Positions 1 through 64,000 of a DNA stretch of 64,000 nt are shown piece after piece. The notes beneath the pieces are model-generated. The model did not search any database and was not told the DNA's origin. It saw only the letters and a list, made by a program, of their open reading frames with translations. Every line of letters starts with the position of its first letter. Position 1 is the first letter of the stretch. Made by a program: the position numbers and the translations under genes. The stretch is from Firmicutes bacterium HGW-Firmicutes-14 (GTDB lineage Bacteria; Bacillota; Thermincolia; Thermincolales; UBA2595). The stretch spans positions 226,206-290,205 of the forward strand of contig PHAB01000003.1 of the NCBI GenBank assembly GCA_002840275.1, in the 5' to 3' direction.

Positions 1-356
1 TTGCCATCCTGGTCCTGATTGAAGCATCAGACATTATGTTTGCTATTGATTCCATTCCGGCCATATTCTCCTTAACCACCGACCCGTTCATCGTTTACAG
101 TTCCAACATTTTTGCCATACTTGGTCTGAGGAACCTCTATTTCGTGCTTGAACGCATGCATTCCGCTTTCTGTTATGTAAAATACGGAGTTGGCCTGATC
201 CTTGTTTTCACCGGGATCAAGCTATCGGTTTTGTTCTTCCACATTGAAATTTCCCTTGTCACCTCTATTATTGTGATTGTCTCCACCCTGGCTCTCAGTA
301 TCATCATTTCAATACTGTATCCGGATAAGCGCGGCCTGGATTGTAAAATTAATTAA
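1..356 (+). CDS. TerC-family integral membrane protein, 5' truncated
   Basis: This is the C-terminal part of a polytopic membrane protein that enters from before the window; the reading frame is open from base 3. The segment begins within the TerC hallmark, an acidic membrane helix reading E-A-S-D-I-M-F-A-I-D-S-I-P-A, followed by I-L-G-L-R-N-L-Y and two more hydrophobic helices. TerC/Alx proteins are membrane proteins linked to metal (manganese) export or tellurium resistance; the acidic residues in the first helix are characteristic. Function here is inferred from family only. The ATG at 36 is internal and is not the start. The next gene follows after about 30 bases and may be co-transcribed. 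Confidence 0.85.
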   Translation, partial: AILVLIEASDIMFAIDSIPAIFSLTTDPFIVYSSNIFAILGLRNLYFVLERMHSAFCYVKYGVGLILVFTGIKLSVLFFHIEISLVTSIIVIVSTLALSIIISILYPDKRGLDCKIN

Positions 357-388
357 TCTATCCCTGATTCGGATATTCGGAGGAAAAC

Positions 389-991
389 ATGTTTTCATGG
401 CTTGAACATATTTTGAAGACCGACATCGAACAATACAGGCTGCTCGCCATTTTTATTACAATGTCCCTGGAGAGTGCTTGTATCCCTATCCCCAGTGAAA
501 TCGTCATGCCATATGCCGGTCATCTGGTAGCAAAAGGGAGCCTGGGTATGTTCGAAGCAACACTTACGGCAACAGCAGCTAACCTGACAGGCAGCTGGCT
601 GGCCTATGCCGCAGGCAGGTTCGGGGGAAGGTCATTTATTGACAGGTATGGCCGATACATCTTCTTGTCAAAAAAGCACCTGGCCATGGCCGACCGGTGG
701 TTTGCCCAAAAAGGGGAGGTTACGGTATTTTTCTCGAGAATGCTGCCTGCTGTCCGTACTTTTATCTCCCTTCCGGCCGGTATAGCAAGAATGGACATTT
801 TAAAGTTCAGCATCTATTCTTTTTTGGGGGCGCTGCCCTGGAACCTGGCCCTGGTTTACCTGGGGTACGTATTTACCGGCAATTGGGAACAGCTTCAAAA
901 CTACTTACATGAATTCAACATCGTAGTCTTTGCCGTAATCGGGCTGTTGGTCATATCGTACCTGGTATGGAAAAAGTTCAGGAAGACTTAG
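389..991 (+). CDS. DedA-family membrane protein (VTT/SNARE-associated domain)
   Basis: A 200-residue polytopic membrane protein of the DedA family. Visible family features are the N-terminal S-A-C-I-P-I-P-S-E-I-V-M-P segment, the G-x-x-x-G-x-x-x-x-Y-x-x-G-R-x-G-G block near residue 75, and the F-x-x-R-x-x-P-x-x-R-x-x-x-x-x-x-A-G block near residue 115, with hydrophobic helices at both ends. DedA proteins are thought to move lipid carriers such as undecaprenyl phosphate across the membrane or to maintain membrane homeostasis. The ATG at 389 has GGAGG eight bases upstream. The length is normal for the family. It follows the TerC fragment closely and ends at a strong terminator. Confidence 0.92.
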   Translation: MFSWLEHILKTDIEQYRLLAIFITMSLESACIPIPSEIVMPYAGHLVAKGSLGMFEATLTATAANLTGSWLAYAAGRFGGRSFIDRYGRYIFLSKKHLAMADRWFAQKGEVTVFFSRMLPAVRTFISLPAGIARMDILKFSIYSFLGALPWNLALVYLGYVFTGNWEQLQNYLHEFNIVVFAVIGLLVISYLVWKKFRKT

Positions 992-997
992 ATAGCA

Positions 998-1029
998 AAA
1001 GCCGCCCTATTGAAAATAGCTGCGGCTTT
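998..1029. terminator. bidirectional intrinsic terminator
   Basis: A perfect 8-bp stem (AAAGCCGC/GCGGCTTT) continues inward into a second small stem (CTATT/AATAG). It sits between the stop of the DedA gene on + and the stop of the DUF3243 gene on -. T-rich bases follow on the + side and, read in reverse, on the - side, so it can serve both convergent genes. Confidence 0.8.
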
Positions 1030-1041
1030 CGCTTTACCGGA

Positions 1042-1311
1042 TTAAAGGTTCTTCTTAGCCAGTTTTACCATACAGTTGGCAATAATCTTTTGCTCCTCAG
1101 GGCTTGCCACCTCCCATAATTCCTTAATGGCCCTGTTTTCAGCCAGGTCAGCAGGCACGTTATTGGTCAGGTAGTTACCGAACTGAGCGGCAAAGTTAGA
1201 AATAGTGTCCTGGGAAATACCCAGTTCTTCTGCAAACTCAACCGCTACCCCCAGGGAGTGTTTCCATCCCTTCCAGCTGGAAAGATCCATCCTTTGAACA
1301 ATCTCGTTCAA
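1042..1311 (-). CDS. DUF3243 family protein
   Basis: A small soluble protein of about 89 residues. It resembles DUF3243 proteins such as Bacillus YmfJ: a W-K-x-W-K-x-x-L-G-x-A-V-x-x-A-x-x-x-G-x-S segment, then D-T-I-S-N-x-A-x-x-x-G-x-Y-L, and a C-terminal E-L-W-E-V-A-S-x-E-E-Q-x-x-I-A-N-C-M-V-K-L. No biochemical role is established for the family. I place the start at a TTG at 1311 because AAGGAGA lies nine bases before it; the longer reading from a GTG at 1350 has no ribosome-binding site. It is convergent with the DedA gene and shares its terminator. Confidence 0.8.
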   Translation of the reverse strand: MNEIVQRMDLSSWKGWKHSLGVAVEFAEELGISQDTISNFAAQFGNYLTNNVPADLAENRAIKELWEVASPEEQKIIANCMVKLAKKNL

Positions 1312-1420
1312 TAAATCCACTCTCCTTATTATAAAATTACATTCTGTCACAGAATAGTATTAGCCGGGTACAAAAAAATATAAGCCCTGTTAAAGGAAAT
1401 GTGTTAAAGGAGCTGGTAAT

Positions 1421-1645
1421 ATGGAAGGTTTCACAAAAATAGCTGTCCTGGAAAACGAGATTGAAGCACAACTTTTGGGGTCGATTCTTAAGGAACGGGA
1501 GATACCTCATGGAATCAGGTCATATTATGACCTTGCCTATGACGGTATTTTTCAGATGCACAAAGGCTGGGGGGCCATTTATGCCCCTGAGGAATTCAGT
1601 AAAGATATCATTGAGGTCCTTGAGGAAGTTCGTAAAAATATATGA
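1421..1645 (+). CDS. small DUF2007-like protein, hypothetical
   Basis: A 74-residue acidic protein with AAGGAG seven bases before its ATG. The arrangement (short beta strand T-K-I-A-V-L, an E-A-Q-L-L-x-S-I-L-x-x-x-x-I-P helix, then a strand W-G-A-I-Y-A-P and a final helix) resembles the small DUF2007 'putative signal-transducing' fold, but the assignment is tentative. It has no signal peptide or membrane segment. It is a single-gene unit, bounded downstream by a shared terminator. Confidence 0.6.
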   Translation: MEGFTKIAVLENEIEAQLLGSILKEREIPHGIRSYYDLAYDGIFQMHKGWGAIYAPEEFSKDIIEVLEEVRKNI

Positions 1646-1665
1646 TTTGTTTTTTGACGAAAAGT

Positions 1666-1695
1666 AATGGCGGGTGCCGGGGACCCGCCATTTCT
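1666..1695. terminator. bidirectional intrinsic terminator
   Basis: Perfect 10-bp inverted repeat AATGGCGGGT/ACCCGCCATT with a 7-base loop, placed between the stop of the small + gene and the stop of the LysM gene on the - strand. T-rich sequence lies on the - side (ACTTTTCG read in reverse) and TTTCTCT on the + side. Confidence 0.8.
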
Positions 1696-1709
1696 CTGCC
1701 GCTTACCTG

Positions 1710-2432
1710 TTAAAAAAACATCTGGGTCATCATTCCGGGTATACAGATTACCTGGCCGATACGCAGGGCATTCGGGTTTACTCCCGGGTTTGCTGCTATT
1801 ATTGCTGCCACAGTGGTGTTAAACCTGTTGGCAAGGTTGAAGAAGGTATCTCCGGCTCTGATGGTATATGGTGTCGTCCCGGCCGGGCAGACAGGAGGTG
1901 CAGCAACAGGTATGCAGATCACCTGGCCAACCAGCAGGGCATTGGGATTAACTCCCGGATTTGCGGCAGCTATTGCTGCCACAGTAGTGTTAAACCTGAT
2001 GGCAAGGTTGAAGAAGGTATCTCCGGCTCTGATTGTATAAGGTGTCGTCCCGGTCGGACAGGTGACCGGCGGGACTGCGACAGGAATACAAATTACCTGT
2101 CCGGGGATAAGGTTTTCCGGGTCGATACCCGGATTGGCCTCCAGAAGGTCATCAAGGGACACATTAAAAAACCTGGCCAGGGCAAAAAGGGTGTCTCCGG
2201 GCTGAATCGTGTAAAAATTCCCCTCAGGGCACGGGGGGAATATCGGCTGCCTGGGGACACAGATTACCTGTCCAATTTGCAGAAAATTCGGGTCAACACC
2301 GGGGTTTGCCGAAATAAGCGCCGGTACGGTGGTATTGAACCGTCTCGCAATACTAAAGTAAGTGTCTCCGGCTCTAATAGTGTATGGCACAGTATTTGGG
2401 GGACACTGCTGCCTGTAGCCGTAAAAATACAT
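1710..2432 (-). CDS. protein of four LysM domains
   Basis: A 240-residue protein made almost entirely of four LysM repeats, at residues of about 15-60, 72-117, 130-175 and 188-233. Each has the Y-T-I-x-A-G-D-T-x-x-x-L-A-x-x-F-N-T-T motif and ends G-Q-V-I-C-I-P. LysM domains bind N-acetylglucosamine polymers such as peptidoglycan. There is no signal peptide or catalytic domain, a pattern seen in spore-coat or inner-spore LysM proteins (inference). Cysteines recur at the end of each repeat. Repeats 3 and 4 are nearly identical in DNA, so the gene probably grew by duplication. An AAAGGTG site lies eight bases before the ATG. Confidence 0.88.
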   Translation of the reverse strand: MYFYGYRQQCPPNTVPYTIRAGDTYFSIARRFNTTVPALISANPGVDPNFLQIGQVICVPRQPIFPPCPEGNFYTIQPGDTLFALARFFNVSLDDLLEANPGIDPENLIPGQVICIPVAVPPVTCPTGTTPYTIRAGDTFFNLAIRFNTTVAAIAAANPGVNPNALLVGQVICIPVAAPPVCPAGTTPYTIRAGDTFFNLANRFNTTVAAIIAANPGVNPNALRIGQVICIPGMMTQMFF

Positions 2433-2602
2433 TTTATCACACCTTTCTCAATGAGGTTTTGTTCAACAGAAATGGTCAACAAGCTGCTAAACTTTATGTC
2501 AATACAGTATATTCAGGAAAATATAATTTGTTAGGGGTTTTAGCATAAAACATCACCTGCCCACAAAAAATATTTTTAAATTGACGCAGGGAGGTTGTTT
2601 TT

Positions 2603-3862
2603 TTGCGCAGCTACAGGGATATTGACACATGGAAAGACGTGGAACCTGACCAATGGAATGACTGGCACTGGCAGGTGGCCAACCGTATCACCGGCACAGT
2701 GCAGCTGAAAAGAGTCGTAAACCTCACACCCGAAGAAGAAAGCGGTATAAATAACTGCCTGGAGACCCTAAGAATGGCAATAACCCCATATTATGCCCTG
2801 TTAATGGATCCGGACAATCCGGAATGCCCTGTCCGCAAACAGGCCATTCCTGTTACCTGGGAACTGGATGAAAGCCCCTGTGACCTGGAAGACCCGCTCC
2901 TGGAAGATACCGATTCACCTGTGCCGGGGCTTACCCACCGCTATCCTGACAGGGTTTTGTTCCTGATTACAGACCAGTGTTCCATGTATTGCCGTCACTG
3001 TACCAGGCGGCGCCTGGCAGGCACCACTGACAAGTCTATGCCGGGAGATATCATCGAAAATGCCCTGGAATATATCAAAAACACGGCTGGTATAAGGGAT
3101 GTGCTTATTTCCGGCGGAGACAGCCTCCTTACAGAAAACGACAGGCTTGAGTACCTGCTGACAAGACTGCATAATATTCCCCATGTGGAAATAATCAGGT
3201 TTGGGACAAGGACCCCGGTTGTATTGCCGCAAAGGATAACCGATGATTTGTGCAGTCTCTTGCGCCGGTTCCATCCGATCTATGTAAATACCCATTTCAA
3301 CCACCCGCAGGAAATCACCCCGGAAGCCGAACGAGCCTGTGCTATGCTTGCAGATGCAGGAATTCCCCTGGGCAACCAGACAGTCCTGTTAAAAGGGATT
3401 AATGACTGTCCGTACATCATCAGGAAACTGGTCCATATGCTCCTAAAAATAAGGGTCCGCCCTTATTACCTTTACCAGTGCGACCTTTCGGAAGGGTTGG
3501 AACACCTGCGCACATCGGTGGCCAAAGGCATAGAAATAATTGAATTTCTTCGGGGTCATACCTCCGGGCTGGCAGTACCCACATATGTCGTGGATGCTCC
3601 CGGGGGCGGGGGTAAAATTCCCGTATCACCCCAGTACCTTATTTCCATGTCAGATGAAAAAGTAATCCTGAGAAATTATGAAGGGGTTATCAGTGCATAT
3701 ACTGAACCCGCCGACAGGTCCGGCAAATGCCTGGAATGCGGTTTATGTGAAGATCAGCCGGTCTTCAGGACCGGCCTGCAAAAACTGTTTTCCAACAGGA
3801 AGGTCAGCCTGGTACCCAAGGGGAACATCAGGGAACAGAGGAGAGAAAACTACATTCAATAG
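2603..3862 (+). CDS. ablA: L-lysine 2,3-aminomutase (radical SAM, PLP)
   Basis: Catalyses conversion of L-lysine to beta-lysine with a 4Fe-4S cluster, S-adenosylmethionine and pyridoxal phosphate. The radical SAM motif C-S-M-Y-C-R-H-C is near residue 130, S-G-G-D follows near residue 170, and the PLP-lysine region D-A-P-G-G-G-G-K is near residue 335. The C-terminal C-L-E-C-G-L-C resembles the zinc site of the enzyme. Its 419 residues match the family. The TTG start is supported by GGGAGG about eight bases upstream. The next gene is ablB, so the pair makes N-epsilon-acetyl-beta-lysine, an osmolyte of methanogens and some anaerobic Bacillota. Use in lysine degradation is less likely given ablB. 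Confidence 0.93.
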   Translation: MRSYRDIDTWKDVEPDQWNDWHWQVANRITGTVQLKRVVNLTPEEESGINNCLETLRMAITPYYALLMDPDNPECPVRKQAIPVTWELDESPCDLEDPLLEDTDSPVPGLTHRYPDRVLFLITDQCSMYCRHCTRRRLAGTTDKSMPGDIIENALEYIKNTAGIRDVLISGGDSLLTENDRLEYLLTRLHNIPHVEIIRFGTRTPVVLPQRITDDLCSLLRRFHPIYVNTHFNHPQEITPEAERACAMLADAGIPLGNQTVLLKGINDCPYIIRKLVHMLLKIRVRPYYLYQCDLSEGLEHLRTSVAKGIEIIEFLRGHTSGLAVPTYVVDAPGGGGKIPVSPQYLISMSDEKVILRNYEGVISAYTEPADRSGKCLECGLCEDQPVFRTGLQKLFSNRKVSLVPKGNIREQRRENYIQ

Positions 3863-3876
3863 GAGTTGTATATGGG

Positions 3877-4731
3877 ATGACATATACCAAAGAAAAGGAT
3901 GACTTTTCAGTCAAGGTTTTTATAGACTGCACAAATGAAAGAATTAAGGTGCTGGACTATAAGGGCCCGTCCATACCTTTCCTGGCTGACTACCTAAATT
4001 ACCTGGCACAGGAAAACGGGTTTGGGAAGATAGTCCTGGTAGCCAGGGAAGGGGACTGGGATAATTTTATTTCCCGGGGTTACATCCTTGAGGGTTTCAT
4101 AAAAAATTACTTCAGGGGAGAAAACGGCTACTGTCTTTCAAGGTTTTTCGGCATGGAACGCAGAATCAGCCCGGCGATAGAAGAGGAAGATGAAATATTA
4201 CAAAAGATTCTGGCCCATCCGGTAAACTCGTCTTTGAAGGAAATTCACCGCGATTACCGCCTGCGGCAGGGGACCGCCGAAGATATTCCAATGCTTGTGG
4301 ACCTTTTTACATCGGTGTTTCCCAGTTACCCCACACCCCTGAACAGACCGGAATACCTGGAGCAGGTAATTGGTGAAAAGGCGTATTTTATGGTGATTGA
4401 ACACCATGGCAGGATAATCAGCGCCGCTTCCGGTGAAATCAACCACGACCACCTGGCAGCAGAAATAACCGATTGTGCAACCCTTCCGAATTACAGGGGC
4501 CAGGGGTTGATGTCCTATCTTGTACAGGCCCTTGAGAAAGAACTCGGAGATATGCATATCCGGACTTTTTATTCCCTGTCCAGGGCCAGGTCCTATGGAA
4601 TTAACCTTGTTTTTCACCGCCTGGGATATGTGTTCTCAGGACGTTTGATAAATAACTGTGACATCATGGGACAATTTGAGGACATGAACCTATGGGTAAA
4701 ACCGGCAGAAGAAAATAAACATTTTCATTAA
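3877..4731 (+). CDS. ablB: beta-lysine N6-acetyltransferase
   Basis: A GNAT acetyltransferase of 284 residues that acetylates beta-lysine from acetyl-CoA to give N-epsilon-acetyl-beta-lysine. The N-terminal half is the AblB-specific part. The GNAT domain begins near residue 128 (Y-R-L-R-Q-G-T-A-E-D-I-P) and contains the acetyl-CoA loop at L-P-N-Y-R-G-Q-G-L-M-S-Y-L. It lies 14 bases after ablA, with AGGAG 11 bases before the ATG. A short two-codon ATG reading at 3872 is not the start. Linkage to ablA makes the assignment firm. Confidence 0.92.
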   Translation: MTYTKEKDDFSVKVFIDCTNERIKVLDYKGPSIPFLADYLNYLAQENGFGKIVLVAREGDWDNFISRGYILEGFIKNYFRGENGYCLSRFFGMERRISPAIEEEDEILQKILAHPVNSSLKEIHRDYRLRQGTAEDIPMLVDLFTSVFPSYPTPLNRPEYLEQVIGEKAYFMVIEHHGRIISAASGEINHDHLAAEITDCATLPNYRGQGLMSYLVQALEKELGDMHIRTFYSLSRARSYGINLVFHRLGYVFSGRLINNCDIMGQFEDMNLWVKPAEENKHFH

Positions 4732-4847
4732 TTTTTTGCTCAAATTTGAAGGGTTTTTTTATAAATTATATAATCTTTATACCAGGCTTTGTAATCAGAG
4801 CCGGATTGTATATTCAACTTATTATTTCAACGGGGGGAAAGAATTTA

Positions 4848-6014
4848 ATGAAGAAAAAACTGGCATTTTTTCTGGCGGTACTCATGGTCTTCACAATCCT
4901 TGCCGGCTGCACTTCCGGGACTGATACCGGAACCAAAACAGGGACAGGGGCTGAACAGCCAAATGACGGAGAAAAGCCGCCCGCTGTGGAAGATAACAAG
5001 GTGCGCGTTGCATATGTGGCCATGACTAACGGCTCTGCCCAGGTATTTATAAACCAGAAATACAATATCTTCTCCGAGCAGCTTGGTACCCTTGGCAAAG
5101 AGGTTGAGTACATTGCAGCTCACGGTCTCCAGGAAGTATACCCTCTGCTGGACAAAGAAGAAGGTGCCCCGGACTTTATGTATTTACCCCACACGGCATT
5201 TTCCACTTATAATACCAAGAAATCAAAGTACGGCGGAAGTGAAAAATACATGCTAATCGCTGCCAGTGTCAACTCCAATGATATCAATCTGGTAACCAGG
5301 CCGGAAATCAAGTCTCTAAAGGACCTTGACGGTAAAAAGGTGGGGATTGCCAACCTCAGATATGCCGATGATTACCAGCTCAACAAAGTCCTGTCTGCGG
5401 TGGGGCTCAAGACAAGCACCTACGGCGGGACTGTGGAAATTGTCTGGGACAATATCGTAAGTGACCTTTGGAATAATTACGGAGAAGGTAAGTATGCGGC
5501 TATCGTTAATTTTGACAATGCCAATAACCTGCCCAAGGCCAAGTCCATGGTCCCCGGCAGCAAGGTATACAGCCTCAACCCGGATGGGCTTTTCGGCAGG
5601 GTCCAGCCCAGGCTCTGGCTGGTTGCCAAAAAGGAACTGGTCAGGGACAATCCCGAACTTGTCAAAGCATTCCTTAAAGGGCATATCCTCTCCACTGAGA
5701 AGGCAATTGAAAAGATTCATGAATTACCTGAAATAAACAGAGAACTAAGGATGGCCTGGTTCGAGGGCAAGGGTGTTCAACAGGAAGTGATTGACAAGGA
5801 AAACGAACTGGAGATCTTCAGAGAGTCCTGGAATGAAGCAGAAATCAGCTATGACCCCAACATGGATTACATAAAAGGCTTGTTTGATTACATGGTTAAA
5901 GAAGGGCATTTCTCTTATAAAACCCTGGATGAATTTGCTTCAGTCGAACTGCTGAATGAGGTTTTACAGGAAATGGGCAAACCCCCGGTAAAACAGGAGG
6001 TCTGGAATGAATAA
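4848..6014 (+). CDS. ABC-type substrate-binding lipoprotein (PhnD/SsuA-like)
   Basis: A secreted lipoprotein of 388 residues: a basic start, a hydrophobic core and the lipobox L-A-G-C at about residues 18-21, then a T/G-rich linker. The rest is a periplasmic-binding-protein type 2 fold: V-R-V-A-Y-V-A-M-T at the start, D-F-M-Y-L-P-H-T-A-F near residue 105, and S-L-K-D-L-D-G-K-K-V-G-I-A near residue 150, the pattern of PhnD/SsuA/NMT1-type proteins. The ligand is unknown; no permease or ATPase gene is adjacent. I choose the ATG at 4848 because GGGGGAAAG precedes it and the signal peptide starts there; an upstream ATG at 4746 would add an unlikely leader. It overlaps the next gene by 8 bases. Confidence 0.85.
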   Translation: MKKKLAFFLAVLMVFTILAGCTSGTDTGTKTGTGAEQPNDGEKPPAVEDNKVRVAYVAMTNGSAQVFINQKYNIFSEQLGTLGKEVEYIAAHGLQEVYPLLDKEEGAPDFMYLPHTAFSTYNTKKSKYGGSEKYMLIAASVNSNDINLVTRPEIKSLKDLDGKKVGIANLRYADDYQLNKVLSAVGLKTSTYGGTVEIVWDNIVSDLWNNYGEGKYAAIVNFDNANNLPKAKSMVPGSKVYSLNPDGLFGRVQPRLWLVAKKELVRDNPELVKAFLKGHILSTEKAIEKIHELPEINRELRMAWFEGKGVQQEVIDKENELEIFRESWNEAEISYDPNMDYIKGLFDYMVKEGHFSYKTLDEFASVELLNEVLQEMGKPPVKQEVWNE

Positions 6015-6291
6015 ATATTCCCAAATACTTATTATTAATTTCGTTATTATCAACGTAATTGCAGCCCTGTTTAATTCAATTTTTGCCTCCAACAGCATTG
6101 TACTGGGATTGCCGGTGATAATGGCGGTCACTCTGGGGGTTGTTGTTTCAATTGGCAGATCACTGATAAACTTAAACCCAGGCGCCAGAAAAACGGTCAC
6201 AATCTTCGCTATTCCCGGGTTCTTAATCCTGATGATTATTAATACCCTCGTGGCCAATGGCACCGCCAATGTTGTCAGGAAATTATTCTAG
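6007..6291 (+). CDS. small hydrophobic membrane protein, unknown function
   Basis: A 94-residue protein with three predicted membrane helices (residues of about 5-27, 31-50 and 63-84). It overlaps the end of the substrate-binding lipoprotein gene by 8 bases, and CAGGAGG stands before its ATG, so the two are translationally coupled. I do not recognise a family. It is too small to be a normal ABC permease. A terminator follows at once. Confidence 0.7.
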   Translation: MNKYSQILIINFVIINVIAALFNSIFASNSIVLGLPVIMAVTLGVVVSIGRSLINLNPGARKTVTIFAIPGFLILMIINTLVANGTANVVRKLF

Positions 6292-6314
6292 TTTCTAAAG
6301 CAGCCGATGCAAGC

Positions 6315-6347
6315 AAGCGGATACCCTGAATCCGCTTATTTCTTTTT
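6315..6347 (+). terminator. intrinsic terminator
   Basis: AAGCGGAT/ATCCGCTT 8-bp perfect stem with a 7-base loop, followed by ATTTCTTTTT. It ends the lipoprotein/membrane-protein pair. It lies only 17 bases before the protease start, so it could also act as a leader element of that gene. Confidence 0.8.
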
Positions 6348-6363
6348 GGAGGGGTAACTGTTT

Positions 6364-7245
6364 ATGGCAAACGATAATGAATACTGGAAAACTCCCCTGA
6401 CTCCTGGACAAAAAAAAGAACTTGACCTGGATCTCATTGAAGAAATTGACAGGAAAACCGGGGATGATGACCACCGAAACAGTGACTATCAGGATACAGT
6501 AACCCAAATGAGAGAATTCAGACAGATGATGTTAAGAATGATAGGTTTCTTAACAGTCCTGGCCTTCATTTTTCTGGCTTTAAACAACTGGACCAGGCTG
6601 GTGAACATGCCATCCCTTGATTTCCTTATGAAATCCCTGGAAATCACCCAGGACCCGGCAATCCGGGAGCTGCAGCATGGGGTGGCCGCGGTCAGCGCCG
6701 GCGGTCAAAGGGGTACAGGATTTAACATTCACCCTGATGGAATGATAATTACAAACTACCATATTGTCAGGGAAACCCCGGATGTGTTTGTCACCTTTTC
6801 TGACGGGCCGCCATACCGGGGAAAAGAAATCTTCCGCTATCCCGAATCCGACCTGGCAGTCGTAAAACTCGAGGGCAGTGATTTGCCGGTCCTGACCCTG
6901 GAAAAAAGACCTGAAACCCAACCCGGGGATGAGGTTGTAATAATCGGCAACCCGCTCGGATTTCCCCAGGTGGCAAGTACAGGTGAGATAATAGGGAAAA
7001 CCAGAATTCGGGGATGGGACAACCCGGTTCTTATGATCAGGGGTCCTGTCCATAAAGGGAACAGCGGCAGTCCTGTATTCAATTCAGAAGGGAAGGTGAT
7101 TGCCGTAATATTTGCAACTCTTTCCCAGGAAAGGCTGTCCAGGGAAGAAAGGAATCAGGACCCCATCGGTCTGGCTGTGCCTGTGGAATCCATTCTGGAT
7201 TATACAGAAGCTAAGGTTGATGAAGACACATCGCCGGAGAATTAG
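6364..7245 (+). CDS. membrane-anchored HtrA-like serine protease without PDZ domain
   Basis: A 293-residue S1C-type (DegP/HtrA) protease. It has a cytoplasmic N-terminus of about 55 residues, one membrane helix (about 57-77), then a trypsin-like domain outside the cell. The catalytic triad is visible as His133 (N-Y-H-I-V), Asp163 (E-S-D-L-A-V-V) and Ser234 (G-N-S-G-S-P). HtrA proteins degrade or refold damaged exported proteins. Most have one or two PDZ domains after the protease; this one stops just after it, with only about 25 more residues. TTGGAGGGG precedes the ATG. Confidence 0.88.
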   Translation: MANDNEYWKTPLTPGQKKELDLDLIEEIDRKTGDDDHRNSDYQDTVTQMREFRQMMLRMIGFLTVLAFIFLALNNWTRLVNMPSLDFLMKSLEITQDPAIRELQHGVAAVSAGGQRGTGFNIHPDGMIITNYHIVRETPDVFVTFSDGPPYRGKEIFRYPESDLAVVKLEGSDLPVLTLEKRPETQPGDEVVIIGNPLGFPQVASTGEIIGKTRIRGWDNPVLMIRGPVHKGNSGSPVFNSEGKVIAVIFATLSQERLSREERNQDPIGLAVPVESILDYTEAKVDEDTSPEN

Positions 7246-7355
7246 AAATGTAAATAATTTGTAAACATTCATTTGGGTCGGACACCTTATTTTCCTTCGT
7301 CCCGAATTATGTAGTTATATGATAAAGGTTTCCTACAAACAAGGAGGCGCTGAGA

Positions 7356-8000
7356 TTGAACAATCTAAAGAAGAAATTTATCATGCTGCCGGTTATGTTG
7401 CTGTTTTTGTCCCTGAATGCATTACCACTCATGGCAAACCGTTCTTTTTCAGACCTCAGAACAAACCACTGGTCATTCAGTGTGGTCACTGAATTGGCAG
7501 ATATGGGTTACATAAAAGGATATCCTGATGGCACCTTTAAACCCGGAGGAAACATAACCAGGGCTGAATTCATTGCTGTGATGAACAAACTGGTTTCTGA
7601 TTTGTACCCGGACGGGACTGAAGCTGACAACAAATGGCTGCTCACAGATATCAGTCCCAACCACTGGGCATATAATGCAGCTGACAGTGTGTTAAGCCAC
7701 ATGACCAAGGAAGATGTAAAAAACATATTTGGAAGCAAATTTTCCCCTGACAGGAAAACTACCAGGGAGGAAGTAGTGGCAGTCATTCACGCTATAATCA
7801 GGCACCACGCCGATTTTTCCGGTATTGACCTGTCCAAAAACAGGTTTTCCGATATCAGTGACGCGAGATTCAGGGAAAGCATCAACCTCTGTGTTGAACA
7901 GGGCATAATATCAGGTTATCCTGACGGCACATTTAAACCCGGAGGAAACATAACAAGAGCGGAGATAGCAGCCATCCTGGTCAAAGTGGCTCGCGGGTAA
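7356..8000 (+). CDS. exported protein of three S-layer homology (SLH) domains
   Basis: A signal peptide (about residues 1-28, basic start then L-P-V-M-L-L-F-L) is followed by three SLH repeats at about 32-85, 92-150 and 160-212. Repeats 1 and 3 share G-Y-P-D-G-T-F-K-P-G-G-N-I-T-R-A-E. SLH domains bind pyruvylated wall polymers and fix proteins to the cell surface. There is no other domain, so it may be a minor wall-surface protein. The start is TTG at 7356, with AAGGAGG eight bases before it. A hairpin follows the stop. Confidence 0.88.
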   Translation: MNNLKKKFIMLPVMLLFLSLNALPLMANRSFSDLRTNHWSFSVVTELADMGYIKGYPDGTFKPGGNITRAEFIAVMNKLVSDLYPDGTEADNKWLLTDISPNHWAYNAADSVLSHMTKEDVKNIFGSKFSPDRKTTREEVVAVIHAIIRHHADFSGIDLSKNRFSDISDARFRESINLCVEQGIISGYPDGTFKPGGNITRAEIAAILVKVARG

Positions 8001-8010
8001 ATATATTTTT

Positions 8011-8040
8011 GAAGGAGGCGCCTCCTGGGGCGCCTCCTTC
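8011..8040 (+). terminator. strong hairpin after the SLH gene
   Basis: Perfect 10-bp inverted repeat GAAGGAGGCG/CGCCTCCTTC with a 10-base loop, 10 bases after the SLH stop codon. The downstream T tract is weak, so it may act as a terminator, an mRNA-stabilising hairpin, or both. Confidence 0.6.
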
Positions 8041-8168
8041 AGGTACAATTTACCATAAAATATTTCTGGATAAAAAAGAGTGATTCGGCATATTTTGTCG
8101 AATTTTTTTTATTAAGTATTTTGGGTGTCCTGATTCATTCATTATTAAATACCGGAGGGGGAAACACA

Positions 8169-10214
8169 ATGTTGTCCAATCACACAAAAAAACAGCTGGC
8201 AGCATTCATTATTTTAGCAGTTCTGGTTACCGGTATTCTCTCTGGATGCTCAAACAAAGACACCCCTGCGACAGCGGGAGGAGGAATCCAGCTGCCCCCA
8301 AAAAGCGACCCTGCTGTAGCGGATGCAAAAGAAGACCCGGAAAAAATCCGCAATGAAGCCAGGGAGGCCGGGGCAAATGAGCTGGGGGCCGTACCTATTC
8401 TGGTATACCATTTAATAGGGGAAAAGGAAGGCCGCTGGACCAGGACTCCCGAAAACTTCCGCCGTGACCTGGAAGAACTCTATAACAGAAATTATGTACT
8501 TATCCCTCTTAATGACTATCTGTCCGGTGATATCGATATACCGGCCGGTAAATCCCCGGCGATAATTACTTTTGACGACAGCTCCCTTGGGCAATTCAGG
8601 CTATTGGAAGAACAGGACAGCACTGAGGTTGACCCAAACAGTGCAGTTGGTATCCTCAGGGATTTTGGCTCCAAACACAAAGGGTTCGGCCATGCAGCAA
8701 CTTTTTTTATCAATGCCCAGCCCTTTGGTCAACCCGGTTTGTGGCAGAAAAAGCTTAAGCTTCTGGATGAGTGGGGCTTTGAAATAGGGAACCATACATA
8801 TGGACATAAAAACCTCGGCGGACTCACCCCGGAGCAGGTGGCTGATGAAATCGTGCGTCTTCAGGACCACATAAATCAAGCTGTACCCGGTTATGAGACC
8901 AAGTCTTTTGCCATAGTCCAGGATGGTATGCCTAAATCCTACGATTCCCTGTTAAGCGGCAGTAAAGACGGTAAAGAGTATAATCATACGGGAGTGCTGA
9001 TGTGGGCCTGGAGCGCTGCCAAGTCTCCTTTCCACAAGGATTATGATCCTAAACGCATTCAGCGTATCCAGGTCTTTCAGGATAATGGCAAAAGTTCCCT
9101 GGTTAACTGGCTTGAAAGGATAACCGCAAAACGGTATGTCAGTGACGGTAAAAAAGATACCATAGCCCTTCCGGAAGGATGGGAGGAATCCCTTGGCACC
9201 ATCAGCGGAAAAACCACAGTTATATATCAGCCGGAAAATGCAAACCGTACCCCCGGCCAGGAGAAACAAGCCTCCAGGGCAAAAGGTATCCATGTTACTT
9301 TTTCCTATGCCTCTTCCCAGGATAGGAGAGATGAGATAATAAATTTGATTGAGAAAGAAAATCTTAATACAGTCCAGTTGGATGTCAAGGACGAATCAGG
9401 CCGTATCGGCTACTTATCAGAGGTAAAACTGGCCAAAGAAACAGGTTCGGGCCGTAAAATGGTACCCATCCGCGAGTATTTAACACAACTGAAGGAACAG
9501 GACATTTATACCATTGCCAGGATAGTCGTATTCAGGGACCCTTTTCTTGCCCGGGCAAAACCCGGGCTCAGGGTAGTTAAACAGGACGGGTCCCCGGTTC
9601 TCAAAGGAGAGTGGGTAAGCCCTTATTCCAGGGAAGTTTGGGAATATAACATCAGTCTGGCCCGCGAGGCTTATGACCTCGGTTTTGATGAAGTTCAATT
9701 TGACTATATCCGCTTTCCGGAAAACGCCCGTACTGCGAATTATGCTGAAAATGACGGAAGGCACAGGGTGGAAGTCATCAGTGACTTCCTTAGTTATGCC
9801 CGGCAAGAACTGGGGTGGGATAAAATCATGTCAGCCACTGTATTCGGTTTTACCGGATTTGCTGTTGATGATATGGGAATAGGGCAGCGGCCGGAACAGT
9901 TGGCCCCTTATATAGATTATATTTCACCCATGGTCTATCCCTCCCATTACAGCAAGGGAAACTACGGTTTTCCCAACCCTAATGCTCATCCCTATGAAGT
10001 AGTTGACGGTTCGCTCAAAGATATCAACAGCCTGGTTGAATCTTCCGGATGCCGGCTGCGCCCCTGGCTGCAGGCTTTTTCACTGGGCCGGCCGCCCTAT
10101 GGGAAAAAAGAAATAGTGGCTCAGATAAAATCCACAGAGGACAACGGGATAAACACATGGCTTCTCTGGAGTCCTATTGTGAAGTACCCCGATAATTTAT
10201 TGTCAGCTCCATAA
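8169..10214 (+). CDS. lipoprotein: polysaccharide deacetylase plus DUF4015 glycosidase-like domain
   Basis: A 681-residue lipoprotein (lipobox L-S-G-C near residue 26). The first domain (about 70-265) is a NodB/CE4 polysaccharide deacetylase: V-P-I-L-V-Y-H, I-T-F-D-D-S with the metal-binding aspartate, and G-N-H-T-Y-G-H with the H-x3-H pair. The second (about 372-681) is a DUF4015-type TIM-barrel of the glycoside hydrolase class: K-G-I-H-V-T, Q-L-D-V-K-D, E-V-Q-F-D-Y-I-R-F-P and D-Y-I-S-P-M-V-Y-P. Together they suggest processing of a surface polysaccharide or peptidoglycan outside the cell. The start at 8169 follows GGAGGGGG; an upstream GTG at 8121 would place a leader before the signal peptide. 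Confidence 0.85.
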   Translation: MLSNHTKKQLAAFIILAVLVTGILSGCSNKDTPATAGGGIQLPPKSDPAVADAKEDPEKIRNEAREAGANELGAVPILVYHLIGEKEGRWTRTPENFRRDLEELYNRNYVLIPLNDYLSGDIDIPAGKSPAIITFDDSSLGQFRLLEEQDSTEVDPNSAVGILRDFGSKHKGFGHAATFFINAQPFGQPGLWQKKLKLLDEWGFEIGNHTYGHKNLGGLTPEQVADEIVRLQDHINQAVPGYETKSFAIVQDGMPKSYDSLLSGSKDGKEYNHTGVLMWAWSAAKSPFHKDYDPKRIQRIQVFQDNGKSSLVNWLERITAKRYVSDGKKDTIALPEGWEESLGTISGKTTVIYQPENANRTPGQEKQASRAKGIHVTFSYASSQDRRDEIINLIEKENLNTVQLDVKDESGRIGYLSEVKLAKETGSGRKMVPIREYLTQLKEQDIYTIARIVVFRDPFLARAKPGLRVVKQDGSPVLKGEWVSPYSREVWEYNISLAREAYDLGFDEVQFDYIRFPENARTANYAENDGRHRVEVISDFLSYARQELGWDKIMSATVFGFTGFAVDDMGIGQRPEQLAPYIDYISPMVYPSHYSKGNYGFPNPNAHPYEVVDGSLKDINSLVESSGCRLRPWLQAFSLGRPPYGKKEIVAQIKSTEDNGINTWLLWSPIVKYPDNLLSAP

Positions 10215-10258
10215 TAGAAGTGGCAATAATCAGATAAAAGTCAAAAGGGGGCTTAAGT

Positions 10259-11752
10259 ATGGACAGCAAATCGATAATCATTATTGGCGGGGGGCTGGCC
10301 GGGCTGTCAGCCGGCTGCTACGCCCAGATGAACGGTTACAGCTCCGGCATATTTGAGCTGCATTCTCTCCCCGGAGGTGTATGTACTGCCTGGAAACGGC
10401 ACGGGTATACCATGGACAGCTGTATCCACTGGCTGATGTCCTGTAAGCCCGGTTCTTCATTTTACCCCTTATACCGGGAACTGGGAGTTATGGACGGAAG
10501 CCCGATCCAACCTATAACAGAATTTGCATCATTCCTTGACGAAAAAACCGGGCAGACCCTGTCTGTCACCTCTGATCTGAACAAGCTGGGAGAGGACATG
10601 AAATCTATTTCTCCTGAGGATACCGCTGTTATTGATGAATTAATACGTTGTTCCAAAGCATTACAGGGTTTTGACTCGGGAATACCCAAACCGCCGGAAT
10701 TATCAGGTGCAGCAGATACCCTTAAAATGTTGTGGAAGTTCCGGCGGGTCCTGAAATACCTGTTCCGCTACGGAATGCCCGTTGAAGAACTGGCCGGCAG
10801 GTTTAACCACCCATTTCTACAGCAGTGTATAAAAAACATTTTCCTGCCAACCATGCCTGCCTATTTCCTATTTGCCATACTGGGACAACTGGCTGACGGT
10901 CAGCTTTGCCGGTACCAGGGCGGTTCCCTGAGTTTTTCTGAAGCCATTGCCGCAAGGTATGCAGATCTGGGTGGAACGGTAACATATAACACCGAGGTTG
11001 CGGAAATCCTGGTCGAAGATGACACGGCCGTTGGTATTCGCCTTTCCGATGGCACTGAACACCGGGCCGATATAGTTATTTCTGCGGCTGACGGCCACAG
11101 TACTATCTTTAATATGCTGGGCGGCAGATATATAGACACGGCCTTGGTCCACCGGTATGATAACTGGCCTCTGTTCTCAGGTTTAATTATCTGCAGTTTC
11201 GGCGTTGCCCGCAGTTTTGCCGGTGAATCCCCGGCAAAAACTATTTTATTGGATAATCCCCTGGATACCGGGTGTAAAAGGCCGGACAGCTTACTCCTCC
11301 GCATCCTGAATTATGACCCTTCCCTGGCGCCGGATGGCAAAACCGTTGTCCAGGTTGTCCTGGAATCAGATTTTGACTACTGGAATGAACTGTATAAAGA
11401 TAATGACCGCTATACAGCACAAAAAACCCGGATTTCCAATCAGGTCCTCGCATGGCTGGAATCCCTTTACCCAGGGGTCACTTCCCAGGTGGAAGTGGCG
11501 GATGCAGCCACTCCATATACGTACTGGAGATATACCCGTAATTTTAAGGGTTCTTATGAGGGTTGGATGATGACTCCTGAAACTATCCGGACCCAAATAC
11601 CCAAAACCCTGCCAGGCCTCAAAAGTTTCTATATGGCAGGGCAATGGGTCGAGCCGGGTGGCGGCATCCCGCCGGCTTTATATTCAGGCCGCAATGTTAT
11701 ACAGATTATCTGTAAACAGGACGGAAAACGGTTTACAGCAGTACGTTCATAA
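10259..11752 (+). CDS. phytoene-desaturase-like FAD-dependent oxidoreductase
   Basis: A 497-residue flavoprotein of the CrtI/retinol saturase/phytoene dehydrogenase superfamily. The N-terminal dinucleotide-binding motif I-I-I-G-G-G-L-A-G-L-S-A-G is followed by E-x-x-x-x-P-G-G-V, and the C-terminal segment reads M-A-G-Q-W-V-E-P-G-G-G-I-P-P-A. These enzymes desaturate or saturate polyenes and related lipids. No carotenoid genes lie nearby, so the substrate is unknown. AAAGGGGG precedes the ATG. CrtI-like enzymes occur in ladderane-type clusters of other bacteria, but this gene is 34 kb from the FAS-like operon here, so no link is claimed. Confidence 0.85.
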   Translation: MDSKSIIIIGGGLAGLSAGCYAQMNGYSSGIFELHSLPGGVCTAWKRHGYTMDSCIHWLMSCKPGSSFYPLYRELGVMDGSPIQPITEFASFLDEKTGQTLSVTSDLNKLGEDMKSISPEDTAVIDELIRCSKALQGFDSGIPKPPELSGAADTLKMLWKFRRVLKYLFRYGMPVEELAGRFNHPFLQQCIKNIFLPTMPAYFLFAILGQLADGQLCRYQGGSLSFSEAIAARYADLGGTVTYNTEVAEILVEDDTAVGIRLSDGTEHRADIVISAADGHSTIFNMLGGRYIDTALVHRYDNWPLFSGLIICSFGVARSFAGESPAKTILLDNPLDTGCKRPDSLLLRILNYDPSLAPDGKTVVQVVLESDFDYWNELYKDNDRYTAQKTRISNQVLAWLESLYPGVTSQVEVADAATPYTYWRYTRNFKGSYEGWMMTPETIRTQIPKTLPGLKSFYMAGQWVEPGGGIPPALYSGRNVIQIICKQDGKRFTAVRS

Positions 11753-11895
11753 CGTTTTCTGTCGAAAACCGGTGTTATCACTAGTTTTTTTATCATAAAT
11801 AGAGTTGTTATGTAATTTTCATGCTTTTTACAGGATTTCGGTATTATTTATAGAAATCTGCTCTCTAAGAATACTATTTCAAGGGGAGAGATAGC

Positions 11896-12168
11896 ATGGT
11901 GACAACAAAAAAAATACCTACTGACGAGTTCCGGCAGAGAAAAATCAGTGAGAGTAAATCCAAAGTTACAGAAGCGGTGGGCAGCTTTAAAGGAGCATTT
12001 AACAGTGTCCTTGACGAAGCTGTTGCCCCAGTCTATGAGAAAATTGAAGAACTCTATAAAAACGCGGTAACCATTTCAGATTTCGCCAGGGCCGAGATAG
12101 TGACCCAGAAAATCATGGCAGAGCTTATCGATATTGTTGACAATAAACTTAAGAGACTGGTAAGCTGA
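11896..12168 (+). CDS. small helical protein, unknown function
   Basis: A 90-residue charged, apparently all-helical protein with no signal peptide. AAGGGGAGAG stands eight bases before the ATG and a terminator follows, so it is a convincing single-gene unit. The K/E-rich heptad-like sequence suggests a coiled coil. I do not recognise a family. Confidence 0.65.
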   Translation: MVTTKKIPTDEFRQRKISESKSKVTEAVGSFKGAFNSVLDEAVAPVYEKIEELYKNAVTISDFARAEIVTQKIMAELIDIVDNKLKRLVS

Positions 12169-12196
12169 AATCGGTTTTAACTAAATTTAACCGCCT

Positions 12197-12234
12197 GACT
12201 GTCTTGAAGCATTTTGGGGCAGTCTTTTCTTTTT
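12197..12234 (+). terminator. intrinsic terminator
   Basis: GACTGTCTT pairs with GGGGCAGTC (9 pairs including three G-T), loop of about 10 bases, followed by TTTTCTTTTT. It ends the small helical-protein gene. Confidence 0.75.
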
Positions 12235-12330
12235 AGCCGTAATAATTCATACTATATTACATTTTTTCTTCATTGTTGATATAATTAGTAAACAGAGTTT
12301 GTAAGCATTTTATATTAAGGAAACGTTACT

Positions 12331-13233
12331 ATGGACATAATTATTCTGAAAGTCATTCCAATCCTGTTAATCTTTTTGCTGGGAATCCTTCTAAAAAGGC
12401 TCAGTATCCTAAATGACGATTCTGCTGATTCTTTTTTAAAATTCGTGTTTCATGTCTCTTTCCCAGCCTCAATTTTAATTTCTATTCCCCGGATGGTGCT
12501 AACCAGTGAACTCCTGTTTCTACCGCTCACCGCTATTGCCATAATAATCCTGTCTTACTTCGCGGCAAGGGCTGCAGGTGCCTTTTTCAACCTGTCCGGC
12601 CCTGCTTTAGGGGTGTTTTTGGTCGGGTCTATGATAATCAATACAGGTTTTACATATCCCTTTATTATTGCGGTCTTTGGTCAGGAGGGTTTTGCCAGGG
12701 CTGCTCTCTTTGATTTTGGCAATTGCTTAATTATCTTAACTTTTGTTTATTATGTTGCAGTTAAGTATGGACGCAATGGTGAAACCAAAATTATTAATAA
12801 GTTTTTAGGGTCCACCCCATTATGGGCATTATCCATAGCAGTTTTCCTCAATCTCACCGGTACAAGCATTCCGGTGATGATTGACGATTTTTTACAGCTG
12901 CTGGGCAATACCCTTATCCCGTTATTTATGATATCCCTGGGACTTCGCTTCAGCCTCAAAGTTGTGAATTTTAAAGCCCTTTTTGCTGTCATTTCCATCA
13001 GAATGTTTTTTGGGCTTCTGCTGGGTATTGGTTTTGTCAATATCTTTGGGATAGAGGGGCTGAGCAGGTCTGTTGTCCTGATCAGTTCTGCCGCCCCGGT
13101 TGGTTTCAATACATTAATGTTCGCTACACTGGAGGACCTGGACAAAGAATTTGCAGCCAGCATTGTTTCCTTTTCTATTTTAATCGGAATTGTCTTGACA
13201 ACAATCATGCTGTTTTTTCTCGGGTCATCTTGA
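12331..13233 (+). CDS. AEC-family (auxin efflux carrier-like) transporter
   Basis: A 300-residue integral membrane protein with about ten helices in two homologous halves, as in the AEC/membrane-transport family (PF03547). Family features include L-L-G-I-L-L-K-R-L-x-I-L near the N-terminus, F-x-x-x-V-S-F-P-A, and N-T-G-F-T-Y-P in the fourth helix region. Bacterial members carry small organic acids such as malate or malonate. The ligand cannot be told here. The ATG at 12331 follows TAAGGAA. A TATAAT box lies at 12280-12285, possibly its -10. It is followed 24 bases later by the DNA polymerase gene. Confidence 0.85.
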   Translation: MDIIILKVIPILLIFLLGILLKRLSILNDDSADSFLKFVFHVSFPASILISIPRMVLTSELLFLPLTAIAIIILSYFAARAAGAFFNLSGPALGVFLVGSMIINTGFTYPFIIAVFGQEGFARAALFDFGNCLIILTFVYYVAVKYGRNGETKIINKFLGSTPLWALSIAVFLNLTGTSIPVMIDDFLQLLGNTLIPLFMISLGLRFSLKVVNFKALFAVISIRMFFGLLLGIGFVNIFGIEGLSRSVVLISSAAPVGFNTLMFATLEDLDKEFAASIVSFSILIGIVLTTIMLFFLGSS

Positions 13234-13257
13234 CCGAACACTTGGAGGTGGATTTGC

Positions 13258-14466
13258 TTGGGCAATATCTTGTTGGCAGATATGAATTCCTTTTATGCTT
13301 CAGTCCACCAGGCAGAAGATCATTCCCTTCGGGGCAGGCCTGTAATAGTCTGTGGCGATCCGGAAAAAAGACATGGGATTGTGCTTGCTGCATCCTATGA
13401 AGCGAAAAAATTTGGTGTCAGGACCACCATGCCCCGGTGGGAAGCGGAGAGACTTGTGCCCAATGCCGTCTTTCTCAAACCTGACCACCGAAAATACCTG
13501 GAGTTTTCATCCCGCATCATGAATATATTAAGGGACTTTTCGCCCCTGGTTGAACCGTATTCTATTGATGAGGCATATATAGATATTTCCGGATGCAGAC
13601 TGTTCGGCTCCGGTATTGAGACCGCCAAACAGATTAAGAAAAGAATCAGGGAAGAGATCGGTGTCCAGTGTTCAGTAGGTATCGGGCCCAACAAACTGCT
13701 GGCCAAGATGGCTGCGGAAATGGAAAAACCGGACGGACTTACTGTGTTAGCCCTGGAAGATGTCCCGGACAAGCTCTGGCCCCTGCCGGTGAATCAGCTG
13801 TTTGGCGTAGGAGCAAAAACAGAAAAGAAACTGCGTTTTCTTGGGATAAGGACAATCGGCGATTTAGCAGGTTACCCGGAAAAAGTACTGCAGGAACGTT
13901 TTGGTAAAATGGGTCATCATCTGCACCTGTCGGCAAACGGCATAGGCAGCAGCCTGGTCAGCAGCGGTTCCCACCACGAAGTCAAATCTATAGGGAAGCA
14001 GCTTACCCTGAGCAGGGACTGCCAGTCTGAAGAAATTATACCCATCCTCATAGACCTGGCAGAGAAAGTGGGTTACAGGGTGAGACAGGGAGGGTATATG
14101 TACAGGACCATCACCCTTATCCTGAGGGATACGGGATTTATCAACCACACCTGGTCCGTATCCCTGGCTGACCATACGGACATTACCGAAACTATTTTCA
14201 GCACATCTATCAGGCTCCTGACAGAAAACTGGCCAAAATCCAAAAAGGTCAGGCTGGCCGGCATCAGTGTATCTAACCTGGTAAAAAAAAGCACGGAACA
14301 ACTGGAAATGTTCGCAGAAAAAGAAAAACTGCGCAAACTTAATGTTGCCTGTGATGACATCAAAAACAAATATGGCCATAAAATCATATTCCGGGGAGCA
14401 TCCCTGGCCCTCGGCAATGAGGACCGTCCAATGAAAAAAGATCATCCAGTGAATAGGGAGACATAA
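13258..14466 (+). CDS. dinB: DNA polymerase IV (Y family)
   Basis: An error-prone translesion polymerase of 402 residues. The palm motifs are I-L-L-A-D-M-N-S-F-Y-A-S-V at the N-terminus (first catalytic Asp) and P-Y-S-I-D-E-A-Y-I-D near residue 105 (Asp-Glu pair). C-S-V-G-I-G-P-N-K-L-L-A-K-M-A is near residue 140, then helix-hairpin-helix thumb sequence, then a little-finger domain. The C-terminal Q-L-E-M-F resembles a sliding-clamp-binding motif. It starts at TTG 13258, with TTGGAGGTG eight bases before it; an ATG start is not available. No SOS box was clearly seen upstream. Confidence 0.93.
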   Translation: MGNILLADMNSFYASVHQAEDHSLRGRPVIVCGDPEKRHGIVLAASYEAKKFGVRTTMPRWEAERLVPNAVFLKPDHRKYLEFSSRIMNILRDFSPLVEPYSIDEAYIDISGCRLFGSGIETAKQIKKRIREEIGVQCSVGIGPNKLLAKMAAEMEKPDGLTVLALEDVPDKLWPLPVNQLFGVGAKTEKKLRFLGIRTIGDLAGYPEKVLQERFGKMGHHLHLSANGIGSSLVSSGSHHEVKSIGKQLTLSRDCQSEEIIPILIDLAEKVGYRVRQGGYMYRTITLILRDTGFINHTWSVSLADHTDITETIFSTSIRLLTENWPKSKKVRLAGISVSNLVKKSTEQLEMFAEKEKLRKLNVACDDIKNKYGHKIIFRGASLALGNEDRPMKKDHPVNRET

Positions 14467-14724
14467 TAACTTTGACGGCATTTTCTTATCCAGATATACT
14501 GCCGGCCATCCCACCATGTTAAAAGGGCAGGTTTTTATAAACTATGAAATGTCCTTAAAAATGTCTCAGTACAAAACCATTTTTGGAGGCGCGTTTTCTG
14601 TCCTTGGGCTTTCGCTTTCCCATAAAAGCTGGTTAAAGTGGCATATGCTAAATGAAGCCACTGGAAATACTGAAACCAAGGCCGATGATTAGAAGGATGT
14701 ATCTTTCATAGTTGATATTTACTC

Positions 14725-14753
14725 TTGAAAAAATAACACTTATAGTGTAATAT
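14725..14753 (+). promoter_or_regulatory. predicted sigma-A promoter of the XRE regulator
   Basis: TTGAAA at 14725-14730, a 17-base spacer, and TAATAT at 14748-14753. The -10 box lies at the centre of the 48-bp palindrome, so a protein bound there would block RNA polymerase. It reads toward the regulator gene at 14791. Confidence 0.6.
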
Positions 14754-14775
14754 TACACTATAAGTGTTATTTTTT
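14728..14775. promoter_or_regulatory. perfect 48-bp palindrome, likely autoregulatory operator
   Basis: Two 24-base halves are exact reverse complements with no spacer (A-run outside, T-run outside, AAT/ATT at the centre). Each half itself holds a dyad, ACACT-N3-AGTGT, at 14736-14748 and 14755-14767, so a repressor dimer could bind twice, or a tetramer once. It lies 15 bases before the regulator's ATG and covers the predicted promoter. Read as RNA it would also form a very long hairpin with a terminal T-run, so a terminator role cannot be excluded. Confidence 0.75.
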
Positions 14776-14790
14776 ACTGGAGTTGGTGTT

Positions 14791-15243
14791 ATGGACCGGG
14801 AAAACCTGATTAAATTAATAAGTGAAAAAATGAAACTTGTCCGGACAGAGGCTGATTTTACCCAGGACCATATGGCAGAAATCCTTGGCATTTCAAAGAA
14901 AACCCTGGTACAGATTGAAAAACAGCGGATCACTGCCAATTGGACCACTGTCGCAGCCTTTTGTTCTTTATTCCGGGACAGCCAGTTACTCCAGTCGGTC
15001 TTAGGAGGTGACCCGCTGGAAGTGGTATCAATTGTGGCCTTTGAACACTACGAAGGTCCCTTGGAAAAAACCATGGGCGGGAAGGTGTGGTGGCGCGAAA
15101 TTAAAAACAAAGGGCGTTTCCGCCTGCAGCAAAACCTGATAAGCAAACACTACCGTATCTTGGATGAATTTGACCGGCGCTGGTCAAGTTCCTTTGATGA
15201 AGACTATATAAATAAAAGGCTCCGGGAATTAAGCAGTGATTAA
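14791..15243 (+). CDS. XRE/HTH transcriptional regulator
   Basis: A 150-residue DNA-binding protein. The helix-turn-helix is at about residues 20-55 (F-T-Q-D-H-M-A-E-I-L-G-I-S-K-K-T-L-V-Q-I-E). The remaining 95 residues are not a domain I recognise and contain W-W-R-E-I-K-N-K-G-x-F-R-L-Q-Q. The start at 14791 follows GGAG by 8 bases; an earlier ATG at 14764 lies within the palindrome and has no site. It probably represses its own promoter through the palindrome at 14728-14775 and may control the radical SAM operon that follows with an 8-base overlap or short gap. Confidence 0.85.
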   Translation: MDRENLIKLISEKMKLVRTEADFTQDHMAEILGISKKTLVQIEKQRITANWTTVAAFCSLFRDSQLLQSVLGGDPLEVVSIVAFEHYEGPLEKTMGGKVWWREIKNKGRFRLQQNLISKHYRILDEFDRRWSSSFDEDYINKRLRELSSD

Positions 15244-15262
15244 AAGAGGGAGGCAAAAAACA

Positions 15263-15526
15263 GTGGATGAAAATATTAAAAAGTGGCAGGGGTTTGCCCT
15301 GGGAGTCTCGCCAACCCTGGTGATTTTGGGATTATCCGTCGGGACACCGCCGGGCGCTGTATGGGCATTTTTCGGGACTCTGATTTACCTGGTGGCCGGA
15401 AGTATTGCCGCTGCGGTCATCCACAGGAAGACCGCGGAAGAAACCACGGGTTCCAACCCGGTCATTATCGGTATATTCACAGGAATATTTGCTTCAGCTA
15501 TTTTGACAGTGGTACTCTGCTTTTAA
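15263..15526 (+). CDS. small membrane protein, unknown function
   Basis: An 87-residue protein with about three hydrophobic helices (about 10-30, 33-52 and 65-86). The GTG at 15263 follows GGGAGG by nine bases; a GTG at 15236 overlaps the XRE gene and lacks a site. It sits between the XRE regulator and the radical SAM gene and is likely in the same transcript. No family recognised. Its stop codon lies in an old imperfect tandem duplication of about 20 bases (15503-15542). Confidence 0.65.
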   Translation: MDENIKKWQGFALGVSPTLVILGLSVGTPPGAVWAFFGTLIYLVAGSIAAAVIHRKTAEETTGSNPVIIGIFTGIFASAILTVVLCF

Positions 15527-15563
15527 CAGCAGTACTTTGCTTTTAATTTGGAGGGATTAGGCT

Positions 15564-17018
15564 ATGGAACCGGCGCAGCATAGAACCGATAAGGAATATA
15601 TCTTTCATGAATTGACCCGGAGCGTCTGCCCGTCATGCCTGAAGCTGATAGACGCCAAAATAGTAATTACCAGGGACAACAGGGTAAAAATGCTGAAAAG
15701 ATGCCCTGAACACGGGAGTTTCGAGGTCTTATTATCCTCTGACGCGGGTCACTACTGTGACACCCTTACATATAACAAACCGGGAAGCATCCCCTTTCAT
15801 TTAAGTACTTCTGTATCTAAGGGCTGTCCCCATGACTGCGGGATATGCCCTGATCATGAACAGCATACCTGCCTGGCCCTGATGGAAATAACCGGCAGGT
15901 GTAACATGAAATGCCCCATCTGTTATGCTGACAGCGGTGCTGACAGCGGTTCTGTCAGCGGTGCTGACAGCGGGACAGGGAAGGACATCTCCCTCGAACA
16001 GGCCCAAAAAATGCTGGACAGTTATACTAAAGCCGAGGGGAAACCTGAAGTACTGCAGATAAGCGGGGGGGAGCCGACTCTCCACCCTCAGCTTCATGAA
16101 ATCCTGGATATGTACAGGAACAGCGGTTTGAAGGCTTTTCTTATCAATACCAACGGGGTCAGGATATCAAGGGAAGAAGCATTCGTAAAAAGCCTGGCCG
16201 GGTACGGGTCTGAACTGGAAATATACCTGCAGTTTGACAGCCTGAGCAGAGACGTAGGTTTAAAACTCAGGGGGCAGGATGTCAGCGAGCTTAGAATACA
16301 GGCCCTGGACAACCTGGAAAAACACGGAATCCTGGCAAACTTAGTTGTTACCCTGGTAAAAGGGATAAATGAACATGAAATTGGACCTGTTATCAATGAG
16401 GCAGTAAAAAGGCCGAACGTTACGGGGATAGTTTTCCAGCTGATTACAGGGGTCGGCCGGGCGGTCAGCTTCAGACAGGACATGTCCGACAGGCTGACTG
16501 TCCCTGATGTCCTTGGCCGGATAGAACACCAGACAGCAGGGATGTTTCGCCGGGATGATTTTATTCCACTTCCTTGCCCCCACCCCTCATGCTGTTCCCT
16601 TACATACGCATTTGTTACAGGAGACAAAAAGAAAACTGTAAAACCGGTGACACGGTATATAGATGTGCGAAAATACCTGGATTATTTTAAAAACACTATC
16701 TGTATCGATGCCAGGGATATTCTTAATGAAGCATTATATCATTCTGTGGACAGGTTGTGGTCAGCCTCGGCAAGTCTCAGGCTAACCGAGGTATTGAAGG
16801 ATTTCAGCCGCTGCTGTGGAATCAAATTCAAGGCAACCGGTGAAAGTGACCCCTTGAAACAGATACCCGGCAAACCTCTCCGTATTTTAATCAAACCCTT
16901 TATGGATGCCTACAATTATGATTTGAAGAGAGCCAAAAAATGCTGTATTCATGTCCTGACAGGGGATGGCCGCCTGGTGCCTTTCTGTAATTACAACATT
17001 TTTCACCGGGGAGGATGA
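15564..17018 (+). CDS. radical SAM protein, Tes/MJ0619-like
   Basis: A 484-residue radical SAM enzyme with the architecture of the tetraether-lipid-synthase/MJ0619 group. The N-terminal C-P-S-C and C-P-E-H look like a rubredoxin-type metal site. K-G-C-P-H-D-C-G-I-C-P precedes the canonical cluster motif C-N-M-K-C-P-I-C near residue 113, and S-G-G-E-P-T follows. C-terminal cysteines (C-P-H-P-S-C-C, F-C-N-Y-N-I-F-H) suggest auxiliary metal centres. Tes joins unactivated lipid chains by C-C bonds; other relatives methylate or act on unknown substrates, so the reaction is undetermined. A four-fold A-D-S-G repeat (bases 15927-15974) interrupts the protein just after the cluster motif. GGAGGG precedes the ATG. 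Confidence 0.85.
   Translation: MEPAQHRTDKEYIFHELTRSVCPSCLKLIDAKIVITRDNRVKMLKRCPEHGSFEVLLSSDAGHYCDTLTYNKPGSIPFHLSTSVSKGCPHDCGICPDHEQHTCLALMEITGRCNMKCPICYADSGADSGSVSGADSGTGKDISLEQAQKMLDSYTKAEGKPEVLQISGGEPTLHPQLHEILDMYRNSGLKAFLINTNGVRISREEAFVKSLAGYGSELEIYLQFDSLSRDVGLKLRGQDVSELRIQALDNLEKHGILANLVVTLVKGINEHEIGPVINEAVKRPNVTGIVFQLITGVGRAVSFRQDMSDRLTVPDVLGRIEHQTAGMFRRDDFIPLPCPHPSCCSLTYAFVTGDKKKTVKPVTRYIDVRKYLDYFKNTICIDARDILNEALYHSVDRLWSASASLRLTEVLKDFSRCCGIKFKATGESDPLKQIPGKPLRILIKPFMDAYNYDLKRAKKCCIHVLTGDGRLVPFCNYNIFHRGG
15927..15974 (+). repeat. in-frame 12-bp tandem repeat, about four units
   Basis: GCTGACAGCGGT occurs about four times (third unit altered), encoding A-D-S-G units directly after the radical SAM cluster-binding cysteines. 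Its paralogues at 50802 and 52217 have no such insert, which points to slippage expansion in this copy. Confidence 0.85.
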
Positions 17019-17022
17019 ACCG

Positions 17023-17757
17023 ATGTACCCGGTATTATTTCACCTGGGCAGCCTGGAGATTAACTCATATGCCTTTTTCAACGCCCTGGCCCTGCTGACA
17101 GGTGCCGGTATATATTTGCGCCTGACTTACTCCCGGGGTACCCCGGAAAATACAATGTTTTTACTGGCCGGGGCCCTTTCGGGCGGGTTTATCGGTGCTA
17201 AAACCATTGATTTAATACTCAATTTTAAACTGGTATCAGCAAACCTTTTTCCCTATCTCAGCCAGGGGATAGGTTCCAGGACTATACTGGGAGGTCTGAT
17301 CGGCGGATGGATTGGGGTTGAAGCGGCCAAAAAGATAAGAGGCATCAGGGAAAAAACAGGGGACCCTTTTGCTTTGTCAGCCCCGGCAGCCATGGGTATC
17401 GGACGGATTGGCTGCCTGCTGGGCGGATGCTGTTTCGGCAAACCTACCGGTGAATGGTACGGGATTTATATGGCAGGTCAATACAGGTATCCGACACAGC
17501 TGATCGAAATAGTATTTGACTTCAGTCTTTTCCTCCTGCTTTGGGTTATCCGTAATAAAATGAAGTATCCCGGTGACCTATTCAAGCTTTTCATCCTGGG
17601 CTATTCAGTTTTTCGTTTCCTGATAGAGTTTATAAGAGCCGAACCTGTTGTCTGGCTGGGGTTAACGGTTTACCAGCTGATTGCCGTCCCCCTGATTTTA
17701 ATTACCGGTATTTACTTTTTCAGAAAAGGGGATTTGTATGGATTTAACCGCCGGTAA
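17023..17757 (+). CDS. Lgt-like membrane enzyme with C-C in place of the usual N-E motif
   Basis: A 244-residue polytopic protein related to prolipoprotein diacylglyceryl transferase. The family block appears as G-R-I-G-C-L-L-G-G-C-C-F-G-K-P near residue 127, followed by Y-P-T-Q-L-I-E and R-F-L-I-E-F-I-R. In true Lgt this block reads G-R-x-G-N-F-x-N-x-E; here asparagine and glutamate are replaced by cysteines, so this is a paralogue, not the housekeeping enzyme. Lgt moves diacylglyceryl from phosphatidylglycerol to a cysteine thiol; a lipid-thiol reaction is a reasonable guess. It starts at ATG 17023, GGGGAGG 8 bases before, 4 bases after the radical SAM stop, and overlaps the permease gene by 20 bases. 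Confidence 0.75.
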   Translation: MYPVLFHLGSLEINSYAFFNALALLTGAGIYLRLTYSRGTPENTMFLLAGALSGGFIGAKTIDLILNFKLVSANLFPYLSQGIGSRTILGGLIGGWIGVEAAKKIRGIREKTGDPFALSAPAAMGIGRIGCLLGGCCFGKPTGEWYGIYMAGQYRYPTQLIEIVFDFSLFLLLWVIRNKMKYPGDLFKLFILGYSVFRFLIEFIRAEPVVWLGLTVYQLIAVPLILITGIYFFRKGDLYGFNRR

Positions 17758-18619
17758 CCGGTTATTGTTTTTATTTGGATTTCCGGTAATTATCATACTT
17801 ATGCTGTATATAAGCGCCCTGATAGGATTTAAGTGGCAGGGGGCCTGGGTGCGTTCCCCGGTATATTCGATGGTCAGCAGGTCGCCCCGGCCGCTGAGGC
17901 TGGCCGCTGCCGGCGCCGCCGGGGCAGTAACCCCTTTTTGTTCATGTACGACTGTTCCCGCATTTGCCGCTATTATTGAATCTGAACTTGGTCTTGATAC
18001 TGCTATGGCTTTTTTAATCGCCTCACCCTTAATTGATCCTGCCGGGATAATCCTTTTGGTCCTCATGTTTGGTATAAAACTGACAGCCGTTTATGTTGCC
18101 GGATGTTTTGCCGCTGCGGTGTCCGGCGGCTGGATTTTGGGCAGGGTTTTTTCAGTACGGGATATCAATCCGGCGCTTTTGTTTGGCTGTATTGAGGATT
18201 CCGGAAATATAACATGGCGGCAGTCATCATCCCACGCCTGGTCGTATATCAGTAAATTCTGGTGGGTAGTGGTATTAAGTACTCTGATTGGTTTTCTGAT
18301 TTATGATTATGTACCGTCCGGGCTGGTAGCATCTTATTCGTCCTTCGGAACAAATGCCGCTGTTCCCGCTGCAGCTGTCACCGGCGTGTTTGTGTATGCC
18401 CATTTTGCCGTACTGGTACCTGTGGGAACCGCCCTTTTAACAAAGGGTATTGCCCCTGGGATTGTCCTGGCTTTTTTGGCTTCCTCGGCAGGCATAAGCC
18501 CCCCGGAAATTGTTCTGTTATCAAAGCTGCTCAGCTTCCGCCTGACAGTATCCTATATAGCTGTCACGCTGACCCTCATTTCACTGATGGGTCTTATCGC
18601 CAACATGATAGGAACGTGA
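17738..18619 (+). CDS. ArsP/YraQ-type permease
   Basis: A 293-residue membrane protein with about eight helices and the family signature G-A-V-T-P-F-C-S-C-T-T-V-P near residue 62, the CxC-containing helix of the ArsP_1/UPF permease group (PF03773). A second symmetric glycine/proline-rich segment, F-L-I-A-S-P-L-I-D-P-A-G, follows. ArsP exports methyl-arsenicals and relatives act in metal or thiol export. Its placement between an Lgt-like enzyme and a DUF3343/YedE set suggests transport of a sulfur, selenium or arsenic compound. The ATG at 17738 follows AAAAGGGG and overlaps the previous gene. Confidence 0.8.
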   Translation: MDLTAGNRLLFLFGFPVIIILMLYISALIGFKWQGAWVRSPVYSMVSRSPRPLRLAAAGAAGAVTPFCSCTTVPAFAAIIESELGLDTAMAFLIASPLIDPAGIILLVLMFGIKLTAVYVAGCFAAAVSGGWILGRVFSVRDINPALLFGCIEDSGNITWRQSSSHAWSYISKFWWVVVLSTLIGFLIYDYVPSGLVASYSSFGTNAAVPAAAVTGVFVYAHFAVLVPVGTALLTKGIAPGIVLAFLASSAGISPPEIVLLSKLLSFRLTVSYIAVTLTLISLMGLIANMIGT

Positions 18620-19155
18620 ATAACATGTTTTTTAAGAAAAAAGAGCCGGAACCCAAGGCCCTGCTGCTATATACAAACATCCAGGATGTCATATACAGCC
18701 ACTCAGTTCTGCTGAAAGAGGGATTAGGGGTCAGCCTTGTCCCACCACCCGCCGGTATAGCGGCAGGATGCGATCTGGCTGTCCAGTTTAACCCGGCCGA
18801 AGCTGAAACAGCAAAAAGCCTGATGCACAGCGGCCATATCCTTCCCGGGCAGCTGCATTATGTGGCCTGTTCCATTGACCCTGTGGAAAACGTGGCCATG
18901 ATAATTGAAATTGAACCAGGTTACCTGATGGCCAAATGTAACAATATCAAGGTAACCATTGATCAGGCAAACGGTGAAATAGTTAATATTTCCGGGGGAG
19001 GTTGCCCTGATATTCCCTATGTCGCCCAGACGGTCACCGGGAAAACCCTTTGGGACTGCCCGGAGCCGGTCGAAATCGGTTCTACCCTGTGTACATACAT
19101 GGTGCAGCTGGCCATCGATACCCTGAGACAGGAGGTGGGAAGATGCTGGCTGTAA
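18616..19155 (+). CDS. DUF3343 (putative Se/S carrier) protein with extra C-terminal domain
   Basis: A 179-residue soluble protein. Residues of about 12-80 fit the DUF3343 pattern: A-L-L-L-Y-T-N-I-Q-D-V-I-Y-S-H, V-P-P-P-A-G-I-A-A-G-C-D-L-A-V-Q-F. These proteins carry a conserved cysteine and are found with selenium/sulfur genes, where they are suspected sulfur or selenium carriers. The C-terminal 95 residues (I-S-G-G-G-C-P-D-I-P-Y-V-A and L-C-T-Y-M-V-Q-L-A) are not a domain I recognise. GTG at 18616 overlaps the permease stop by 4 bases (GTGA). The YeeE/YedE-like transporter two genes later supports the sulfur/selenium reading. Confidence 0.65.
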   Translation: MNNMFFKKKEPEPKALLLYTNIQDVIYSHSVLLKEGLGVSLVPPPAGIAAGCDLAVQFNPAEAETAKSLMHSGHILPGQLHYVACSIDPVENVAMIIEIEPGYLMAKCNNIKVTIDQANGEIVNISGGGCPDIPYVAQTVTGKTLWDCPEPVEIGSTLCTYMVQLAIDTLRQEVGRCWL

Positions 19156-19988
19156 TCGGGACTGTTCCCATGCCTGAGGGTATTTACGAGGGAGAAGCGA
19201 GTTTTGAAGGCAGTTCTATTAAATTAAACGGTGTCCTCCTGCCGGCCGGGATGGGAACCATGGCATCAGCCGCCGCAGCCCTGCGGGTTTTGCAGCATTT
19301 TGGCAGTGAAAGAGTTTATTGTCTGCTGGCCGGGGACCGCAGCGGCCAGGGGAGCAGTATGCTCCTGGAGAAAGCTGTCCATTACCTCCCCTGCAGCGGC
19401 AGTGACACAATAGTACTGCATTACATGTTTGTCCTGATCAAGTATGGGGAGGTCATTAGAAACACCCTGGACAAAATGAAATCAAAGCCTTACCTGATCG
19501 CAGATGCGGGTGGAATGTACCTGGCCAAAGCAGCCGGGATAGCCGGTGTTTTCGACCTGTTTACCCCTGATTCCGGGGAAATGGCCTTTCTGGCTGATCC
19601 CAAGGCCCTGCACCCGATGTATACCTCTCCCCGGTTTTTTTCTTTGCCAATCCCTGACCTGGCGGAATCAGCCCTGAAACACGGGAATGCGCCGGATAAC
19701 CTGCTGGTAAAAGGCAGGACCGACTTCATCTTTGCCGGGGGGAAACTGAACAAAACTGTCGGCAGCCCCGTAATAACGGCCATGGAAGTGATAGGGGGGA
19801 CAGGGGATACCGTAACCGGGATTGTAGCCGCCCTGCAGCATCTTGGAATAAAAGACTTCAGCTATAAGGCAGCATTATTAAACAGGCTGACCGGACAAAA
19901 AACCGGCTGCACTCCGCGGACCCGGATAGGAGAGTTTATCGGCAACCTTGACCCGGCCCTGTTGGAAAAGGCTGGTGTTGAAGTTTGA
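19143..19988 (+). CDS. ribokinase-fold protein (NAD(P)HX-dehydratase-like)
   Basis: A 281-residue protein of the ribokinase/YjeF-carbohydrate-kinase superfamily. The diagnostic C-terminal anion-hole motif G-G-T-G-D-T-V-T-G-I-V-A-A-L is near residue 218; Y-L-I-A-D-A-G-G-M-Y and F-D-L-F-T-P-D-S-G-E match the middle of the fold (A-x-A-x... T-P-x-x-x-E). The N-terminal region differs from true NnrD, so repair of NAD(P)HX is only one option; phosphorylation of a small molecule is another. ATG 19143 follows AGGAGGTG and overlaps the DUF3343 gene by 13 bases. Confidence 0.65.
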   Translation: MLAVIGTVPMPEGIYEGEASFEGSSIKLNGVLLPAGMGTMASAAAALRVLQHFGSERVYCLLAGDRSGQGSSMLLEKAVHYLPCSGSDTIVLHYMFVLIKYGEVIRNTLDKMKSKPYLIADAGGMYLAKAAGIAGVFDLFTPDSGEMAFLADPKALHPMYTSPRFFSLPIPDLAESALKHGNAPDNLLVKGRTDFIFAGGKLNKTVGSPVITAMEVIGGTGDTVTGIVAALQHLGIKDFSYKAALLNRLTGQKTGCTPRTRIGEFIGNLDPALLEKAGVEV

Positions 19989-21439
19989 TATATTTTATAT
20001 ATCCGTTATTGTTAGCTTTCTTCCTCTTTGTGCTTTATATGGTGCCAGAAAACTTTATCTCAGGTATCCTGGCAAATCCGGTCATTACTTTCGGTTTTGT
20101 TATAACAGGCGCTTTTCTAAGTGCAGCATTGAGCAAAAGAAACAGGATTATTATCCCCAATTACCCGTTCACAGCAGTTCAGGGGCTGTTGGGCGGAATC
20201 CTGATGGGGTATGGTTCAGGCATGGCATTACTCCCCCAAATGGGAAACACCCTGTCAATGATACACGGTGTTTTCTACTGGCTGAGCCGGTTAATGCCCC
20301 AGGGGTTTATTTACCTGGCAGGAATGCTGGCAGGTGGATATGCGGCCCTGGCACTGCAAAAACGTTGTTTTTCGAAAGTCCGGCTGAAACCCCTTTCTCC
20401 GGCAACGATGGGTCTTGCAGCCAGTATTGCTAAGGTATTATTCATTTTGCTTCTGTTTTCCCTGGTGTTTATTAGTTATCAGCTGTTTATGTCCTCCGGC
20501 ATCGAAAACGGCCTGCTGGGAACCGGCCTGGCCCTGATGTCCGGTTTTTTGCTGGAGCGCAACAGGATGTGTATGGGACTGATGATGAAAGAAACCTTCT
20601 ATACCGGGTCCCGGGGAACACTGGTGAAAGCTGCGGCAATAACCGTATTGCTGGGAATCTCATGGCAAATCCCCTGGCGAATCCCCGGGGTGGAGCAGTT
20701 CTCCCTAAATTTGCCGACTCCGAATTCCGCAGTGTTAACCACGTTTTTCGTAACGTTTTGCGGGTCGTTGTTAATGGGTTTCGGTTACATAATGTCTGAC
20801 GGCTGTTTTATGGGAAGTCTGTGGAAAGCAGGGCAGGGGATCCTGACAAGTCTCATATCCGTGTTCGGAATATTTATCGGGGCGGCAATATCAATTATAT
20901 TACCTGATCTGGAATCAGCCTTTCCCGGTTGGCAGGATATAATTCTTAAAACCGGTCTGTTGGTCCTGCTGTTAATATGGACTGGGGCTTATTTAATGGA
21001 ACCACCCAATAAAACCGTCAAACGTGGTTCGTTGTTTAAGTGGCTTTTTTCCGAGGCCACTATACTGTTAACCTTATTCGTAATATTTGCGGGTCCAAAG
21101 AGTTCTTTCCCGTTAACACTGCAGGGATTAGGGGCATTTTTGTACTTATCAGGCATAATCCTTTACGTGTTATCCAGAATATACCTGGGGAAAAACTGGG
21201 GTGAAGCAATCGTCATCAGGGAAGGCCATAAAATAGTCACTGAAGGACCATACCGCATTTTTAATCACCCAATATATATCTCAATGGTTATAATGCTTGT
21301 TGGAATCAGTTTTCTCAATAACAGCCTGTGGGGAACTGTTGGGTCTGTTGGTTTTGTAATGCCGTTTCTGGTTTTGAGGGCCAGGGAAGAACAGCGTATC
21401 CTTAAAGAGGTACCGGAAGAAAATGACTTATCCTCATAA
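19985..21439 (+). CDS. YeeE/YedE-like transporter fused to an ICMT-type methyltransferase
   Basis: A 484-residue membrane protein. The first about 360 residues form two YeeE/YedE-type halves, each with a glycine-rich pore helix and a cysteine: G-Y-G-S-G-M-A-L, R-N-R-M-C-M-G and G-F-G-Y-I-M-S-D-G-C-F-M-G. These proteins import thiosulfate, and relatives are proposed for selenium. The last about 105 residues are a separate domain of the isoprenylcysteine carboxyl-methyltransferase/phospholipid-methyltransferase type: V-T-E-G-P-Y-R-I-F-N-H-P-I-Y and R-A-R-E-E-Q-R. Some members (MddA) methylate methanethiol or selenide. TTG start overlapping the previous stop by 4 bases; its ribosome site is weak, so the start is uncertain. 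Confidence 0.78.
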   Translation: MIYFIYPLLLAFFLFVLYMVPENFISGILANPVITFGFVITGAFLSAALSKRNRIIIPNYPFTAVQGLLGGILMGYGSGMALLPQMGNTLSMIHGVFYWLSRLMPQGFIYLAGMLAGGYAALALQKRCFSKVRLKPLSPATMGLAASIAKVLFILLLFSLVFISYQLFMSSGIENGLLGTGLALMSGFLLERNRMCMGLMMKETFYTGSRGTLVKAAAITVLLGISWQIPWRIPGVEQFSLNLPTPNSAVLTTFFVTFCGSLLMGFGYIMSDGCFMGSLWKAGQGILTSLISVFGIFIGAAISIILPDLESAFPGWQDIILKTGLLVLLLIWTGAYLMEPPNKTVKRGSLFKWLFSEATILLTLFVIFAGPKSSFPLTLQGLGAFLYLSGIILYVLSRIYLGKNWGEAIVIREGHKIVTEGPYRIFNHPIYISMVIMLVGISFLNNSLWGTVGSVGFVMPFLVLRAREEQRILKEVPEENDLSS

Positions 21440-21542
21440 TATTTAAAGACATTTGATCGTTAAAGAAATTTCGTCAATCTTACGATTTTACAGTGAAGAG
21501 ATACTTTTCTGCAGAAAACATACATTTTTCGGAGGCCCGGCT

Positions 21543-22649
21543 GTGAAAGGATCGCAAAGGATTACCGAACTTGACGCTTTAAGAGGATTTGCTGCAATTG
21601 GAGTTGTCCTGTGGCACTATTCCGGACATTTCGATTCGCGGCCATGGGAGGCTGTGTTTGGCCCATTTTATTACCAGGGGCTGTATCTGGTAGACTTCTT
21701 TTTTGTCCTCTCCGGTTTTGTTCTGAGCAAAGCCTATTTCAGAAAATCCCGGCAGTACAATTTAGCCGAAAATATAATCAGAAGGGCGGCAAGAATATAT
21801 CCCCTTCACCTGTTCACCTTCGGACTTGTGTTTATCGGGCAGTTTATTATGACCCGGGTCCTGAGAGAGCCCTCTTTTGTTTACAGCTTCAATGACTTAT
21901 ATCATTTTTTCCTGAACCTTACTCTAACCCAGTCCCTTGGTATCCAGAAGGGGCTGTCTTTTAACGGCCCATCATGGTCTATTTCGACGGAATTTTATGT
22001 AAGTATCATATTTTTTATCATTCTGGCTACCTCCAAAAAGCCCGTGCTGGCACTGATAAGTTTACTTATCGTAAGCGGTGGCCTGTTGACAACTCTTATC
22101 ATGTCCGGGCACATGCGTTTTATTGAACCCAGCATTTTCAGGACATTAGCAGGCTTCCTTGCCGGTGTTGTCCTTTTTAAAATTTGTTCCCCCACGAAAA
22201 TACTAAAAACACGATGGTGTGACCTTGCCTTTTTACTGCTTCTGTTCCTCCTGGCAGCAGGCGCCAAATATGGAAGCATGAATTCATATTTTACTGAATT
22301 TATGCTGGTTATATTGGGTTTTCCGCTGATCATCTTTACCGTTCTTAACGGACGGGATATACCAGGTTTTTTGAGGCTCAAATTCTTTTCTTTCCTTGGA
22401 GACATATCATTTTCCATATACCTGATCCATTTTCCCATTCAGCTGTTTTTCCACATAGCCAAATCTGCCGGACTTATCTCACCGGATTTTAATCAACCGG
22501 TTACCCTTTTAGTTTATTTTGCTGTCACAATTGTATTATCAGGTATATGTTATTACTATTTTGAACATCCTGTGCAAAACCTGATAAACACCTGGTGGAC
22601 AAAAAAATATGTGGTTATCGATAAAAAACGTGCTGGAATTTGCAGGTAA
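21543..22649 (+). CDS. acyltransferase family 3 (OafA/YrhL-like)
   Basis: A 368-residue membrane O-acyltransferase with about ten helices. The N-terminal signature E-L-D-A-L-R-G-F-A-A-I-G-V-V-L-W-H holds the conserved Arg and His of the family. F-F-V-L-S-G-F-V-L-S and G-P-S-W-S-I-S-T-E-F are also typical. These enzymes acetylate surface polysaccharides, lipids or peptidoglycan. GTG at 21543 is preceded by CGGAGG with 7-base spacing; the longer reading from 21453 adds an unlikely leader. Possibly monocistronic. Confidence 0.88.
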   Translation: MKGSQRITELDALRGFAAIGVVLWHYSGHFDSRPWEAVFGPFYYQGLYLVDFFFVLSGFVLSKAYFRKSRQYNLAENIIRRAARIYPLHLFTFGLVFIGQFIMTRVLREPSFVYSFNDLYHFFLNLTLTQSLGIQKGLSFNGPSWSISTEFYVSIIFFIILATSKKPVLALISLLIVSGGLLTTLIMSGHMRFIEPSIFRTLAGFLAGVVLFKICSPTKILKTRWCDLAFLLLLFLLAAGAKYGSMNSYFTEFMLVILGFPLIIFTVLNGRDIPGFLRLKFFSFLGDISFSIYLIHFPIQLFFHIAKSAGLISPDFNQPVTLLVYFAVTIVLSGICYYYFEHPVQNLINTWWTKKYVVIDKKRAGICR

Positions 22650-22731
22650 TTATGACTTTTTGTAGAAGAGAATAAGTAAATACAAACATATATGAGGAAG
22701 CAAGAGAGCGATACACTTCGATGCATATAAC

Positions 22732-22769
22732 AGGCACTTTTCCGTAATTACCGGTCAGGTGCCCTTTTC
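22732..22769 (+). terminator. weak hairpin with T-rich tail
   Basis: GGCAC pairs with GTGCC, with an inner CCG/CGG pairing, followed by CTTTTC. It lies between the acyltransferase and response-regulator genes and may be a weak terminator. Confidence 0.35.
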
Positions 22770-22797
22770 ATACCGGTTGAACAGGAGGTGTGGCATA

Positions 22798-23172
22798 GTG
22801 CAGTGCATTTTGGTATTAGAAGATAACGTTTTTATGCGGGTCGTTCTCCGGGATAAATTAGAGATGCTGGGCTATGATGTCCTGGATGCCCCGGACGGGG
22901 AATCAGGTATGAGATTGTTTCATAAGCACCTCCCGCGACTGGTAATTACCGATGTCTTTATGCCGGGGAAAAACGGTCTGCAGGTTATTACAGAAATAAA
23001 GCTGAATAATCAGGAAACAAAAATAATTGCCATAAGCGGGGGAGGCATAGCAAAAAACTCCAATTGCCTGGAGGTTGCAAAGGCAATAGGCGGAGACCGG
23101 GTTTTTGACAAGCCGATTAAATGGGAAGAATTTTTGAATGCCGTGAATGAATTAATGAACTCCGAGGGATAA
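22798..23172 (+). CDS. single-domain response regulator (receiver)
   Basis: A 124-residue CheY-like receiver with no output domain. The acidic pair is Glu8-Asp9, the phosphoacceptor is Asp52 (V-I-T-D-V-F-M-P-G), and F-D-K-P-I near the end holds the conserved lysine. It receives phosphate from an unlinked histidine kinase; no kinase lies in the window. GTG at 22798 follows AGGAGGTG by 7 bases. Its stop abuts the next gene, so both are likely co-expressed. Confidence 0.9.
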   Translation: MQCILVLEDNVFMRVVLRDKLEMLGYDVLDAPDGESGMRLFHKHLPRLVITDVFMPGKNGLQVITEIKLNNQETKIIAISGGGIAKNSNCLEVAKAIGGDRVFDKPIKWEEFLNAVNELMNSEG

Positions 23173-24054
23173 ATGTTGATGTTAGAAAATTATAAAAAGG
23201 TAAAACAGGTCCTCTGGATAATTCTGTTGGCAAACCTTGCAGTTGCCGTACTTAAGATAATTGTCGGGACCATCATTAAGAGTGCAGGAATGACAGCAGA
23301 TGGATTTCATTCACTAACAGACGGTTCGTCAAATATTATTGGCCTTATTGGGATCAGTTTTGCTGCAAAAGGGGTAGATGAAGATCACCCCTATGGGCAC
23401 AAAAAATATGAAACCCTGGCCGGGTTATTTATTGCAGGTATGCTGTTAGTTATCAGTGGAAAAATTGTTTTAACCGCGGTATCGAGAATCCTGAATCCTG
23501 TTAAACCTGATATAACGGTTGAAAGCATTATAATCCTGGTTGTCACCCTGATAATTAATATATTTATCAGTATATTTGAACTGAGGCAGGGGAAGAAACT
23601 TAACAGCCTGATTTTAGTCTCTGATTCAATACATACAAGAAGTGATGTTTATGTTTCAACCGGGGTGCTTATAAGTTTATTCCTTATCAAGGCCGGTATG
23701 CCTGTTATAATCGACCCTGTAGTATCTTTGCTCGTATCTGGTTTTATCCTTTATGCAGCATATAATATTTTTAAATCTGCAAGAGATATTTTAGTAGATA
23801 GGGCAACAGTGGACACAGAGAAAATCAGGGCAATTACTATGAACTTTGAGCACGTGGAAGATGTTCATAAAATAAGAAGCCGGGGCTGTCAAAATGATTT
23901 GTTTGTAGATATGCATATTAAAACTGATGCCGGCATGACGGTCGAAGAATCACACCTTCTGATCCATAATATCGAAAGAAAGATACAGGAAGAAATAAAG
24001 GGAAATATCCAGGTGATTATACATATTGAACCATGTGATTCGGATGTTTATTAA
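23173..24054 (+). CDS. cation diffusion facilitator family transporter
   Basis: A 293-residue CDF metal/proton antiporter with six helices and a cytoplasmic C-terminal ferredoxin-like domain (about 210-290). The metal-site motifs D-G-F-H-S-L-T-D-G and D-S-I-H-T-R-S-D-V-Y sit in helices 2 and 5. Members export zinc, iron, manganese or cadmium; the metal is not decided by sequence here. The ATG directly follows the stop of the response regulator. Confidence 0.92.
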   Translation: MLMLENYKKVKQVLWIILLANLAVAVLKIIVGTIIKSAGMTADGFHSLTDGSSNIIGLIGISFAAKGVDEDHPYGHKKYETLAGLFIAGMLLVISGKIVLTAVSRILNPVKPDITVESIIILVVTLIINIFISIFELRQGKKLNSLILVSDSIHTRSDVYVSTGVLISLFLIKAGMPVIIDPVVSLLVSGFILYAAYNIFKSARDILVDRATVDTEKIRAITMNFEHVEDVHKIRSRGCQNDLFVDMHIKTDAGMTVEESHLLIHNIERKIQEEIKGNIQVIIHIEPCDSDVY

Positions 24055-24075
24055 CTTATTCGGGGGTTTATAAAT

Positions 24076-24654
24076 TTGCAGGGAAAAGGATGTTTGGGCT
24101 GTGTGGGGACAATAGCGGTATTTATCATCCTGGTGGTTTTTGCTCAACCAATATTCGGTTTTTTGGTTGAACATTATGCAGGGGTTATCATTCTTGGGTT
24201 TATAATGGTAGGTGGTTTTACCTACTGGTATGAAAAACACTATTTGCGCGCGATACCCCAAATAACAAGGTTTATAGAATCTTTTTATGACCGGGAGGCA
24301 GTATGGCCGCCCACCAGTATGCACATCGGACAGGATAATATCAAAGCCCTGGGCAGGGAGCTCTCAGAACAGCACGGCATTATTTTCACCGAAGATGTCC
24401 TGAGAAAGGTTGTCCACAGGCAAACTAAAAAAATCATGGATCAGCATTTTCAGCTATCATTTGAACGTTTGAATAATTTACCGGCCAACCCGTCTCCAAA
24501 GGAGTGGGCAAATGCGTATGTCAACACCTTTGGGAACAATCTCAATTTTCTGGGATATGTGTTTAGGATGGCAAGAAAAAAGCAGCCCTTTATCACTGGA
24601 CATTCCCTGGCAGCTTCGATTCGTGAAGAAATGGCCAGGCAGGGATATTCTTAA
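24076..24654 (+). CDS. membrane-anchored protein, unknown function
   Basis: A 192-residue protein with two N-terminal membrane helices (about 8-30 and 35-52) and a soluble, mostly helical C-terminal domain. TTG start with GGGGG before it. No family recognised. It follows the CDF gene by 21 bases and ends before a terminator, so it is probably the last gene of the transcript. Confidence 0.65.
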   Translation: MQGKGCLGCVGTIAVFIILVVFAQPIFGFLVEHYAGVIILGFIMVGGFTYWYEKHYLRAIPQITRFIESFYDREAVWPPTSMHIGQDNIKALGRELSEQHGIIFTEDVLRKVVHRQTKKIMDQHFQLSFERLNNLPANPSPKEWANAYVNTFGNNLNFLGYVFRMARKKQPFITGHSLAASIREEMARQGYS

Positions 24655-24683
24655 GCCGGAAGCCAATAGAGAATCACAATAGT

Positions 24684-24714
24684 AACGGGAGGGAAACCCC
24701 TCCTGTTTGTTTTG
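24684..24714 (+). terminator. intrinsic terminator
   Basis: AACGGGAGG pairs with CCTCCTGTT (9 pairs, one G-T) around a short loop, followed by TGTTTTG. It ends the response regulator/CDF/hypothetical group. Confidence 0.7.
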
Positions 24715-24796
24715 GTTTATGAAGTTATTGCTGTTATTTTGATGTAAAAAAGGTAATTAAAAGGAATTATAGAAGATAATATAGGAGGCTGTAACA

Positions 24797-24910
24797 ATGT
24801 TTTTTGTCAAGCAGTTACCACCCTTTCCGGGCTTTGGCCCGGATGCAGACATTGAATTTCAGGCCGGTTACCGGGTATTATATATCTTCATTTGGAATGG
24901 CAAGCGTTGA
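24797..24910 (+). CDS. small protein, 37 residues, unknown function
   Basis: A short reading frame with an excellent AGGAGG eight bases before its ATG. The product is hydrophobic and aromatic (F-F-V-K-Q-L-P-P-F-P-G-F-G start, W-N-G-K-R end). There is no homologue I can recognise; it may be a small peptide gene or the start of a decayed longer gene, because another frame stays open downstream to 25010. Confidence 0.4.
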   Translation: MFFVKQLPPFPGFGPDADIEFQAGYRVLYIFIWNGKR

Positions 24911-25042
24911 AGATAACAGCCCCGGAGAGAAATTTGAAGGGCATGGATACACGGATTACTTTTTTTTGATTGATAGACTAAATTTCAGGTGGAGTATAAA
25001 ACTGTCTTGAGGGAAATCTCCATCGAATAAGGGTTGAATAGA

Positions 25043-25507
25043 ATGGATGATTATTACAAGGTACTGGGTATCGAACAGTTTGCCACTCCCGAAGAGATAA
25101 AAAGAGCATATAGATTGTTAGCAAAAAGGTGGCATCCCGATTGCAATCAGGGTAATGTTAATTCTACTGAAATTTTCAAGAGGATTAGCCAGGCATATTA
25201 CGTTTTGTCCAAACCTGCTCTAAAATCTGAATATGATAACCGCCTAAGGGTTTATTTAAACGCACAAAAAGAAGCTGCACGATATGATCATGAAAAAGCA
25301 GAGAAAGAGGCCGAAGTCGATGAGCAATTGAACAGCCTTAATGTATTTATGCACAAGATGAAGGCTGCATTTGAAAACATTGTCTATGAAGACGAAGACT
25401 CACCAACTATATTTAACAAATTAGATTCTAAACTCGCCAAAATCAGATGTAATGCTAAAAAGACAATAATTAAAATTGTAGACCTAATGTATGAAGAAGC
25501 GGACTAG
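25043..25507 (+). CDS. J-domain (DnaJ-like) protein
   Basis: A 154-residue protein with an N-terminal J domain (residues of about 1-65): D-Y-Y-K-V-L-G-I, A-Y-R-L-L-A-K-R-W-H-P-D with the essential HPD motif, and F-K-R-I-S-Q-A-Y-x-V-L-S. The rest is charged and helical with no Gly/Phe or zinc region. Such proteins stimulate DnaK ATPase on specific targets. ATG 25043 has AAGGG 9 bases upstream; a TTG at 25034 is less likely. Confidence 0.85.
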   Translation: MDDYYKVLGIEQFATPEEIKRAYRLLAKRWHPDCNQGNVNSTEIFKRISQAYYVLSKPALKSEYDNRLRVYLNAQKEAARYDHEKAEKEAEVDEQLNSLNVFMHKMKAAFENIVYEDEDSPTIFNKLDSKLAKIRCNAKKTIIKIVDLMYEEAD

Positions 25508-25549
25508 AGATATTGCTGAGCGGGTAAATATGTACGTTCAGATAAAATT

Positions 25550-25864
25550 GTGGCGCTGGAGCCCATAGAAAATGATAGAGGCCCCGGCCGTCGTACCTTC
25601 GTCTATGTTGAGGAATTAATAAACCCTATGGTAGCTTCTCGAACGGAAACCTCAATCGTCGCAAATATTGCAAAGGTGCCCAAAGAGGTAATGGAGTCAA
25701 CGGCTGCAATGGAGCTTTTGCAGGACATACTTGATGATATCCTGCAAATAGGGCCTATGCTTAGAAAGAGTATTAAAAAAGAGGCTGGGCTGGATATTGG
25801 TAAGATAGAGAAGAGGATAGAGGAAATTCTTAGACATGAGATAGAAATAGAATTTAAGTGTTGA
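25550..25864 (+). CDS. hypothetical protein, 104 residues
   Basis: A soluble, helical, charged protein beginning at GTG without a clear ribosome-binding site; there is no ATG in frame upstream. It follows the J-domain gene by 42 bases. The C-terminal half (I-G-K-I-E-K-R-I-E-E-I-L-R-H) looks like a coiled coil. No family recognised. Confidence 0.5.
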   Translation: MALEPIENDRGPGRRTFVYVEELINPMVASRTETSIVANIAKVPKEVMESTAAMELLQDILDDILQIGPMLRKSIKKEAGLDIGKIEKRIEEILRHEIEIEFKC

Positions 25865-25948
25865 GGAATTTTTGTTCAGTTTAGAACTTTTTGAATTTAA
25901 TTACATAATATATAATGAGTTATTCTTCAACCAAAGGAGCGTTTGTCA

Positions 25949-26101
25949 ATGAGCAGAAAAGACATTTCCCTAAAGACCGTAACGGGTAAGAAAAGTCGAA
26001 ATAAAAATAGTAGTGCCATAGCCATGGTTAATAAAGGTGGAAAAACGGTAGTGGTTACAAAAAATTCACCTGAATCGTCTCTAGTGCTGGTTACAACATA
26101 G
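25949..26101 (+). CDS. small basic protein, 50 residues, unknown function
   Basis: AAAGGAG stands nine bases before the ATG and a strong terminator begins four bases after the stop, so this is a complete small gene. The product is basic at the start (K-K-S-R-N-K-N) and then beta-rich (T-V-V-V-T-K and S-L-V-L-V-T-T). It has no signal peptide or cysteine. I do not recognise it. Confidence 0.65.
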   Translation: MSRKDISLKTVTGKKSRNKNSSAIAMVNKGGKTVVVTKNSPESSLVLVTT

Positions 26102-26105
26102 TTTT

Positions 26106-26132
26106 GCCCACTCCTTCGGGAGTGGGCTTTTT
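26106..26132 (+). terminator. intrinsic terminator
   Basis: Perfect 9-bp stem GCCCACTCC/GGAGTGGGC with a TTCG tetraloop and TTTTT tail, directly after the 50-residue gene. Confidence 0.92.
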
Positions 26133-26423
26133 ATCCGAATTTCGCATTTAAACCAAATACAAGGCCTTGCAAACGAAACCCTGAAAAACAGCCTGAACGA
26201 AAAATACCTGAGTGAAAACAAAGAATTATATAACAAGTTTATGACAGAAATGCAGGATATGAAGAAAATTGAATCTGGCAATTACGGGGTAACCAGCGGG
26301 TATAAAGTCATTACCGATAATGACATTATCTTTTCGGTGAGGCGCTATGTTGTGGAAATTCAGGCCTCAGGGAAGGAAACTGTCAAGTATGATACCATAG
26401 TTGGAAGTGAGTATATTAAATAA
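26133..26423 (+). pseudogene. fragment of a DUF4163/RsiV-like protein
   Basis: An open frame without a usable start that begins at the terminator. It encodes L-N-Q-I-Q-G-L-A-N-E-T-L-K-N-S-L-N, then G-Y-K-V-I-T-D-N-D-I-I-F-S-V and Y-V-V-E-I-Q-A-S-G-K-E-T-V-K-Y-D. This matches the DUF4163 half found before DUF3298 in anti-sigma-V (RsiV)-like and deacetylase proteins. The N-terminal membrane part and the C-terminal DUF3298 part are missing, so it is a gene remnant. Confidence 0.6.
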
Positions 26424-26436
26424 TCGCCTCCATCGA

Positions 26437-26474
26437 AACGCCGCTTATATGCAGGGATGCAGATAAGCGGCGTT
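26437..26474. terminator. 12-bp perfect inverted repeat
   Basis: AACGCCGCTTAT/ATAAGCGGCGTT with a 14-base loop, between the gene remnant and the - strand gene. There is no real T tract; it is probably a remnant terminator or structural hairpin. Confidence 0.5.
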
Positions 26475-26489
26475 TGTCCACATCCAGAA

Positions 26490-26515
26490 GGCAAACCCTG
26501 ATTAAAGGGTTTGCC
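26490..26515 (-). terminator. intrinsic terminator of the - strand gene
   Basis: GGCAAACCCT/AGGGTTTGCC perfect 10-bp stem with a 6-base loop, 18 bases beyond the stop of the gene at 26533-26970. Reading on -, TTCT follows. Confidence 0.7.
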
Positions 26516-26532
26516 CTTGCGTGATGCAAGCT

Positions 26533-26970
26533 TTAAAGTAAAGGTTGGCAGAATACCTGGCGGTTTACTAAAATTTGCCCGCTGAAGGTTCCGTAGAAGA
26601 ATAATTGTAACCCATCAGGGCATGTAACGTTGAATGAGCCAATCCATTGGTTAGAGTTTAATCTGGTTGCGTCAATTGTTGCCCGGCAGCCTGTAATTGG
26701 TGTGAATTCGTCTTCCTGGACAGTCACGTTATCAAAGAGCGCTCCTAAACTTTGGAGGTTTCTCAAAGTAGCAACAATTAAGGCACTATTCGAAGAAAAT
26801 GTGAATCTTCGGGTGTCAGGACCACCAGAGAAAACTTCAGCAGTCCCCGATATATTACCTGTGGGAACACCGTTAACACATGTAACCTGCGCCTCAACAC
26901 TGGCGCTATTGCCATTTCCGATTGTACCCTGAACTACACCGTCGGCTTGAATAACTTGGTTTATTTTCAA
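26533..26970 (-). CDS. hypothetical beta-rich protein, 145 residues
   Basis: A protein dominated by short polar beta-strand-like segments (G-T-I-G-N-G-N-S-A-S-V-E-A-Q-V; F-T-F-S-S-N-S-A-L-I-V), with four cysteines and no signal peptide or membrane helix. It may be a coat, adhesin-like or surface protein, but I recognise no family. The start is TTG at 26970, with AAGGGGG seven bases before it. It is transcribed away from the tandem TetR gene, and a terminator follows its stop. Confidence 0.65.
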   Translation of the reverse strand: MKINQVIQADGVVQGTIGNGNSASVEAQVTCVNGVPTGNISGTAEVFSGGPDTRRFTFSSNSALIVATLRNLQSLGALFDNVTVQEDEFTPITGCRATIDATRLNSNQWIGSFNVTCPDGLQLFFYGTFSGQILVNRQVFCQPLL

Positions 26971-27159
26971 TTGAAATCCCCCTTTTAGAAATATATTACG
27001 CTCTTAAGGGATAAAACGTTACATAATAAAAACATAAGGCAATCTGAAACGGATTAGCAGCCGATTATTCCCATTTACCCAGATAAAATGACCATTGACA
27101 GTGAAAAAATTGTACTTCTTCATCAATTAACCTAAAATTAAAACTGAGAGGTGATTCAC

Positions 27160-28443
27160 TTGTCACAAAAAGACCGTTCCAACAATATACCACCACTTAC
27201 CAAAAAGGGAATGAAGACCAGAAAAAAACTGATTGACACAGCAGAAGAGATATTTGGGACGAAAGGCTTTTTTAATACATCTATTGTGGACATAACACAA
27301 AAAGCCGGGGTAGCCCAGGGAACTTATTACCTTTACTTTTCCTCGAAAGAGGAAATCTTTCAGGAAATCCTCAAAGAACTGGTTAATGACTATTTTAATA
27401 AGCTTCAAAGAGAAATGGCTGGGGTATCAAACCCTAAGGAAGAATTGGCAGTAAAATACCGTTTTTATTTCTGTTGGGTAAAAAAACGCCCTAATCTCAA
27501 CAGGTTAATCAACCAAACAATGCTCGTGAACAAGGAACTTTACCGGTGGTTTCTTGAAGCTACGGTCAGTCATCATTATGAAGGGCTGCATGAAGGAATT
27601 GAATCAGGGGAGTTTAGAGACCTGGATGTGAATACCATGGCTCATTGTATAACCGGAATCTATGCCTTTATCGGGTGGCGCTGGGGCTATTTGGAGGATA
27701 AACAGGCACCGGATGATGTTGTGAAGGATGTTTTGACATTCGTATTCGGTGGGTTGGAGCAGAGAGAAGGTAAAAATAATAATTCAGCATTTGTTTCGCC
27801 TGAGATCCCCAAGAGTCAAATTCAACTGCCGGTAACAAATGATACCGTCAAACAACCGTTAACCCCCAAGGGGATCAAAACTCATAAAAATTTGCTGGAA
27901 GCGGCGGAAGAAACATATGCATCTAAAGGATATTTCAATACCTCCATTGTGGAAATAACCCAAAAGGCCGGGGTGGCCCAGGGAACCTTTTATGTTCATT
28001 TTTCCTCCAAACAGGAGATTTTTGAAGAGTTGATCAAAAAGTTAAGCCGCGATTTTGCAACGGAACTATACAAAGAGACGGTAAAAGCCGACAATATAAA
28101 GGAAGAACTGGTAATCAGAATACGCTTTCTGTTTCGGTGGATGAAAATCCACCGCAATCTGTTCAGCTTGGTTGAGCAGGCTATTCTGGTTAATGAAGAC
28201 CTGTACCGGAGGTTTTATGAAAATGCAATTAGCAGCTATGAGAAAGTGCTGAAGGCAGGGATGAAAACCGGAGAGTTTAAACACCTGGATACGGAAACTA
28301 TGGCTTACAGCCTGATAGGCCTAACCGGTTTGGTCGGAAGCCGCTGGATTTACCTCGAGGATAAAGAAGTTCCGGATTACATTCTGGACGATGTTTTTAA
28401 GCTTATATTCCATGGCCTGGAACAAATAAATGAAAGGGGGTAG
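27160..28443 (+). CDS. regulator with two complete TetR units in one chain
   Basis: A 427-residue protein containing two full TetR/AcrR repressors. Unit 1 has its HTH near residues 20-65 (I-T-Q-K-A-G-V-A-Q-G-T-Y-Y-L-Y-F-S-S-K) and unit 2 near 245-290 (the same with G-T-F-Y-V-H-F-S-S-K), each followed by an about 140-residue ligand domain that also aligns (G-E-F-R-D-L-D versus G-E-F-K-H-L-D; W-x-Y-L-E-D-K). A normal TetR is about 200 residues and works as a dimer, so this looks like a covalent dimer from gene duplication. The TTG at 27160 is preferred, with GAGAGGTG before it. It probably regulates the transporter operon just downstream, perhaps in response to an acyl-CoA-like or aromatic ligand (inference). 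Confidence 0.85.
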   Translation: MSQKDRSNNIPPLTKKGMKTRKKLIDTAEEIFGTKGFFNTSIVDITQKAGVAQGTYYLYFSSKEEIFQEILKELVNDYFNKLQREMAGVSNPKEELAVKYRFYFCWVKKRPNLNRLINQTMLVNKELYRWFLEATVSHHYEGLHEGIESGEFRDLDVNTMAHCITGIYAFIGWRWGYLEDKQAPDDVVKDVLTFVFGGLEQREGKNNNSAFVSPEIPKSQIQLPVTNDTVKQPLTPKGIKTHKNLLEAAEETYASKGYFNTSIVEITQKAGVAQGTFYVHFSSKQEIFEELIKKLSRDFATELYKETVKADNIKEELVIRIRFLFRWMKIHRNLFSLVEQAILVNEDLYRRFYENAISSYEKVLKAGMKTGEFKHLDTETMAYSLIGLTGLVGSRWIYLEDKEVPDYILDDVFKLIFHGLEQINERG

Positions 28444-28507
28444 TAGAAAAACGGGTTTAAACCTTGAAAAGCGGGGGGATGCGGCGCCAAATTAAAAAGG
28501 GGGTTCA

Positions 28508-29719
28508 ATGGTGAAAAAAACCGTTTTAATTATTTTTTTGATTTCCATTATGGTATTTTTCTCCGGCTGTGGCGGGGGAACCACGGGAACCGGTGCGGAT
28601 TCGGGAGATTCCGGTCCCATCAAAATCGGTTTACTACAGTCAACGTCAGGTCCTTTTGAATTCCTGGGCAGAAATATTTCCCAGGGCTTTGAACTAGGGC
28701 TGGAATATGCAACCGGAGGAACGAACAAGGTGGCAGGGCGCAGTATTGAAATAATCAGGGAAGATTCCCAGGGGAAACCCGAGGTTGCCATTGAAAAGGC
28801 TACCAAACTGCTGTCTGAGGATAAGGTCGATATCCTGATTGGAACCAGCAGCTCCGCGACAACGCTGGCTATTCTTCCTCTAATCGAAGAATATAAGACA
28901 CCCATGATTGTTGTACCGGCAAAGGCTGATTCAATTACAGGCCAGCAGTGGAACAAATATGTTTTCCGTACTATGACGAACACATCCCAGGATGCTGCTG
29001 CCGGAGCACTTTCCATTTCCCGTCCCAATGCGAAGGTAGCCATTTATGCCATGGATTATGCGTACGGCCGTGAAGGAGCTGAAACCTTCAAAAGAGAAGT
29101 GGAAAAGAGGGGCCATAAGGTTGTCTTTGAGGAGTATGTCAGTGCAACAGTCACTGACCATACTGCACATATTCAAAAGGTGTTTGATTCCGGGGCCGAA
29201 TACATTTATATACTTTGGGCGGGTACAAATACGCCGTGGCCCCAGATGAACGACATGAAGCTGTTTGAAAAGGTGAAACAGGTAATGGCCTTCCCGGGTG
29301 TTCAGGGCTTAAAAGTATTAGGCGACCAGGCTGTGGGCCTGGAAGGATTTTTAACATACTTTCACCTGGTTTCAGATAATGAAGTGAACAGGTGGTTTGT
29401 GGAAAAGTATAATGAAAAGTTTAATGGAGAAGATCCGGATATGTATATTGAACCGGGGTTTTCCACGGCTATAGCGGCTGTTGAAGCTATCAAAAAGGCA
29501 AACGGTGTTACTGATGCAGATACGTTAGTTAAAACTATGGAAGGAATGTCTTTTGAGACACCTAAGGGGACAATGACGTTCCGTCCTGAAGACCACCAGG
29601 CGCTGCAGACGATGTGGACCGCCAGGCTGATAAAAAAAGAAGGGTTCGATTATCCTGTACCCGAAGTCATCCGCGAACTGTCGCCGGAGGAAACCGCGCC
29701 ACCTGTTCAGAACCGGTAG
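28508..29719 (+). CDS. Liv-type (branched-chain amino acid-like) substrate-binding lipoprotein
   Basis: A 403-residue exported lipoprotein: signal with lipobox F-S-G-C near residue 21, G/T-rich linker, then a type I periplasmic-binding fold (I-K-I-G-L-L-Q-S-T-S-G-P; G-x-x-L-x-x-E-x-A; D-I-L-I-G-T-S-S-S-A-T-T-L-A). It captures the solute for the ABC transporter encoded by the next four genes. The family includes amino-acid, urea, amide and aromatic-acid binders, so the name 'branched-chain amino acid' is not assured. GGGGG precedes the ATG. Confidence 0.9.
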   Translation: MVKKTVLIIFLISIMVFFSGCGGGTTGTGADSGDSGPIKIGLLQSTSGPFEFLGRNISQGFELGLEYATGGTNKVAGRSIEIIREDSQGKPEVAIEKATKLLSEDKVDILIGTSSSATTLAILPLIEEYKTPMIVVPAKADSITGQQWNKYVFRTMTNTSQDAAAGALSISRPNAKVAIYAMDYAYGREGAETFKREVEKRGHKVVFEEYVSATVTDHTAHIQKVFDSGAEYIYILWAGTNTPWPQMNDMKLFEKVKQVMAFPGVQGLKVLGDQAVGLEGFLTYFHLVSDNEVNRWFVEKYNEKFNGEDPDMYIEPGFSTAIAAVEAIKKANGVTDADTLVKTMEGMSFETPKGTMTFRPEDHQALQTMWTARLIKKEGFDYPVPEVIRELSPEETAPPVQNR

Positions 29720-29727
29720 GTGATAAA

Positions 29728-30495
29728 ATGGATATAGTCCTGGAAACCAAAGATTTGACAATGGCTTTTGGCGGCCATGTCGCTTTGGACAGTGTTAACC
29801 TAAAAATCGAAAAGGGAACATTCAAATCAATAATTGGCCCCAACGGAGCGGGGAAAACAACCTTGTTTAACCTCATAAGCGGGCAGTTAAAGCCCACTAG
29901 GGGGCAGGTAATATTTATGGAGACAGATGTAACCCATCTGTCTCCACATACCCGTACCAAAATGGGAATAGGGCGTTCTTTTCAGAATACCAATGTTTTC
30001 CCTAATTTAACTGTGCTGGAAAATGTCCGGCTTGCAGTTCAGTCACAGGCGGGAATCCTCTATAATTTTGTTTCCCATTATAAAAAATTCCGGGCCGTTG
30101 AGGAAAAGGCTTATAAGCTGCTGGAGGATGTTACGCTGGCCCGCAAAGCGGAGGAAGATGCCGGCAGCCTGAACCACGGTGAACAGAGAAAACTGGAAAT
30201 TGCCATGCTGCTGGCCCTTGAAACCGAACTGCTGCTGCTTGACGAACCGACAGCCGGGATGTCACTGGAAGAAGTACCGACTCTGCTGGAGGTTATACGT
30301 GAAATAAAGGAGAAAAGAAACAGGACTGTCCTGCTTATCGAACATAAGATGGACATGGTGCTGGATTTGTCGGATAATTTGGCGGTGCTTCATAACGGGA
30401 AGCTGCTGGCAGAGGGCTTACCGGAAGAAATAATGAACAATGAACAGGTACAGTCAGCATATTTGGGGGGCTTGGACAATGGGGCCGCTTCTTAA
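29728..30495 (+). CDS. livG: Liv-type ABC transporter ATPase (LivG)
   Basis: A 255-residue ATP-binding subunit. The Walker A is G-P-N-G-A-G-K-T-T, the signature L-N-H-G-E-Q-R-K-L-E-I-A, and the Walker B L-L-L-L-D-E-P. The extra insert between helices and the I-E-H-K-M-D-M-V end are typical of LivG. The ATG at 29728 follows TAGGTG; the longer frame from 29614 overlaps the binding-protein gene. It overlaps livF by 17 bases. Confidence 0.92.
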   Translation: MDIVLETKDLTMAFGGHVALDSVNLKIEKGTFKSIIGPNGAGKTTLFNLISGQLKPTRGQVIFMETDVTHLSPHTRTKMGIGRSFQNTNVFPNLTVLENVRLAVQSQAGILYNFVSHYKKFRAVEEKAYKLLEDVTLARKAEEDAGSLNHGEQRKLEIAMLLALETELLLLDEPTAGMSLEEVPTLLEVIREIKEKRNRTVLLIEHKMDMVLDLSDNLAVLHNGKLLAEGLPEEIMNNEQVQSAYLGGLDNGAAS

Positions 30496-31186
30496 GGTGG
30501 AGAAAATTCATACATATATTGGACAATACCATATCCTGCAGGGCATCGACTTTGAAGTACATAAAGGGGAAGTGACTGTCCTGCTGGGCCGCAACGGGGC
30601 CGGCAAGACAACGGCGCTCCGGTCCATTATGGGATTGAACCCGGTTTCAAAGGGGAGAATCCTTTTCAAGAATGAAGAAATCCATACCCTTCCGACCTAC
30701 AGGATTGCCCAAAAAGGAATCGGTTATGTTCCAGAAGATCACGGTATTTTTGGAGAATTAACTGTTGAGGAGAATTTCGTTGTTGCCGGAAGGAGTGAAG
30801 ATGATTCCGTTAAAGAAAGGCAGGAATGGATTCTTGTGCTCTTTCCTGATTTGAAAAAAGTTTGGAATCGCCCGGCAAGCAATTTGAGCGGCGGGGAAAA
30901 GCAGATGTTATCAATAGCGCGGGCCTTTGTCAATGATGATGAACTGCTGCTGATTGATGAACCGAGTAAGGGGCTGGCTCCGATAATGGTAGAAAAACTT
31001 ATTCAGGCGATACATGAGATTAAGGAGAAGAGGACCGTTGTACTGGTGGAACAACATTTCTATATGGCCGCCTGCGTCGGGGAACGCTTTTATATCATTG
31101 ATGACGGCGTAACGGTAACTTCCGGGGAAATGGCCGAACTTAAGGGAAACAGCGAATTGAAGAAACAGTATCTGGGCATCGCATAG
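30479..31186 (+). CDS. livF: Liv-type ABC transporter ATPase (LivF)
   Basis: A 235-residue ATP-binding subunit with Walker A G-R-N-G-A-G-K-T-T, signature L-S-G-G-E-K-Q-M-L-S-I-A, Walker B L-L-L-I-D-E-P, and the LivF ending V-E-Q-H-F. It pairs with LivG in the cytoplasm to energise transport. ATG 30479 follows a GGGGGG stretch within the end of livG, so translation is coupled. Confidence 0.92.
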   Translation: MGPLLKVEKIHTYIGQYHILQGIDFEVHKGEVTVLLGRNGAGKTTALRSIMGLNPVSKGRILFKNEEIHTLPTYRIAQKGIGYVPEDHGIFGELTVEENFVVAGRSEDDSVKERQEWILVLFPDLKKVWNRPASNLSGGEKQMLSIARAFVNDDELLLIDEPSKGLAPIMVEKLIQAIHEIKEKRTVVLVEQHFYMAACVGERFYIIDDGVTVTSGEMAELKGNSELKKQYLGIA

Positions 31187-31206
31187 GGAGGGGAGGATAA
31201 ATACCC

Positions 31207-32067
31207 GTGGACTTAATTATGTCATTAACGGTAAACGGTCTGGCTACGGGAATGCTTATATTTCTTGTGGCTATCGGATTGACGTTTACTTTTGGGTTAA
31301 TGGGTGTGCTCAATTTTGCCCATGGAGCCGTATTCTCCTGGGGGGCCTATACAGGATACTGGTTTTTCACCACAAGTGGAAGTTTTACCGTTGGTCTTAT
31401 AGGTGCGATATTGACCGGCACCTTATTAGGCTGCCTGGTTGGGAAATATATTTTAGAACCGGTTCACGGCAAACCCCTTCAGGAGATCCTGATAACAATG
31501 GGCCTCATGATTGTATTATCAGAGCTTTTGAAAGCTGTATTTTCTCTTAATACGTACAGGTACATACCCCCTGTTTTACTGGCAGGAAGTTTTGAATTGG
31601 GAGGAATTCTCTTAATTAAATACCGGATATTTGTAATTGCATTTGGAATCTTGATATTAACTGCCATGCATTATTTGTTAAAGAAAACAAGAATAGGCCT
31701 GATTGTACGCGCCGGGGTTATTAATAAAGAAATGGTTCAGGTTTTTGGTATCAATATCAAACGGGTATTTTTGTATGTCTTTATGCTTGGTTCAGGTTTG
31801 GCCGCCCTTTCCGGTGCTCTGCTCGGCCCATATTTCGGAATCCTGACACCTGACGTTGGAATGCAGTTCCAGATACTGGGTTTTATGGTTGTCGGCATGG
31901 GAGGGATGGGGAATGTCAGAAGAACGGCCTTAGCCAGTATTATTTTGGGTCTTGTCAATGTCTATGTTTCGTATCTCGTACCCAGTTTTGAAATTTTTAT
32001 AAACTTGTTTATTATTGTTATAATTTTTCTTGTCAGATTACGGGGACTACACACAGTGAGGGGGTGA
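31207..32067 (+). CDS. livH: Liv-type ABC permease (LivH)
   Basis: A 286-residue inner-membrane permease with about eight helices. The family block G-L-T-F-T-F-G-L-M-G-V-L-N-F-A-H-G-A is near the N-terminus and G-A-L-L-G-P-Y-F-G precedes the cytoplasmic coupling region. GTG 31207 with GGGAGG upstream. It overlaps livM by 4 bases. Confidence 0.9.
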   Translation: MDLIMSLTVNGLATGMLIFLVAIGLTFTFGLMGVLNFAHGAVFSWGAYTGYWFFTTSGSFTVGLIGAILTGTLLGCLVGKYILEPVHGKPLQEILITMGLMIVLSELLKAVFSLNTYRYIPPVLLAGSFELGGILLIKYRIFVIAFGILILTAMHYLLKKTRIGLIVRAGVINKEMVQVFGINIKRVFLYVFMLGSGLAALSGALLGPYFGILTPDVGMQFQILGFMVVGMGGMGNVRRTALASIILGLVNVYVSYLVPSFEIFINLFIIVIIFLVRLRGLHTVRG

Positions 32068-33110
32068 ACCTTCTGACAATATACAGGTTCTTGAACCGCA
32101 GAGGCTTCGCCTTCTTTTGCCTCTTATGGCTTATTATCCCTTTTTTTTACCGGGACTCCCGAAGCGCCCTGATTATTATAACTAATATCTGTAATATGGC
32201 GGTATTTGCCATGAGTTATGACCTGCTGTTGGGATACACGGGAATAATCTCCTTTGGACATTCGATGTTTTTTGGCATCGGCGCTTATTCCATGGGCATC
32301 TTTATGTGGAAGACGGATCATACCTGGTTCTATGCAGTACTTGCGGTTTTGGCGGCAGTTATCCTGGCAATCCTGATATCATTGGTAGTAGGGGCTTTAA
32401 CACTGCGCCTGAAAAGGTTTTTTCTTTTAATGCTCACACTGGTGCTTGGTGAATTTTTCTTGATATTAGCGGAACGGTGGAGGAGCCTTACCAACGGTAG
32501 TGACGGATTTACCTTCCGGATTCCGGAATTAATTGACCATAAGCTGATATTCTGTTACCTGGCAGTCCTGTTCCTGATTGCTGTCTATGCTTTGCTTCGC
32601 CGCTTTACACACTCCCCATTGGGCCGCGTTCTTAGGGCAATACGTGACAATGAACAGCGGGTTGAGGCCCTGGGTTATAACGTATTTTATTATAAGATGA
32701 TTTCAAACATTGTGGCCGGGGTTGTGGCGGCTCTTGCCGGGGTGATGTATGCCCTGGGGATGAAGTTTGTTCATGTCCATGGTGTGTTTGGGCTTCAAGT
32801 CGTCTTTGACGCTCTTGTTATTACTATTGTCGGAGGTGTGGGGACCCTTTCCGGGGCCATAGTGGGATCAGGACTTCTTGAGGTTGTGCGGATTTTTCTG
32901 GAAAAGCTTGCTAAGGTCCATCCCATTTTCGACCGGTGGTTGCTTTTCTTTGGAATTGCCTATATCGCGATTGTTATGTTTTTCCCAAGAGGGATAATTG
33001 GAACAACTATGCTCAAAATTCGGGAAAAAGAGTTGAAAAATAACCGTTTAAAAATGCTTAAGGAGGATATCGATGGAAAAGGGCCAAATCAGCCGTATGG
33101 CACTTTATAA
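32064..33110 (+). CDS. livM: Liv-type ABC permease (LivM)
   Basis: A 348-residue permease with about nine helices, including L-L-G-Y-T-G-I-I-S-F-G-H-S-M-F-F-G-I-G-A-Y and the coupling segment T-H-S-P-L-G-R-V-L-R-A-I-R-D-N-E. With LivH it forms the membrane channel. GTG start overlaps livH (GTGA). The C-terminal 38 bases overlap the methyltransferase gene. Confidence 0.9.
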   Translation: MNLLTIYRFLNRRGFAFFCLLWLIIPFFYRDSRSALIIITNICNMAVFAMSYDLLLGYTGIISFGHSMFFGIGAYSMGIFMWKTDHTWFYAVLAVLAAVILAILISLVVGALTLRLKRFFLLMLTLVLGEFFLILAERWRSLTNGSDGFTFRIPELIDHKLIFCYLAVLFLIAVYALLRRFTHSPLGRVLRAIRDNEQRVEALGYNVFYYKMISNIVAGVVAALAGVMYALGMKFVHVHGVFGLQVVFDALVITIVGGVGTLSGAIVGSGLLEVVRIFLEKLAKVHPIFDRWLLFFGIAYIAIVMFFPRGIIGTTMLKIREKELKNNRLKMLKEDIDGKGPNQPYGTL

Positions 33111-33972
33111 TGCCTTTGTCCGGGGCTACCACGCCGCCCACGATACTCCAAGAATATTTGATGACTTCCTGGCCTATCAGTTACTTACGAAGGAAGAACG
33201 TATATCCATCGAAGAAAGCTGGCTGAAGAACCTGGATGTTGAGGCATTCCCTGACCGGGAGAGGGCCCTGGCGTGGCTGATGCAGGTTATAGCGGGTTCA
33301 CCCATGACCCTCAGCCGGGCACGGTATGTGGAGGACAGCCTTGAACTGGCTGTCAGGCAGGGGGTCAGACAGTATGTCATTCTCGGGGCAGGAATGGATA
33401 CCTTTGCCTTCCGCCGCCCGGAAATGTTGGAACAGCTCCGGGTATTCGAGATTGACCACCCGGCCATGCAGGCTTTTAAGTACAAGCGCATTATGGAACT
33501 GGGCTGGAAAATTCCAGGGCAATTGCACTTCATTCCGGTGGATTTTACACAGGATAACCTGGGAGAAGTACTAATGGGTCCATCATATGACCCCCGGGCC
33601 CTGACTTTCTTTAACTGGCTGGGAGTCACATATTACCTGCCCCGTAATGTGGTATTTTCCATGCTTCGTAATATTACCGGCATCGCCCCCGCGGGCAGTA
33701 CCGTCATTTTTGATTACCTGGATACAGACGCATTCATCCCGGAAAAAGCGGCTCCGCGCATCCGGGCCTTAGTATCATCAACACGCCAGGTGGGTGAGCC
33801 GATGATAACCGGTTTTGACCCGTTAACCCTGGATGCCGAGCTTGAACCTTTGGGTTTGCGCCTCTATGAGGACTTAAGCCCATGGGATATCCAAATACGT
33901 TATTTTATGGGACGTACAGACCACTATCATGCAGCTGAACATACACACTTTGCCAATGCGGTAGTAGAATAG
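33073..33972 (+). CDS. class I SAM-dependent O-methyltransferase (LCMT/PF04072-like)
   Basis: A 299-residue soluble methyltransferase. The SAM-binding motif V-I-L-G-A-G-M-D-T-F-A-F-R is near residue 101, then V-F-E-I-D-H-P and H-F-I-P-V-D-F, as in the leucine-carboxyl-methyltransferase-like/polyketide O-methyltransferase group. AAGGAGG lies before ATG 33073, inside the end of livM. Being in the transporter operon, it may methylate the imported compound or a related carboxylate (inference). Confidence 0.83.
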   Translation: MEKGQISRMALYNAFVRGYHAAHDTPRIFDDFLAYQLLTKEERISIEESWLKNLDVEAFPDRERALAWLMQVIAGSPMTLSRARYVEDSLELAVRQGVRQYVILGAGMDTFAFRRPEMLEQLRVFEIDHPAMQAFKYKRIMELGWKIPGQLHFIPVDFTQDNLGEVLMGPSYDPRALTFFNWLGVTYYLPRNVVFSMLRNITGIAPAGSTVIFDYLDTDAFIPEKAAPRIRALVSSTRQVGEPMITGFDPLTLDAELEPLGLRLYEDLSPWDIQIRYFMGRTDHYHAAEHTHFANAVVE

Positions 33973-34017
33973 TCTGCTTTCGAAACATTGAACCTTTTGA
34001 TGACAGGGGGCCGTTTT

Positions 34018-34878
34018 ATGACAGAAAAAACCTTTAATGCCGGGCCGGTTAATCTAAACTATGCTGAAGGACCGCCTGGCGGCCCACCGTTACTTTTACT
34101 TCATGGAATATGTTCAAGGTGGCAGTCATTCAGGCATATAATTCCCCTGTTGAAAAACCGCTGGCATATATACGCACCGGACTTCAGGGGCCACGGCAAA
34201 TCCGGTTGGGCAGAGTCATACAGACTGAGGGACTATGTACCTGATATTGTTTCTTTTATTAAAAACTGTATTAAAGAACCAACTGTCCTTTTTGGTCATT
34301 CCTTCGGCGGCATGGCCGGCATTATGCTCGCTGCCAATAATCCCGGGCTGGTTAAAGCATTAATAATCGGTGATTCCATAATTTCAACGGAATACGTTAG
34401 GGGATACTCTCGCAATGGCAGAGATTTTTCGTCATTATGGCGGCATTTGGCAGAAACGGAATCAGTTGAAACTATAATACCGGAACTGAAAAAACAGTTG
34501 ATACCTGTTCCAGGCCGAAAAGGACCGGCCCCGGCATACATAGTTTATGGAGAAAACAGCCGGTATTTTGAATTTGTGGCTGAATGTCTGAGTCAACTTG
34601 ACCCCGGGGTCCTGGCATCGGACATTGAGCAGCACAATGAACATTACAGGGAGTATCAAACTGATATTTTGTTGCCAAAGGTTCAATGCCCTGTACTGCT
34701 TCTTCAGGGTAACCCTGATTTGGGAGCGGTTATGAGGGATGAAGATGTTAGTAAGGCATTAAGTTTGCTGCCGAAGGCTCAACACGTAAAAATTGAACAT
34801 GTTGGCCACTGGTTGCATCTGCAGGACAAAGAAGCTGTATTAAAGGCAGTTATCCCATTTTTAGAGTCTCTGTCATAG
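34018..34878 (+). CDS. alpha/beta-hydrolase
   Basis: A 286-residue hydrolase fold: oxyanion segment L-L-L-L-H-G-I, Asp/His-type sequence Y-A-P-D-F-R-G-H-G-K-S, nucleophile elbow G-H-S-F-G-G, and the catalytic His in H-V-G-H-W-L-H. It could cleave an ester, thioester or C-C bond. ATG 34018 follows GGGGG. It is the last gene of the Liv/methyltransferase operon; upstream ATG 33988 lacks a site. Confidence 0.83.
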   Translation: MTEKTFNAGPVNLNYAEGPPGGPPLLLLHGICSRWQSFRHIIPLLKNRWHIYAPDFRGHGKSGWAESYRLRDYVPDIVSFIKNCIKEPTVLFGHSFGGMAGIMLAANNPGLVKALIIGDSIISTEYVRGYSRNGRDFSSLWRHLAETESVETIIPELKKQLIPVPGRKGPAPAYIVYGENSRYFEFVAECLSQLDPGVLASDIEQHNEHYREYQTDILLPKVQCPVLLLQGNPDLGAVMRDEDVSKALSLLPKAQHVKIEHVGHWLHLQDKEAVLKAVIPFLESLS

Positions 34879-35027
34879 CTTGATCGGCAAATTTTAGAGT
34901 TACCTGATTTGGGGAACTGATACCACCAAACCCGCATTTTAACCCCCAAAAACCGCAATATAACCCATCAATGGGGAAATATGCCAGCATTTATGATAAT
35001 ATTTAGATATCATTCAATTAAATAGAA

Positions 35028-35137
35028 TTCAAATTCCCGATAAAGGCAAACCCGCCGAAAGGCGGGGGCGCAAAGCCACGGGTCTAAGGGTGGGGGTTAC
35101 CCCCTACGACAGCCGGGCTGCCGAAGCAGAATTTGAA
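35028..35137 (+). promoter_or_regulatory. cyclic di-GMP-I (GEMM-I) riboswitch
   Basis: The conserved core is fully visible: GGCAAACC, the CGAAAG tetraloop hairpin (CCGCC/GGCGG), GCGCAAAGCCACGGG, CTAAGG, and GACAGCCGGGCTGCCG. The closing P1 stem pairs TTCAAATTC (35028-35036) with GAATTTGAA (35129-35137). It senses c-di-GMP and sits 73 bases before the RHS protein ATG, with an intrinsic terminator between. Whether c-di-GMP switches the gene on or off is not decided by the sequence alone. Confidence 0.95.
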
Positions 35138-35150
35138 ACTCATTAATTAA

Positions 35151-35185
35151 AAGGCGTTTGTCTTATTCGGGACAGGTGTCTTTTT
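35151..35185 (+). terminator. expression-platform terminator of the c-di-GMP riboswitch
   Basis: AAGGCGTTTGTC pairs with GACAGGTGTCTT over 12 consecutive pairs (four G-T), with an 8-base loop and TTTTTAGTTTTT tail. Its position between the aptamer and the ribosome-binding site makes it the likely regulated attenuator. Confidence 0.8.
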
Positions 35186-35209
35186 AGTTTTTAGAGGGGG
35201 TTTGAATTT

Positions 35210-38200
35210 ATGAAAAAAATGATCAAGCGGAAACTGTGGATGCAGGTTATTGCCGTTGTATTAGCTATTGCCCTGAACCTGGGCGCCCTGGACGGGCTTA
35301 TTAAATTTGCTGCGCAGGAAATCGCCCTGGGCAGCTTTGCCGGGTTCCTGCGCCCTGCGGCAGCCGAAAAAGGCGGCAATGCGGCTAACCCCGAGGCCGG
35401 CATAGGGGCTGACAATGATGAATCGGGCAGGAACAAGAATGTCCTGCCTGAAACTGCAGGGCCGAAGAAGCCCAGGAACCCGGTGGCCCTGGAGGCCATA
35501 AACAAACACGAGGGCAGCGAAAAAAGGACCGAGTATTCCAAGACTTTCAAAATTAATGATAGCGAGTTTAAGACGGAAGTTTACCAGGAGCCAGTCCACT
35601 ATAGAAACGAAAAGAATGAACTGGCCGACATAGACAATACCCTGGTGGAGTCGGCGGAAAAAGGTTTTGCCTTTGAAAACAGGGCCAACAGCTTTAAGGT
35701 GCGTTTTTCCGGTGAGGCCAGTGAAAAGAAACTGGGACAGATCCGGCAGAAAGAGAATTCAATTACCTGGTCCCTTATGGACAGCCGGGACAGTGAAAGC
35801 AGGGTTTCACAAAACACGATAACATACCGGGGCATAACTGACTACACAGACCTGAGATATATTGTTGAGAGGAAAACCCTGAAGGAAGAAATTATCCTTA
35901 ATGACCCAGGGGCGCCGTCTGAGTTCAGGTTTGCCCTTGATTTGAAGCGCCTCGATTACAAAGTGCGGGATGACGGCTCCATCGATTTTCTTGACCCCCG
36001 TACAGGCGATATAGTCTGGAACATGCCCAAGCCGTTCATGTATGACGCCCAGGGGGAAGAGTCCCAGGCCGTTACAGCCGAAATAGGCCGTGAATACGGG
36101 CTGTTTGGCGGACTGGTCCTGACCGTGAAGGCCGACCGCCAATGGCTCTCCTCCCAGGACAGGGCTTATCCGGTAGTAATAGACCCAACCCTGCAGCCAG
36201 GAGAAAGATTCGGCAGGGATACCTATATTTCCTCAAGATACCCTGACACCAACTACAATGACAGTGAGTATCTCTATGTGGGGGATACCTCTTATTTTGG
36301 GGATACGGCAAGTTTCTTCTTTTTCCGCGATATCGTCCGGGAACTGAATGCCACTGTGACGGAAGCCACTTTTTCAGTATTTGCCGAAGAAGGCAGCCTT
36401 GATTCCATCGACCTTTATGGGATAAACCCTGACTGGCAGTGGGACTACACCAAAATGACCTGGAATTACTGGCAGATACGGGTTGCAGACGACTGGGCCA
36501 AGGCTGAACTGGCTGACACTGCCGGCGGTCCGTCCCAGGGGTGGTGGGACTTTGACGTTAAGACCCTGGTTCAGAAATGGATGGAAGACCCGGTCAAAAA
36601 CAATGTCGGATTCGGGCTGTTTCCCAGTTCGGGTTCAGGTTATGTAAAGTTTGTTTCCAGCAACTACGGAGCCGATGATAACCCCAGGTCAGACACCTAT
36701 AACACCAGGCACCCTATACTGACTTACACATATACTTTAAACCCGCCCCAGCAGCCGGCTGATTTCAGCCTGGGCATAAACCGGGATACGGGTAAAGTTA
36801 AGGCATACGGTAATGCCAGGGAGGGGGCAAAGATTTATCTTTCCACCAGTGACGGGGAGAACTATACCGCTTCTGCTGACAGCAGCGGTGACTGGGAAAT
36901 TGGCGGCCTGGTATTTGAAGGGGGTAAATATAAGACCATTTCCATGTATTATACATATGAAGTGGAAGTAACCAATGAAGACGGCTCGACAAGTACCGAA
37001 ACCCGCACCAGTGACACCACCAGCCAAAAATTCCTGGTAACCCGTTACAGCAAAGGGGCCAGGATAACAAGGATGGCCAAGTTCTATTACCTGGATGGGA
37101 CAAAGGATGACCTGCTCTGTGAAGTGAATGAAATCGAGTCAGAACTTGATATGGCAGTCGGGGACTATGTCCTTATCCCGGACCCCAAGCGGGAGAGGCC
37201 TTATAATGCCGAAGAGCCGGTTTCAGACCCTGATGAGGAATACAGGTTAAGAGAAAAGATAAGGCCTCTTTATGCCAATGGGGAAATAGCCGGTGATTCC
37301 ATCGACACTGCCACGGGTAACTTCTTTATCCTGGAGACCGACCTGTTTTTTGACGCCCAGGGACTGCCTGTTGAGTTTACCCGCTTCTTCAATTCCCAGG
37401 AACCCGAAATGTACCGGGGCCCCTTAGGGCAGAACTGGTATTTCGGCTATGACAAGATGCTGATAAAATATGAAAACGGCTCCATACTGGCCACCGGCGG
37501 TGACGGCGGGGGGTATTTCTTCCGCAAATCGGGCGATGGTTATGTTTCTGATGATGATGTCACCGAGAAACTGGTGGAAAACGGTGACGGGACATATTCG
37601 GTCATAACCAAGTATTATACGGTCTATCACTTCAATGATGACGGGATGCTGGACCGGGTAACCGACCGCAACGGCAATTCCGTAACCCTCACCTATGACG
37701 CTGAAGGCCTGCTGCGGGAAGTCACCGATGCTGCCGGAAGGACCTGCACCCTGTATTATGATGAAATGGGCCGGATTATCATGATCCAGGACCCGGAGGG
37801 GCGGCAGGTGGATTATGACTATGATTCCTGGGGACGCCTCCTGCAGGTAATTGACCCCAATGGCGGGGCTACAAATTATGAATATGGTTACTGGGATGAA
37901 TATGGAAACACCTACCAGAACCTCTTGGTGACCAAAGTGACAGACCCCATGGGGAACATGGTTGTAAGCAATGAATATGACGACCAGGGCAGGGTAATAA
38001 GGCAGACCGATGCCGGGGGTTACAGTGTCAGTATGGATTACGGCAACGGCAGCACTACGTATACTGACGGGAATGGGAATGAATTTGTTTATGAATTTGA
38101 CAGTGAATACAGGGTAACAAGTATCAGCGGTCCTGATACCGGGGACGGGGCGGTTTATGAGAATTTGCCGGTACCGGCAGATGACGGCAAATTCACTGAT

Positions 38201-41200
38201 GCCCGGGCTTCCGGTGAAGTATCCGGCTTGATCACCACGGCATCTATAGGTGAGGAGTCAGAACAGAGTGAATTAAGTTCTAAAAATGAACCAAACAACG
38301 TAGTTACCACATCTTTGGCCACCCGTATCCTGGCGGAGTACCATTATGATGAACGGGGTAACCGGGACAGGGTAACTGATGCCATGGGCAATGTCACACT
38401 TTACGGTTATGATAACCGGAACAACCTTACTTCAATTATTAACGCCGAAGGCAAACAGACCACCTACGATTATGATGATAACAACAATGTCACCGGTATA
38501 GCAGATGCCGCGGGCAATGAAACCCAACTGGAATATGACGGCAGTGGAAACCTCCTGGAGGTGACCGATGCCGAAGGGAACACAACCACATATACCTATT
38601 ACGGTTCCGGTTTGGTGAAGTCAGCATCAGACCCGGCGGGGAAGACGGTATCTTATACCTATGACATCGATGGGAATCTGGCCACAATCAGGGACGGCAG
38701 GGGCTATATTACCCATTACCGCTATGACGGTATCAGCAGGCTGGAAGAAGTCGAAGATGCCAAAGGGAATAGGACATCTTATGAATATGACGATAACGGC
38801 AACCTGCTGGAGGAAAGGACACCCATAGGGATAACACTCAACAGCTATGACTATAACAATTACCTGACAGGTACCAGGGACCCTGAGGGGAATGTGACCA
38901 TCTTTGAATATGACGGCAGGGGGCTAATGGTCAGGGAAAAAGATCCGCTGGGGAAATATACCCGCATGGGTTATGACGGGAACGGGAACCGGCTGTGGAC
39001 CAGGGACGCCAACAGCAGCCTGTCCCGGTACCGTTATGATGGCCTGGGCAGGCTGACGGAATTGATCGATCCTGCCGGGGACACAACGAGCTACTTCTAT
39101 GATGCCAACGGTAACAGGACTGCAGTCAGGGATGCCCGGGGTGAAATTACCAATTACGAGTACGATATTCTGAACCGCCTCGAGTCAGTTACTGATCCCC
39201 TGGGCCGGTGGGTTGAATATACCTATGACGGTCTGGGCAATACCCTCACCTACAGGGACTTTGACGGGATTCTCACAGAGTACCGGTATGACAGCCTGTC
39301 CAGGGTAAGGGAGGTTATTGACCAGATTGGCAGCAGCACCAAATTTACCTATGACCTCTCAGGCAACAGGGAGACGGTGACAAATGCCCTGGAGCAGACA
39401 TATACTTACCTTTATGATGAGAACAACAACCTGGTACAGGTAATTGACCCAGCCGGGAACGCCACGGCTTTTGAATATGATGAAACCAACAACCGGACAG
39501 CCATGATTGATGCCCTTGGCCAGAGGACGGCCTATGAATATGATGAGATGGGCCGCCTGGTAAGGATAACCGATCCGTTACACCGTGACAATGAGATCGA
39601 ACTTGACAAAAACGGCAACCGGCTGGCAGTCACAGACGGCAACAACAATACCACCAAGTTCCGTTATGATGCCAATGGGCGCCTGGAGCTGGTTATTGAC
39701 GCCAGGAACAATGTCACCAAATACAGGTATGATGATGTGGGGAACCTGAGATTCTTCACCGATGCCAACAGTAACTCCACCGAATATAGGTACAATGAGA
39801 AGAACCTCCTTACAGAAGTCATCAATCCCCTTGGGCAAAAGACCTCGTTCAGATATGACGAAAGCGGAAATACCACTGCGAAGACAGACCCCAACGGCAA
39901 CACCATAGAATATGAATATGATGAACTGAACCGTCTCCTGGGGGCCTATTACCCTGACGGCAGTTATGTCGAGTATGGCTACAATGACCAGGGCAAACGG
40001 GAATGGATGGAAGACATGTATGGCACCACCTGGTATGACTATGACGAAATGGGCCGCCTGACGGCTGTAACCAACCAGGATGATATGACCACCGAATATG
40101 ACTACAACGCCCTGGGCCTGAAGACAGTGGCCCGCTACCCGGACGGTGGGGAAGTACACTACGGCTATGACATCCTGAACCGGCTGACAACGGTAACCGA
40201 CCGGCTGGGCAAAATCACCTCCTATAAATATGATGCCGTGGGCCGCCGTACCGAAACTGTATTACCCAACGGGGTAGTGACCTCCTATGATTATGATAAA
40301 GCAAACCAGCTTACCGCTATTGCCAGCATAAACCCCATAGACAAGCTCCTGGCAAGGTATGAATACACCTATGACAGGGCCGGAAACAGGGACAGCTTTA
40401 CCCAGACAGTGGAAGACATGGTCTATACCACAGATTATAAATATGACCCTCTGAACCAGCTCATCGGGGTGGACAACCCCGACGGCAGCCGGGTGTCCTA
40501 TGATTATGACCCGGTAGGCAACAGGATAAAAATGACAAAAGCAGAAGGGGATTATATAACAACAACGAAATATGATTATAACGAAGCAAATGAACTGCTC
40601 AGATACAGCATGAATGAAGGTCCGTATACAGAATTTCGCTATGACAATAACGGGAACAGGACCACCAAAATAGAGCCCGGCAACCGGGTAACCACCTATG
40701 CCTGGGATTACGAAAACCGCCTCACAGAAGTCAATTTCCACCAGGATAAGTGGGTAGGCTTTGAATATGACGGTGACGGCAACCGCATCACCAAGCTGTC
40801 TGCCATGACCCAGCCGTGGCATGACGAGGGGACTAAACATGATAACGGCAAGGGCAATGACCCTGATTTTGTGCCTCCTGGCCAGCAGAAAGCCAAGAAG
40901 CAGCAATCAGACTTGATCTACATGCTGCTGAAGAACGACAAAGGCGAAGGAAGTAATGGCGGTGGCAACGGCGGCGGAAATAGCGGCGGTAACAGCAATG
41001 GCAACAGTGGCGGCAATGGTGGGAATAACGGTGGAGGCAATTCAGGAGGCAACAGCGGTGGCAACTGTGACAGCAATGGGAACGGCAATGGGAACGGGAA
41101 TGATAAGGACAAGCCTGACAATGATAAAGGGAATGGAAATGATAAGGACAAAGATAATAACGGTAAAGACAGCGCTAAAGTAAAGAACAAAGATATCTCC

Positions 41201-42649
41201 AAAAAAGAACGGGAAGAGAAAAAAGAGAAGGCCAAATCCAAAAACGGCTATCGCAAAAAAGGCAAATTCGAAAACCGGGGCAAGCATCTGGGCTGGTATA
41301 AGAACGGCAAGATACCTCCGGAAGCCGAAGAAAAGGTAGAACTCACCTATTACCTCAATGACGTGTCTGATTCGCTGACCCAGGTATTGATGACCTACAA
41401 CGAGGAAGGCAATTTTGATTCTGCCTATACATACGGTTTAGAGCGCATCGAAGTTGAAGCATTGGACGAGACCAGGCCTGAATCCCAGGACCCGTTGTAC
41501 TACTTATACGATGGGTTAGGCAGTGTCACCTTTATGGTGAAGCCTGACGGGAACAAGCGTGACCACTACCGTTATGATGAGTTCGGCAAACCTGCGCCGG
41601 GGAACAGCAAGTTGTCGGAAGACGGGCGAAATGTGCTGCACAACACCTTTGGCTATACAGGTGAGATGTGGGATGAGGAGAGTGAACTGCTGTACCTGCG
41701 GGCAAGGTATTATGAACCGGAGACAGGGAGGTTCTTGAGCAGGGATAGTTATGAGGGGAATCTGCAGAACCCGCTGAGCAGGCATCTGTATGCATATGTA
41801 GGGAATAATCCGGTTAATTATGTGGATCCGACAGGGAATACTAGGCTTTTTATAAATGATAAGGAAATAACAGAAGGTTTCTGGCTTAACAATAATAATA
41901 GGGTAATAGCCCGATTAACAATTATGGCAAAAGGTATCGGAGCGAAATATTATTACAGGTATGGTAGAGGATATGTAGTTTTACCAAATGGTCAGGTAGC
42001 GTCTTTTGATGTTGACTTTGAGTGGGAAGACAACTATATAGGGGTAAGAGAATTTGCTGAGAGTTTAGGTCTTGAAATAACGTATGATGAACCGACTAAA
42101 ACCGTAAATCTCAGGTATACTGATGTTCACAAATTAGGAGAAGGCATTAAATTCAAGGATTTTGATAGTTTACTTGAATTATCTGATATTGATCTTATAG
42201 CAAGAACTATTTACAGTGAGCAGGCTGATTCAGGGGGGCTTGCACAAGAGGCAGTAGCTTGGACTATTATAAATAGATACAAGGTGGGTAGTGGATATTG
42301 TGCTGATCCTTTTGCGAAAGGGTGGAAACCAATTCCTAATACTTATAGGAACATTGTAATCTCAAAAAATCAGTATACGGGGTTATGGGGTGAAGGAGGA
42401 AACACTTTAGCATATCAGCCAGATACTGATAGTCCCGGGTGGGAAAAAGCAGTAGACCTGGCTACGAAAATCGTAATTGGTGACACGGATAGCATTGAAA
42501 ATCCTATTGGTGGACGAACTTATTATTTGCAAACAAGTTACTTCAACAGCATTAAACAAAATGTCAACGGTCAGGTATGGATTAATGGACAACGTGTAGA
42601 TGATATATTAGTTGTCGGGGGGAATACATTTTTTAATAAAGTGAGGTGA
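35210..42649 (+). CDS. giant RHS/YD-repeat surface protein with SleB-like wall-hydrolase tip
   Basis: A 2479-residue exported protein. Order: signal peptide (about 1-35); a long N-terminal region; DNRLRE-type domain (about 327-515); G-K/Ig-like segment; DUF6531 entry domain (about 690-780); dozens of YD repeats (about 800-1870); Gly/Asn-rich then Lys/Asp-rich linker (about 1912-2030); RHS core end with R-A-R-Y-Y-E-P-E-T-G-R-F and N-P-V-N-Y-V-D-P-T-G (about 2150-2210). The tip (2212-2479) has a copper-amine-oxidase-N-like stalk repeat, then a SleB/CwlJ wall hydrolase (D-I-D-L-I-A-R-T-I-Y-S-E-Q, likely catalytic Glu near 2337). In RHS toxins the tip is the variable toxic part. The tip DNA is AT-richer than the core, as expected for swapped tips. 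AGGGGG precedes ATG. Controlled by the c-di-GMP riboswitch. Confidence 0.93.
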   Translation: MKKMIKRKLWMQVIAVVLAIALNLGALDGLIKFAAQEIALGSFAGFLRPAAAEKGGNAANPEAGIGADNDESGRNKNVLPETAGPKKPRNPVALEAINKHEGSEKRTEYSKTFKINDSEFKTEVYQEPVHYRNEKNELADIDNTLVESAEKGFAFENRANSFKVRFSGEASEKKLGQIRQKENSITWSLMDSRDSESRVSQNTITYRGITDYTDLRYIVERKTLKEEIILNDPGAPSEFRFALDLKRLDYKVRDDGSIDFLDPRTGDIVWNMPKPFMYDAQGEESQAVTAEIGREYGLFGGLVLTVKADRQWLSSQDRAYPVVIDPTLQPGERFGRDTYISSRYPDTNYNDSEYLYVGDTSYFGDTASFFFFRDIVRELNATVTEATFSVFAEEGSLDSIDLYGINPDWQWDYTKMTWNYWQIRVADDWAKAELADTAGGPSQGWWDFDVKTLVQKWMEDPVKNNVGFGLFPSSGSGYVKFVSSNYGADDNPRSDTYNTRHPILTYTYTLNPPQQPADFSLGINRDTGKVKAYGNAREGAKIYLSTSDGENYTASADSSGDWEIGGLVFEGGKYKTISMYYTYEVEVTNEDGSTSTETRTSDTTSQKFLVTRYSKGARITRMAKFYYLDGTKDDLLCEVNEIESELDMAVGDYVLIPDPKRERPYNAEEPVSDPDEEYRLREKIRPLYANGEIAGDSIDTATGNFFILETDLFFDAQGLPVEFTRFFNSQEPEMYRGPLGQNWYFGYDKMLIKYENGSILATGGDGGGYFFRKSGDGYVSDDDVTEKLVENGDGTYSVITKYYTVYHFNDDGMLDRVTDRNGNSVTLTYDAEGLLREVTDAAGRTCTLYYDEMGRIIMIQDPEGRQVDYDYDSWGRLLQVIDPNGGATNYEYGYWDEYGNTYQNLLVTKVTDPMGNMVVSNEYDDQGRVIRQTDAGGYSVSMDYGNGSTTYTDGNGNEFVYEFDSEYRVTSISGPDTGDGAVYENLPVPADDGKFTDARASGEVSGLITTASIGEESEQSELSSKNEPNNVVTTSLATRILAEYHYDERGNRDRVTDAMGNVTLYGYDNRNNLTSIINAEGKQTTYDYDDNNNVTGIADAAGNETQLEYDGSGNLLEVTDAEGNTTTYTYYGSGLVKSASDPAGKTVSYTYDIDGNLATIRDGRGYITHYRYDGISRLEEVEDAKGNRTSYEYDDNGNLLEERTPIGITLNSYDYNNYLTGTRDPEGNVTIFEYDGRGLMVREKDPLGKYTRMGYDGNGNRLWTRDANSSLSRYRYDGLGRLTELIDPAGDTTSYFYDANGNRTAVRDARGEITNYEYDILNRLESVTDPLGRWVEYTYDGLGNTLTYRDFDGILTEYRYDSLSRVREVIDQIGSSTKFTYDLSGNRETVTNALEQTYTYLYDENNNLVQVIDPAGNATAFEYDETNNRTAMIDALGQRTAYEYDEMGRLVRITDPLHRDNEIELDKNGNRLAVTDGNNNTTKFRYDANGRLELVIDARNNVTKYRYDDVGNLRFFTDANSNSTEYRYNEKNLLTEVINPLGQKTSFRYDESGNTTAKTDPNGNTIEYEYDELNRLLGAYYPDGSYVEYGYNDQGKREWMEDMYGTTWYDYDEMGRLTAVTNQDDMTTEYDYNALGLKTVARYPDGGEVHYGYDILNRLTTVTDRLGKITSYKYDAVGRRTETVLPNGVVTSYDYDKANQLTAIASINPIDKLLARYEYTYDRAGNRDSFTQTVEDMVYTTDYKYDPLNQLIGVDNPDGSRVSYDYDPVGNRIKMTKAEGDYITTTKYDYNEANELLRYSMNEGPYTEFRYDNNGNRTTKIEPGNRVTTYAWDYENRLTEVNFHQDKWVGFEYDGDGNRITKLSAMTQPWHDEGTKHDNGKGNDPDFVPPGQQKAKKQQSDLIYMLLKNDKGEGSNGGGNGGGNSGGNSNGNSGGNGGNNGGGNSGGNSGGNCDSNGNGNGNGNDKDKPDNDKGNGNDKDKDNNGKDSAKVKNKDISKKEREEKKEKAKSKNGYRKKGKFENRGKHLGWYKNGKIPPEAEEKVELTYYLNDVSDSLTQVLMTYNEEGNFDSAYTYGLERIEVEALDETRPESQDPLYYLYDGLGSVTFMVKPDGNKRDHYRYDEFGKPAPGNSKLSEDGRNVLHNTFGYTGEMWDEESELLYLRARYYEPETGRFLSRDSYEGNLQNPLSRHLYAYVGNNPVNYVDPTGNTRLFINDKEITEGFWLNNNNRVIARLTIMAKGIGAKYYYRYGRGYVVLPNGQVASFDVDFEWEDNYIGVREFAESLGLEITYDEPTKTVNLRYTDVHKLGEGIKFKDFDSLLELSDIDLIARTIYSEQADSGGLAQEAVAWTIINRYKVGSGYCADPFAKGWKPIPNTYRNIVISKNQYTGLWGEGGNTLAYQPDTDSPGWEKAVDLATKIVIGDTDSIENPIGGRTYYLQTSYFNSIKQNVNGQVWINGQRVDDILVVGGNTFFNKVR

Positions 42650-42656
42650 TTAGAGT

Positions 42657-43520
42657 ATGATTACAAGTAAAAGATTATTAGCTGTAATTGGTATAATTGT
42701 TATTGTATTCAGTCTTTCTGCTTGCTCAAGAAAAACAAACCTAAACAGTGAAATTAGTGGCATTCAACAAACGCCATCAACGAATGCCAATTCTGAGCAA
42801 ATATATTCTCAGGAAGCTAATAAGCCTTTTGAGTACATTGATAATGAGGAACTAAAAAGATTGAAAGAAGTTATTATAACTTCGATAAATGACCATATAT
42901 GGTATAACGGAGAATATTCGCCTTTTATTGGTTTTTTGTCTCAAGAATCGGAAATCGAACTGTATACACGTTCGGCAGCCCCGAGTATTTTAAGCGTTTA
43001 TTTCAAGAAAGGTTTTAAAGGAGGTAAATACGAAAAGGGAAATGAATATTTTTACGTGGTAGATTTTTGGAAAGGACCAAAAGGTTATGATAATAATATA
43101 GCGGGATATTTTGTTGAAGATGTGCCTGACAAAATAGAGAATCGTCTTAAGAATGAAGGGTATCAATTTAATAAAATAAGTAATATTAAATTTAACGATC
43201 TAATAGAACCCAAATTTCCGGAAATGCAGGAGAAAGAAAAAGCAATAGTACAAGAAATAAAAAAAGCATTACCTTCGGCGATAAATTCATGGGGTCTAAA
43301 ACCTAATACATATAAAGTTTATATAAAAAAATTCAGAAATACAGATTATACTACGATTTTAATTATAGAAAATCATAACGGAGAGCAATGGTTAGGTGAA
43401 GTTGATTTATCAAAGACAGGAAATGCCTATATTGGAAGACTTAATAAAGTGGAGTTTGAAGACCAAAAATATTCAGCAGCTCAATATAAAAAAGTTTCTT
43501 TAGAAGGCTATTATGATTAG
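42657..43520 (+). CDS. lipoprotein, candidate immunity protein for the RHS wall-hydrolase tip
   Basis: A 287-residue lipoprotein (signal with lipobox L-S-A-C near residue 22). The mature part is charged and unique; I recognise no domain. It begins 7 bases after the RHS stop with GAGGTGA before the ATG and is AT-rich like the toxin tip. A wall hydrolase acts outside the membrane, so its immunity protein should be exported, and a lipoprotein fits. This is inference from position and location; an unrelated passenger is possible. Confidence 0.7.
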   Translation: MITSKRLLAVIGIIVIVFSLSACSRKTNLNSEISGIQQTPSTNANSEQIYSQEANKPFEYIDNEELKRLKEVIITSINDHIWYNGEYSPFIGFLSQESEIELYTRSAAPSILSVYFKKGFKGGKYEKGNEYFYVVDFWKGPKGYDNNIAGYFVEDVPDKIENRLKNEGYQFNKISNIKFNDLIEPKFPEMQEKEKAIVQEIKKALPSAINSWGLKPNTYKVYIKKFRNTDYTTILIIENHNGEQWLGEVDLSKTGNAYIGRLNKVEFEDQKYSAAQYKKVSLEGYYD

Positions 43521-43547
43521 CTGTTGACCCGAGGTTATAGACTACGG

Positions 43548-43579
43548 GAGCACCTATTTTGTAAGGTGCTCGTTTTTTT
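43548..43579 (+). terminator. intrinsic terminator
   Basis: GAGCACCT/AGGTGCTC perfect 8-bp stem, 8-base loop, G then seven T. It ends the RHS-lipoprotein transcript. Confidence 0.92.
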
Positions 43580-43665
43580 GTGCAAAAATAGGTGAGAGGG
43601 GATTAAAGCTGAAGTCCTTCGGTGGTTTTAGAGTTGGCTGAAGAAACTGTCTTAAATATCCGAAC

Positions 43666-44169
43666 TTGCTATTCAGAAAATTTAGACAAGTTGATAAAAA
43701 ACTGGGTAGTATAATTCCTAAAGGAACGAAAATTCAACTAATCATAATTGGCTCAGGCTCATTTATTTTAAAAGGCCTGTTGAGCCGGGTAACCTATGAC
43801 ATTGATACATACAATATTTCTGACAAAAAAGTAAGACATGTTTTGGCGGAATATAATATATCCGATATGGGTGCCCGGGTAATGACTATTTGCGAGAACT
43901 TTGATCGTCGCTTGGAAAAAGTTAATTTACCATTAGAAAACATTGATTTATTTGTTTTAAGCAACTATGATATGATAATATCAAAATTGGGTTCAACAAG
44001 ACCTAAAGATATTCTTGATATAATAGATTCAGGACTTATATTTATAATTGATTTTGACAGGCTTGAGGAAATAATTAAAGAAGAATTGGCCAGCATAGGC
44101 GATACCAGACGAATTTGGAGCGATATCGAGTATCTTAAAATGTTACGGGACGAAGGGGTGAATAGATAA
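43666..44169 (+). CDS. DUF6036-like nucleotidyltransferase
   Basis: A 167-residue protein with the nucleotidyltransferase pattern: I-I-G-S-G-S-F-I-L-K-G-L followed by T-Y-D-I-D-T-Y (the D-x-D metal pair). Such DUF6036/AbiEii-related proteins are often toxins or antitoxins in two-gene modules. Only a TTG at 43666 is available and it has no clear ribosome-binding site; a frame with M-A-E-E-T-V before it is in a different frame, so the N-terminus is uncertain. It overlaps the next gene by 1 base (TAATG). Confidence 0.55.
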   Translation: MLFRKFRQVDKKLGSIIPKGTKIQLIIIGSGSFILKGLLSRVTYDIDTYNISDKKVRHVLAEYNISDMGARVMTICENFDRRLEKVNLPLENIDLFVLSNYDMIISKLGSTRPKDILDIIDSGLIFIIDFDRLEEIIKEELASIGDTRRIWSDIEYLKMLRDEGVNR

Positions 44170-44633
44170 TGAGATTTGCTCAATTCCTGGAGCAGTATAG
44201 AAAAAATTTAACTGATGCGGTTACTCTTGAAGAACTGCTTCAGGAGGCGAAGCAGAACCATAGAGTACAAAAATTACTGCCGGTATATGTCATGAAAGAC
44301 AGGAATACCTTTAATCATTTATTAAGATTGGCAGATAAGGATCCCTATGCCCGGAAAATAGCTGCACATGCCAGGATGACAGTTGAAACTTTAGCGAAAA
44401 GCAAAAAAAAATCAGTAAAGATGAAAAGGTTGCTGGGGCATTTGGCAGATATAACCGATGTATCTATGCAAACTAATAGTATCACCATGGAAGATTGGGA
44501 ATTTGACGGATATTCGAGGGTAATAAACAGTTATTTTGTTACAAACAAAGTTTTTACGCCTTTTAAGGCTTTACGCCACCGTCAAAAAATGGATTCTGTT
44601 GACTGGGAAAACCTTATTGGTCCAAATAATTAA
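44169..44633 (+). CDS. hypothetical protein, partner of the nucleotidyltransferase-like gene
   Basis: A 154-residue charged, helical protein without signal or membrane segments; I recognise no family. It overlaps the DUF6036-like gene by 1 base and a perfect terminator follows its stop, so the two form a closed two-gene module. A toxin/antitoxin-type relation is possible but not shown. Confidence 0.55.
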   Translation: MRFAQFLEQYRKNLTDAVTLEELLQEAKQNHRVQKLLPVYVMKDRNTFNHLLRLADKDPYARKIAAHARMTVETLAKSKKKSVKMKRLLGHLADITDVSMQTNSITMEDWEFDGYSRVINSYFVTNKVFTPFKALRHRQKMDSVDWENLIGPNN

Positions 44634-44645
44634 AAACATATCTTC

Positions 44646-44679
44646 AAAGCCAATCCAATGCGGATTGGCTTTATTTTTT
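44646..44679 (+). terminator. intrinsic terminator
   Basis: AAAGCCAATCC/GGATTGGCTTT perfect 11-bp stem with 5-base loop and ATTTTTT tail. It closes the two-gene module. Confidence 0.92.
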
Positions 44680-44765
44680 GCTATTTTTCCGTATAACCAC
44701 TTAGACCGAGCGAACGGCAGATTTTAATGCGACATTTTGCAATAACCTGAAAAAACAGTCAGCTT

Positions 44766-44795
44766 AGCAGGAAATATTAGCCATTATGACGAAAA
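44766..44795. repeat. 30-bp direct repeat, copy 1 (left flank of FAS-like operon)
   Basis: Begins AGCAGGAAATATTAGCC and ends GACGAAAA. It is identical over 30 bases to 56633-56662. The following about 15 bases are partly similar (TACgATTgTTATgtAA versus TACtATTaTTATtcAA). It lies 36 bases before the first gene of the operon, in the promoter region. Confidence 0.9.
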
Positions 44796-44831
44796 TTACG
44801 ATTGTTATGTAACTTATTGGGGGTTGATTAA

Positions 44832-45284
44832 ATGCGTTTTTTTATGCTTGATAAAATAACTCATTGGAATATAGGACATGAAGCCCGCGGTTTAAAAAGT
44901 ATAGCCCTGAGTGAAGATTTCTTTAACGACCATTTCCCCAGGCACCCGGTGATGCCCGGCGCACTTATTATAGAAGCTATGGCCCAACTCGGCGGGTTAC
45001 TGCTTGAAGCAACCTGTGAACGAGATTATCACAAAAAAATTAAAGCTGTATTAACCATTGTTGAAAACATTAAATTCAGGAATATGGCCCGTCCGGGGGA
45101 TACCCTGGATATGGTATGTACAATTTTATCTGCTAATGAAGATTCCGGTAAAATCAAATGCCAGGCAACTGCAGGCGGCAAAAGGATCGCTGAAGGGAGC
45201 CTGATTTTTGCATATTTAGATGAAATGGATGAGTATTTAGAGCAAAAAAGAGCAGAACTACTGAGGTTTTGGATGGAGGCATAG
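44832..45284 (+). CDS. FabZ-like 3-hydroxyacyl-ACP dehydratase
   Basis: A 150-residue hotdog protein. The catalytic segment reads N-D-H-F-P-R-H-P-V-M-P-G-A-L-I-I-E-A-M-A-Q, with the dehydratase His and Glu of FabZ. It should remove water from a beta-hydroxyacyl-ACP intermediate. First gene of the 13-gene operon; ATG 44832 follows GGGGG. A second, altered hotdog protein is encoded at 50350. The fatty-acid housekeeping FabZ is not likely, given the unusual partners. Confidence 0.85.
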   Translation: MRFFMLDKITHWNIGHEARGLKSIALSEDFFNDHFPRHPVMPGALIIEAMAQLGGLLLEATCERDYHKKIKAVLTIVENIKFRNMARPGDTLDMVCTILSANEDSGKIKCQATAGGKRIAEGSLIFAYLDEMDEYLEQKRAELLRFWMEA

Positions 45285-45289
45285 ATTAC

Positions 45290-46564
45290 ATGGCGGAATT
45301 AAAGCAGAGGGTAGTTATTACCGGCACAGGTATGATAAACCCTCTTGGGCAAGATTGTAATGCCATATGGTCTGCCATCAATCAGGGATTAGGCGGAATC
45401 ATCCATACCCCGGAAGATTTAAAAGATGAAGTCTCCTGTCCGGTTTGCGGATATGTTGAAGACCTTAGCCCATCAACAATTTTAAAAAACCGCAAGACCG
45501 CAAAACTTATGGGGCGGGATTCTTTGTTAGGCATCAAAGCTGCCCGTGAGGCTCTTGCCGTTGCAGGATTTAACAATATGCCGGAAGATCAGGACCGGTT
45601 TGGGTTATATGTAAGTACAGGCCTGACGTACGGTTCTAAGAAAGATATTTTCCCCTTGGTTAATGATGCCCTCGAAAATAACGGGGTTTCTATGAAGGCC
45701 TTCGGAACAGTTTCACTCAATAACTGCAATCCGCTGCTATCCTTTAAAATATTACCCAATATGCCTGCGTGCCATATTTCTATCGAACTGGGCCTTACAG
45801 GGCCTAACATGGTTTTAAATCCCCGGCCTGTCCAGGGCGCCCAGGCAATTGGCGAAGCCTTTCAAGCCATCGGTGACGGCTTGCTTGATCAAGCCCTGGT
45901 CGGATCCTTGGACAGCAGATTACACCTGGCCGGTATTCAGACCATGAACTGCGAAGGAGTAATATATGATGGCGGAAACCAGGCGTCTGAGGCTTCGAGG
46001 CCTTTTGATAAAATGCGCAAAGGTATTATTCCTTCGGAAGGGGCCGCTTTTTTGGTACTGGAATCTTTGGATTCAGCCACACAAAGAAACGCCAGGATCT
46101 ATGCTGAAGTGATAGCTTACGGACAAAGCAGTGCCTTAACATCTGATGAAGAATCATACTGCAGTGCTGCCTTTTCAGCCATGGAAAAGACATTAAGCCA
46201 GGGCCAAATCGATATTAGTGACATTGACCTGCTATATAGCAGTGCAGCTTCATGCCCAATTAATGACCAAATTGAAGGTATAGCCATTAAAAAACTGATA
46301 GGTACAAGTAAAACAAAAATATGGTGTCCTAAGGCATTTTATGGTGAACTGGGAGCATCATCACTGTCCACGGCAGTGGTTTTAGCCGGAATGTCTTTGT
46401 CCGGCGGGATAATTCCGCCAAGTATTAATTTAGATAATAATGAGTTTTCGCTCCCTTTTACAAAAAAGTCAACAGTCCCCAGCCAACTAAAATACTGCCT
46501 GATAAATGCCTGTGAAACAAGCCCGGTAAAAGCCAGTATCCTGTTAGGGAGGGTACTGAAATGA
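45290..46564 (+). CDS. ketosynthase-like protein lacking all catalytic residues (chain-length-factor-like)
   Basis: A 424-residue thiolase-fold protein that aligns along its whole length with the next gene. Where the partner has the nucleophile Cys168, this one has Pro180 (N-P-R-P-V-Q-G-A-Q-A-I-G); H-G-T-S-T is replaced by A-A-S-C-P, and the second His (T-G-H) by Y-G-E. It therefore cannot condense acyl chains itself. In type II polyketide and aryl-polyene systems such a protein pairs with the active ketosynthase and sets chain length. I use ATG 45290, with GGAGG 10 bases before; the TTG at 45269 overlaps the FabZ gene. Its stop overlaps the next start (ATGA). Confidence 0.82.
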   Translation: MAELKQRVVITGTGMINPLGQDCNAIWSAINQGLGGIIHTPEDLKDEVSCPVCGYVEDLSPSTILKNRKTAKLMGRDSLLGIKAAREALAVAGFNNMPEDQDRFGLYVSTGLTYGSKKDIFPLVNDALENNGVSMKAFGTVSLNNCNPLLSFKILPNMPACHISIELGLTGPNMVLNPRPVQGAQAIGEAFQAIGDGLLDQALVGSLDSRLHLAGIQTMNCEGVIYDGGNQASEASRPFDKMRKGIIPSEGAAFLVLESLDSATQRNARIYAEVIAYGQSSALTSDEESYCSAAFSAMEKTLSQGQIDISDIDLLYSSAASCPINDQIEGIAIKKLIGTSKTKIWCPKAFYGELGASSLSTAVVLAGMSLSGGIIPPSINLDNNEFSLPFTKKSTVPSQLKYCLINACETSPVKASILLGRVLK

Positions 46565-47817
46565 AAAGAGTCGTCATCACAGGAATGGGCATCGTCTCAC
46601 CGGTAGGAAACACGAAGAGTGAGTTTTTTACCGGCCTGGCTTCCGGCAAAAATGGGATAGGCCCTGTTACACTGTTTGATGCTTCTACGTTTCCTGTGCG
46701 GTTTGCCGGGGAAGTAAAAAATCTAAATACGGATGAACTGGCGGCCTGTAATCCAGCATTAAGCAGGATTACTGACCGCAAGGTCTTTCTGGGTTATAGA
46801 GCTGCCGTCGATGCCTTATTAGATTCAGGTATTATTAATAACATCAATTCTGTGGTTAGCGCCCCTCTGGAACTTGGCTTGAATCTTGGAGTCAGCCTTG
46901 AATCCGTCAGACTTGAAGACATTGCCGCTCTTAGGAATCACGGTCCTTCATCATTGCCAATTCAAACACCTTTGCCAATTCAAACACCGCTGGATACTTT
47001 AAGCAATATTCTGATCCAGCAGTATAAGTTAGCAGGAAGCAGCTTTGTCAACTGTTCTGCCTGTACTGCCGGCACTCAGGCTATCGGCCATTCGTTCCAA
47101 AAAATCAGGTCCGGCTATGCTGATGCTATATTGGCAGGTGGATATGACTCAATGATAAACCCTTTAGGAATCGGCGGTTTTGCTTTGCTGGGCGCTTTGT
47201 CAACACAAAACGAATCTCCCGAAAAAGCATCGCGCCCATTTGACCTGCTGAGAAATGGCGCTGTTCTCGGAGAAGGCGCGGGTATGTTCATACTTGAGGA
47301 ACTTAATCACGCCCTTGACCGGGGAGCACATATTTATGCTGAAGTTTTGGGTTATGGAAGCAGTATGGATGCATATAAGGCTACAGATCCACACCCGGAA
47401 GGAACCGGCGCGGCTGCAGCAATAAGCAGGGCACTTAGTGACGGAGGGGTTACCCCTGAGATGATCCACTATATCAATGCCCATGGAACTTCCACTCCCA
47501 AAAACGATATCGCAGAGACAAAAGCTATAAAGACCGTATTTGCAGAATATGCTTATCAAGTTCCTGTCAGTTCAACCAAGTCAATGACCGGACACCTGAT
47601 TGCTGCCGCCGGCGCTGTAGAGGTTGGCGCTTGTCTGTTTGCCCTGGCAAGGAATATGATTCCACCAACTATTAACTATGAGAACCCAGACCCGGAGTGC
47701 GACCTCAATTATACACCTAACCGTTCTGTATCATGGGACGGTGAAAATATTCTGACTTGCTCTTTCGGTTTTGGCGGCCAAAACTCGGCGCTGATACTTG
47801 GCCGATATAAGAAATGA
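46561..47817 (+). CDS. beta-ketoacyl-ACP synthase (FabF/KAS II-like)
   Basis: A 418-residue condensing enzyme with the full triad: Cys168 (S-A-C-T-A-G), His308 (N-A-H-G-T-S-T) and His345 (M-T-G-H). It extends acyl-ACP with malonyl-ACP. It overlaps the chain-length-factor-like gene by 4 bases, implying 1:1 synthesis and a heterodimer. An 18-bp in-frame tandem duplication (46954-46989) adds a second L-P-I-Q-T-P. The TTG/ATG choice is simple: ATG 46561. Confidence 0.9.
   Translation: MKRVVITGMGIVSPVGNTKSEFFTGLASGKNGIGPVTLFDASTFPVRFAGEVKNLNTDELAACNPALSRITDRKVFLGYRAAVDALLDSGIINNINSVVSAPLELGLNLGVSLESVRLEDIAALRNHGPSSLPIQTPLPIQTPLDTLSNILIQQYKLAGSSFVNCSACTAGTQAIGHSFQKIRSGYADAILAGGYDSMINPLGIGGFALLGALSTQNESPEKASRPFDLLRNGAVLGEGAGMFILEELNHALDRGAHIYAEVLGYGSSMDAYKATDPHPEGTGAAAAISRALSDGGVTPEMIHYINAHGTSTPKNDIAETKAIKTVFAEYAYQVPVSSTKSMTGHLIAAAGAVEVGACLFALARNMIPPTINYENPDPECDLNYTPNRSVSWDGENILTCSFGFGGQNSALILGRYKK
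46954..46989 (+). repeat. 18-bp in-frame tandem duplication
   Basis: TTGCCAATTCAAACACCT followed by TTGCCAATTCAAACACCG (17/18), inside the ketosynthase gene, encoding L-P-I-Q-T-P twice. Confidence 0.9.
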
Positions 47818-47833
47818 TGAAAGGTTTGATTTA

Positions 47834-48583
47834 ATGAACCTGCAAGGTAAAGCAGCCCTGGTAACCGGGGCCTCCAGGGGTATCGGGCGGGCTATAGCCT
47901 TAAAACTGGCTGCAAACGGGGCCAGGGTTGGAGTCCACTGCCTGCAAAATCAAGACCTGGCAGAACAGGTAGCTGAAGAAATAACACGGAATTCGGGAGA
48001 GGCTGAAGTTTTTCTTGGAGATATCAGCGATTCCATAGCAGCCACTCAAATAGTTGAGGAGACCATTTCAGTCTTTGGCCGTATTGACATTCTGGTTAAC
48101 AACGCCGGAATAGTCCGGGATTATCCTGCTGCCGGGATGGAAGACACGGAATGGTCCAAAGTGCTTAATGTAAATCTTACCGGTACCTTCAACATGTGCC
48201 GGGCCGCAGCCAAACCAATGATGATGCAAAAAAGCGGGCGGATTATCAATATCTCTTCATTTATTGCCCGGTTAGGCGGAAGGGGACAAGCTAATTATTC
48301 AGCCAGTAAGGGAGGTATTGAGTCCCTTACCAGGTCACTGGCCGTGGAACTGGGTCCCAGGAATATCACAGTTAATGCAATAGCGCCAGGGGCAGTACTG
48401 ACAGATATGAGCAAGGAAGCAATTGAGGCCCATGGCGGGCAGCTGGTTTCAAAGATACCTTTAAACCGGCTGGGGAAACCCGAAGACATAGCGTCCCTGG
48501 CAGCCTATCTGGCTTCTGACGAAGCAGGATATATAACCGGGGAGGTAATAGGGGTAACAGGGGGACTGGGACTTTGGAGTTAG
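47834..48583 (+). CDS. SDR-family 3-oxoacyl-ACP reductase-like protein
   Basis: A 249-residue FabG-like short-chain dehydrogenase. T-G-A-S-R-G-I-G-R-A binds NAD(P)H near residue 12, N-N-A-G near 87, and the catalytic Y-S-A-S-K near residue 153. It likely reduces the beta-keto group made by the ketosynthase. ATG 47834 follows AAAGG; an upstream frame from 47798 overlaps the ketosynthase gene. It overlaps the nitroreductase gene by 10 bases. Confidence 0.88.
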   Translation: MNLQGKAALVTGASRGIGRAIALKLAANGARVGVHCLQNQDLAEQVAEEITRNSGEAEVFLGDISDSIAATQIVEETISVFGRIDILVNNAGIVRDYPAAGMEDTEWSKVLNVNLTGTFNMCRAAAKPMMMQKSGRIINISSFIARLGGRGQANYSASKGGIESLTRSLAVELGPRNITVNAIAPGAVLTDMSKEAIEAHGGQLVSKIPLNRLGKPEDIASLAAYLASDEAGYITGEVIGVTGGLGLWS

Positions 48584-49185
48584 CGGAGATTATTAAATCC
48601 AGGCGCAGTATCAGAAAATTTACTGATGCGGATGTGCCTGATGAAATAATTCAAAAATTAGCTGAAGCTGCCCGGTGGGCGCCCAGCCCGACCAACAGGC
48701 AGGGAACCGAAATCATTGTTATCCGCAACCGGGATTTAAAGGATAAAATGGCTGAAGTGGTTAAGCAATCCATCAATGAACTTGAAACAAAGGTACCTAA
48801 TGAAGACGCCTTGCAAACCCTCAGGGACTACGGCAATTATTTTACCTTTTTTAAAGAAGCGCCGGTTGTTCTGGTAATCACCTACAGGCCGAAACAGTCA
48901 ATAACCGGCATATTGACCGGTTCCTCAGGCAAACCTCGTGATTATATCGCCGATATTTCAGGAACAGCCGCGGCGATCCAAAATATTCTGCTGACTGCTC
49001 ACAGCCTCGGTTACGGCACCTGCTGGATGACCGGTCCGTTGATTGCCGAAGAACCGTTAGCGGATTTGCTGGAAATAAGGCCTCCCAGGCGCTTGGCGGC
49101 CATCGTTCCCCTCGGAATACCGGCTGAACAGCCGGAGGCGCCAAAAAGAAAAGATATTGACAGCATTTTTAGGGTGGTGGAATAG
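48574..49185 (+). CDS. nitroreductase-family flavoprotein
   Basis: A 203-residue FMN-dependent oxidoreductase: R-R-S-I-R-K-F at the N-terminus, A-A-R-W-A-P-S-P-T-N-R-Q for FMN binding, and Y-G-T-C-W-M-T-G-P-L near 150. In biosynthetic operons such proteins reduce or oxidise enone or C=C bonds; here it could set the saturation state of the chain (inference). TTG 48574 within the end of the SDR gene. Overlaps the ACP gene by 1 base. Confidence 0.85.
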   Translation: MELAEIIKSRRSIRKFTDADVPDEIIQKLAEAARWAPSPTNRQGTEIIVIRNRDLKDKMAEVVKQSINELETKVPNEDALQTLRDYGNYFTFFKEAPVVLVITYRPKQSITGILTGSSGKPRDYIADISGTAAAIQNILLTAHSLGYGTCWMTGPLIAEEPLADLLEIRPPRRLAAIVPLGIPAEQPEAPKRKDIDSIFRVVE

Positions 49186-49598
49186 TGGCCAAATATACCA
49201 AAGACGATATTTTTCAGGGCCTCCGGTCCTGTCTGGCCCAAGTATTAGAAATTGAAGAAAATGAAATTAACCTGAAGGATTCCCTGGTAAACGACCTGGG
49301 GGTGGATTCCCTGGATTTCCTGGACCTGGTGTTCAGGATAGAAACAACTTTCAAAATCAAGCTGAAACGGGGAGAAATTGAAGGTCTGGCCCGGGATATT
49401 ACCGGAGCTGAAGGCTTTGAAATTAACGGGGTAATTACACCACAGGGGATTTCAGCGCTCCAACAAGCCCTTCCGGAAGTGCCACAGGACAGGTTTAAGG
49501 ACAACTTACGGGTGGCTGAGATTCCAACACTATTTACGGTTGAAACTTTTGTCAAACTGGTAGAAACCAAGCTGGAAGGAGATAACCATGCTTCTTAA
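49185..49598 (+). CDS. acyl carrier protein, extended form
   Basis: A 137-residue ACP, longer than the usual 75-80. The phosphopantetheine attachment site is Ser42 in L-G-V-D-S-L-D-F, preceded by D-S-L-V-N-D-L. The C-terminal half carries an insert (residues of about 60-110) not found in housekeeping ACPs, ending with a last helix (L-F-T-V-E-T-F-V-K-L-V-E). GTG start shares one base with the previous stop. Long ACPs of this kind occur in specialised FAS-like operons. Confidence 0.85.
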   Translation: MAKYTKDDIFQGLRSCLAQVLEIEENEINLKDSLVNDLGVDSLDFLDLVFRIETTFKIKLKRGEIEGLARDITGAEGFEINGVITPQGISALQQALPEVPQDRFKDNLRVAEIPTLFTVETFVKLVETKLEGDNHAS

Positions 49599-50346
49599 AG
49601 ACAAAAATGTATTTATCTCCGGGGGCACAGGCCACTTGGGAGAACACTTGGTTCTGGCTTTTGCCAAAAACGGAGCAAATATTGTTTTTACATACCACAA
49701 AAACAAAGAGAAGGCGGAAGAACTGATCTCTTTGACCAAAGAAATCTCTTTGACAAAAGAAATGCCTGGCAAAACGGCTGCTTTACCAATGAATGTTTTA
49801 GAGCAGGATTCAGTTGAAAGGGCAGTGACCCAATGTGTGCAGGAACTGGGCAGTATTGATATTCTGATAAACAATACCGGTATAGCCCAGGTGATGCCCC
49901 TGCCGCTGGTGGAACAGGAAGATTGGGACCTGCTCTTTGATGTTAATGTCCGGGGATGTTTTTTTGTTTCAAAAGAAGCAATCAGGCATATGATTGCCGC
50001 AAATAACGGGGGAGTGATTATTAACATTGGTTCGGTGGCCGGATTGCGCATGCTGGAGGTGCCGGTCCACTATGCGGCCTCTAAAGCTGCCATCCATGGG
50101 ATGACTTATGCCCTGGCCAGGGAACTGACCAGATACAAAATCCGGGTAAACTGTATTGCCCCCGGCTTACTGGAAGGGGGAGTAGGGGCAAATATTCCGC
50201 CAAAACAGTTGGCAGATTATTTAGCCCATTGTGCCGCCGGACGCCCGGGTAAACCTGAAGAAGTGGCCTCCCTGGCTGTGTTTCTGGCTTCGCCGGAAGC
50301 ATCATACATCAATGCCCAGGTTATTGTATGTGACGGAGGGCTTTAA
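49588..50346 (+). CDS. second SDR reductase-like protein
   Basis: A 252-residue SDR with a variant nucleotide motif, G-G-T-G-H-L-G, and N-N-T-G instead of N-N-A-G; the catalytic Y-A-A-S-K is kept. It may reduce a different intermediate from the first SDR or act as enoyl reductase. An 18-bp tandem duplication (49726-49761) inserts I-S-L-T-K-E twice. ATG 49588 overlaps the ACP end. Confidence 0.85.
   Translation: MLLKDKNVFISGGTGHLGEHLVLAFAKNGANIVFTYHKNKEKAEELISLTKEISLTKEMPGKTAALPMNVLEQDSVERAVTQCVQELGSIDILINNTGIAQVMPLPLVEQEDWDLLFDVNVRGCFFVSKEAIRHMIAANNGGVIINIGSVAGLRMLEVPVHYAASKAAIHGMTYALARELTRYKIRVNCIAPGLLEGGVGANIPPKQLADYLAHCAAGRPGKPEEVASLAVFLASPEASYINAQVIVCDGGL
49726..49761 (+). repeat. 18-bp in-frame tandem duplication
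   Basis: ATCTCTTTGACCAAAGAA then ATCTCTTTGACAAAAGAA (17/18) within the second SDR gene. Confidence 0.9.
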
Positions 50347-50349
50347 GAA

Positions 50350-50805
50350 ATGCGGTTTATCTTTGTTGATGCAATTTCCTGCCTCAGAAAAAACCGGTAT
50401 ATCCGGGGTTCCAAGTCCGTATCCTTTGAGGAGGGGTTTATCAGCAGGCCTTATGCCAAAAACGGCTTTCTGCCCCGCACATTACTTATGGAATCTATAG
50501 CCCAAATGGCATCCTGGCTGGTGATTTATTCTACGGATTTTTCCTTTCAACCGGTAATTGCCACAGTGAAACAAATAGAATTATCAGCTGATGTCCGGGT
50601 TGGGTCTGTCATTGATATAGAATGTTCCGTAACCAATTGGTCTGAAGACGGGGCTGTGATGGACTGCACAGGTTCTGTAGAGGGCCGGACTGTTATTAAG
50701 GTCTGCCACAGCGCCATGTTTTTTATGCCCCTGGAACAATTACAGGATATTGACGAAGCCAGGGCTGACTTTGCCCAACTGGCCAGAAAGGCGGATATTT
50801 CATGA
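50350..50805 (+). CDS. hotdog dehydratase-like protein without the catalytic His
   Basis: A 151-residue protein that aligns with FabZ over the central helix: N-G-F-L-P-R-T-L-L-M-E-S-I-A-Q-M corresponds to the P-V-M-P-G-A-L-I-I-E-A-M-A-Q of the first hotdog protein. The acid Glu is kept, but the segment that should hold the His (D-H-F-P-R-H) is replaced. It may be an inactive partner, a thioesterase-like protein or an isomerase. Starts 3 bases after the SDR stop; overlaps the radical SAM gene by 4 bases. Confidence 0.7.
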   Translation: MRFIFVDAISCLRKNRYIRGSKSVSFEEGFISRPYAKNGFLPRTLLMESIAQMASWLVIYSTDFSFQPVIATVKQIELSADVRVGSVIDIECSVTNWSEDGAVMDCTGSVEGRTVIKVCHSAMFFMPLEQLQDIDEARADFAQLARKADIS

Positions 50806-52220
50806 TGCCTGCCAACCAGTGTTTGTCGGTAACCCGCAGTGTTTGCCCCGAATGTGGTGAAGTGATCAATGCCAACATAGTATCTGACGGTAAAAATGTT
50901 TATCTTCGCAAATGCTGCCCCCGGCATAGTTCAGACGATATTTTGATTTCAGCCAACCTGCAATGGTACCTGAAAACAATTAATTCCCTGCAGTTTAGCG
51001 AAACCTCCGGGCCCAGGAAGCCGGTACAAAAAGGCTGCCCGCATGATTGCGGCCTCTGCTCCTGGCACGAGACATCATGTACCATCCCGGTTTTTTCAGT
51101 TACAAACGCGTGTAACCTTGATTGCCCAATATGCTTCACATATAATCGTCCTGATAAAATGTACTACATGTCAAAAGAGGAAATGGGACGTATTGTTGAA
51201 AACCTGATCAGTGATTTTGGAGAGATGGATTTAATCAACATTACCGGCGGAGAGCCAACCATGCATCCCAATCTGGCAGAACTCCTGAAAATAGCTAAGA
51301 GGCCGGAGATTGGGCGTATCACTGTAAATTCAAATGGATTAAACCTGGCCCGCGATGAGGATCTGGTCAGGGAACTGGCCGGTTTGGGGGCCTATGTGAT
51401 CCTGTCTTTTAACACCCTCGATGCCGAAGTAAGCCGGAAAATGCATGGTGAAAACATTGTGGACATTAAACTTCAGGCCATGGAGTACCTGGAAAAGCAC
51501 AATGTTTCAACAACTCTCCTGGCAGTGGCTGTTAAGGGTTTAAATGACCATGAGTTAGGCAAATTGGCTGATATGGTCATGACCAAGGATTTTTTGCGCA
51601 GTTTTACGGTGCAAAACATGACATACACCGGCCAGGGCGGCAGCTGTTTCGGCCCTGTTTCTCACATTACTGTTGATGAAGTAATAGAGTGTTTAACCAC
51701 ATCCAAAATTAATTTAAAACAAGATGATTTCAGAGCTCATCCCCGAAGCCATCCGCTCTGTTATAGTACCTGTTATGTAATATCAGACGGGCAGGGAAAT
51801 ACTTTGCCCATGGCCCGTTTATTAAGCGAAGAAGATTATGCGGCCCTTTTATCAGGAGGTTACCTGCTGCACCCTGAGCAGAACCTGGAAGACCGGATGA
51901 ACTCTGCTGTCAACCGGCTCTGGGCCGAAGGCGCCTCGCCTCAAACGCTTAAAATAATCAAAGACCTGATTAAAGAAATATACCCGCTGAACCGCCCGCT
52001 GACTGTTTTCGAAAGGCAGCAAGCGGCGGAAAACCGGATAAAAACCATATATATTCATTCCCATATGGACGCCTATAACCTGGATTTGGGCAGGCTGTGC
52101 CGCTGCGGTGACCTGGTGCCCCAGTCTGACGGAAGATATTTGCCGGCATGCAGTTATAACATTTTCTACCGAAAACAGGACAGCCGGTTCTGGCGTGAAG
52201 AGGGGAGGGTATCCCCTTGA
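50802..52220 (+). CDS. radical SAM protein, Tes/MJ0619-like (first of the operon)
   Basis: A 472-residue radical SAM enzyme of the tetraether-synthase-like group. N-terminal C-P-E-C and C-C-P-R-H metal site; K-G-C-P-H-D-C-G-L-C; cluster motif C-N-L-D-C-P-I-C near residue 106; I-T-G-G-E-P-T; C-terminal R-S-H-P-L-C-Y-S-T-C and A-C-S-Y-N-I-F-Y-R auxiliary-cluster region. Tes joins alkyl chains at sp3 carbon; with an acyl-ACP system, this enzyme could forge C-C bonds or branches in the chain. ATGA overlap with previous gene and 4-base overlap with the next radical SAM gene. Confidence 0.87.
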   Translation: MMPANQCLSVTRSVCPECGEVINANIVSDGKNVYLRKCCPRHSSDDILISANLQWYLKTINSLQFSETSGPRKPVQKGCPHDCGLCSWHETSCTIPVFSVTNACNLDCPICFTYNRPDKMYYMSKEEMGRIVENLISDFGEMDLINITGGEPTMHPNLAELLKIAKRPEIGRITVNSNGLNLARDEDLVRELAGLGAYVILSFNTLDAEVSRKMHGENIVDIKLQAMEYLEKHNVSTTLLAVAVKGLNDHELGKLADMVMTKDFLRSFTVQNMTYTGQGGSCFGPVSHITVDEVIECLTTSKINLKQDDFRAHPRSHPLCYSTCYVISDGQGNTLPMARLLSEEDYAALLSGGYLLHPEQNLEDRMNSAVNRLWAEGASPQTLKIIKDLIKEIYPLNRPLTVFERQQAAENRIKTIYIHSHMDAYNLDLGRLCRCGDLVPQSDGRYLPACSYNIFYRKQDSRFWREEGRVSP

Positions 52221-53611
52221 ACAGCAGTGAATACAGGCAGTATTATAATTTGACCCAGGGGTTGTGCAATCACTGCGGTAGGCTGGTTCCTGCCAAAGTG
52301 TTCTTTTCCGCCGGGAAAGTATATATGGATAAACTCTGCAATGACTGCGGGCCATCCCGGGCCCTGATATTCTCCGATGCCTCCAGGTACAAGGGTTTGA
52401 CCCACTTTGTCACCGGCGGAAAACCGGCTTTGCATAATAATACAAGTATCAGCAAGGGCTGTCCTGACGACTGCGGCCTTTGCCCCAGTCATTCTCAGCA
52501 TACGTGCCTGCCAATCATTGAAATAACCGACAAGTGTAACCTGAATTGCCCTATTTGCCTGGCTGAAAACGCATCATCCTGGGAAATGAGCATTCAGGCG
52601 TTTCAAGATATTATTGATAACCTGATCAGGTGTGAAGGAACTGTTGATATTATCAACCTCAGCGGCGGTGAGCCAACTATGCACAGCAGCTTCCGGGAAA
52701 TTGTGCGGCTGGCCGCCAGGCCGGAATTTGCGGCTGTCAGCCTAAGCACAAATGGTTTGACCCTGCTCACTAATGAATCACTCCCGGAGTTTCTGGCTGC
52801 CCAAAAGGTATTCGTTTCACTGCAGTTTGACGGGTTTTCAGACCATGTTTACGGTGTTTTGCGTGGTAAATCGCTTTTGGAAGAAAAGATGCTGATTTTA
52901 GAAAAGCTGGCTGAATACAAAATCCAGTCATCACTGGTAGTAACCGCAGCCAAAGGAATTAATGATGACCAACTGGGCAAGATTACAGAGTATTTTCTGG
53001 GTAACCCGTTACTCTGCAGTATGACAATTCAACCTCTAAGTGTGGTCAGGGAACTGCCGGAATCAATCGCCTTCGACCCCATGGACCGCCTGACTGTGCC
53101 TGACATAGTGAATCTGGTAGCCGATGGCTCTATGGGAGTATTAGAAAAAGACGATATTTTGCCATTACCGTGTTCTCATCCGGCATGTTTCCACATAGGT
53201 TACCTGTTAGATCTGGGCGACGGCGAATTCATCCCTTTAAACAGGCTTTTCCCGGCAGAGCAGTATCTGGACGTGGTCAGGGACCGCTCCCTGTTTGGCC
53301 TGGACGCTAATTCACTGGAGGCAGTACAGTCTTTGGTATATCAATTGTGGTCTTCGGCGGGGATGGTTCCCACCACAGAAAAAATCCTCAACATCCTGCG
53401 CAACCTGCTCCGGGAGGTATCCCGTGATTACTCACCCCAAAAGGCCATGCAGCTGGGAGCAGGTAAAATCAAATCGATATTTATCCACCACTTTATGGAC
53501 AGATACAATTTTGACCTGGCCAGAGCCAACAAGTGCTGTGAACACTATCCCAAAACAGATGGGCGAATTTGGCCCTGCTGTGTATATAATAACCTGCACC
53601 GGATCAGGTAA
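52217..53611 (+). CDS. radical SAM protein, Tes/MJ0619-like (second of the operon)
   Basis: A 464-residue paralogue of the previous gene and of 15564: C-N-H-C, K-G-C-P-D-D-C-G-L-C-P, cluster motif C-N-L-N-C-P-I-C near residue 110, L-S-G-G-E-P-T, P-C-S-H-P-A-C, and W-P-C-C-V-Y-N-N-L-H. TTG start overlapping the previous stop (TTGA). Two enzymes of this class encoded back to back suggest successive or paired radical steps, perhaps as a complex. Confidence 0.87.
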   Translation: MNSSEYRQYYNLTQGLCNHCGRLVPAKVFFSAGKVYMDKLCNDCGPSRALIFSDASRYKGLTHFVTGGKPALHNNTSISKGCPDDCGLCPSHSQHTCLPIIEITDKCNLNCPICLAENASSWEMSIQAFQDIIDNLIRCEGTVDIINLSGGEPTMHSSFREIVRLAARPEFAAVSLSTNGLTLLTNESLPEFLAAQKVFVSLQFDGFSDHVYGVLRGKSLLEEKMLILEKLAEYKIQSSLVVTAAKGINDDQLGKITEYFLGNPLLCSMTIQPLSVVRELPESIAFDPMDRLTVPDIVNLVADGSMGVLEKDDILPLPCSHPACFHIGYLLDLGDGEFIPLNRLFPAEQYLDVVRDRSLFGLDANSLEAVQSLVYQLWSSAGMVPTTEKILNILRNLLREVSRDYSPQKAMQLGAGKIKSIFIHHFMDRYNFDLARANKCCEHYPKTDGRIWPCCVYNNLHRIR

Positions 53612-53628
53612 AAAGGAGTGCTGGTAAG

Positions 53629-54612
53629 TTGCCAAACACCAAAAAGAAGTTTTGCCTGCGTTCCTTTTGGGATACCTTGCGGCTGGGGATATTATCGGCT
53701 CTGATGAACCACAGGCTTCCTTCCGGGATCAGGGTGCATGAGGAAACAGGCAGGGCTGTCAGATTACGGACCTATACTTCTTCCGGCAGTCATTGTCCGG
53801 TGGTAGTATTGCACGGTATAACCACCCGGGGTTTTAATGACCACCGGTTAGTGAACTTCTGCCATGTTCTTGCTGCTGTAGGTTTCAGGGTATATACCCC
53901 GGACCTCGATGGCCTAAGAAATCTTAAAATAACTCCAAGTGATATTGACCTTGTTTGCAGGTCTGTACAGGAAGCATATAATCAAAACAATAAAAAGGTG
54001 GGAATTATCGGTTTCAGCTTTGGCGGAACATATGGTTTAATAGGCGCAGCTTCACCTGAGATCAGGGAAAAAGTCAGGTTTGTCCTGGCTGCCGGTGCGT
54101 ATTGGTCTTTGGAAAACATCACTCATTATACATTTAAGACTCCCCAGACAGACCCATATGCCAGGCTGGCCCTGATGTCAGAAGAGTTGGAATGCCTTAA
54201 TCTGAATTCCGGCGAAAAACAAATGTATCTTAAGATTATGAATGAGTTTTGTGCAAGAAAAGACCGGTTTACCCCGGAAGAACAGTTACTTATTAAAAAG
54301 ATTACCGCCAGCCCGGCCCTAAGTGAGGTTTTGGAACATTGGAATCAAAAATTAAAACAATTGTCCATGCTCAGCCTTTCCGGTAATACTTATCTGGATG
54401 ACCTGCAGGCAGAAGTTCTGCTGCTGCACAGCAAAGGTGATGAAGTTATTCAAGTAAGCGAAACCGAAGCCATTTTAGCTTATTTAAAAAACGCCGGAAA
54501 AAATGCGGCCTGTTGCCTGTCAGGTAATTCGGGACATATGGAGTACCTTGACGGAGAACGGACCGGGTTGTTTGGTTTGTTTTACCACATGATGAAACTT
54601 AAAAACCATTGA
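53629..54612 (+). CDS. alpha/beta-hydrolase of the FAS-like operon
   Basis: A 327-residue alpha/beta-hydrolase. Visible are V-V-L-H-G-I-T-T-R-G, the nucleophile elbow G-F-S-F-G-G, and a catalytic His in N-S-G-H-M-E-Y. It may release or transfer the finished acyl chain from ACP (thioesterase/acyltransferase role, inferred). TTG start with AAAGGAG before it; TTG 53629 lies 17 bases after the radical SAM stop. Confidence 0.8.
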   Translation: MPNTKKKFCLRSFWDTLRLGILSALMNHRLPSGIRVHEETGRAVRLRTYTSSGSHCPVVVLHGITTRGFNDHRLVNFCHVLAAVGFRVYTPDLDGLRNLKITPSDIDLVCRSVQEAYNQNNKKVGIIGFSFGGTYGLIGAASPEIREKVRFVLAAGAYWSLENITHYTFKTPQTDPYARLALMSEELECLNLNSGEKQMYLKIMNEFCARKDRFTPEEQLLIKKITASPALSEVLEHWNQKLKQLSMLSLSGNTYLDDLQAEVLLLHSKGDEVIQVSETEAILAYLKNAGKNAACCLSGNSGHMEYLDGERTGLFGLFYHMMKLKNH

Positions 54613-54621
54613 GGTGATACT

Positions 54622-56091
54622 GTGTTTGGCAAAAGATTGGTTTATCTGGATAATACAGCGACCACCAGGACCAGGAGAGAAGTGGTGTCCGAGATGGCCA
54701 AATATTTTAAGAGTATTTATGCCAACCCTTCTTCCATCCATAAAGACGGCCTGATTGCCCGCGGCAGTATTGAGATGGCCAGGGAACGCATTGCCCAGAC
54801 CCTCAACTGCCTTTCTGATGAAATCATCTTTACCGGTTCAGGCACCGAAAGCAATAACCTGGCCATCAGGGGAACTGCCATGAGCCAGGCCGGAAAGGGT
54901 AAACACATTATCACTTCGCAAATTGAACACAGTTCCATTTTAAAAACATGCCAGCAGCTGGAGACCCAAGGCTATGAGGTAACATACCTGGATGTCGACC
55001 ATTGCGGCAGGTTTGACCTGGACCGGTTAAGCCGCTCCATCAGAACTGATACAATCCTGGTTTCTCTCGGCTATGTCAATAATGAGATAGGTACTGTTCA
55101 AGATGTTAACAAGATAATTGGCATTGTCCGAAAGCACAATATTATACTGCATTTCGACGCAGTACAGGCATTGCCATATATTCATTTAGACCTGTCATTA
55201 TTGGGAGCTGATTTGGTTTCCTTTTCCGGCCACAAGTTGTATGCTCCCAAAGGTATAGGATTATTATATGTCCGGCAGGGAACAAACCTGATACCGGCTG
55301 TAACAGGCGGGGAGCAGGAATTTGGCATCCGCAGCGGGACTGAGAATGTACCCTATATTGTGGGTTTATCTAAAGCAATTCTTCTGAATCACAAAGAAAA
55401 GGACAGCTATGTTAAGGGTCTCTCACATATGAGAAACCTTTTGATTGAAGGTGTGCTCAACTCTATACCGGATTGCGTTCTGACCGGGGACCCGGTCAAC
55501 CGTTCACCAAATCATGCCAGTTTTTGTTTCCGCGGACTCAATGGAAAAATGCTGGTCAAGGAACTTTCCCTGCACGGTTTTGAGGTCTCCAGCGGTTCAG
55601 CCTGTTCTTCACCCCGGAATGACCCTTCCCATGTACTCCAAGCGTGTAAAATAGACCAGGAGTTCCTGCATGGCAGCCTAAGGGTAACCCTGGGTAAGTA
55701 TAATCGAAAAAGGGATGTCGAACGTTTTCTGAAAACTTTGGCAGACGTGGTTTCCCGGATGCGCAGTGACAAAAACCCTTATAACAATGAATCAATCTTT
55801 ATGTCCCAGACCGAGTTCAGAGAAAAAATGGAAAAAGGGGAGTCCATGCAAATCCTTGATGTCCGCCACGTTAATTACCCCCGCCGGTCAATTCCGGGTT
55901 CAATTCATATCCCCGTCTGGAAAGTCAAAAATAACCTGCGAAGGCTGGACCCAACCCTGGAAACTATCGTGGTGTGTTACCAGGGGGATATCATTTCGCC
56001 ACAGGTCCACCAGACACTGGTGAAGCACGGATTCAAAAAAGTTAAGGTGTTAAAGGGAGGTTTGTTCAATTATTTTAGATTTATTGTCTGA
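54622..56091 (+). CDS. cysteine desulfurase (NifS-like) fused to a rhodanese domain
   Basis: A 489-residue two-domain protein. Residues of about 1-385 are a class V aminotransferase/cysteine desulfurase: Y-L-D-N-T-A-T-T, PLP Lys205 (S-G-H-K-L-Y-A-P-K), and catalytic Cys328 (G-S-A-C-S-S). Residues of about 395-485 are a rhodanese: I-L-D-V-R-H and the active Cys452 (V-V-C-Y-Q-G-D). It would take sulfur from cysteine and pass it as persulfide within one chain. In this operon it could supply sulfur to the product or repair the radical SAM clusters. GTG start with GAGGTGA. Confidence 0.9.
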   Translation: MFGKRLVYLDNTATTRTRREVVSEMAKYFKSIYANPSSIHKDGLIARGSIEMARERIAQTLNCLSDEIIFTGSGTESNNLAIRGTAMSQAGKGKHIITSQIEHSSILKTCQQLETQGYEVTYLDVDHCGRFDLDRLSRSIRTDTILVSLGYVNNEIGTVQDVNKIIGIVRKHNIILHFDAVQALPYIHLDLSLLGADLVSFSGHKLYAPKGIGLLYVRQGTNLIPAVTGGEQEFGIRSGTENVPYIVGLSKAILLNHKEKDSYVKGLSHMRNLLIEGVLNSIPDCVLTGDPVNRSPNHASFCFRGLNGKMLVKELSLHGFEVSSGSACSSPRNDPSHVLQACKIDQEFLHGSLRVTLGKYNRKRDVERFLKTLADVVSRMRSDKNPYNNESIFMSQTEFREKMEKGESMQILDVRHVNYPRRSIPGSIHIPVWKVKNNLRRLDPTLETIVVCYQGDIISPQVHQTLVKHGFKKVKVLKGGLFNYFRFIV

Positions 56092-56626
56092 TCATTACAA
56101 CCTGGTAATCTTCCTGTTCCTGGCGCTGATAAAAGGCCTTGTTGAAACCTATGCCGGACTGCACAGGGGTAAGGGTGGAGAGGAGGGCTCTAAGATAATA
56201 TCCAGGTTTTTTGTTATTATGGGCTTATTAACTCCTGCATTGATTCTGCTGGAAACCGTATTATTAGGGCACAACCTGTCCCTGGCAATATGCCTGACCA
56301 TGGGTACAACTGCCCTGCTGCTTTTCCTCCTGAGAGCTGCTGCGATCAAGGAACTTGGCAGGTTTTACAGTGTGAATATCCGCATAACCGAGGACCATCA
56401 GCTCGTTAAAACAGGGGTCTACCGGTATTTCCGGCATCCACTGTATTTAATCGGTATTTTGGAGAACGTTTTTTATCCCATGGCCGCCGGGGCATATTGG
56501 ACGGCTGTGTTGTTGGTTGTTACAGTAACTCCAGTGATATTACTGCGCAGGCACCGGGAAGAAGGAATCCTGCTGAAAAAGTTTGGCCGGGAATATGCGG
56601 ACTATAGGAAGAGTACTTGGTTTTAG
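56084..56626 (+). CDS. ICMT/phospholipid-methyltransferase-type membrane enzyme
   Basis: A 180-residue membrane protein with about four helices, and the family end: V-K-T-G-V-Y-R-Y-F-R-H-P-L-Y, then R-R-H-R-E-E-G-I-L-L-K-K-F-G-x-E-Y-A-D-Y. These enzymes methylate carboxyl groups, amines or thiols of lipids. TTG start overlapping the desulfurase gene by 8 bases. Last gene of the operon; a 30-bp repeat follows 7 bases later. A related domain ends the YeeE/YedE-like fusion at 19985. Confidence 0.83.
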   Translation: MSDHYNLVIFLFLALIKGLVETYAGLHRGKGGEEGSKIISRFFVIMGLLTPALILLETVLLGHNLSLAICLTMGTTALLLFLLRAAAIKELGRFYSVNIRITEDHQLVKTGVYRYFRHPLYLIGILENVFYPMAAGAYWTAVLLVVTVTPVILLRRHREEGILLKKFGREYADYRKSTWF

Positions 56627-56632
56627 TAATCA

Positions 56633-56662
56633 AGCAGGAAATATTAGCCATTATGACGAAAA
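56633..56662. repeat. 30-bp direct repeat, copy 2 (right flank of FAS-like operon)
   Basis: Identical to 44766-44795 over 30 bases and placed 7 bases after the last stop of the operon. In one frame both copies read A-G-N-I-S-H-Y-D-E, but there is no convincing gene. Confidence 0.9.
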
Positions 56663-56956
56663 ATACTATTATTATTCAAATTAAGTAAATTCTTTCAGCA
56701 TAATGGGAATAGAAACCACCGAAGATTTTCGAAAAGGATTAGTTAAGATGTTTGAATTGCTGAGGAATTAGGTAATCCATAAATTGATGTAAAAGCAGGA
56801 AGACAGTAATATGCAGAACTACATTTCACGAGGGAAAATGGGTTCTGCATAAGCCGCAATTGTCTATTAGGGGAAGTTGGGCATTGCATGCTTTATTGCA
56901 ATCATAAGAGGATTCGATTTGATATATCGCATATGCACTTTTAAGGGGGAATATTA
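56663..56956. other. intergenic region, AT-rich, no gene seen
   Basis: Between the right repeat and the HEPN gene. A 22-codon reading (ATG at 56702) has no ribosome-binding site. No terminator or RNA gene recognised. It marks the change from mid-GC biosynthetic DNA to AT-rich defence-type DNA. Confidence 0.5.
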
Positions 56957-58162
56957 ATGATTTTTGAAATTCTGTGCTTGGACAAAGCAGAACAAGTTAA
57001 ATCAAGAACGGTAAAGACCTTTCTCTATGCTCTTATGGCAAATGACAATCTTTTTGAAAAGCCGATGATGGATGTAGGCAAGGGTGAGATTACAGACTCC
57101 CAAAAAAAGCTGCAACTTAATATCAATCAGTTTCCAACAGACAAAATGTTGACAGGCGAAAGGTATTCGGTGGCTTTTACCATTAGTGTTAAATGTGACC
57201 AAACAAAAACAATAGATATGTTTCGGGTGGATTTGGTAGATTATATCAAAGCTATCGGCTTTTCAAATGTACGCATACTACTTGACGAGGTATCGGCAAA
57301 ATTTGCTGCTTCTCTGTATCCTAAAGTGTATTCCTTGGAGAACCAAGTCCGTACTTTTATGATTAACTTTTTCCTCAAAAATTTAGGTACAAATTGGACA
57401 AAGCTTGCAATGTCCGGTGACACATTGGAAAAAATTAAAAAACGAAAGCATAACGATAAGATTTTCATTGCTAATAATCGTATTGATAGCGATGTTGCAC
57501 TTATTGATTTTGATGAATTAGGGCGCATACTTTACAATGAAAATTCAATTTTAAGTAGTAAAAAAACTGACAATGTAGCGATTCTGATTGAAAAAATTTC
57601 ATTGGCTACTGACTTGAACGCTTTGAAAAGCGAGGTCTTGGAAGGCAATTTTTATAAGTACTTCAAAGATTGTTTTACCCAAAAAGATTTTCAAAGTAAG
57701 TGGTATGAACTGTATTACTATAGGAATAAGCTTGCCCACAATGGTTCATTTTCTCAGGAAGAAATTGACACTTGTACTGCTATTTGTGATAGCATCTCAG
57801 CTATCATTGATACAGCCTATGAGAAACTGGACACCTTTAAACTTAGTACATCCGACCAAGAGGCTTTAATGGCTGCCGTTAATGAGTTCGCCTCCGAAAC
57901 TCTGCAAGACAGTTTTCACGGTAGTAGCTTATACTCCACAATAACCGAAGATATATTACTTGAAGAATTACAAAATGCGCAGAATAAATTGCCTTTTGTA
58001 GGATTAAGACATTTTGTCGTTGAATGGCTCGGAAAACAAGGTTACGACTTTGATGCCTCATTTACTCTTATAAACTACTTAGAGGACAAAGGAATTGTTA
58101 AACTTACAAAGGTGGATAATCCTTACGGAGATTACCAAACCACGAAAATTTCAATTGCTTGA
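56957..58162 (+). CDS. HEPN-domain protein, likely defence-related
   Basis: A 401-residue soluble protein. The RNase-type HEPN motif Rx4-6H appears at Arg256-Asn-Lys-Leu-Ala-His261 (Y-Y-Y-R-N-K-L-A-H-N), in a helical region. Its N-terminal part (residues of about 1-150) contains beta-rich sequence I do not recognise, and the C-terminal part a winged-helix-like segment. HEPN proteins cut RNA in antiviral and toxin-antitoxin systems. It is AT-rich and sits in a defence-type island. AAGGGGGA precedes the ATG. The partner, if any, is unclear. Confidence 0.65.
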   Translation: MIFEILCLDKAEQVKSRTVKTFLYALMANDNLFEKPMMDVGKGEITDSQKKLQLNINQFPTDKMLTGERYSVAFTISVKCDQTKTIDMFRVDLVDYIKAIGFSNVRILLDEVSAKFAASLYPKVYSLENQVRTFMINFFLKNLGTNWTKLAMSGDTLEKIKKRKHNDKIFIANNRIDSDVALIDFDELGRILYNENSILSSKKTDNVAILIEKISLATDLNALKSEVLEGNFYKYFKDCFTQKDFQSKWYELYYYRNKLAHNGSFSQEEIDTCTAICDSISAIIDTAYEKLDTFKLSTSDQEALMAAVNEFASETLQDSFHGSSLYSTITEDILLEELQNAQNKLPFVGLRHFVVEWLGKQGYDFDASFTLINYLEDKGIVKLTKVDNPYGDYQTTKISIA

Positions 58163-58365
58163 CTATAGGGAGAGTCCAAAATGTTCTCCTCTGTGGGACA
58201 ATAAATCGATAGAGTTCCAATTATGATACAAAACTGAATTGTTAAATTATCTTTTTATCCAAAGAAAATGAATTGCGAATCATATACGCATTAGGCTAAT
58301 AATCGGCAGTTCATGTAACTGAATGTTTTAGGTATGATTTAAAAAAGAGGACAGGTGGCGCGAAA

Positions 58366-59266
58366 ATGTTTTTTACGGAAGATGATAAGATTATGCACGG
58401 AATGCTATGTAACAACGTTCATAGTTTGCGTGATTTACTCTATGCGGATAAAAATAAAAAAGGACATGAGCAGACGCACGCAAAAGAATATTACGTAGCA
58501 ACAATTTTAGAAGAAGCTATTAAATTTCTTACATCGGTGATTCGATGGGAAGATGATTTTAAGGACTCTAAATTTGTCAAAGCGTCCAGAATTAATATCA
58601 GGGTTATCTGTTCATCGGATAGAAACTTCTTTGAAATAAAGGCTTAAAGAGGCATTAAAGACTACAGATAATTTAGGGAAAATCCTTATCGGGTTTACCT
58701 ATGATAATTACTCATTTGCAAGTGGAAAAGTCCATTTCTCCACAGATCTAGATAATCAATCTTCGGAAATAATAATGACTACAATCCGTTTCATTTTTGC
58801 TATTATAAGCAAAGTTACAGTATTATGTGCGCAGTGGCTAAGGGTCGGAGATTTAAAAGAATTTAAGAGAGTAGATGAAGTCTTATCTAGAATTCCTAAT
58901 ATTCCAGCTTGGTATACTCCATTACTTAAAGATATATACGATATTGATGACTATGTTTATACCATGGATGGGAAGTTAGGGCGCATAATCGACAAATTAA
59001 CAAGTCAATATGGATATAGAGCGTATAAAATTCATTTCTTGGATGATAATGACGCGGATATTTCAGAGGATTACTACCCGGCTCAATATTTTAAACGCAT
59101 ACAGCCAAAACAAGAATTGTATGATATGTGCTTTAAAGCACAACCTGAATTTAAAAAGTTATATGATGCTAACCCTGATGAAGAACAATTGAAATCTTGT
59201 TTAGATACTTCCATAAAAATGCTTTGGAATTTGGGATTAAAAAACCGATTATTGAACAAATCGTAA
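58366..59266 (+). pseudogene. hypothetical gene broken by a frameshift near 58640
   Basis: The first frame runs from ATG 58366 to a stop at 58647; the second is open from about 58640 and ends at 59266. Removing one base in the AAA run around 58638-58640 joins them into one 299-residue protein (F-F-E-I then R-L-K-E-A-L-K). No family recognised. The frameshift sits at a homopolymer, so an assembly error is possible; otherwise the gene is broken. Confidence 0.65.
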
Positions 59267-59612
59267 GTTGAATAAACACATGATGAAACTTGTGATGGTT
59301 TTTGGGTGGTCATGAAACGGTAGTTACTTTTTATTTTAGCCCAATAATTAGGAACCAATACTTTTTCGGTATTCCTATTATCCATAATATGACTTTTTGA
59401 TTTGAACTACACATTCGGGCCAGCTTGGCCCGATGTTAGGCGTATATTTAATAACATATATCTTCAAAAGTAGCAAGCATGACCTAGAATCTTTAAATAT
59501 GGCACTGCCTTTGGAAATATTTTCATGCTATTATATTATTAATTGGTCAAGTTCTAGCTTAATTAATTATTTTTTTACACGCGAAACCTTTGTGTAAGGG
59601 AGGGACGACAAT
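59267..59612. other. AT-rich intergenic region with a GC-rich dyad
   Basis: No gene seen. At 59415-59436 lies a dyad with CGGGCCA/TGGCCCG and flanks CATT/ATG. A related sequence, CTTGGCyCGATGTTA, recurs at 63363-63377, just past the ABC-3C genes. A promoter for the nuclease gene probably lies in the last 100 bases. Confidence 0.5.
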
Positions 59613-60854
59613 ATGCCGGAAGTTGAAAACACTCAAATAGACTCAACGTTATCTACAGATGTTGGCGATGAAACTTCCAATAGATTCCGATATCAATGGG
59701 TTTTATCAGCTATAATCTGCTGCATGCTACTAGATCAAGCCGAAGACACCCAAGAAGTGTTTTGTGAGCATCACGAGGATATTTTGCTAAAACATGTTAA
59801 TGGTCTTTTTACCGGTATACAGGTAAAAACTAGAGCAAGCGATCAACCACTTTGGAAATCAAGCGATGAAGAAGTGGTTAAAGCTTTTGCCAGATTTGTA
59901 ATACTAGACAGACAATATCCAAGACAGTTTCAAGCCTTTCAATTTATCACAAATCACCCCATACAGTCATCCTCGAATGGACAGGATATTTCATATTTGC
60001 TATGTCAAATAAGACAAAATGAAAGTCATGACTCATTATGTAATGTTGCTAAAACCTTTATACGAAAGATATCAAGAATAGCAGGAATTTCGGAAGAATA
60101 TATCTTTCATACACTTAAAAAGGCATCAGTCAAACATGATTTGCCTAAATTTCGAGATGCCACCATGCGGCTTATAGACACAATAGTTATAGTTTGGGAT
60201 AGAGCACAGGGAGCTTCTTATGAAGGAATTAAACGTGCTGCAAGCCATTTAATTGATGCATGCTTTCGTGCTTCGTCATTAGCAAGCCAAGATTTATTAC
60301 CTGCATATTTGCCTTTTTCATCCAGCGGAGTTGAAAGAGAAATTCAAGAACGCATAGCAGGAAAAACATTCAGCAAACAGCGCGTTCAAGATGTGCTATT
60401 ACAAGGCTTAGATGACACAATACCATTATCTTGCGATCCAATGGATTTGGAAGATATCCGTACGGGCAGTAAAGAATTGCTGCGCAAAAAACTAACCGCA
60501 GGTGGATTTTCAGCTATATCGACTATATACGCTGAAGACTTGCGGGATACAGCAGATTATGCAGGAGCACGTCTTATACAAAAATATGGTCGTGAACAAG
60601 GCCTCCAAAAATATTACGAATTACGATTAAAAGTCCAAGGGGATGCTGCCAGAGCATATGAAAAGCAAAAAAAGGATGAAGATCCGTTTGGACTTCATAT
60701 GTTGTCCTCTCTTCGTGATAATCTGAAAAACAGGGCTTCATCTGGAGATCAACTTTATGGCTGTTCTGTTGAGCACTTGGAAGGGTTAGCGTATTCGCTT
60801 ACTTCACAATGTAAAATAATATGGAGCATTAATCGTCCGTGGGAGGTGGAATAA
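59613..60854 (+). CDS. DUF4297-type nuclease component of an ABC-3C-like system
   Basis: A 413-residue protein. The N-terminal about 200 residues match DUF4297 nucleases: G-D-E-T-S-N-R-F-R-Y-Q-W, E52-H-H-E55-D56 and the G-I-Q70-V-K72-T core (E...Q-x-K, PD-(D/E)xK-like). The C-terminal half is helical and fits the C-terminal domain that ABC-3C effectors use to contact their partners. It likely cuts DNA when the system is triggered. GGGAGGG precedes the ATG, and the next gene starts at its stop (TAATG). Confidence 0.8.
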   Translation: MPEVENTQIDSTLSTDVGDETSNRFRYQWVLSAIICCMLLDQAEDTQEVFCEHHEDILLKHVNGLFTGIQVKTRASDQPLWKSSDEEVVKAFARFVILDRQYPRQFQAFQFITNHPIQSSSNGQDISYLLCQIRQNESHDSLCNVAKTFIRKISRIAGISEEYIFHTLKKASVKHDLPKFRDATMRLIDTIVIVWDRAQGASYEGIKRAASHLIDACFRASSLASQDLLPAYLPFSSSGVEREIQERIAGKTFSKQRVQDVLLQGLDDTIPLSCDPMDLEDIRTGSKELLRKKLTAGGFSAISTIYAEDLRDTADYAGARLIQKYGREQGLQKYYELRLKVQGDAARAYEKQKKDEDPFGLHMLSSLRDNLKNRASSGDQLYGCSVEHLEGLAYSLTSQCKIIWSINRPWEVE

Positions 60855-61402
60855 TGGATTATGTAGAAATGTTAGCAGATTTAGATGAGCAGCCAGTTCT
60901 GCATAAATCCAGATTATTATTACTACTATATGTCTTTGCAGGTGAAAATAACGAAGGTGCCGTCGAAGGAATTACAAAATTAGCCAAGCTGGATTTTTTA
61001 CTAAGGTACCCTACAATGTTAAAGCATGCTTTAGAAGTCAAAGGAGCATCAACAAAAGATTTATCTCTAGAAGAGCATGAATTATATAGCGTCGAATCAG
61101 AGATGGTGCGCTACCGTTTTGGGCCGTGGGATCATCGTTATCGGTTTTATCTTAATCTTTTAGTTGGTGAAGGATTAATAAAAGTGATTTCAGAAGGGCG
61201 AAAAGTGATAATTGCTTTAACTGACAACGGATTCACGTTTGCGAACAAATTGAGTACAAATCCCTTGCTGCACATATACACTATCCGCGCGAGGATCTTA
61301 AAGAGACATTTTGATATGACCTCGACAAATCTCATGAATTTTATTTATGATACTTTTCCAGAAATTATTTCGCTCAACTCGGGTAGGAGGATACAGTTAT
61401 GA
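60854..61402 (+). CDS. middle component of an ABC-3C-like system
   Basis: A 182-residue soluble protein that joins nuclease and ATPase genes. R-L-L-L-L-L-Y-V-F near the start and the winged-helix-like R-F-G-P-W-D-H-R-Y segment are typical of ABC-3C middle components, which bridge the other two proteins. ATG 60854 shares one base with the nuclease stop, GGGAGGTGG being its site; overlaps the ATPase gene by 4 bases. Confidence 0.7.
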   Translation: MDYVEMLADLDEQPVLHKSRLLLLLYVFAGENNEGAVEGITKLAKLDFLLRYPTMLKHALEVKGASTKDLSLEEHELYSVESEMVRYRFGPWDHRYRFYLNLLVGEGLIKVISEGRKVIIALTDNGFTFANKLSTNPLLHIYTIRARILKRHFDMTSTNLMNFIYDTFPEIISLNSGRRIQL

Positions 61403-63333
61403 ATATTGAACTAGAACGCCTATTTATTCAAACAAAAAGGACTAGAGAAATTATCGATTTTTCAAAATTGATAACATTTATCTATGGGCCAGTAGGAAAA
61501 GGGAAATCTACATTGGCTCGCTTAATAGATTTTTGTTTTGGAGGCAGACTTGAAAACACTCCTGCAATTCAACAAGAATTTATATCGGCAATCTTACATT
61601 TGCAGCTTGGCAACTATAAATGTACTTTAGAGCGAGGTGCGGTAGATGGGTCTAGTGTCCGCATATCATGGTTTGAGTCTAAGAAAAATAGTGGTTCTGT
61701 AAATGCGCCACTTCAAGCTCAGGCTGATCCAATAATTCCTGATAGTGAATTATATACCCTAAGCGATATAATATACTTCCTATGCGGAATAGAACCAATC
61801 AAAGTAAGGCAACGGAGTCGCGATGCTGATTCACCATTGATAAGATTGAGTTTTAGGGACCTATGGCGTTACTGCTATCTTGAGCAAATGCATTTGGATT
61901 CCTCATTTTTTAGATTCGAAGACCCCTTTAGGGGAAGAAAAAGTCAAGACGCTATGCGGTTTTTTACAGGCCTTCACTCAGAACGATTAAGTCAGTTGGA
62001 AAACGACTTAATGAGATCAATAGATGAGCAACGGGCTAAAAGAGGCGCTGTTAAACAAATCCGTGAGTTTATGAGTCAATTCTCGCTAGGTTCTGAGAGC
62101 GAGATAATTGATCAATTGCATGAAACAGAGGTTCATTTATCGGATGCAAAATTAAGGAAAGCTGAATTACGCAAAAAAAGAAATATAAATATACACCCTA
62201 CTGATTCATTAAGAGAGAAAATACTTTTATTAGGTGAACAAGTTTTTCAGCTAAAAATAGCCATTGATGATTCGACCGAAATAATAAATGAACAACGTAT
62301 GTTACATTCAGAGCTTATAACAGCAAAGATAAAAAATGAGCGACTAGTACAGGCTGGTATACTTTTTGACGATGTACAATTTGAGAGCTGTCCGGCGTGC
62401 GGGGAAAAACTTCAAACGACTGAAGATTCAGATTGTTGTAGTCTTTGCGGTAAAAAAGTAAGTGAACATGGGCTAGAAGTTCAAATCGATAATGAGTCCC
62501 TACGCAAAGATCTTAATGTTAGGATAGATGAACTGGCTGATTCCATTAAGCGTCGTCAAATGGAAATATCAAAGACCCAGAAGCAATTGGATAATCTCTT
62601 AGCCAATAAAGCTAATCTTGATGTCCAATTACAAGAGGATCTTTTCAATTATGATTCGGCTCTTGTAGAAGAAATAAGAAATGTTGATAAAATTATTGCC
62701 ACACTTGAGGAACGTATCGCTTTCTTGGAAAAACTACAGTCAATGCCTCAGGCAATTAATAAGTTGGAAGAAGATGCAGGAGCGTTACAAGGGACTATTG
62801 ATAGATTAAGAACAGAACTTGAAAATGAGAGAAAACGTTTATCGGAAGCTGATGTAACTGTAAAAAAGATAGCGGATGAGTTTAAACGAATAATGATTAG
62901 TGTGAAATTTCCCGGAGTATATAATGATGATCAGGTAGTTATTGACCCTAGGAGTTGGAAACCGGAAGTAATACACGAAGAGACCGCTTGGAGCTTCTGG
63001 GATACTGGAAGTGGCGGAAAGAAAACTCTATTCAACGTTTGCTATGCATTGGCAGTTCATTCAATTGCTAGTAAACGTAATTTACCGGTTCCGTCTATAT
63101 TAATTATTGATAGCCCGACAAAGAACATTAGCGAAGATGAAAACCCGGAATTAGTTAATTCGTTGTATATGGAAATATATCAACTGGCGCTTGAGAACCA
63201 AGGCAATCTACAGTTTATACTAATTGACTCAGATTATGTGGCCCCAACAATTGAATTACCTGATTTTAAGTTGCGGCATATGGCTGGAACAGAAGAAGCT
63301 CCCAGCCTTATCCCTTACTATGATGGTCCGTAA
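61399..63333 (+). CDS. SMC-like ATPase (DUF3732-type) of an ABC-3C-like system
   Basis: A 644-residue ABC-class ATPase. Walker A is G30-P-V-G-K-G-K-S-T38. The middle is a long coiled coil split by a zinc-ribbon hook, C-P-A-C-G...C-S-L-C-G (about 331-353). The C-terminal head has S-G-G-K-K-T and I-L-I-I-D-S-P. It probably senses invading DNA or a cell state and licenses the nuclease. The architecture matches the ATPase of ABC-three-component systems. ATG overlaps the middle-component stop (ATGA). Confidence 0.8.
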   Translation: MNIELERLFIQTKRTREIIDFSKLITFIYGPVGKGKSTLARLIDFCFGGRLENTPAIQQEFISAILHLQLGNYKCTLERGAVDGSSVRISWFESKKNSGSVNAPLQAQADPIIPDSELYTLSDIIYFLCGIEPIKVRQRSRDADSPLIRLSFRDLWRYCYLEQMHLDSSFFRFEDPFRGRKSQDAMRFFTGLHSERLSQLENDLMRSIDEQRAKRGAVKQIREFMSQFSLGSESEIIDQLHETEVHLSDAKLRKAELRKKRNINIHPTDSLREKILLLGEQVFQLKIAIDDSTEIINEQRMLHSELITAKIKNERLVQAGILFDDVQFESCPACGEKLQTTEDSDCCSLCGKKVSEHGLEVQIDNESLRKDLNVRIDELADSIKRRQMEISKTQKQLDNLLANKANLDVQLQEDLFNYDSALVEEIRNVDKIIATLEERIAFLEKLQSMPQAINKLEEDAGALQGTIDRLRTELENERKRLSEADVTVKKIADEFKRIMISVKFPGVYNDDQVVIDPRSWKPEVIHEETAWSFWDTGSGGKKTLFNVCYALAVHSIASKRNLPVPSILIIDSPTKNISEDENPELVNSLYMEIYQLALENQGNLQFILIDSDYVAPTIELPDFKLRHMAGTEEAPSLIPYYDGP

Positions 63334-63344
63334 CAATTATTCAT

Positions 63345-63378
63345 AGTTCAACATTGCGACAACTTGGCTCGATGTTAA
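63345..63378. repeat. dyad related to 59415-59438, right flank of the ABC-3C genes
   Basis: CATTGCGACAACTTGGCTCGATG resembles CATTCGGGCCAGCTTGGCCCGATG at the left; CTTGGCyCGATGTTA matches 14 of 15. Decayed dyad, role unknown. Confidence 0.4.
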
Positions 63379-63430
63379 TTTCGGAAAACAACTCTACATT
63401 TGATTTAATTGGGCCAATAGAAAATACATA

Positions 63431-63568
63431 CAAGGATGCAATAGTACGACACTGGACATGGATGATTGGGGTGCCTTTTTAGGTATAGGCTATTTCTGGA
63501 TTGCCTGGGAAAAGAACAAACAAGGATGGAACGACATAGCTGCAAATACCTTTGTCATCAAGATTTAA
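63431..63568 (+). pseudogene. C-terminal remnant of an RDD-family membrane protein
   Basis: The only surviving reading gives L-G-I-G-Y-F-W-I-A-W-E-K-N-K-Q-G-W-N-D-I-A-A-N-T-F split from a usual RDD ending (W-I-A-W-x-K-x-K-Q-G-W-H-D-x-I-A-x-T-x-V-V). No start or upstream helices remain, so it is a gene fragment left by decay or by insertion of the defence genes. Confidence 0.6.
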
Positions 63569-63579
63569 TACTGTACTAA

Positions 63580-63975
63580 ATGAAAATTAAACTTACCGGT
63601 GTAATTGTAGAAAATCAGGATAAGGCCCTTAAGTTCTATACTAAGATTTTGGGCTTTGTGAAGAAAACCGAAATACCGGTGGGTAATTTGAAATGGATTA
63701 CACTTGTTTCGTTCGAAGGACCGGACAATATTGAACTGGCTCTTGAGCCGAATGAAAACCCGACTTCCAAATCGTTTCAGCAGGCACTGTTTGAACAGGG
63801 GATACCCCCCACGGCTTTTGCGGTAGACGATATTCAAAGGGAGTACGAGAGGCTAAAAAGCTGGGAGTAGTATTCAAAACAAATCCCACAGAAACAGGCA
63901 GTTGTAAACGGCAAGTATTTTTGGATGAATTCCGGCAAATATTTTTCCCTGTTTTACTCTTTAAGAATAGTGTCT
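63580..63975 (+). pseudogene. VOC/glyoxalase-family gene, frameshifted
   Basis: The N-terminal 95 residues are a VOC (glyoxalase/bleomycin) half: G-V-I-V-E-N-Q-D-K-A-L-K-F-Y-T-K-I-L-G-F and V-D-D-I-Q-R-E-Y-E-R-L-K. At about 63860 the frame stops, while the family sequence (L-G-V-V-F-K-T-N-P-T) continues in another frame and then loses similarity. It is likely a decayed gene. Confidence 0.65.
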
Positions 63976-64000
63976 CTATTTTTAAGCCGGTAGCTATCAC

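What the first reader, a model, noticed from the sequence alone, without database searches (positions are those of the whole stretch)
44832..56626. Undescribed-looking type II FAS/PKS-like operon with two Tes-like radical SAM enzymes
Thirteen genes, most overlapping by 1-17 bases, encode FabZ-like, ketosynthase plus inactive ketosynthase partner, SDR, nitroreductase, long ACP, second SDR, second hotdog protein, two tetraether-synthase/MJ0619-like radical SAM proteins, alpha/beta-hydrolase, cysteine desulfurase-rhodanese and ICMT-type methyltransferase. Tes enzymes make C-C bonds between unactivated lipid carbons; coupling them to a dedicated ACP line suggests a new cyclic, branched or membrane-spanning lipid or polyketide, perhaps sulfur-containing. 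Ladderane and aryl-polyene clusters have related FAS genes, but I know of no described pathway with this exact set.
Basis: partly seen in the sequence, partly recalled or inferred. Interest (0 to 1): 0.92.

Follow-up and report, generated by a model that had tools for sequence, protein, structure and literature searches.

The report
Lipid-making operon with paired radical enzymes
A 13-gene bacterial operon combines a dedicated carrier-protein-based fatty-acid/polyketide assembly line with two enzymes of the Tes (tetraether lipid synthase) fold family; the same core recurs beside paired Tes-like enzymes in scattered bacteria of several phyla, and it would likely build an undescribed lipid by joining unreactive carbon atoms, although the product is predicted, not seen.

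Summary
In detail: 13 same-strand genes, nine of twelve junctions overlapping. KS-CLF, FabZ plus a catalytically dead hotdog partner, FabG and a long ACP resemble an aryl-polyene-type type II PKS without a classical enoyl reductase. Two proteins have, in predicted models, the full-length Tes fold (TMq 0.84 and 0.81 to GDGT-MAS; next at most 0.39) and the expected cofactor-ligand positions, but His replaces Tes's labile Met in all orthologues aligned (51 of 51; 32 of 32). The set is co-conserved: at least one FAS-core gene lies within 10 kb of the rSAM2 relative in 44 of 52 named loci, against 0 of 37 stand-alone Tes-like loci. It is not ladderane: none of 23 hydrazine-synthase-bearing genomes has a full-length match. 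Desulfurase-rhodanese and ICMT genes were seen only in the window's own small clade, so they look like add-ons. My searches found no paper on the combination. Most likely mechanism (inferred): chains made on the dedicated ACP are joined or cyclised at unactivated carbons by the two radical SAM enzymes. Substrate and product are unknown.

The parts
44646..44672 (+). terminator-like hairpin with T-run, likely upstream boundary of the operon
   Evidence: consensus match only
44832..45284 (+). FabZ-type 3-hydroxyacyl-ACP dehydratase, catalytic His and Glu kept
   Evidence: active site (37 of 37 aligned FabZ, window included)
45269..46564 (+). ketosynthase-like chain-length-factor partner, catalytic Cys/His/His lost (likely start ATG 45290)
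46561..47817 (+). FabF-type ketosynthase, catalytic residues intact
47798..48583 (+). FabG-type ketoreductase (SDR)
48574..49185 (+). nitroreductase-family flavoprotein, predicted; candidate enoyl reductase or redox partner (inference)
   Evidence: best solved match 3eo8, BluB-like
49185..49598 (+). acyl carrier protein with a conserved C-terminal extension
49588..50346 (+). second SDR, closely linked to the radical SAM genes in related loci
   Evidence: labelled in 44 of 52 loci; distance correlation 0.90 with rSAM2; 10 of 11 loci
50350..50805 (+). second hotdog protein lacking the FabZ catalytic His (Pro in the window); likely inactive dehydratase partner
   Evidence: His lost in 16 of 16, window included
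50802..52220 (+). rSAM1: Tes-family radical SAM protein, expected cofactor-ligand positions, Tyr459 position not kept
52217..53611 (+). rSAM2: Tes-family radical SAM protein, expected cofactor-ligand positions, Tyr459 position kept
53629..54612 (+). alpha/beta-hydrolase, accessory (possible thioesterase or lipase, inference)
   Evidence: labelled in 1 of 52 related loci
54622..56091 (+). NifS-type cysteine desulfurase fused to a rhodanese domain; accessory, shared with L004 and L005
56084..56626 (+). ICMT/PEMT-type methyltransferase; accessory, shared with L004

Best explanation
The operon encodes a dedicated type II (KS-CLF) fatty-acid/polyketide line and two Tes-family radical SAM enzymes, which likely act in one pathway that would make acyl chains on the dedicated ACP and then join or cyclise them at unactivated carbon atoms to give an undescribed lipid. 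Shown: the genes and their families, intact KS and FabZ active sites beside CLF and hotdog partners that lack theirs, a predicted full-length Tes-type fold and the ligand positions in both radical SAM proteins, and co-conservation of the core in several phyla. Inferred steps: (1) KS-CLF, FabG and a FabZ/hotdog pair elongate a chain on the long ACP; no FabI/FabK-type enoyl reductase was found in the operon, so the chain is polyunsaturated, or the nitroreductase saturates it. (2) Each radical SAM enzyme makes a 5'-deoxyadenosyl radical, takes hydrogen from a chain carbon, parks the carbon radical on its C-terminal auxiliary cluster as GDGT-MAS does, and completes a C-C bond with a second SAM; the two paralogues act at two sites or on two chains. 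(3) The second SDR adjusts the oxidation state at or near the new bond. (4) In the window's clade the desulfurase-rhodanese supplies sulfide to these cluster-rich enzymes or to the product, and the ICMT-type enzyme caps a carboxylate or thiol. Ring closure within one chain and coupling of two chains cannot be told apart here.
For: Domains. Tes kinship by sequence and predicted fold: TMq 0.84 (rSAM2) and 0.81 (rSAM1) to 7tol; other solved folds at most 0.39 by TMq. Ligand positions kept in 51 rSAM2 and 32 rSAM1 sequences. Co-conservation: KS, CLF, FabZ or ACP gene in the stretch in 44 of 52 rSAM2 loci, KS, ACP, rSAM1 and rSAM2 together in 21 of 52. In a sample of 235 genomes around Polyangium, 11 had an rSAM2 relative at E <= 1e-150; 6 of the 11 loci had FAS-core genes within about 9 kb and 9 of 11 had rSAM1; 3 of these 11 were already among the 52, so 4 of 8 and 7 of 8 are new. 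Controls with the same search: 0 of 20 and 0 of 17 stand-alone Tes-like loci. Correlated distances rSAM1/rSAM2 0.86, rSAM2/SDR2 0.90, rSAM2/NTR 0.91, rSAM2/KS 0.60, each reached by 0 of 2000 permutations. Precedents: GDGT-MAS chemistry with a sulfur-bound intermediate (PMC9433317); KS-CLF plus single-active-site dehydratase heterodimer without enoyl reductase in aryl polyenes (PMC8041823, PMC8358021).
Against: No product, substrate or activity data. GDGT-MAS works on finished lipids, not on ACP-bound chains, so the handover to ACP substrates is a guess. The labile Met of Tes is His in both families and rSAM1 lacks the Tyr459 position, so the reaction may differ (although M439A and Y459F variants of GDGT-MAS stayed active). 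In several clusters the FAS block and an rSAM gene are divergent or kilobases apart; rSAM1 was labelled in only 31 of 52 loci; 8 of 52 loci show no KS, CLF, FabZ or ACP gene, not all of them cut by contig ends; 5 of the 11 Polyangium-group loci have none either. Three of the 44 (L037, L039, L045) show FabZ only. The permutation test does not remove shared organism history. The best curated match of both proteins is TrsS, whose function is not known to me.
Confidence: 0.5

Rival explanations
1. Sulfur insertion: one or both radical SAM enzymes give up a sulfur of the C-terminal cluster to an unactivated carbon (as lipoyl or biotin synthase do), the desulfurase-rhodanese rebuilds the cluster, and the ICMT-type enzyme methylates the new thiol, giving a sulfur lipid.
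For: GDGT-MAS forms a carbon-sulfur intermediate that accumulates when SAM is limiting (PMC9433317). Desulfurase-rhodanese and ICMT genes follow rSAM2 in L004, and the desulfurase in L005 up to the contig end; P0242 (69% to the desulfurase) and P0122 (63% to rSAM2) have the same longest-contig length of 22345 bases. The window's other Tes-like gene also lies near a Se/S carrier and a sulphur-transport/ICMT fusion.
Against: Close relatives of the desulfurase-rhodanese and ICMT were seen in 2 and 1 of 52 loci, so sulfur is unlikely to be the general chemistry. A desulfurase could simply serve Fe-S assembly. The fusion family is wider than the operon. Relatives of the Se/S carrier and sulphur-transport/ICMT genes were found in 0 of 37 stand-alone Tes-like loci.
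Confidence: 0.2
2. The two lines meet at the membrane: the KS-CLF line makes special tails that are first moved into phospholipids, and the radical SAM enzymes then couple tails of two finished lipids into membrane-spanning lipids, as Tes and Mss do.
For: Tes binds finished lipids with headgroups outside (PMC9433317); Mss is argued to act after headgroup attachment (PMC13274423); a Hexapep-domain protein, perhaps an acyltransferase, recurs near the pair in 12 of 52 loci (one representative scanned).
Against: No glycerol-phosphate acyltransferase or ether-forming domain among the 13 genes; carriers such as Massilia are not known to me as producers of spanning lipids; two distinct paralogues are not needed by Tes.
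Confidence: 0.2
3. The radical SAM pair methylates or otherwise decorates the chain (the former 'class D methylase' idea for MJ0619) rather than making C-C bonds between chain carbons.
For: MJ0619 was first described that way and some homologues still carry a dimethyltransferase name.
Against: The authors of the structure could not corroborate it (PMC9433317).
Confidence: 0.07
4. A known pathway (ladderane, aryl polyene, or bacterial Mss lipids) in divergent form.
For: FAS half resembles aryl polyene logic; a ladderane operon also combines FAS and radical SAM genes (PMC2649909).
Against: In 23 of 23 hydrazine-synthase-bearing genomes no match to the rSAM2 model reaches past position 307 of 465 (best E 1.6e-18). 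No aryl-starter enzyme or second ACP among the 13 genes. Mss sequences were not compared.
Confidence: 0.03

Closest known systems
Tetraether lipid synthase Tes / GDGT-MAS (MJ0619, PDB 7tol/7tom)
   Same: Predicted full-length fold; rubredoxin-like, N-terminal, radical SAM and C-terminal cluster ligand positions.
   Different: Labile Met439 is His in the 83 orthologues aligned; rSAM1 lacks the Tyr459 position; below the curated Tes cut-off; occurs with a type II FAS/PKS line, usually as a pair.
Aryl polyene synthases and other highly reducing type II PKS (ApeO-ApeC, ApeI/ApeP, ApeQ; ishigamide)
   Same: KS with inactive partner, FabZ-like pair with one active site, FabG-type KR, no classical enoyl reductase (PMC8041823 and PMC8358021 passages).
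   Different: No aromatic starter activation, one long ACP instead of two, radical SAM pair and nitroreductase added.
Ladderane operons of anammox bacteria
   Same: FAS genes with radical SAM genes in one operon (PMC2649909 passages).
   Different: No full-length match to the rSAM2 model in 23 of 23 hydrazine-synthase-bearing genomes.
Mss, bacterial membrane-spanning lipid synthase
   Same: Argued by its authors, from models, to share the Tes catalytic architecture (PMC13274423 passages).
   Different: Discussed there together with Ger and acting on diacylglycerol-type lipids; sequence not compared here.
TrsS radical SAM (seleno)protein, NCBIfam NF045646
   Same: Best NCBIfam match of both proteins (229 and 259 bits).
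   Different: Well below the 490-bit cut-off; the window's stand-alone rSAM3 is nearer (351 bits).

Membership tests
Tes / GDGT-MAS | Full-length four-cofactor fold | tested here: met
   Predicted structures only: TMq 0.84 and 0.81 to 7tol; ligand positions
Tes / GDGT-MAS | Labile Met439 on the C-terminal cluster (conserved in 1000 archaeal homologues per PMC9433317) | tested here: not met
   His in 51 of 51 rSAM2 and 32 of 32 rSAM1; the M439A variant of GDGT-MAS stayed active
Tes / GDGT-MAS | Tyr459 | tested here: inconclusive
   Tyr in 51 of 51 rSAM2, Val/Ile/Asn in 32 of 32 rSAM1; Y459F and Y459L variants of GDGT-MAS stayed active
Tes / GDGT-MAS | NCBIfam NF045702 score above 450 bits | tested here: not met
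   209.1 and 248.8 bits
Tes / GDGT-MAS | C(sp3)-C(sp3) coupling of lipid tails | not testable with these tools
   needs enzyme assay
Aryl polyene cluster | KS with catalytically dead CLF partner | tested here: met
   (residues; dimer formation not tested)
Aryl polyene cluster | Dehydratase pair with a single active site, no enoyl reductase | tested here: met
   (residues; pairing itself inferred; the nitroreductase could be a reductase)
Aryl polyene cluster | Aromatic starter activation (AasS-type ApeH) and two ACPs | tested here: not met
   no such domains among the 13 genes
Ladderane pathway | Homologous radical SAM enzymes in ladderane producers | tested here: not met
   23 genomes chosen by HZS_alpha frames of 809-844 aa (likely anammox), best 1.6e-18, no match past position 307 of 465
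Mss lipid pathway | Sequence orthology to Mss | not tested
   Mss sequence not available in a call
TrsS (NF045646) | Score above 490 bits | tested here: not met
   228.6 and 258.7 bits

The most novel reading that the evidence does not exclude
A new class of bacterial assembly line in which a KS-CLF synthase and two Tes-type radical SAM enzymes build carbocyclic or doubly linked lipids by coupling unactivated carbons of carrier-bound chains, carried sparsely across many phyla by horizontal transfer; in the window's lineage it also installs and methylates sulfur.
Probability: 0.35. Interest if true: 0.92.

Novelty: new variant of a known kind. Interest (0 to 1): 0.74.

Why it matters
In the papers I saw, Tes homologues in bacteria are discussed as candidate synthases of branched tetraethers. 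Here two distinct families of them are tied to a dedicated chain-building line, in organisms from Massilia and Polyangium to Verrucomicrobia and Elusimicrobia, some of them named species. That gives a concrete, testable entry to what bacterial Tes relatives do, warns against reading every bacterial Tes hit as a membrane-spanning-lipid marker, and may add an enzymatic way of joining inert carbons to biosynthesis and engineering.

Tried and rejected
Rejected: ladderane pathway; aryl polyene pathway proper (no starter enzyme or second ACP); chance adjacency (controls); the third Tes-like gene of the window (15564-17018) as part of the pathway: stand-alone Tes-like genes of two groups match it best, although it also lies near sulfur genes.

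Led nowhere: the first gene caller picked antisense frames in GC-rich loci and was replaced. The first residue counts by clade took in nearly the whole tree because of rooting; one search repeats them without the divergent L038_8225 sequence. There a 49-member rSAM2 clade has support 1.0; adding L031 and L032 (51) has 0.28, so these two are counted as rSAM2 by exclusion, not by a supported clade. Literature searches for the combination returned nothing relevant. A Verrucomicrobiota sample gave 7 of 240 genomes with an rSAM1-model match at 1e-40, only the starting genome near 1e-232 and the next at 6e-98, so the system looks rare there; the twin search with the rSAM2 model did not complete. The window's organism was not identified by name. 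The last protein search showed that the NifS-rhodanese fusion is more widespread than the operon, which weakens the sulfur reading. The best PDB match of the CLF, 9s5h, was not followed up.

Caveats on counts: the 52 loci were found with two short peptide patterns from an alignment of ten rSAM2 relatives, so they are enriched for close relatives; five Massilia and three Polyangium loci are near-duplicates. L115, L116 and L117 lie in the genome of L034 and in contigs of the same length as those of L029 and L043, so 3 of 11 overlap with the 52. Several loci are short contigs, in the controls too (for example L078, L079, L121, L126, L131 are under 6 kb). Of 23 non-own matches (from 18 of 21 genomes) were read; in two of them weak KR-like hits (26-27%), and in one a 28% desulfurase hit, lay in the stretch. 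In some searches only frames of 380-620 aa were used; frames with internal stops were dropped. In one search one sequence per locus and label was kept.


Full report
Check of the observation. The 13 frames are present at 44832-56626 on the + strand; nine of twelve junctions overlap by 1-20 bases and the other three are separated by 3-17 bases. A terminator-like hairpin with a T-run at 44646-44672 sits between the upstream gene and the operon (such sites are not above expectation in the region as a whole). Domain searches give FabZ, two ketosynthase-fold proteins, FabG-type SDR, nitroreductase, ACP, second SDR, a weak FabZ-like hotdog protein, two radical SAM proteins with the HMPTM N-terminal zinc-ribbon domain, alpha/beta-hydrolase, NifS-type desulfurase with rhodanese domain, and ICMT/PEMT. 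The GC content of the operon (0.42-0.49) lies above that of both immediate 2-kb flanks (0.34 and 0.39) but within the range of the rest of the window.

The chain-building half. The window KS keeps Cys168, His308, Lys340 and His345; the CLF has Pro, Ser, Lys and Glu there, and none of the 15 CLF-labelled proteins of 380-480 aa from related loci has the active-site Cys. FabZ keeps its His and Glu in 37 of 37 aligned sequences, window included, while the second hotdog protein has lost the His in 16 of 16 (Pro, Ala, Ser or Val) and keeps the Glu. The ACP has the Ser attachment motif and a C-terminal extension in the 33 sequences aligned. No FabI/FabK-type enoyl reductase, malonyl transferase or FabH was recognised among the 13 genes. 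This resembles aryl polyene synthases, where a KS-CLF pair, a dehydratase heterodimer with one active site and a FabG-type reductase work without enoyl reductase (PMC8041823 and PMC8358021, passages read). That the window's FabZ and hotdog protein pair, and that the nitroreductase reduces double bonds, are inferences. The CLF itself is rare: among the 120 relatives listed, two are 55% and 47% identical and the others at most 39%.

The radical SAM half. By sequence the closest solved structure by far is GDGT-MAS/Tes, 7tol (2e-46 and 2e-70; next 1e-8 and 2e-10, over the core only). AlphaFold models (mean pLDDT 87.1 for rSAM2, 87.0 for rSAM1) match 7tol over the whole length (TMq 0.84 and 0.81), other folds reaching at most 0.39 by TMq in the 50 rows shown. 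Using the ligands named in PMC9433317 (one section and passages read), the radical SAM Cys triad, the N-terminal cluster Cys and His, and three C-terminal-cluster Cys candidates (window rSAM2 324, 440, 455; assignment mine) are present in 51 of 51 rSAM2 and, but for one gap at one site, 32 of 32 rSAM1 sequences; the rubredoxin site's fourth position is Cys or His in 49 of 51 and 32 of 32. The labile Met439 is His in all 83. Tyr459 is kept in all 51 rSAM2 and in none of 32 rSAM1. I mapped Met439 and Tyr459 by hand from the alignments. In GDGT-MAS, variants of both residues stayed active, so these changes do not by themselves exclude Tes-like chemistry.

Conservation. A scan of one genome for each of 84,980 species with an rSAM2 alignment gave 52 loci, by their titles from Verrucomicrobia, Planctomycetota, Elusimicrobia, Proteobacteria including Massilia, Polyangium and other Deltaproteobacteria/Myxococcota, Aminicenantes, Riflebacteria, Fischerbacteria and unclassified bacteria. 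Best-match labelling finds KS in 37, ACP in 33, FabZ in 36, CLF in 32, KR in 28, nitroreductase in 31, second SDR in 44, second hotdog in 15 and rSAM1 in 31 of 52; KS, ACP, rSAM1 and rSAM2 together in 21; at least one of KS, CLF, FabZ or ACP in 44 (the same 44 by tblastn at 1e-8). The eight without are L004 (cut by the contig, but with hotdog, rSAM1, rSAM2, desulfurase and ICMT), L010, L016, L042, L044, L048, L053 and L055. L004 and L005 carry the window's own arrangement, without the hydrolase. In the tree rSAM1 forms one clade of 32 (support 0.99) and rSAM2 another of 49 (support 1.0). Distances correlate between the two radical SAM families (0.86) and between rSAM2 and SDR2, nitroreductase, ACP, FabZ and KS (0.90, 0.91, 0.74, 0.71, 0.60), each reached by 0 of 2000 permutations; shared organism history is not removed by this test.

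Controls. In the window's phylum 21 of 298 other genomes have a Tes-like protein at 1e-40; 20 of the 23 matches were read and 0 of 20 loci have a KS, CLF, FabZ or ACP gene in the stretch, up to about 8 kb each side. In 235 genomes around Polyangium, 11 have an rSAM2 relative at E <= 1e-150; 6 of the 11 loci have FAS-core genes and 9 of 11 an rSAM1-type gene in the stretch (of the 8 not already among the 52: 4 and 7), while 0 of 17 loci with stand-alone Tes-like genes have FAS core. The desulfurase-rhodanese at E <= 1e-140 was found in 1 of 398 genomes of the phylum, the window's own, and an rSAM2 match at 1e-40 in 1 of 10 genomes of its class, again its own. Together with nearest relatives in other lineages this suggests acquisition by transfer (inference).

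Not ladderane. Of 392 genomes around a planctomycete locus, 77 matched the hydrazine synthase alpha model; I took 23 with open frames of 809-844 aa as likely anammox. All 23 have radical SAM matches to the rSAM2 model at 1e-10, but none reaches past position 307 of 465 (best 1.6e-18).

Sulfur. The desulfurase-rhodanese and ICMT follow the radical SAM genes in the window and L004, the desulfurase also in L005, and P0242 and P0122 share a contig length of 22,345 bases, which suggests one contig. They were not seen in the other loci, and the fusion protein itself has 55 relatives in the listing; by eye I saw no other contig length in common with the rSAM2 listing. So sulfur chemistry is possible for this clade and unlikely as the general function.

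Literature. Searches and 78 of an open-access library found no paper on Tes-like enzymes in a KS/ACP cluster; two searches listed only 12 of 385 and 5 of 1,027 papers, and most subscription papers are not held. Passages of PMC8941075, PMC11868695, PMC13274423 and PMC2649909 were read: the first two discuss bacterial Tes homologues as candidates for branched tetraethers, without this gene context in the passages seen.

Conclusion. The set is real, co-conserved and apparently undescribed. The mechanism offered, coupling or cyclisation of ACP-borne chains by two Tes-type enzymes, is the reading that uses all the recurring parts, but product, substrate and bond type are untested.

Noticed in passing
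window 15564-17757: A third, stand-alone Tes-like gene (TrsS its best NCBIfam match, below cut-off) overlaps the next gene, a prolipoprotein diacylglyceryl transferase (LGT) family member. An LGT-like gene also lies in the stretch around the stand-alone Tes-like gene in 11 of 17 Polyangium-group loci and 1 of 20 own-phylum loci: a second recurring pairing worth study.
   Followed up: partly
window 17738-21439: Behind it follow an ArsP_1 permease, a Se/S carrier-like protein and a fusion of sulphur-transport and PEMT/ICMT domains, so a Tes-like gene, sulfur handling and an ICMT-type domain occur together twice in this window.
   Followed up: partly
window 59613-63333: Three genes matching LmuA, LmuC and LmuB of the Lamassu defence system, downstream of the operon.
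   Followed up: partly
window 43666-44633: DUF6036 nucleotidyltransferase and a small second gene directly upstream, resembling a toxin-antitoxin pair (recalled resemblance; domain, no match in the defence library).
   Followed up: no
window 56957-58162: HEPN_Swt1-domain protein, weak match to a candidate defence family.
   Followed up: no
L010, L017, L019, L020, L022, L025, L029, L032, L033, L035, L038, L040, L041, L043, L044, L046, L047, L049: An aminotransferase family (class III in the one representative scanned) lies in the stretch in these 18 of 52 loci, mostly proteobacterial or myxobacterial, and a family with a fatty-acid-hydroxylase representative in 6 of 52, hinting at an amino group on the product there.
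   Followed up: partly
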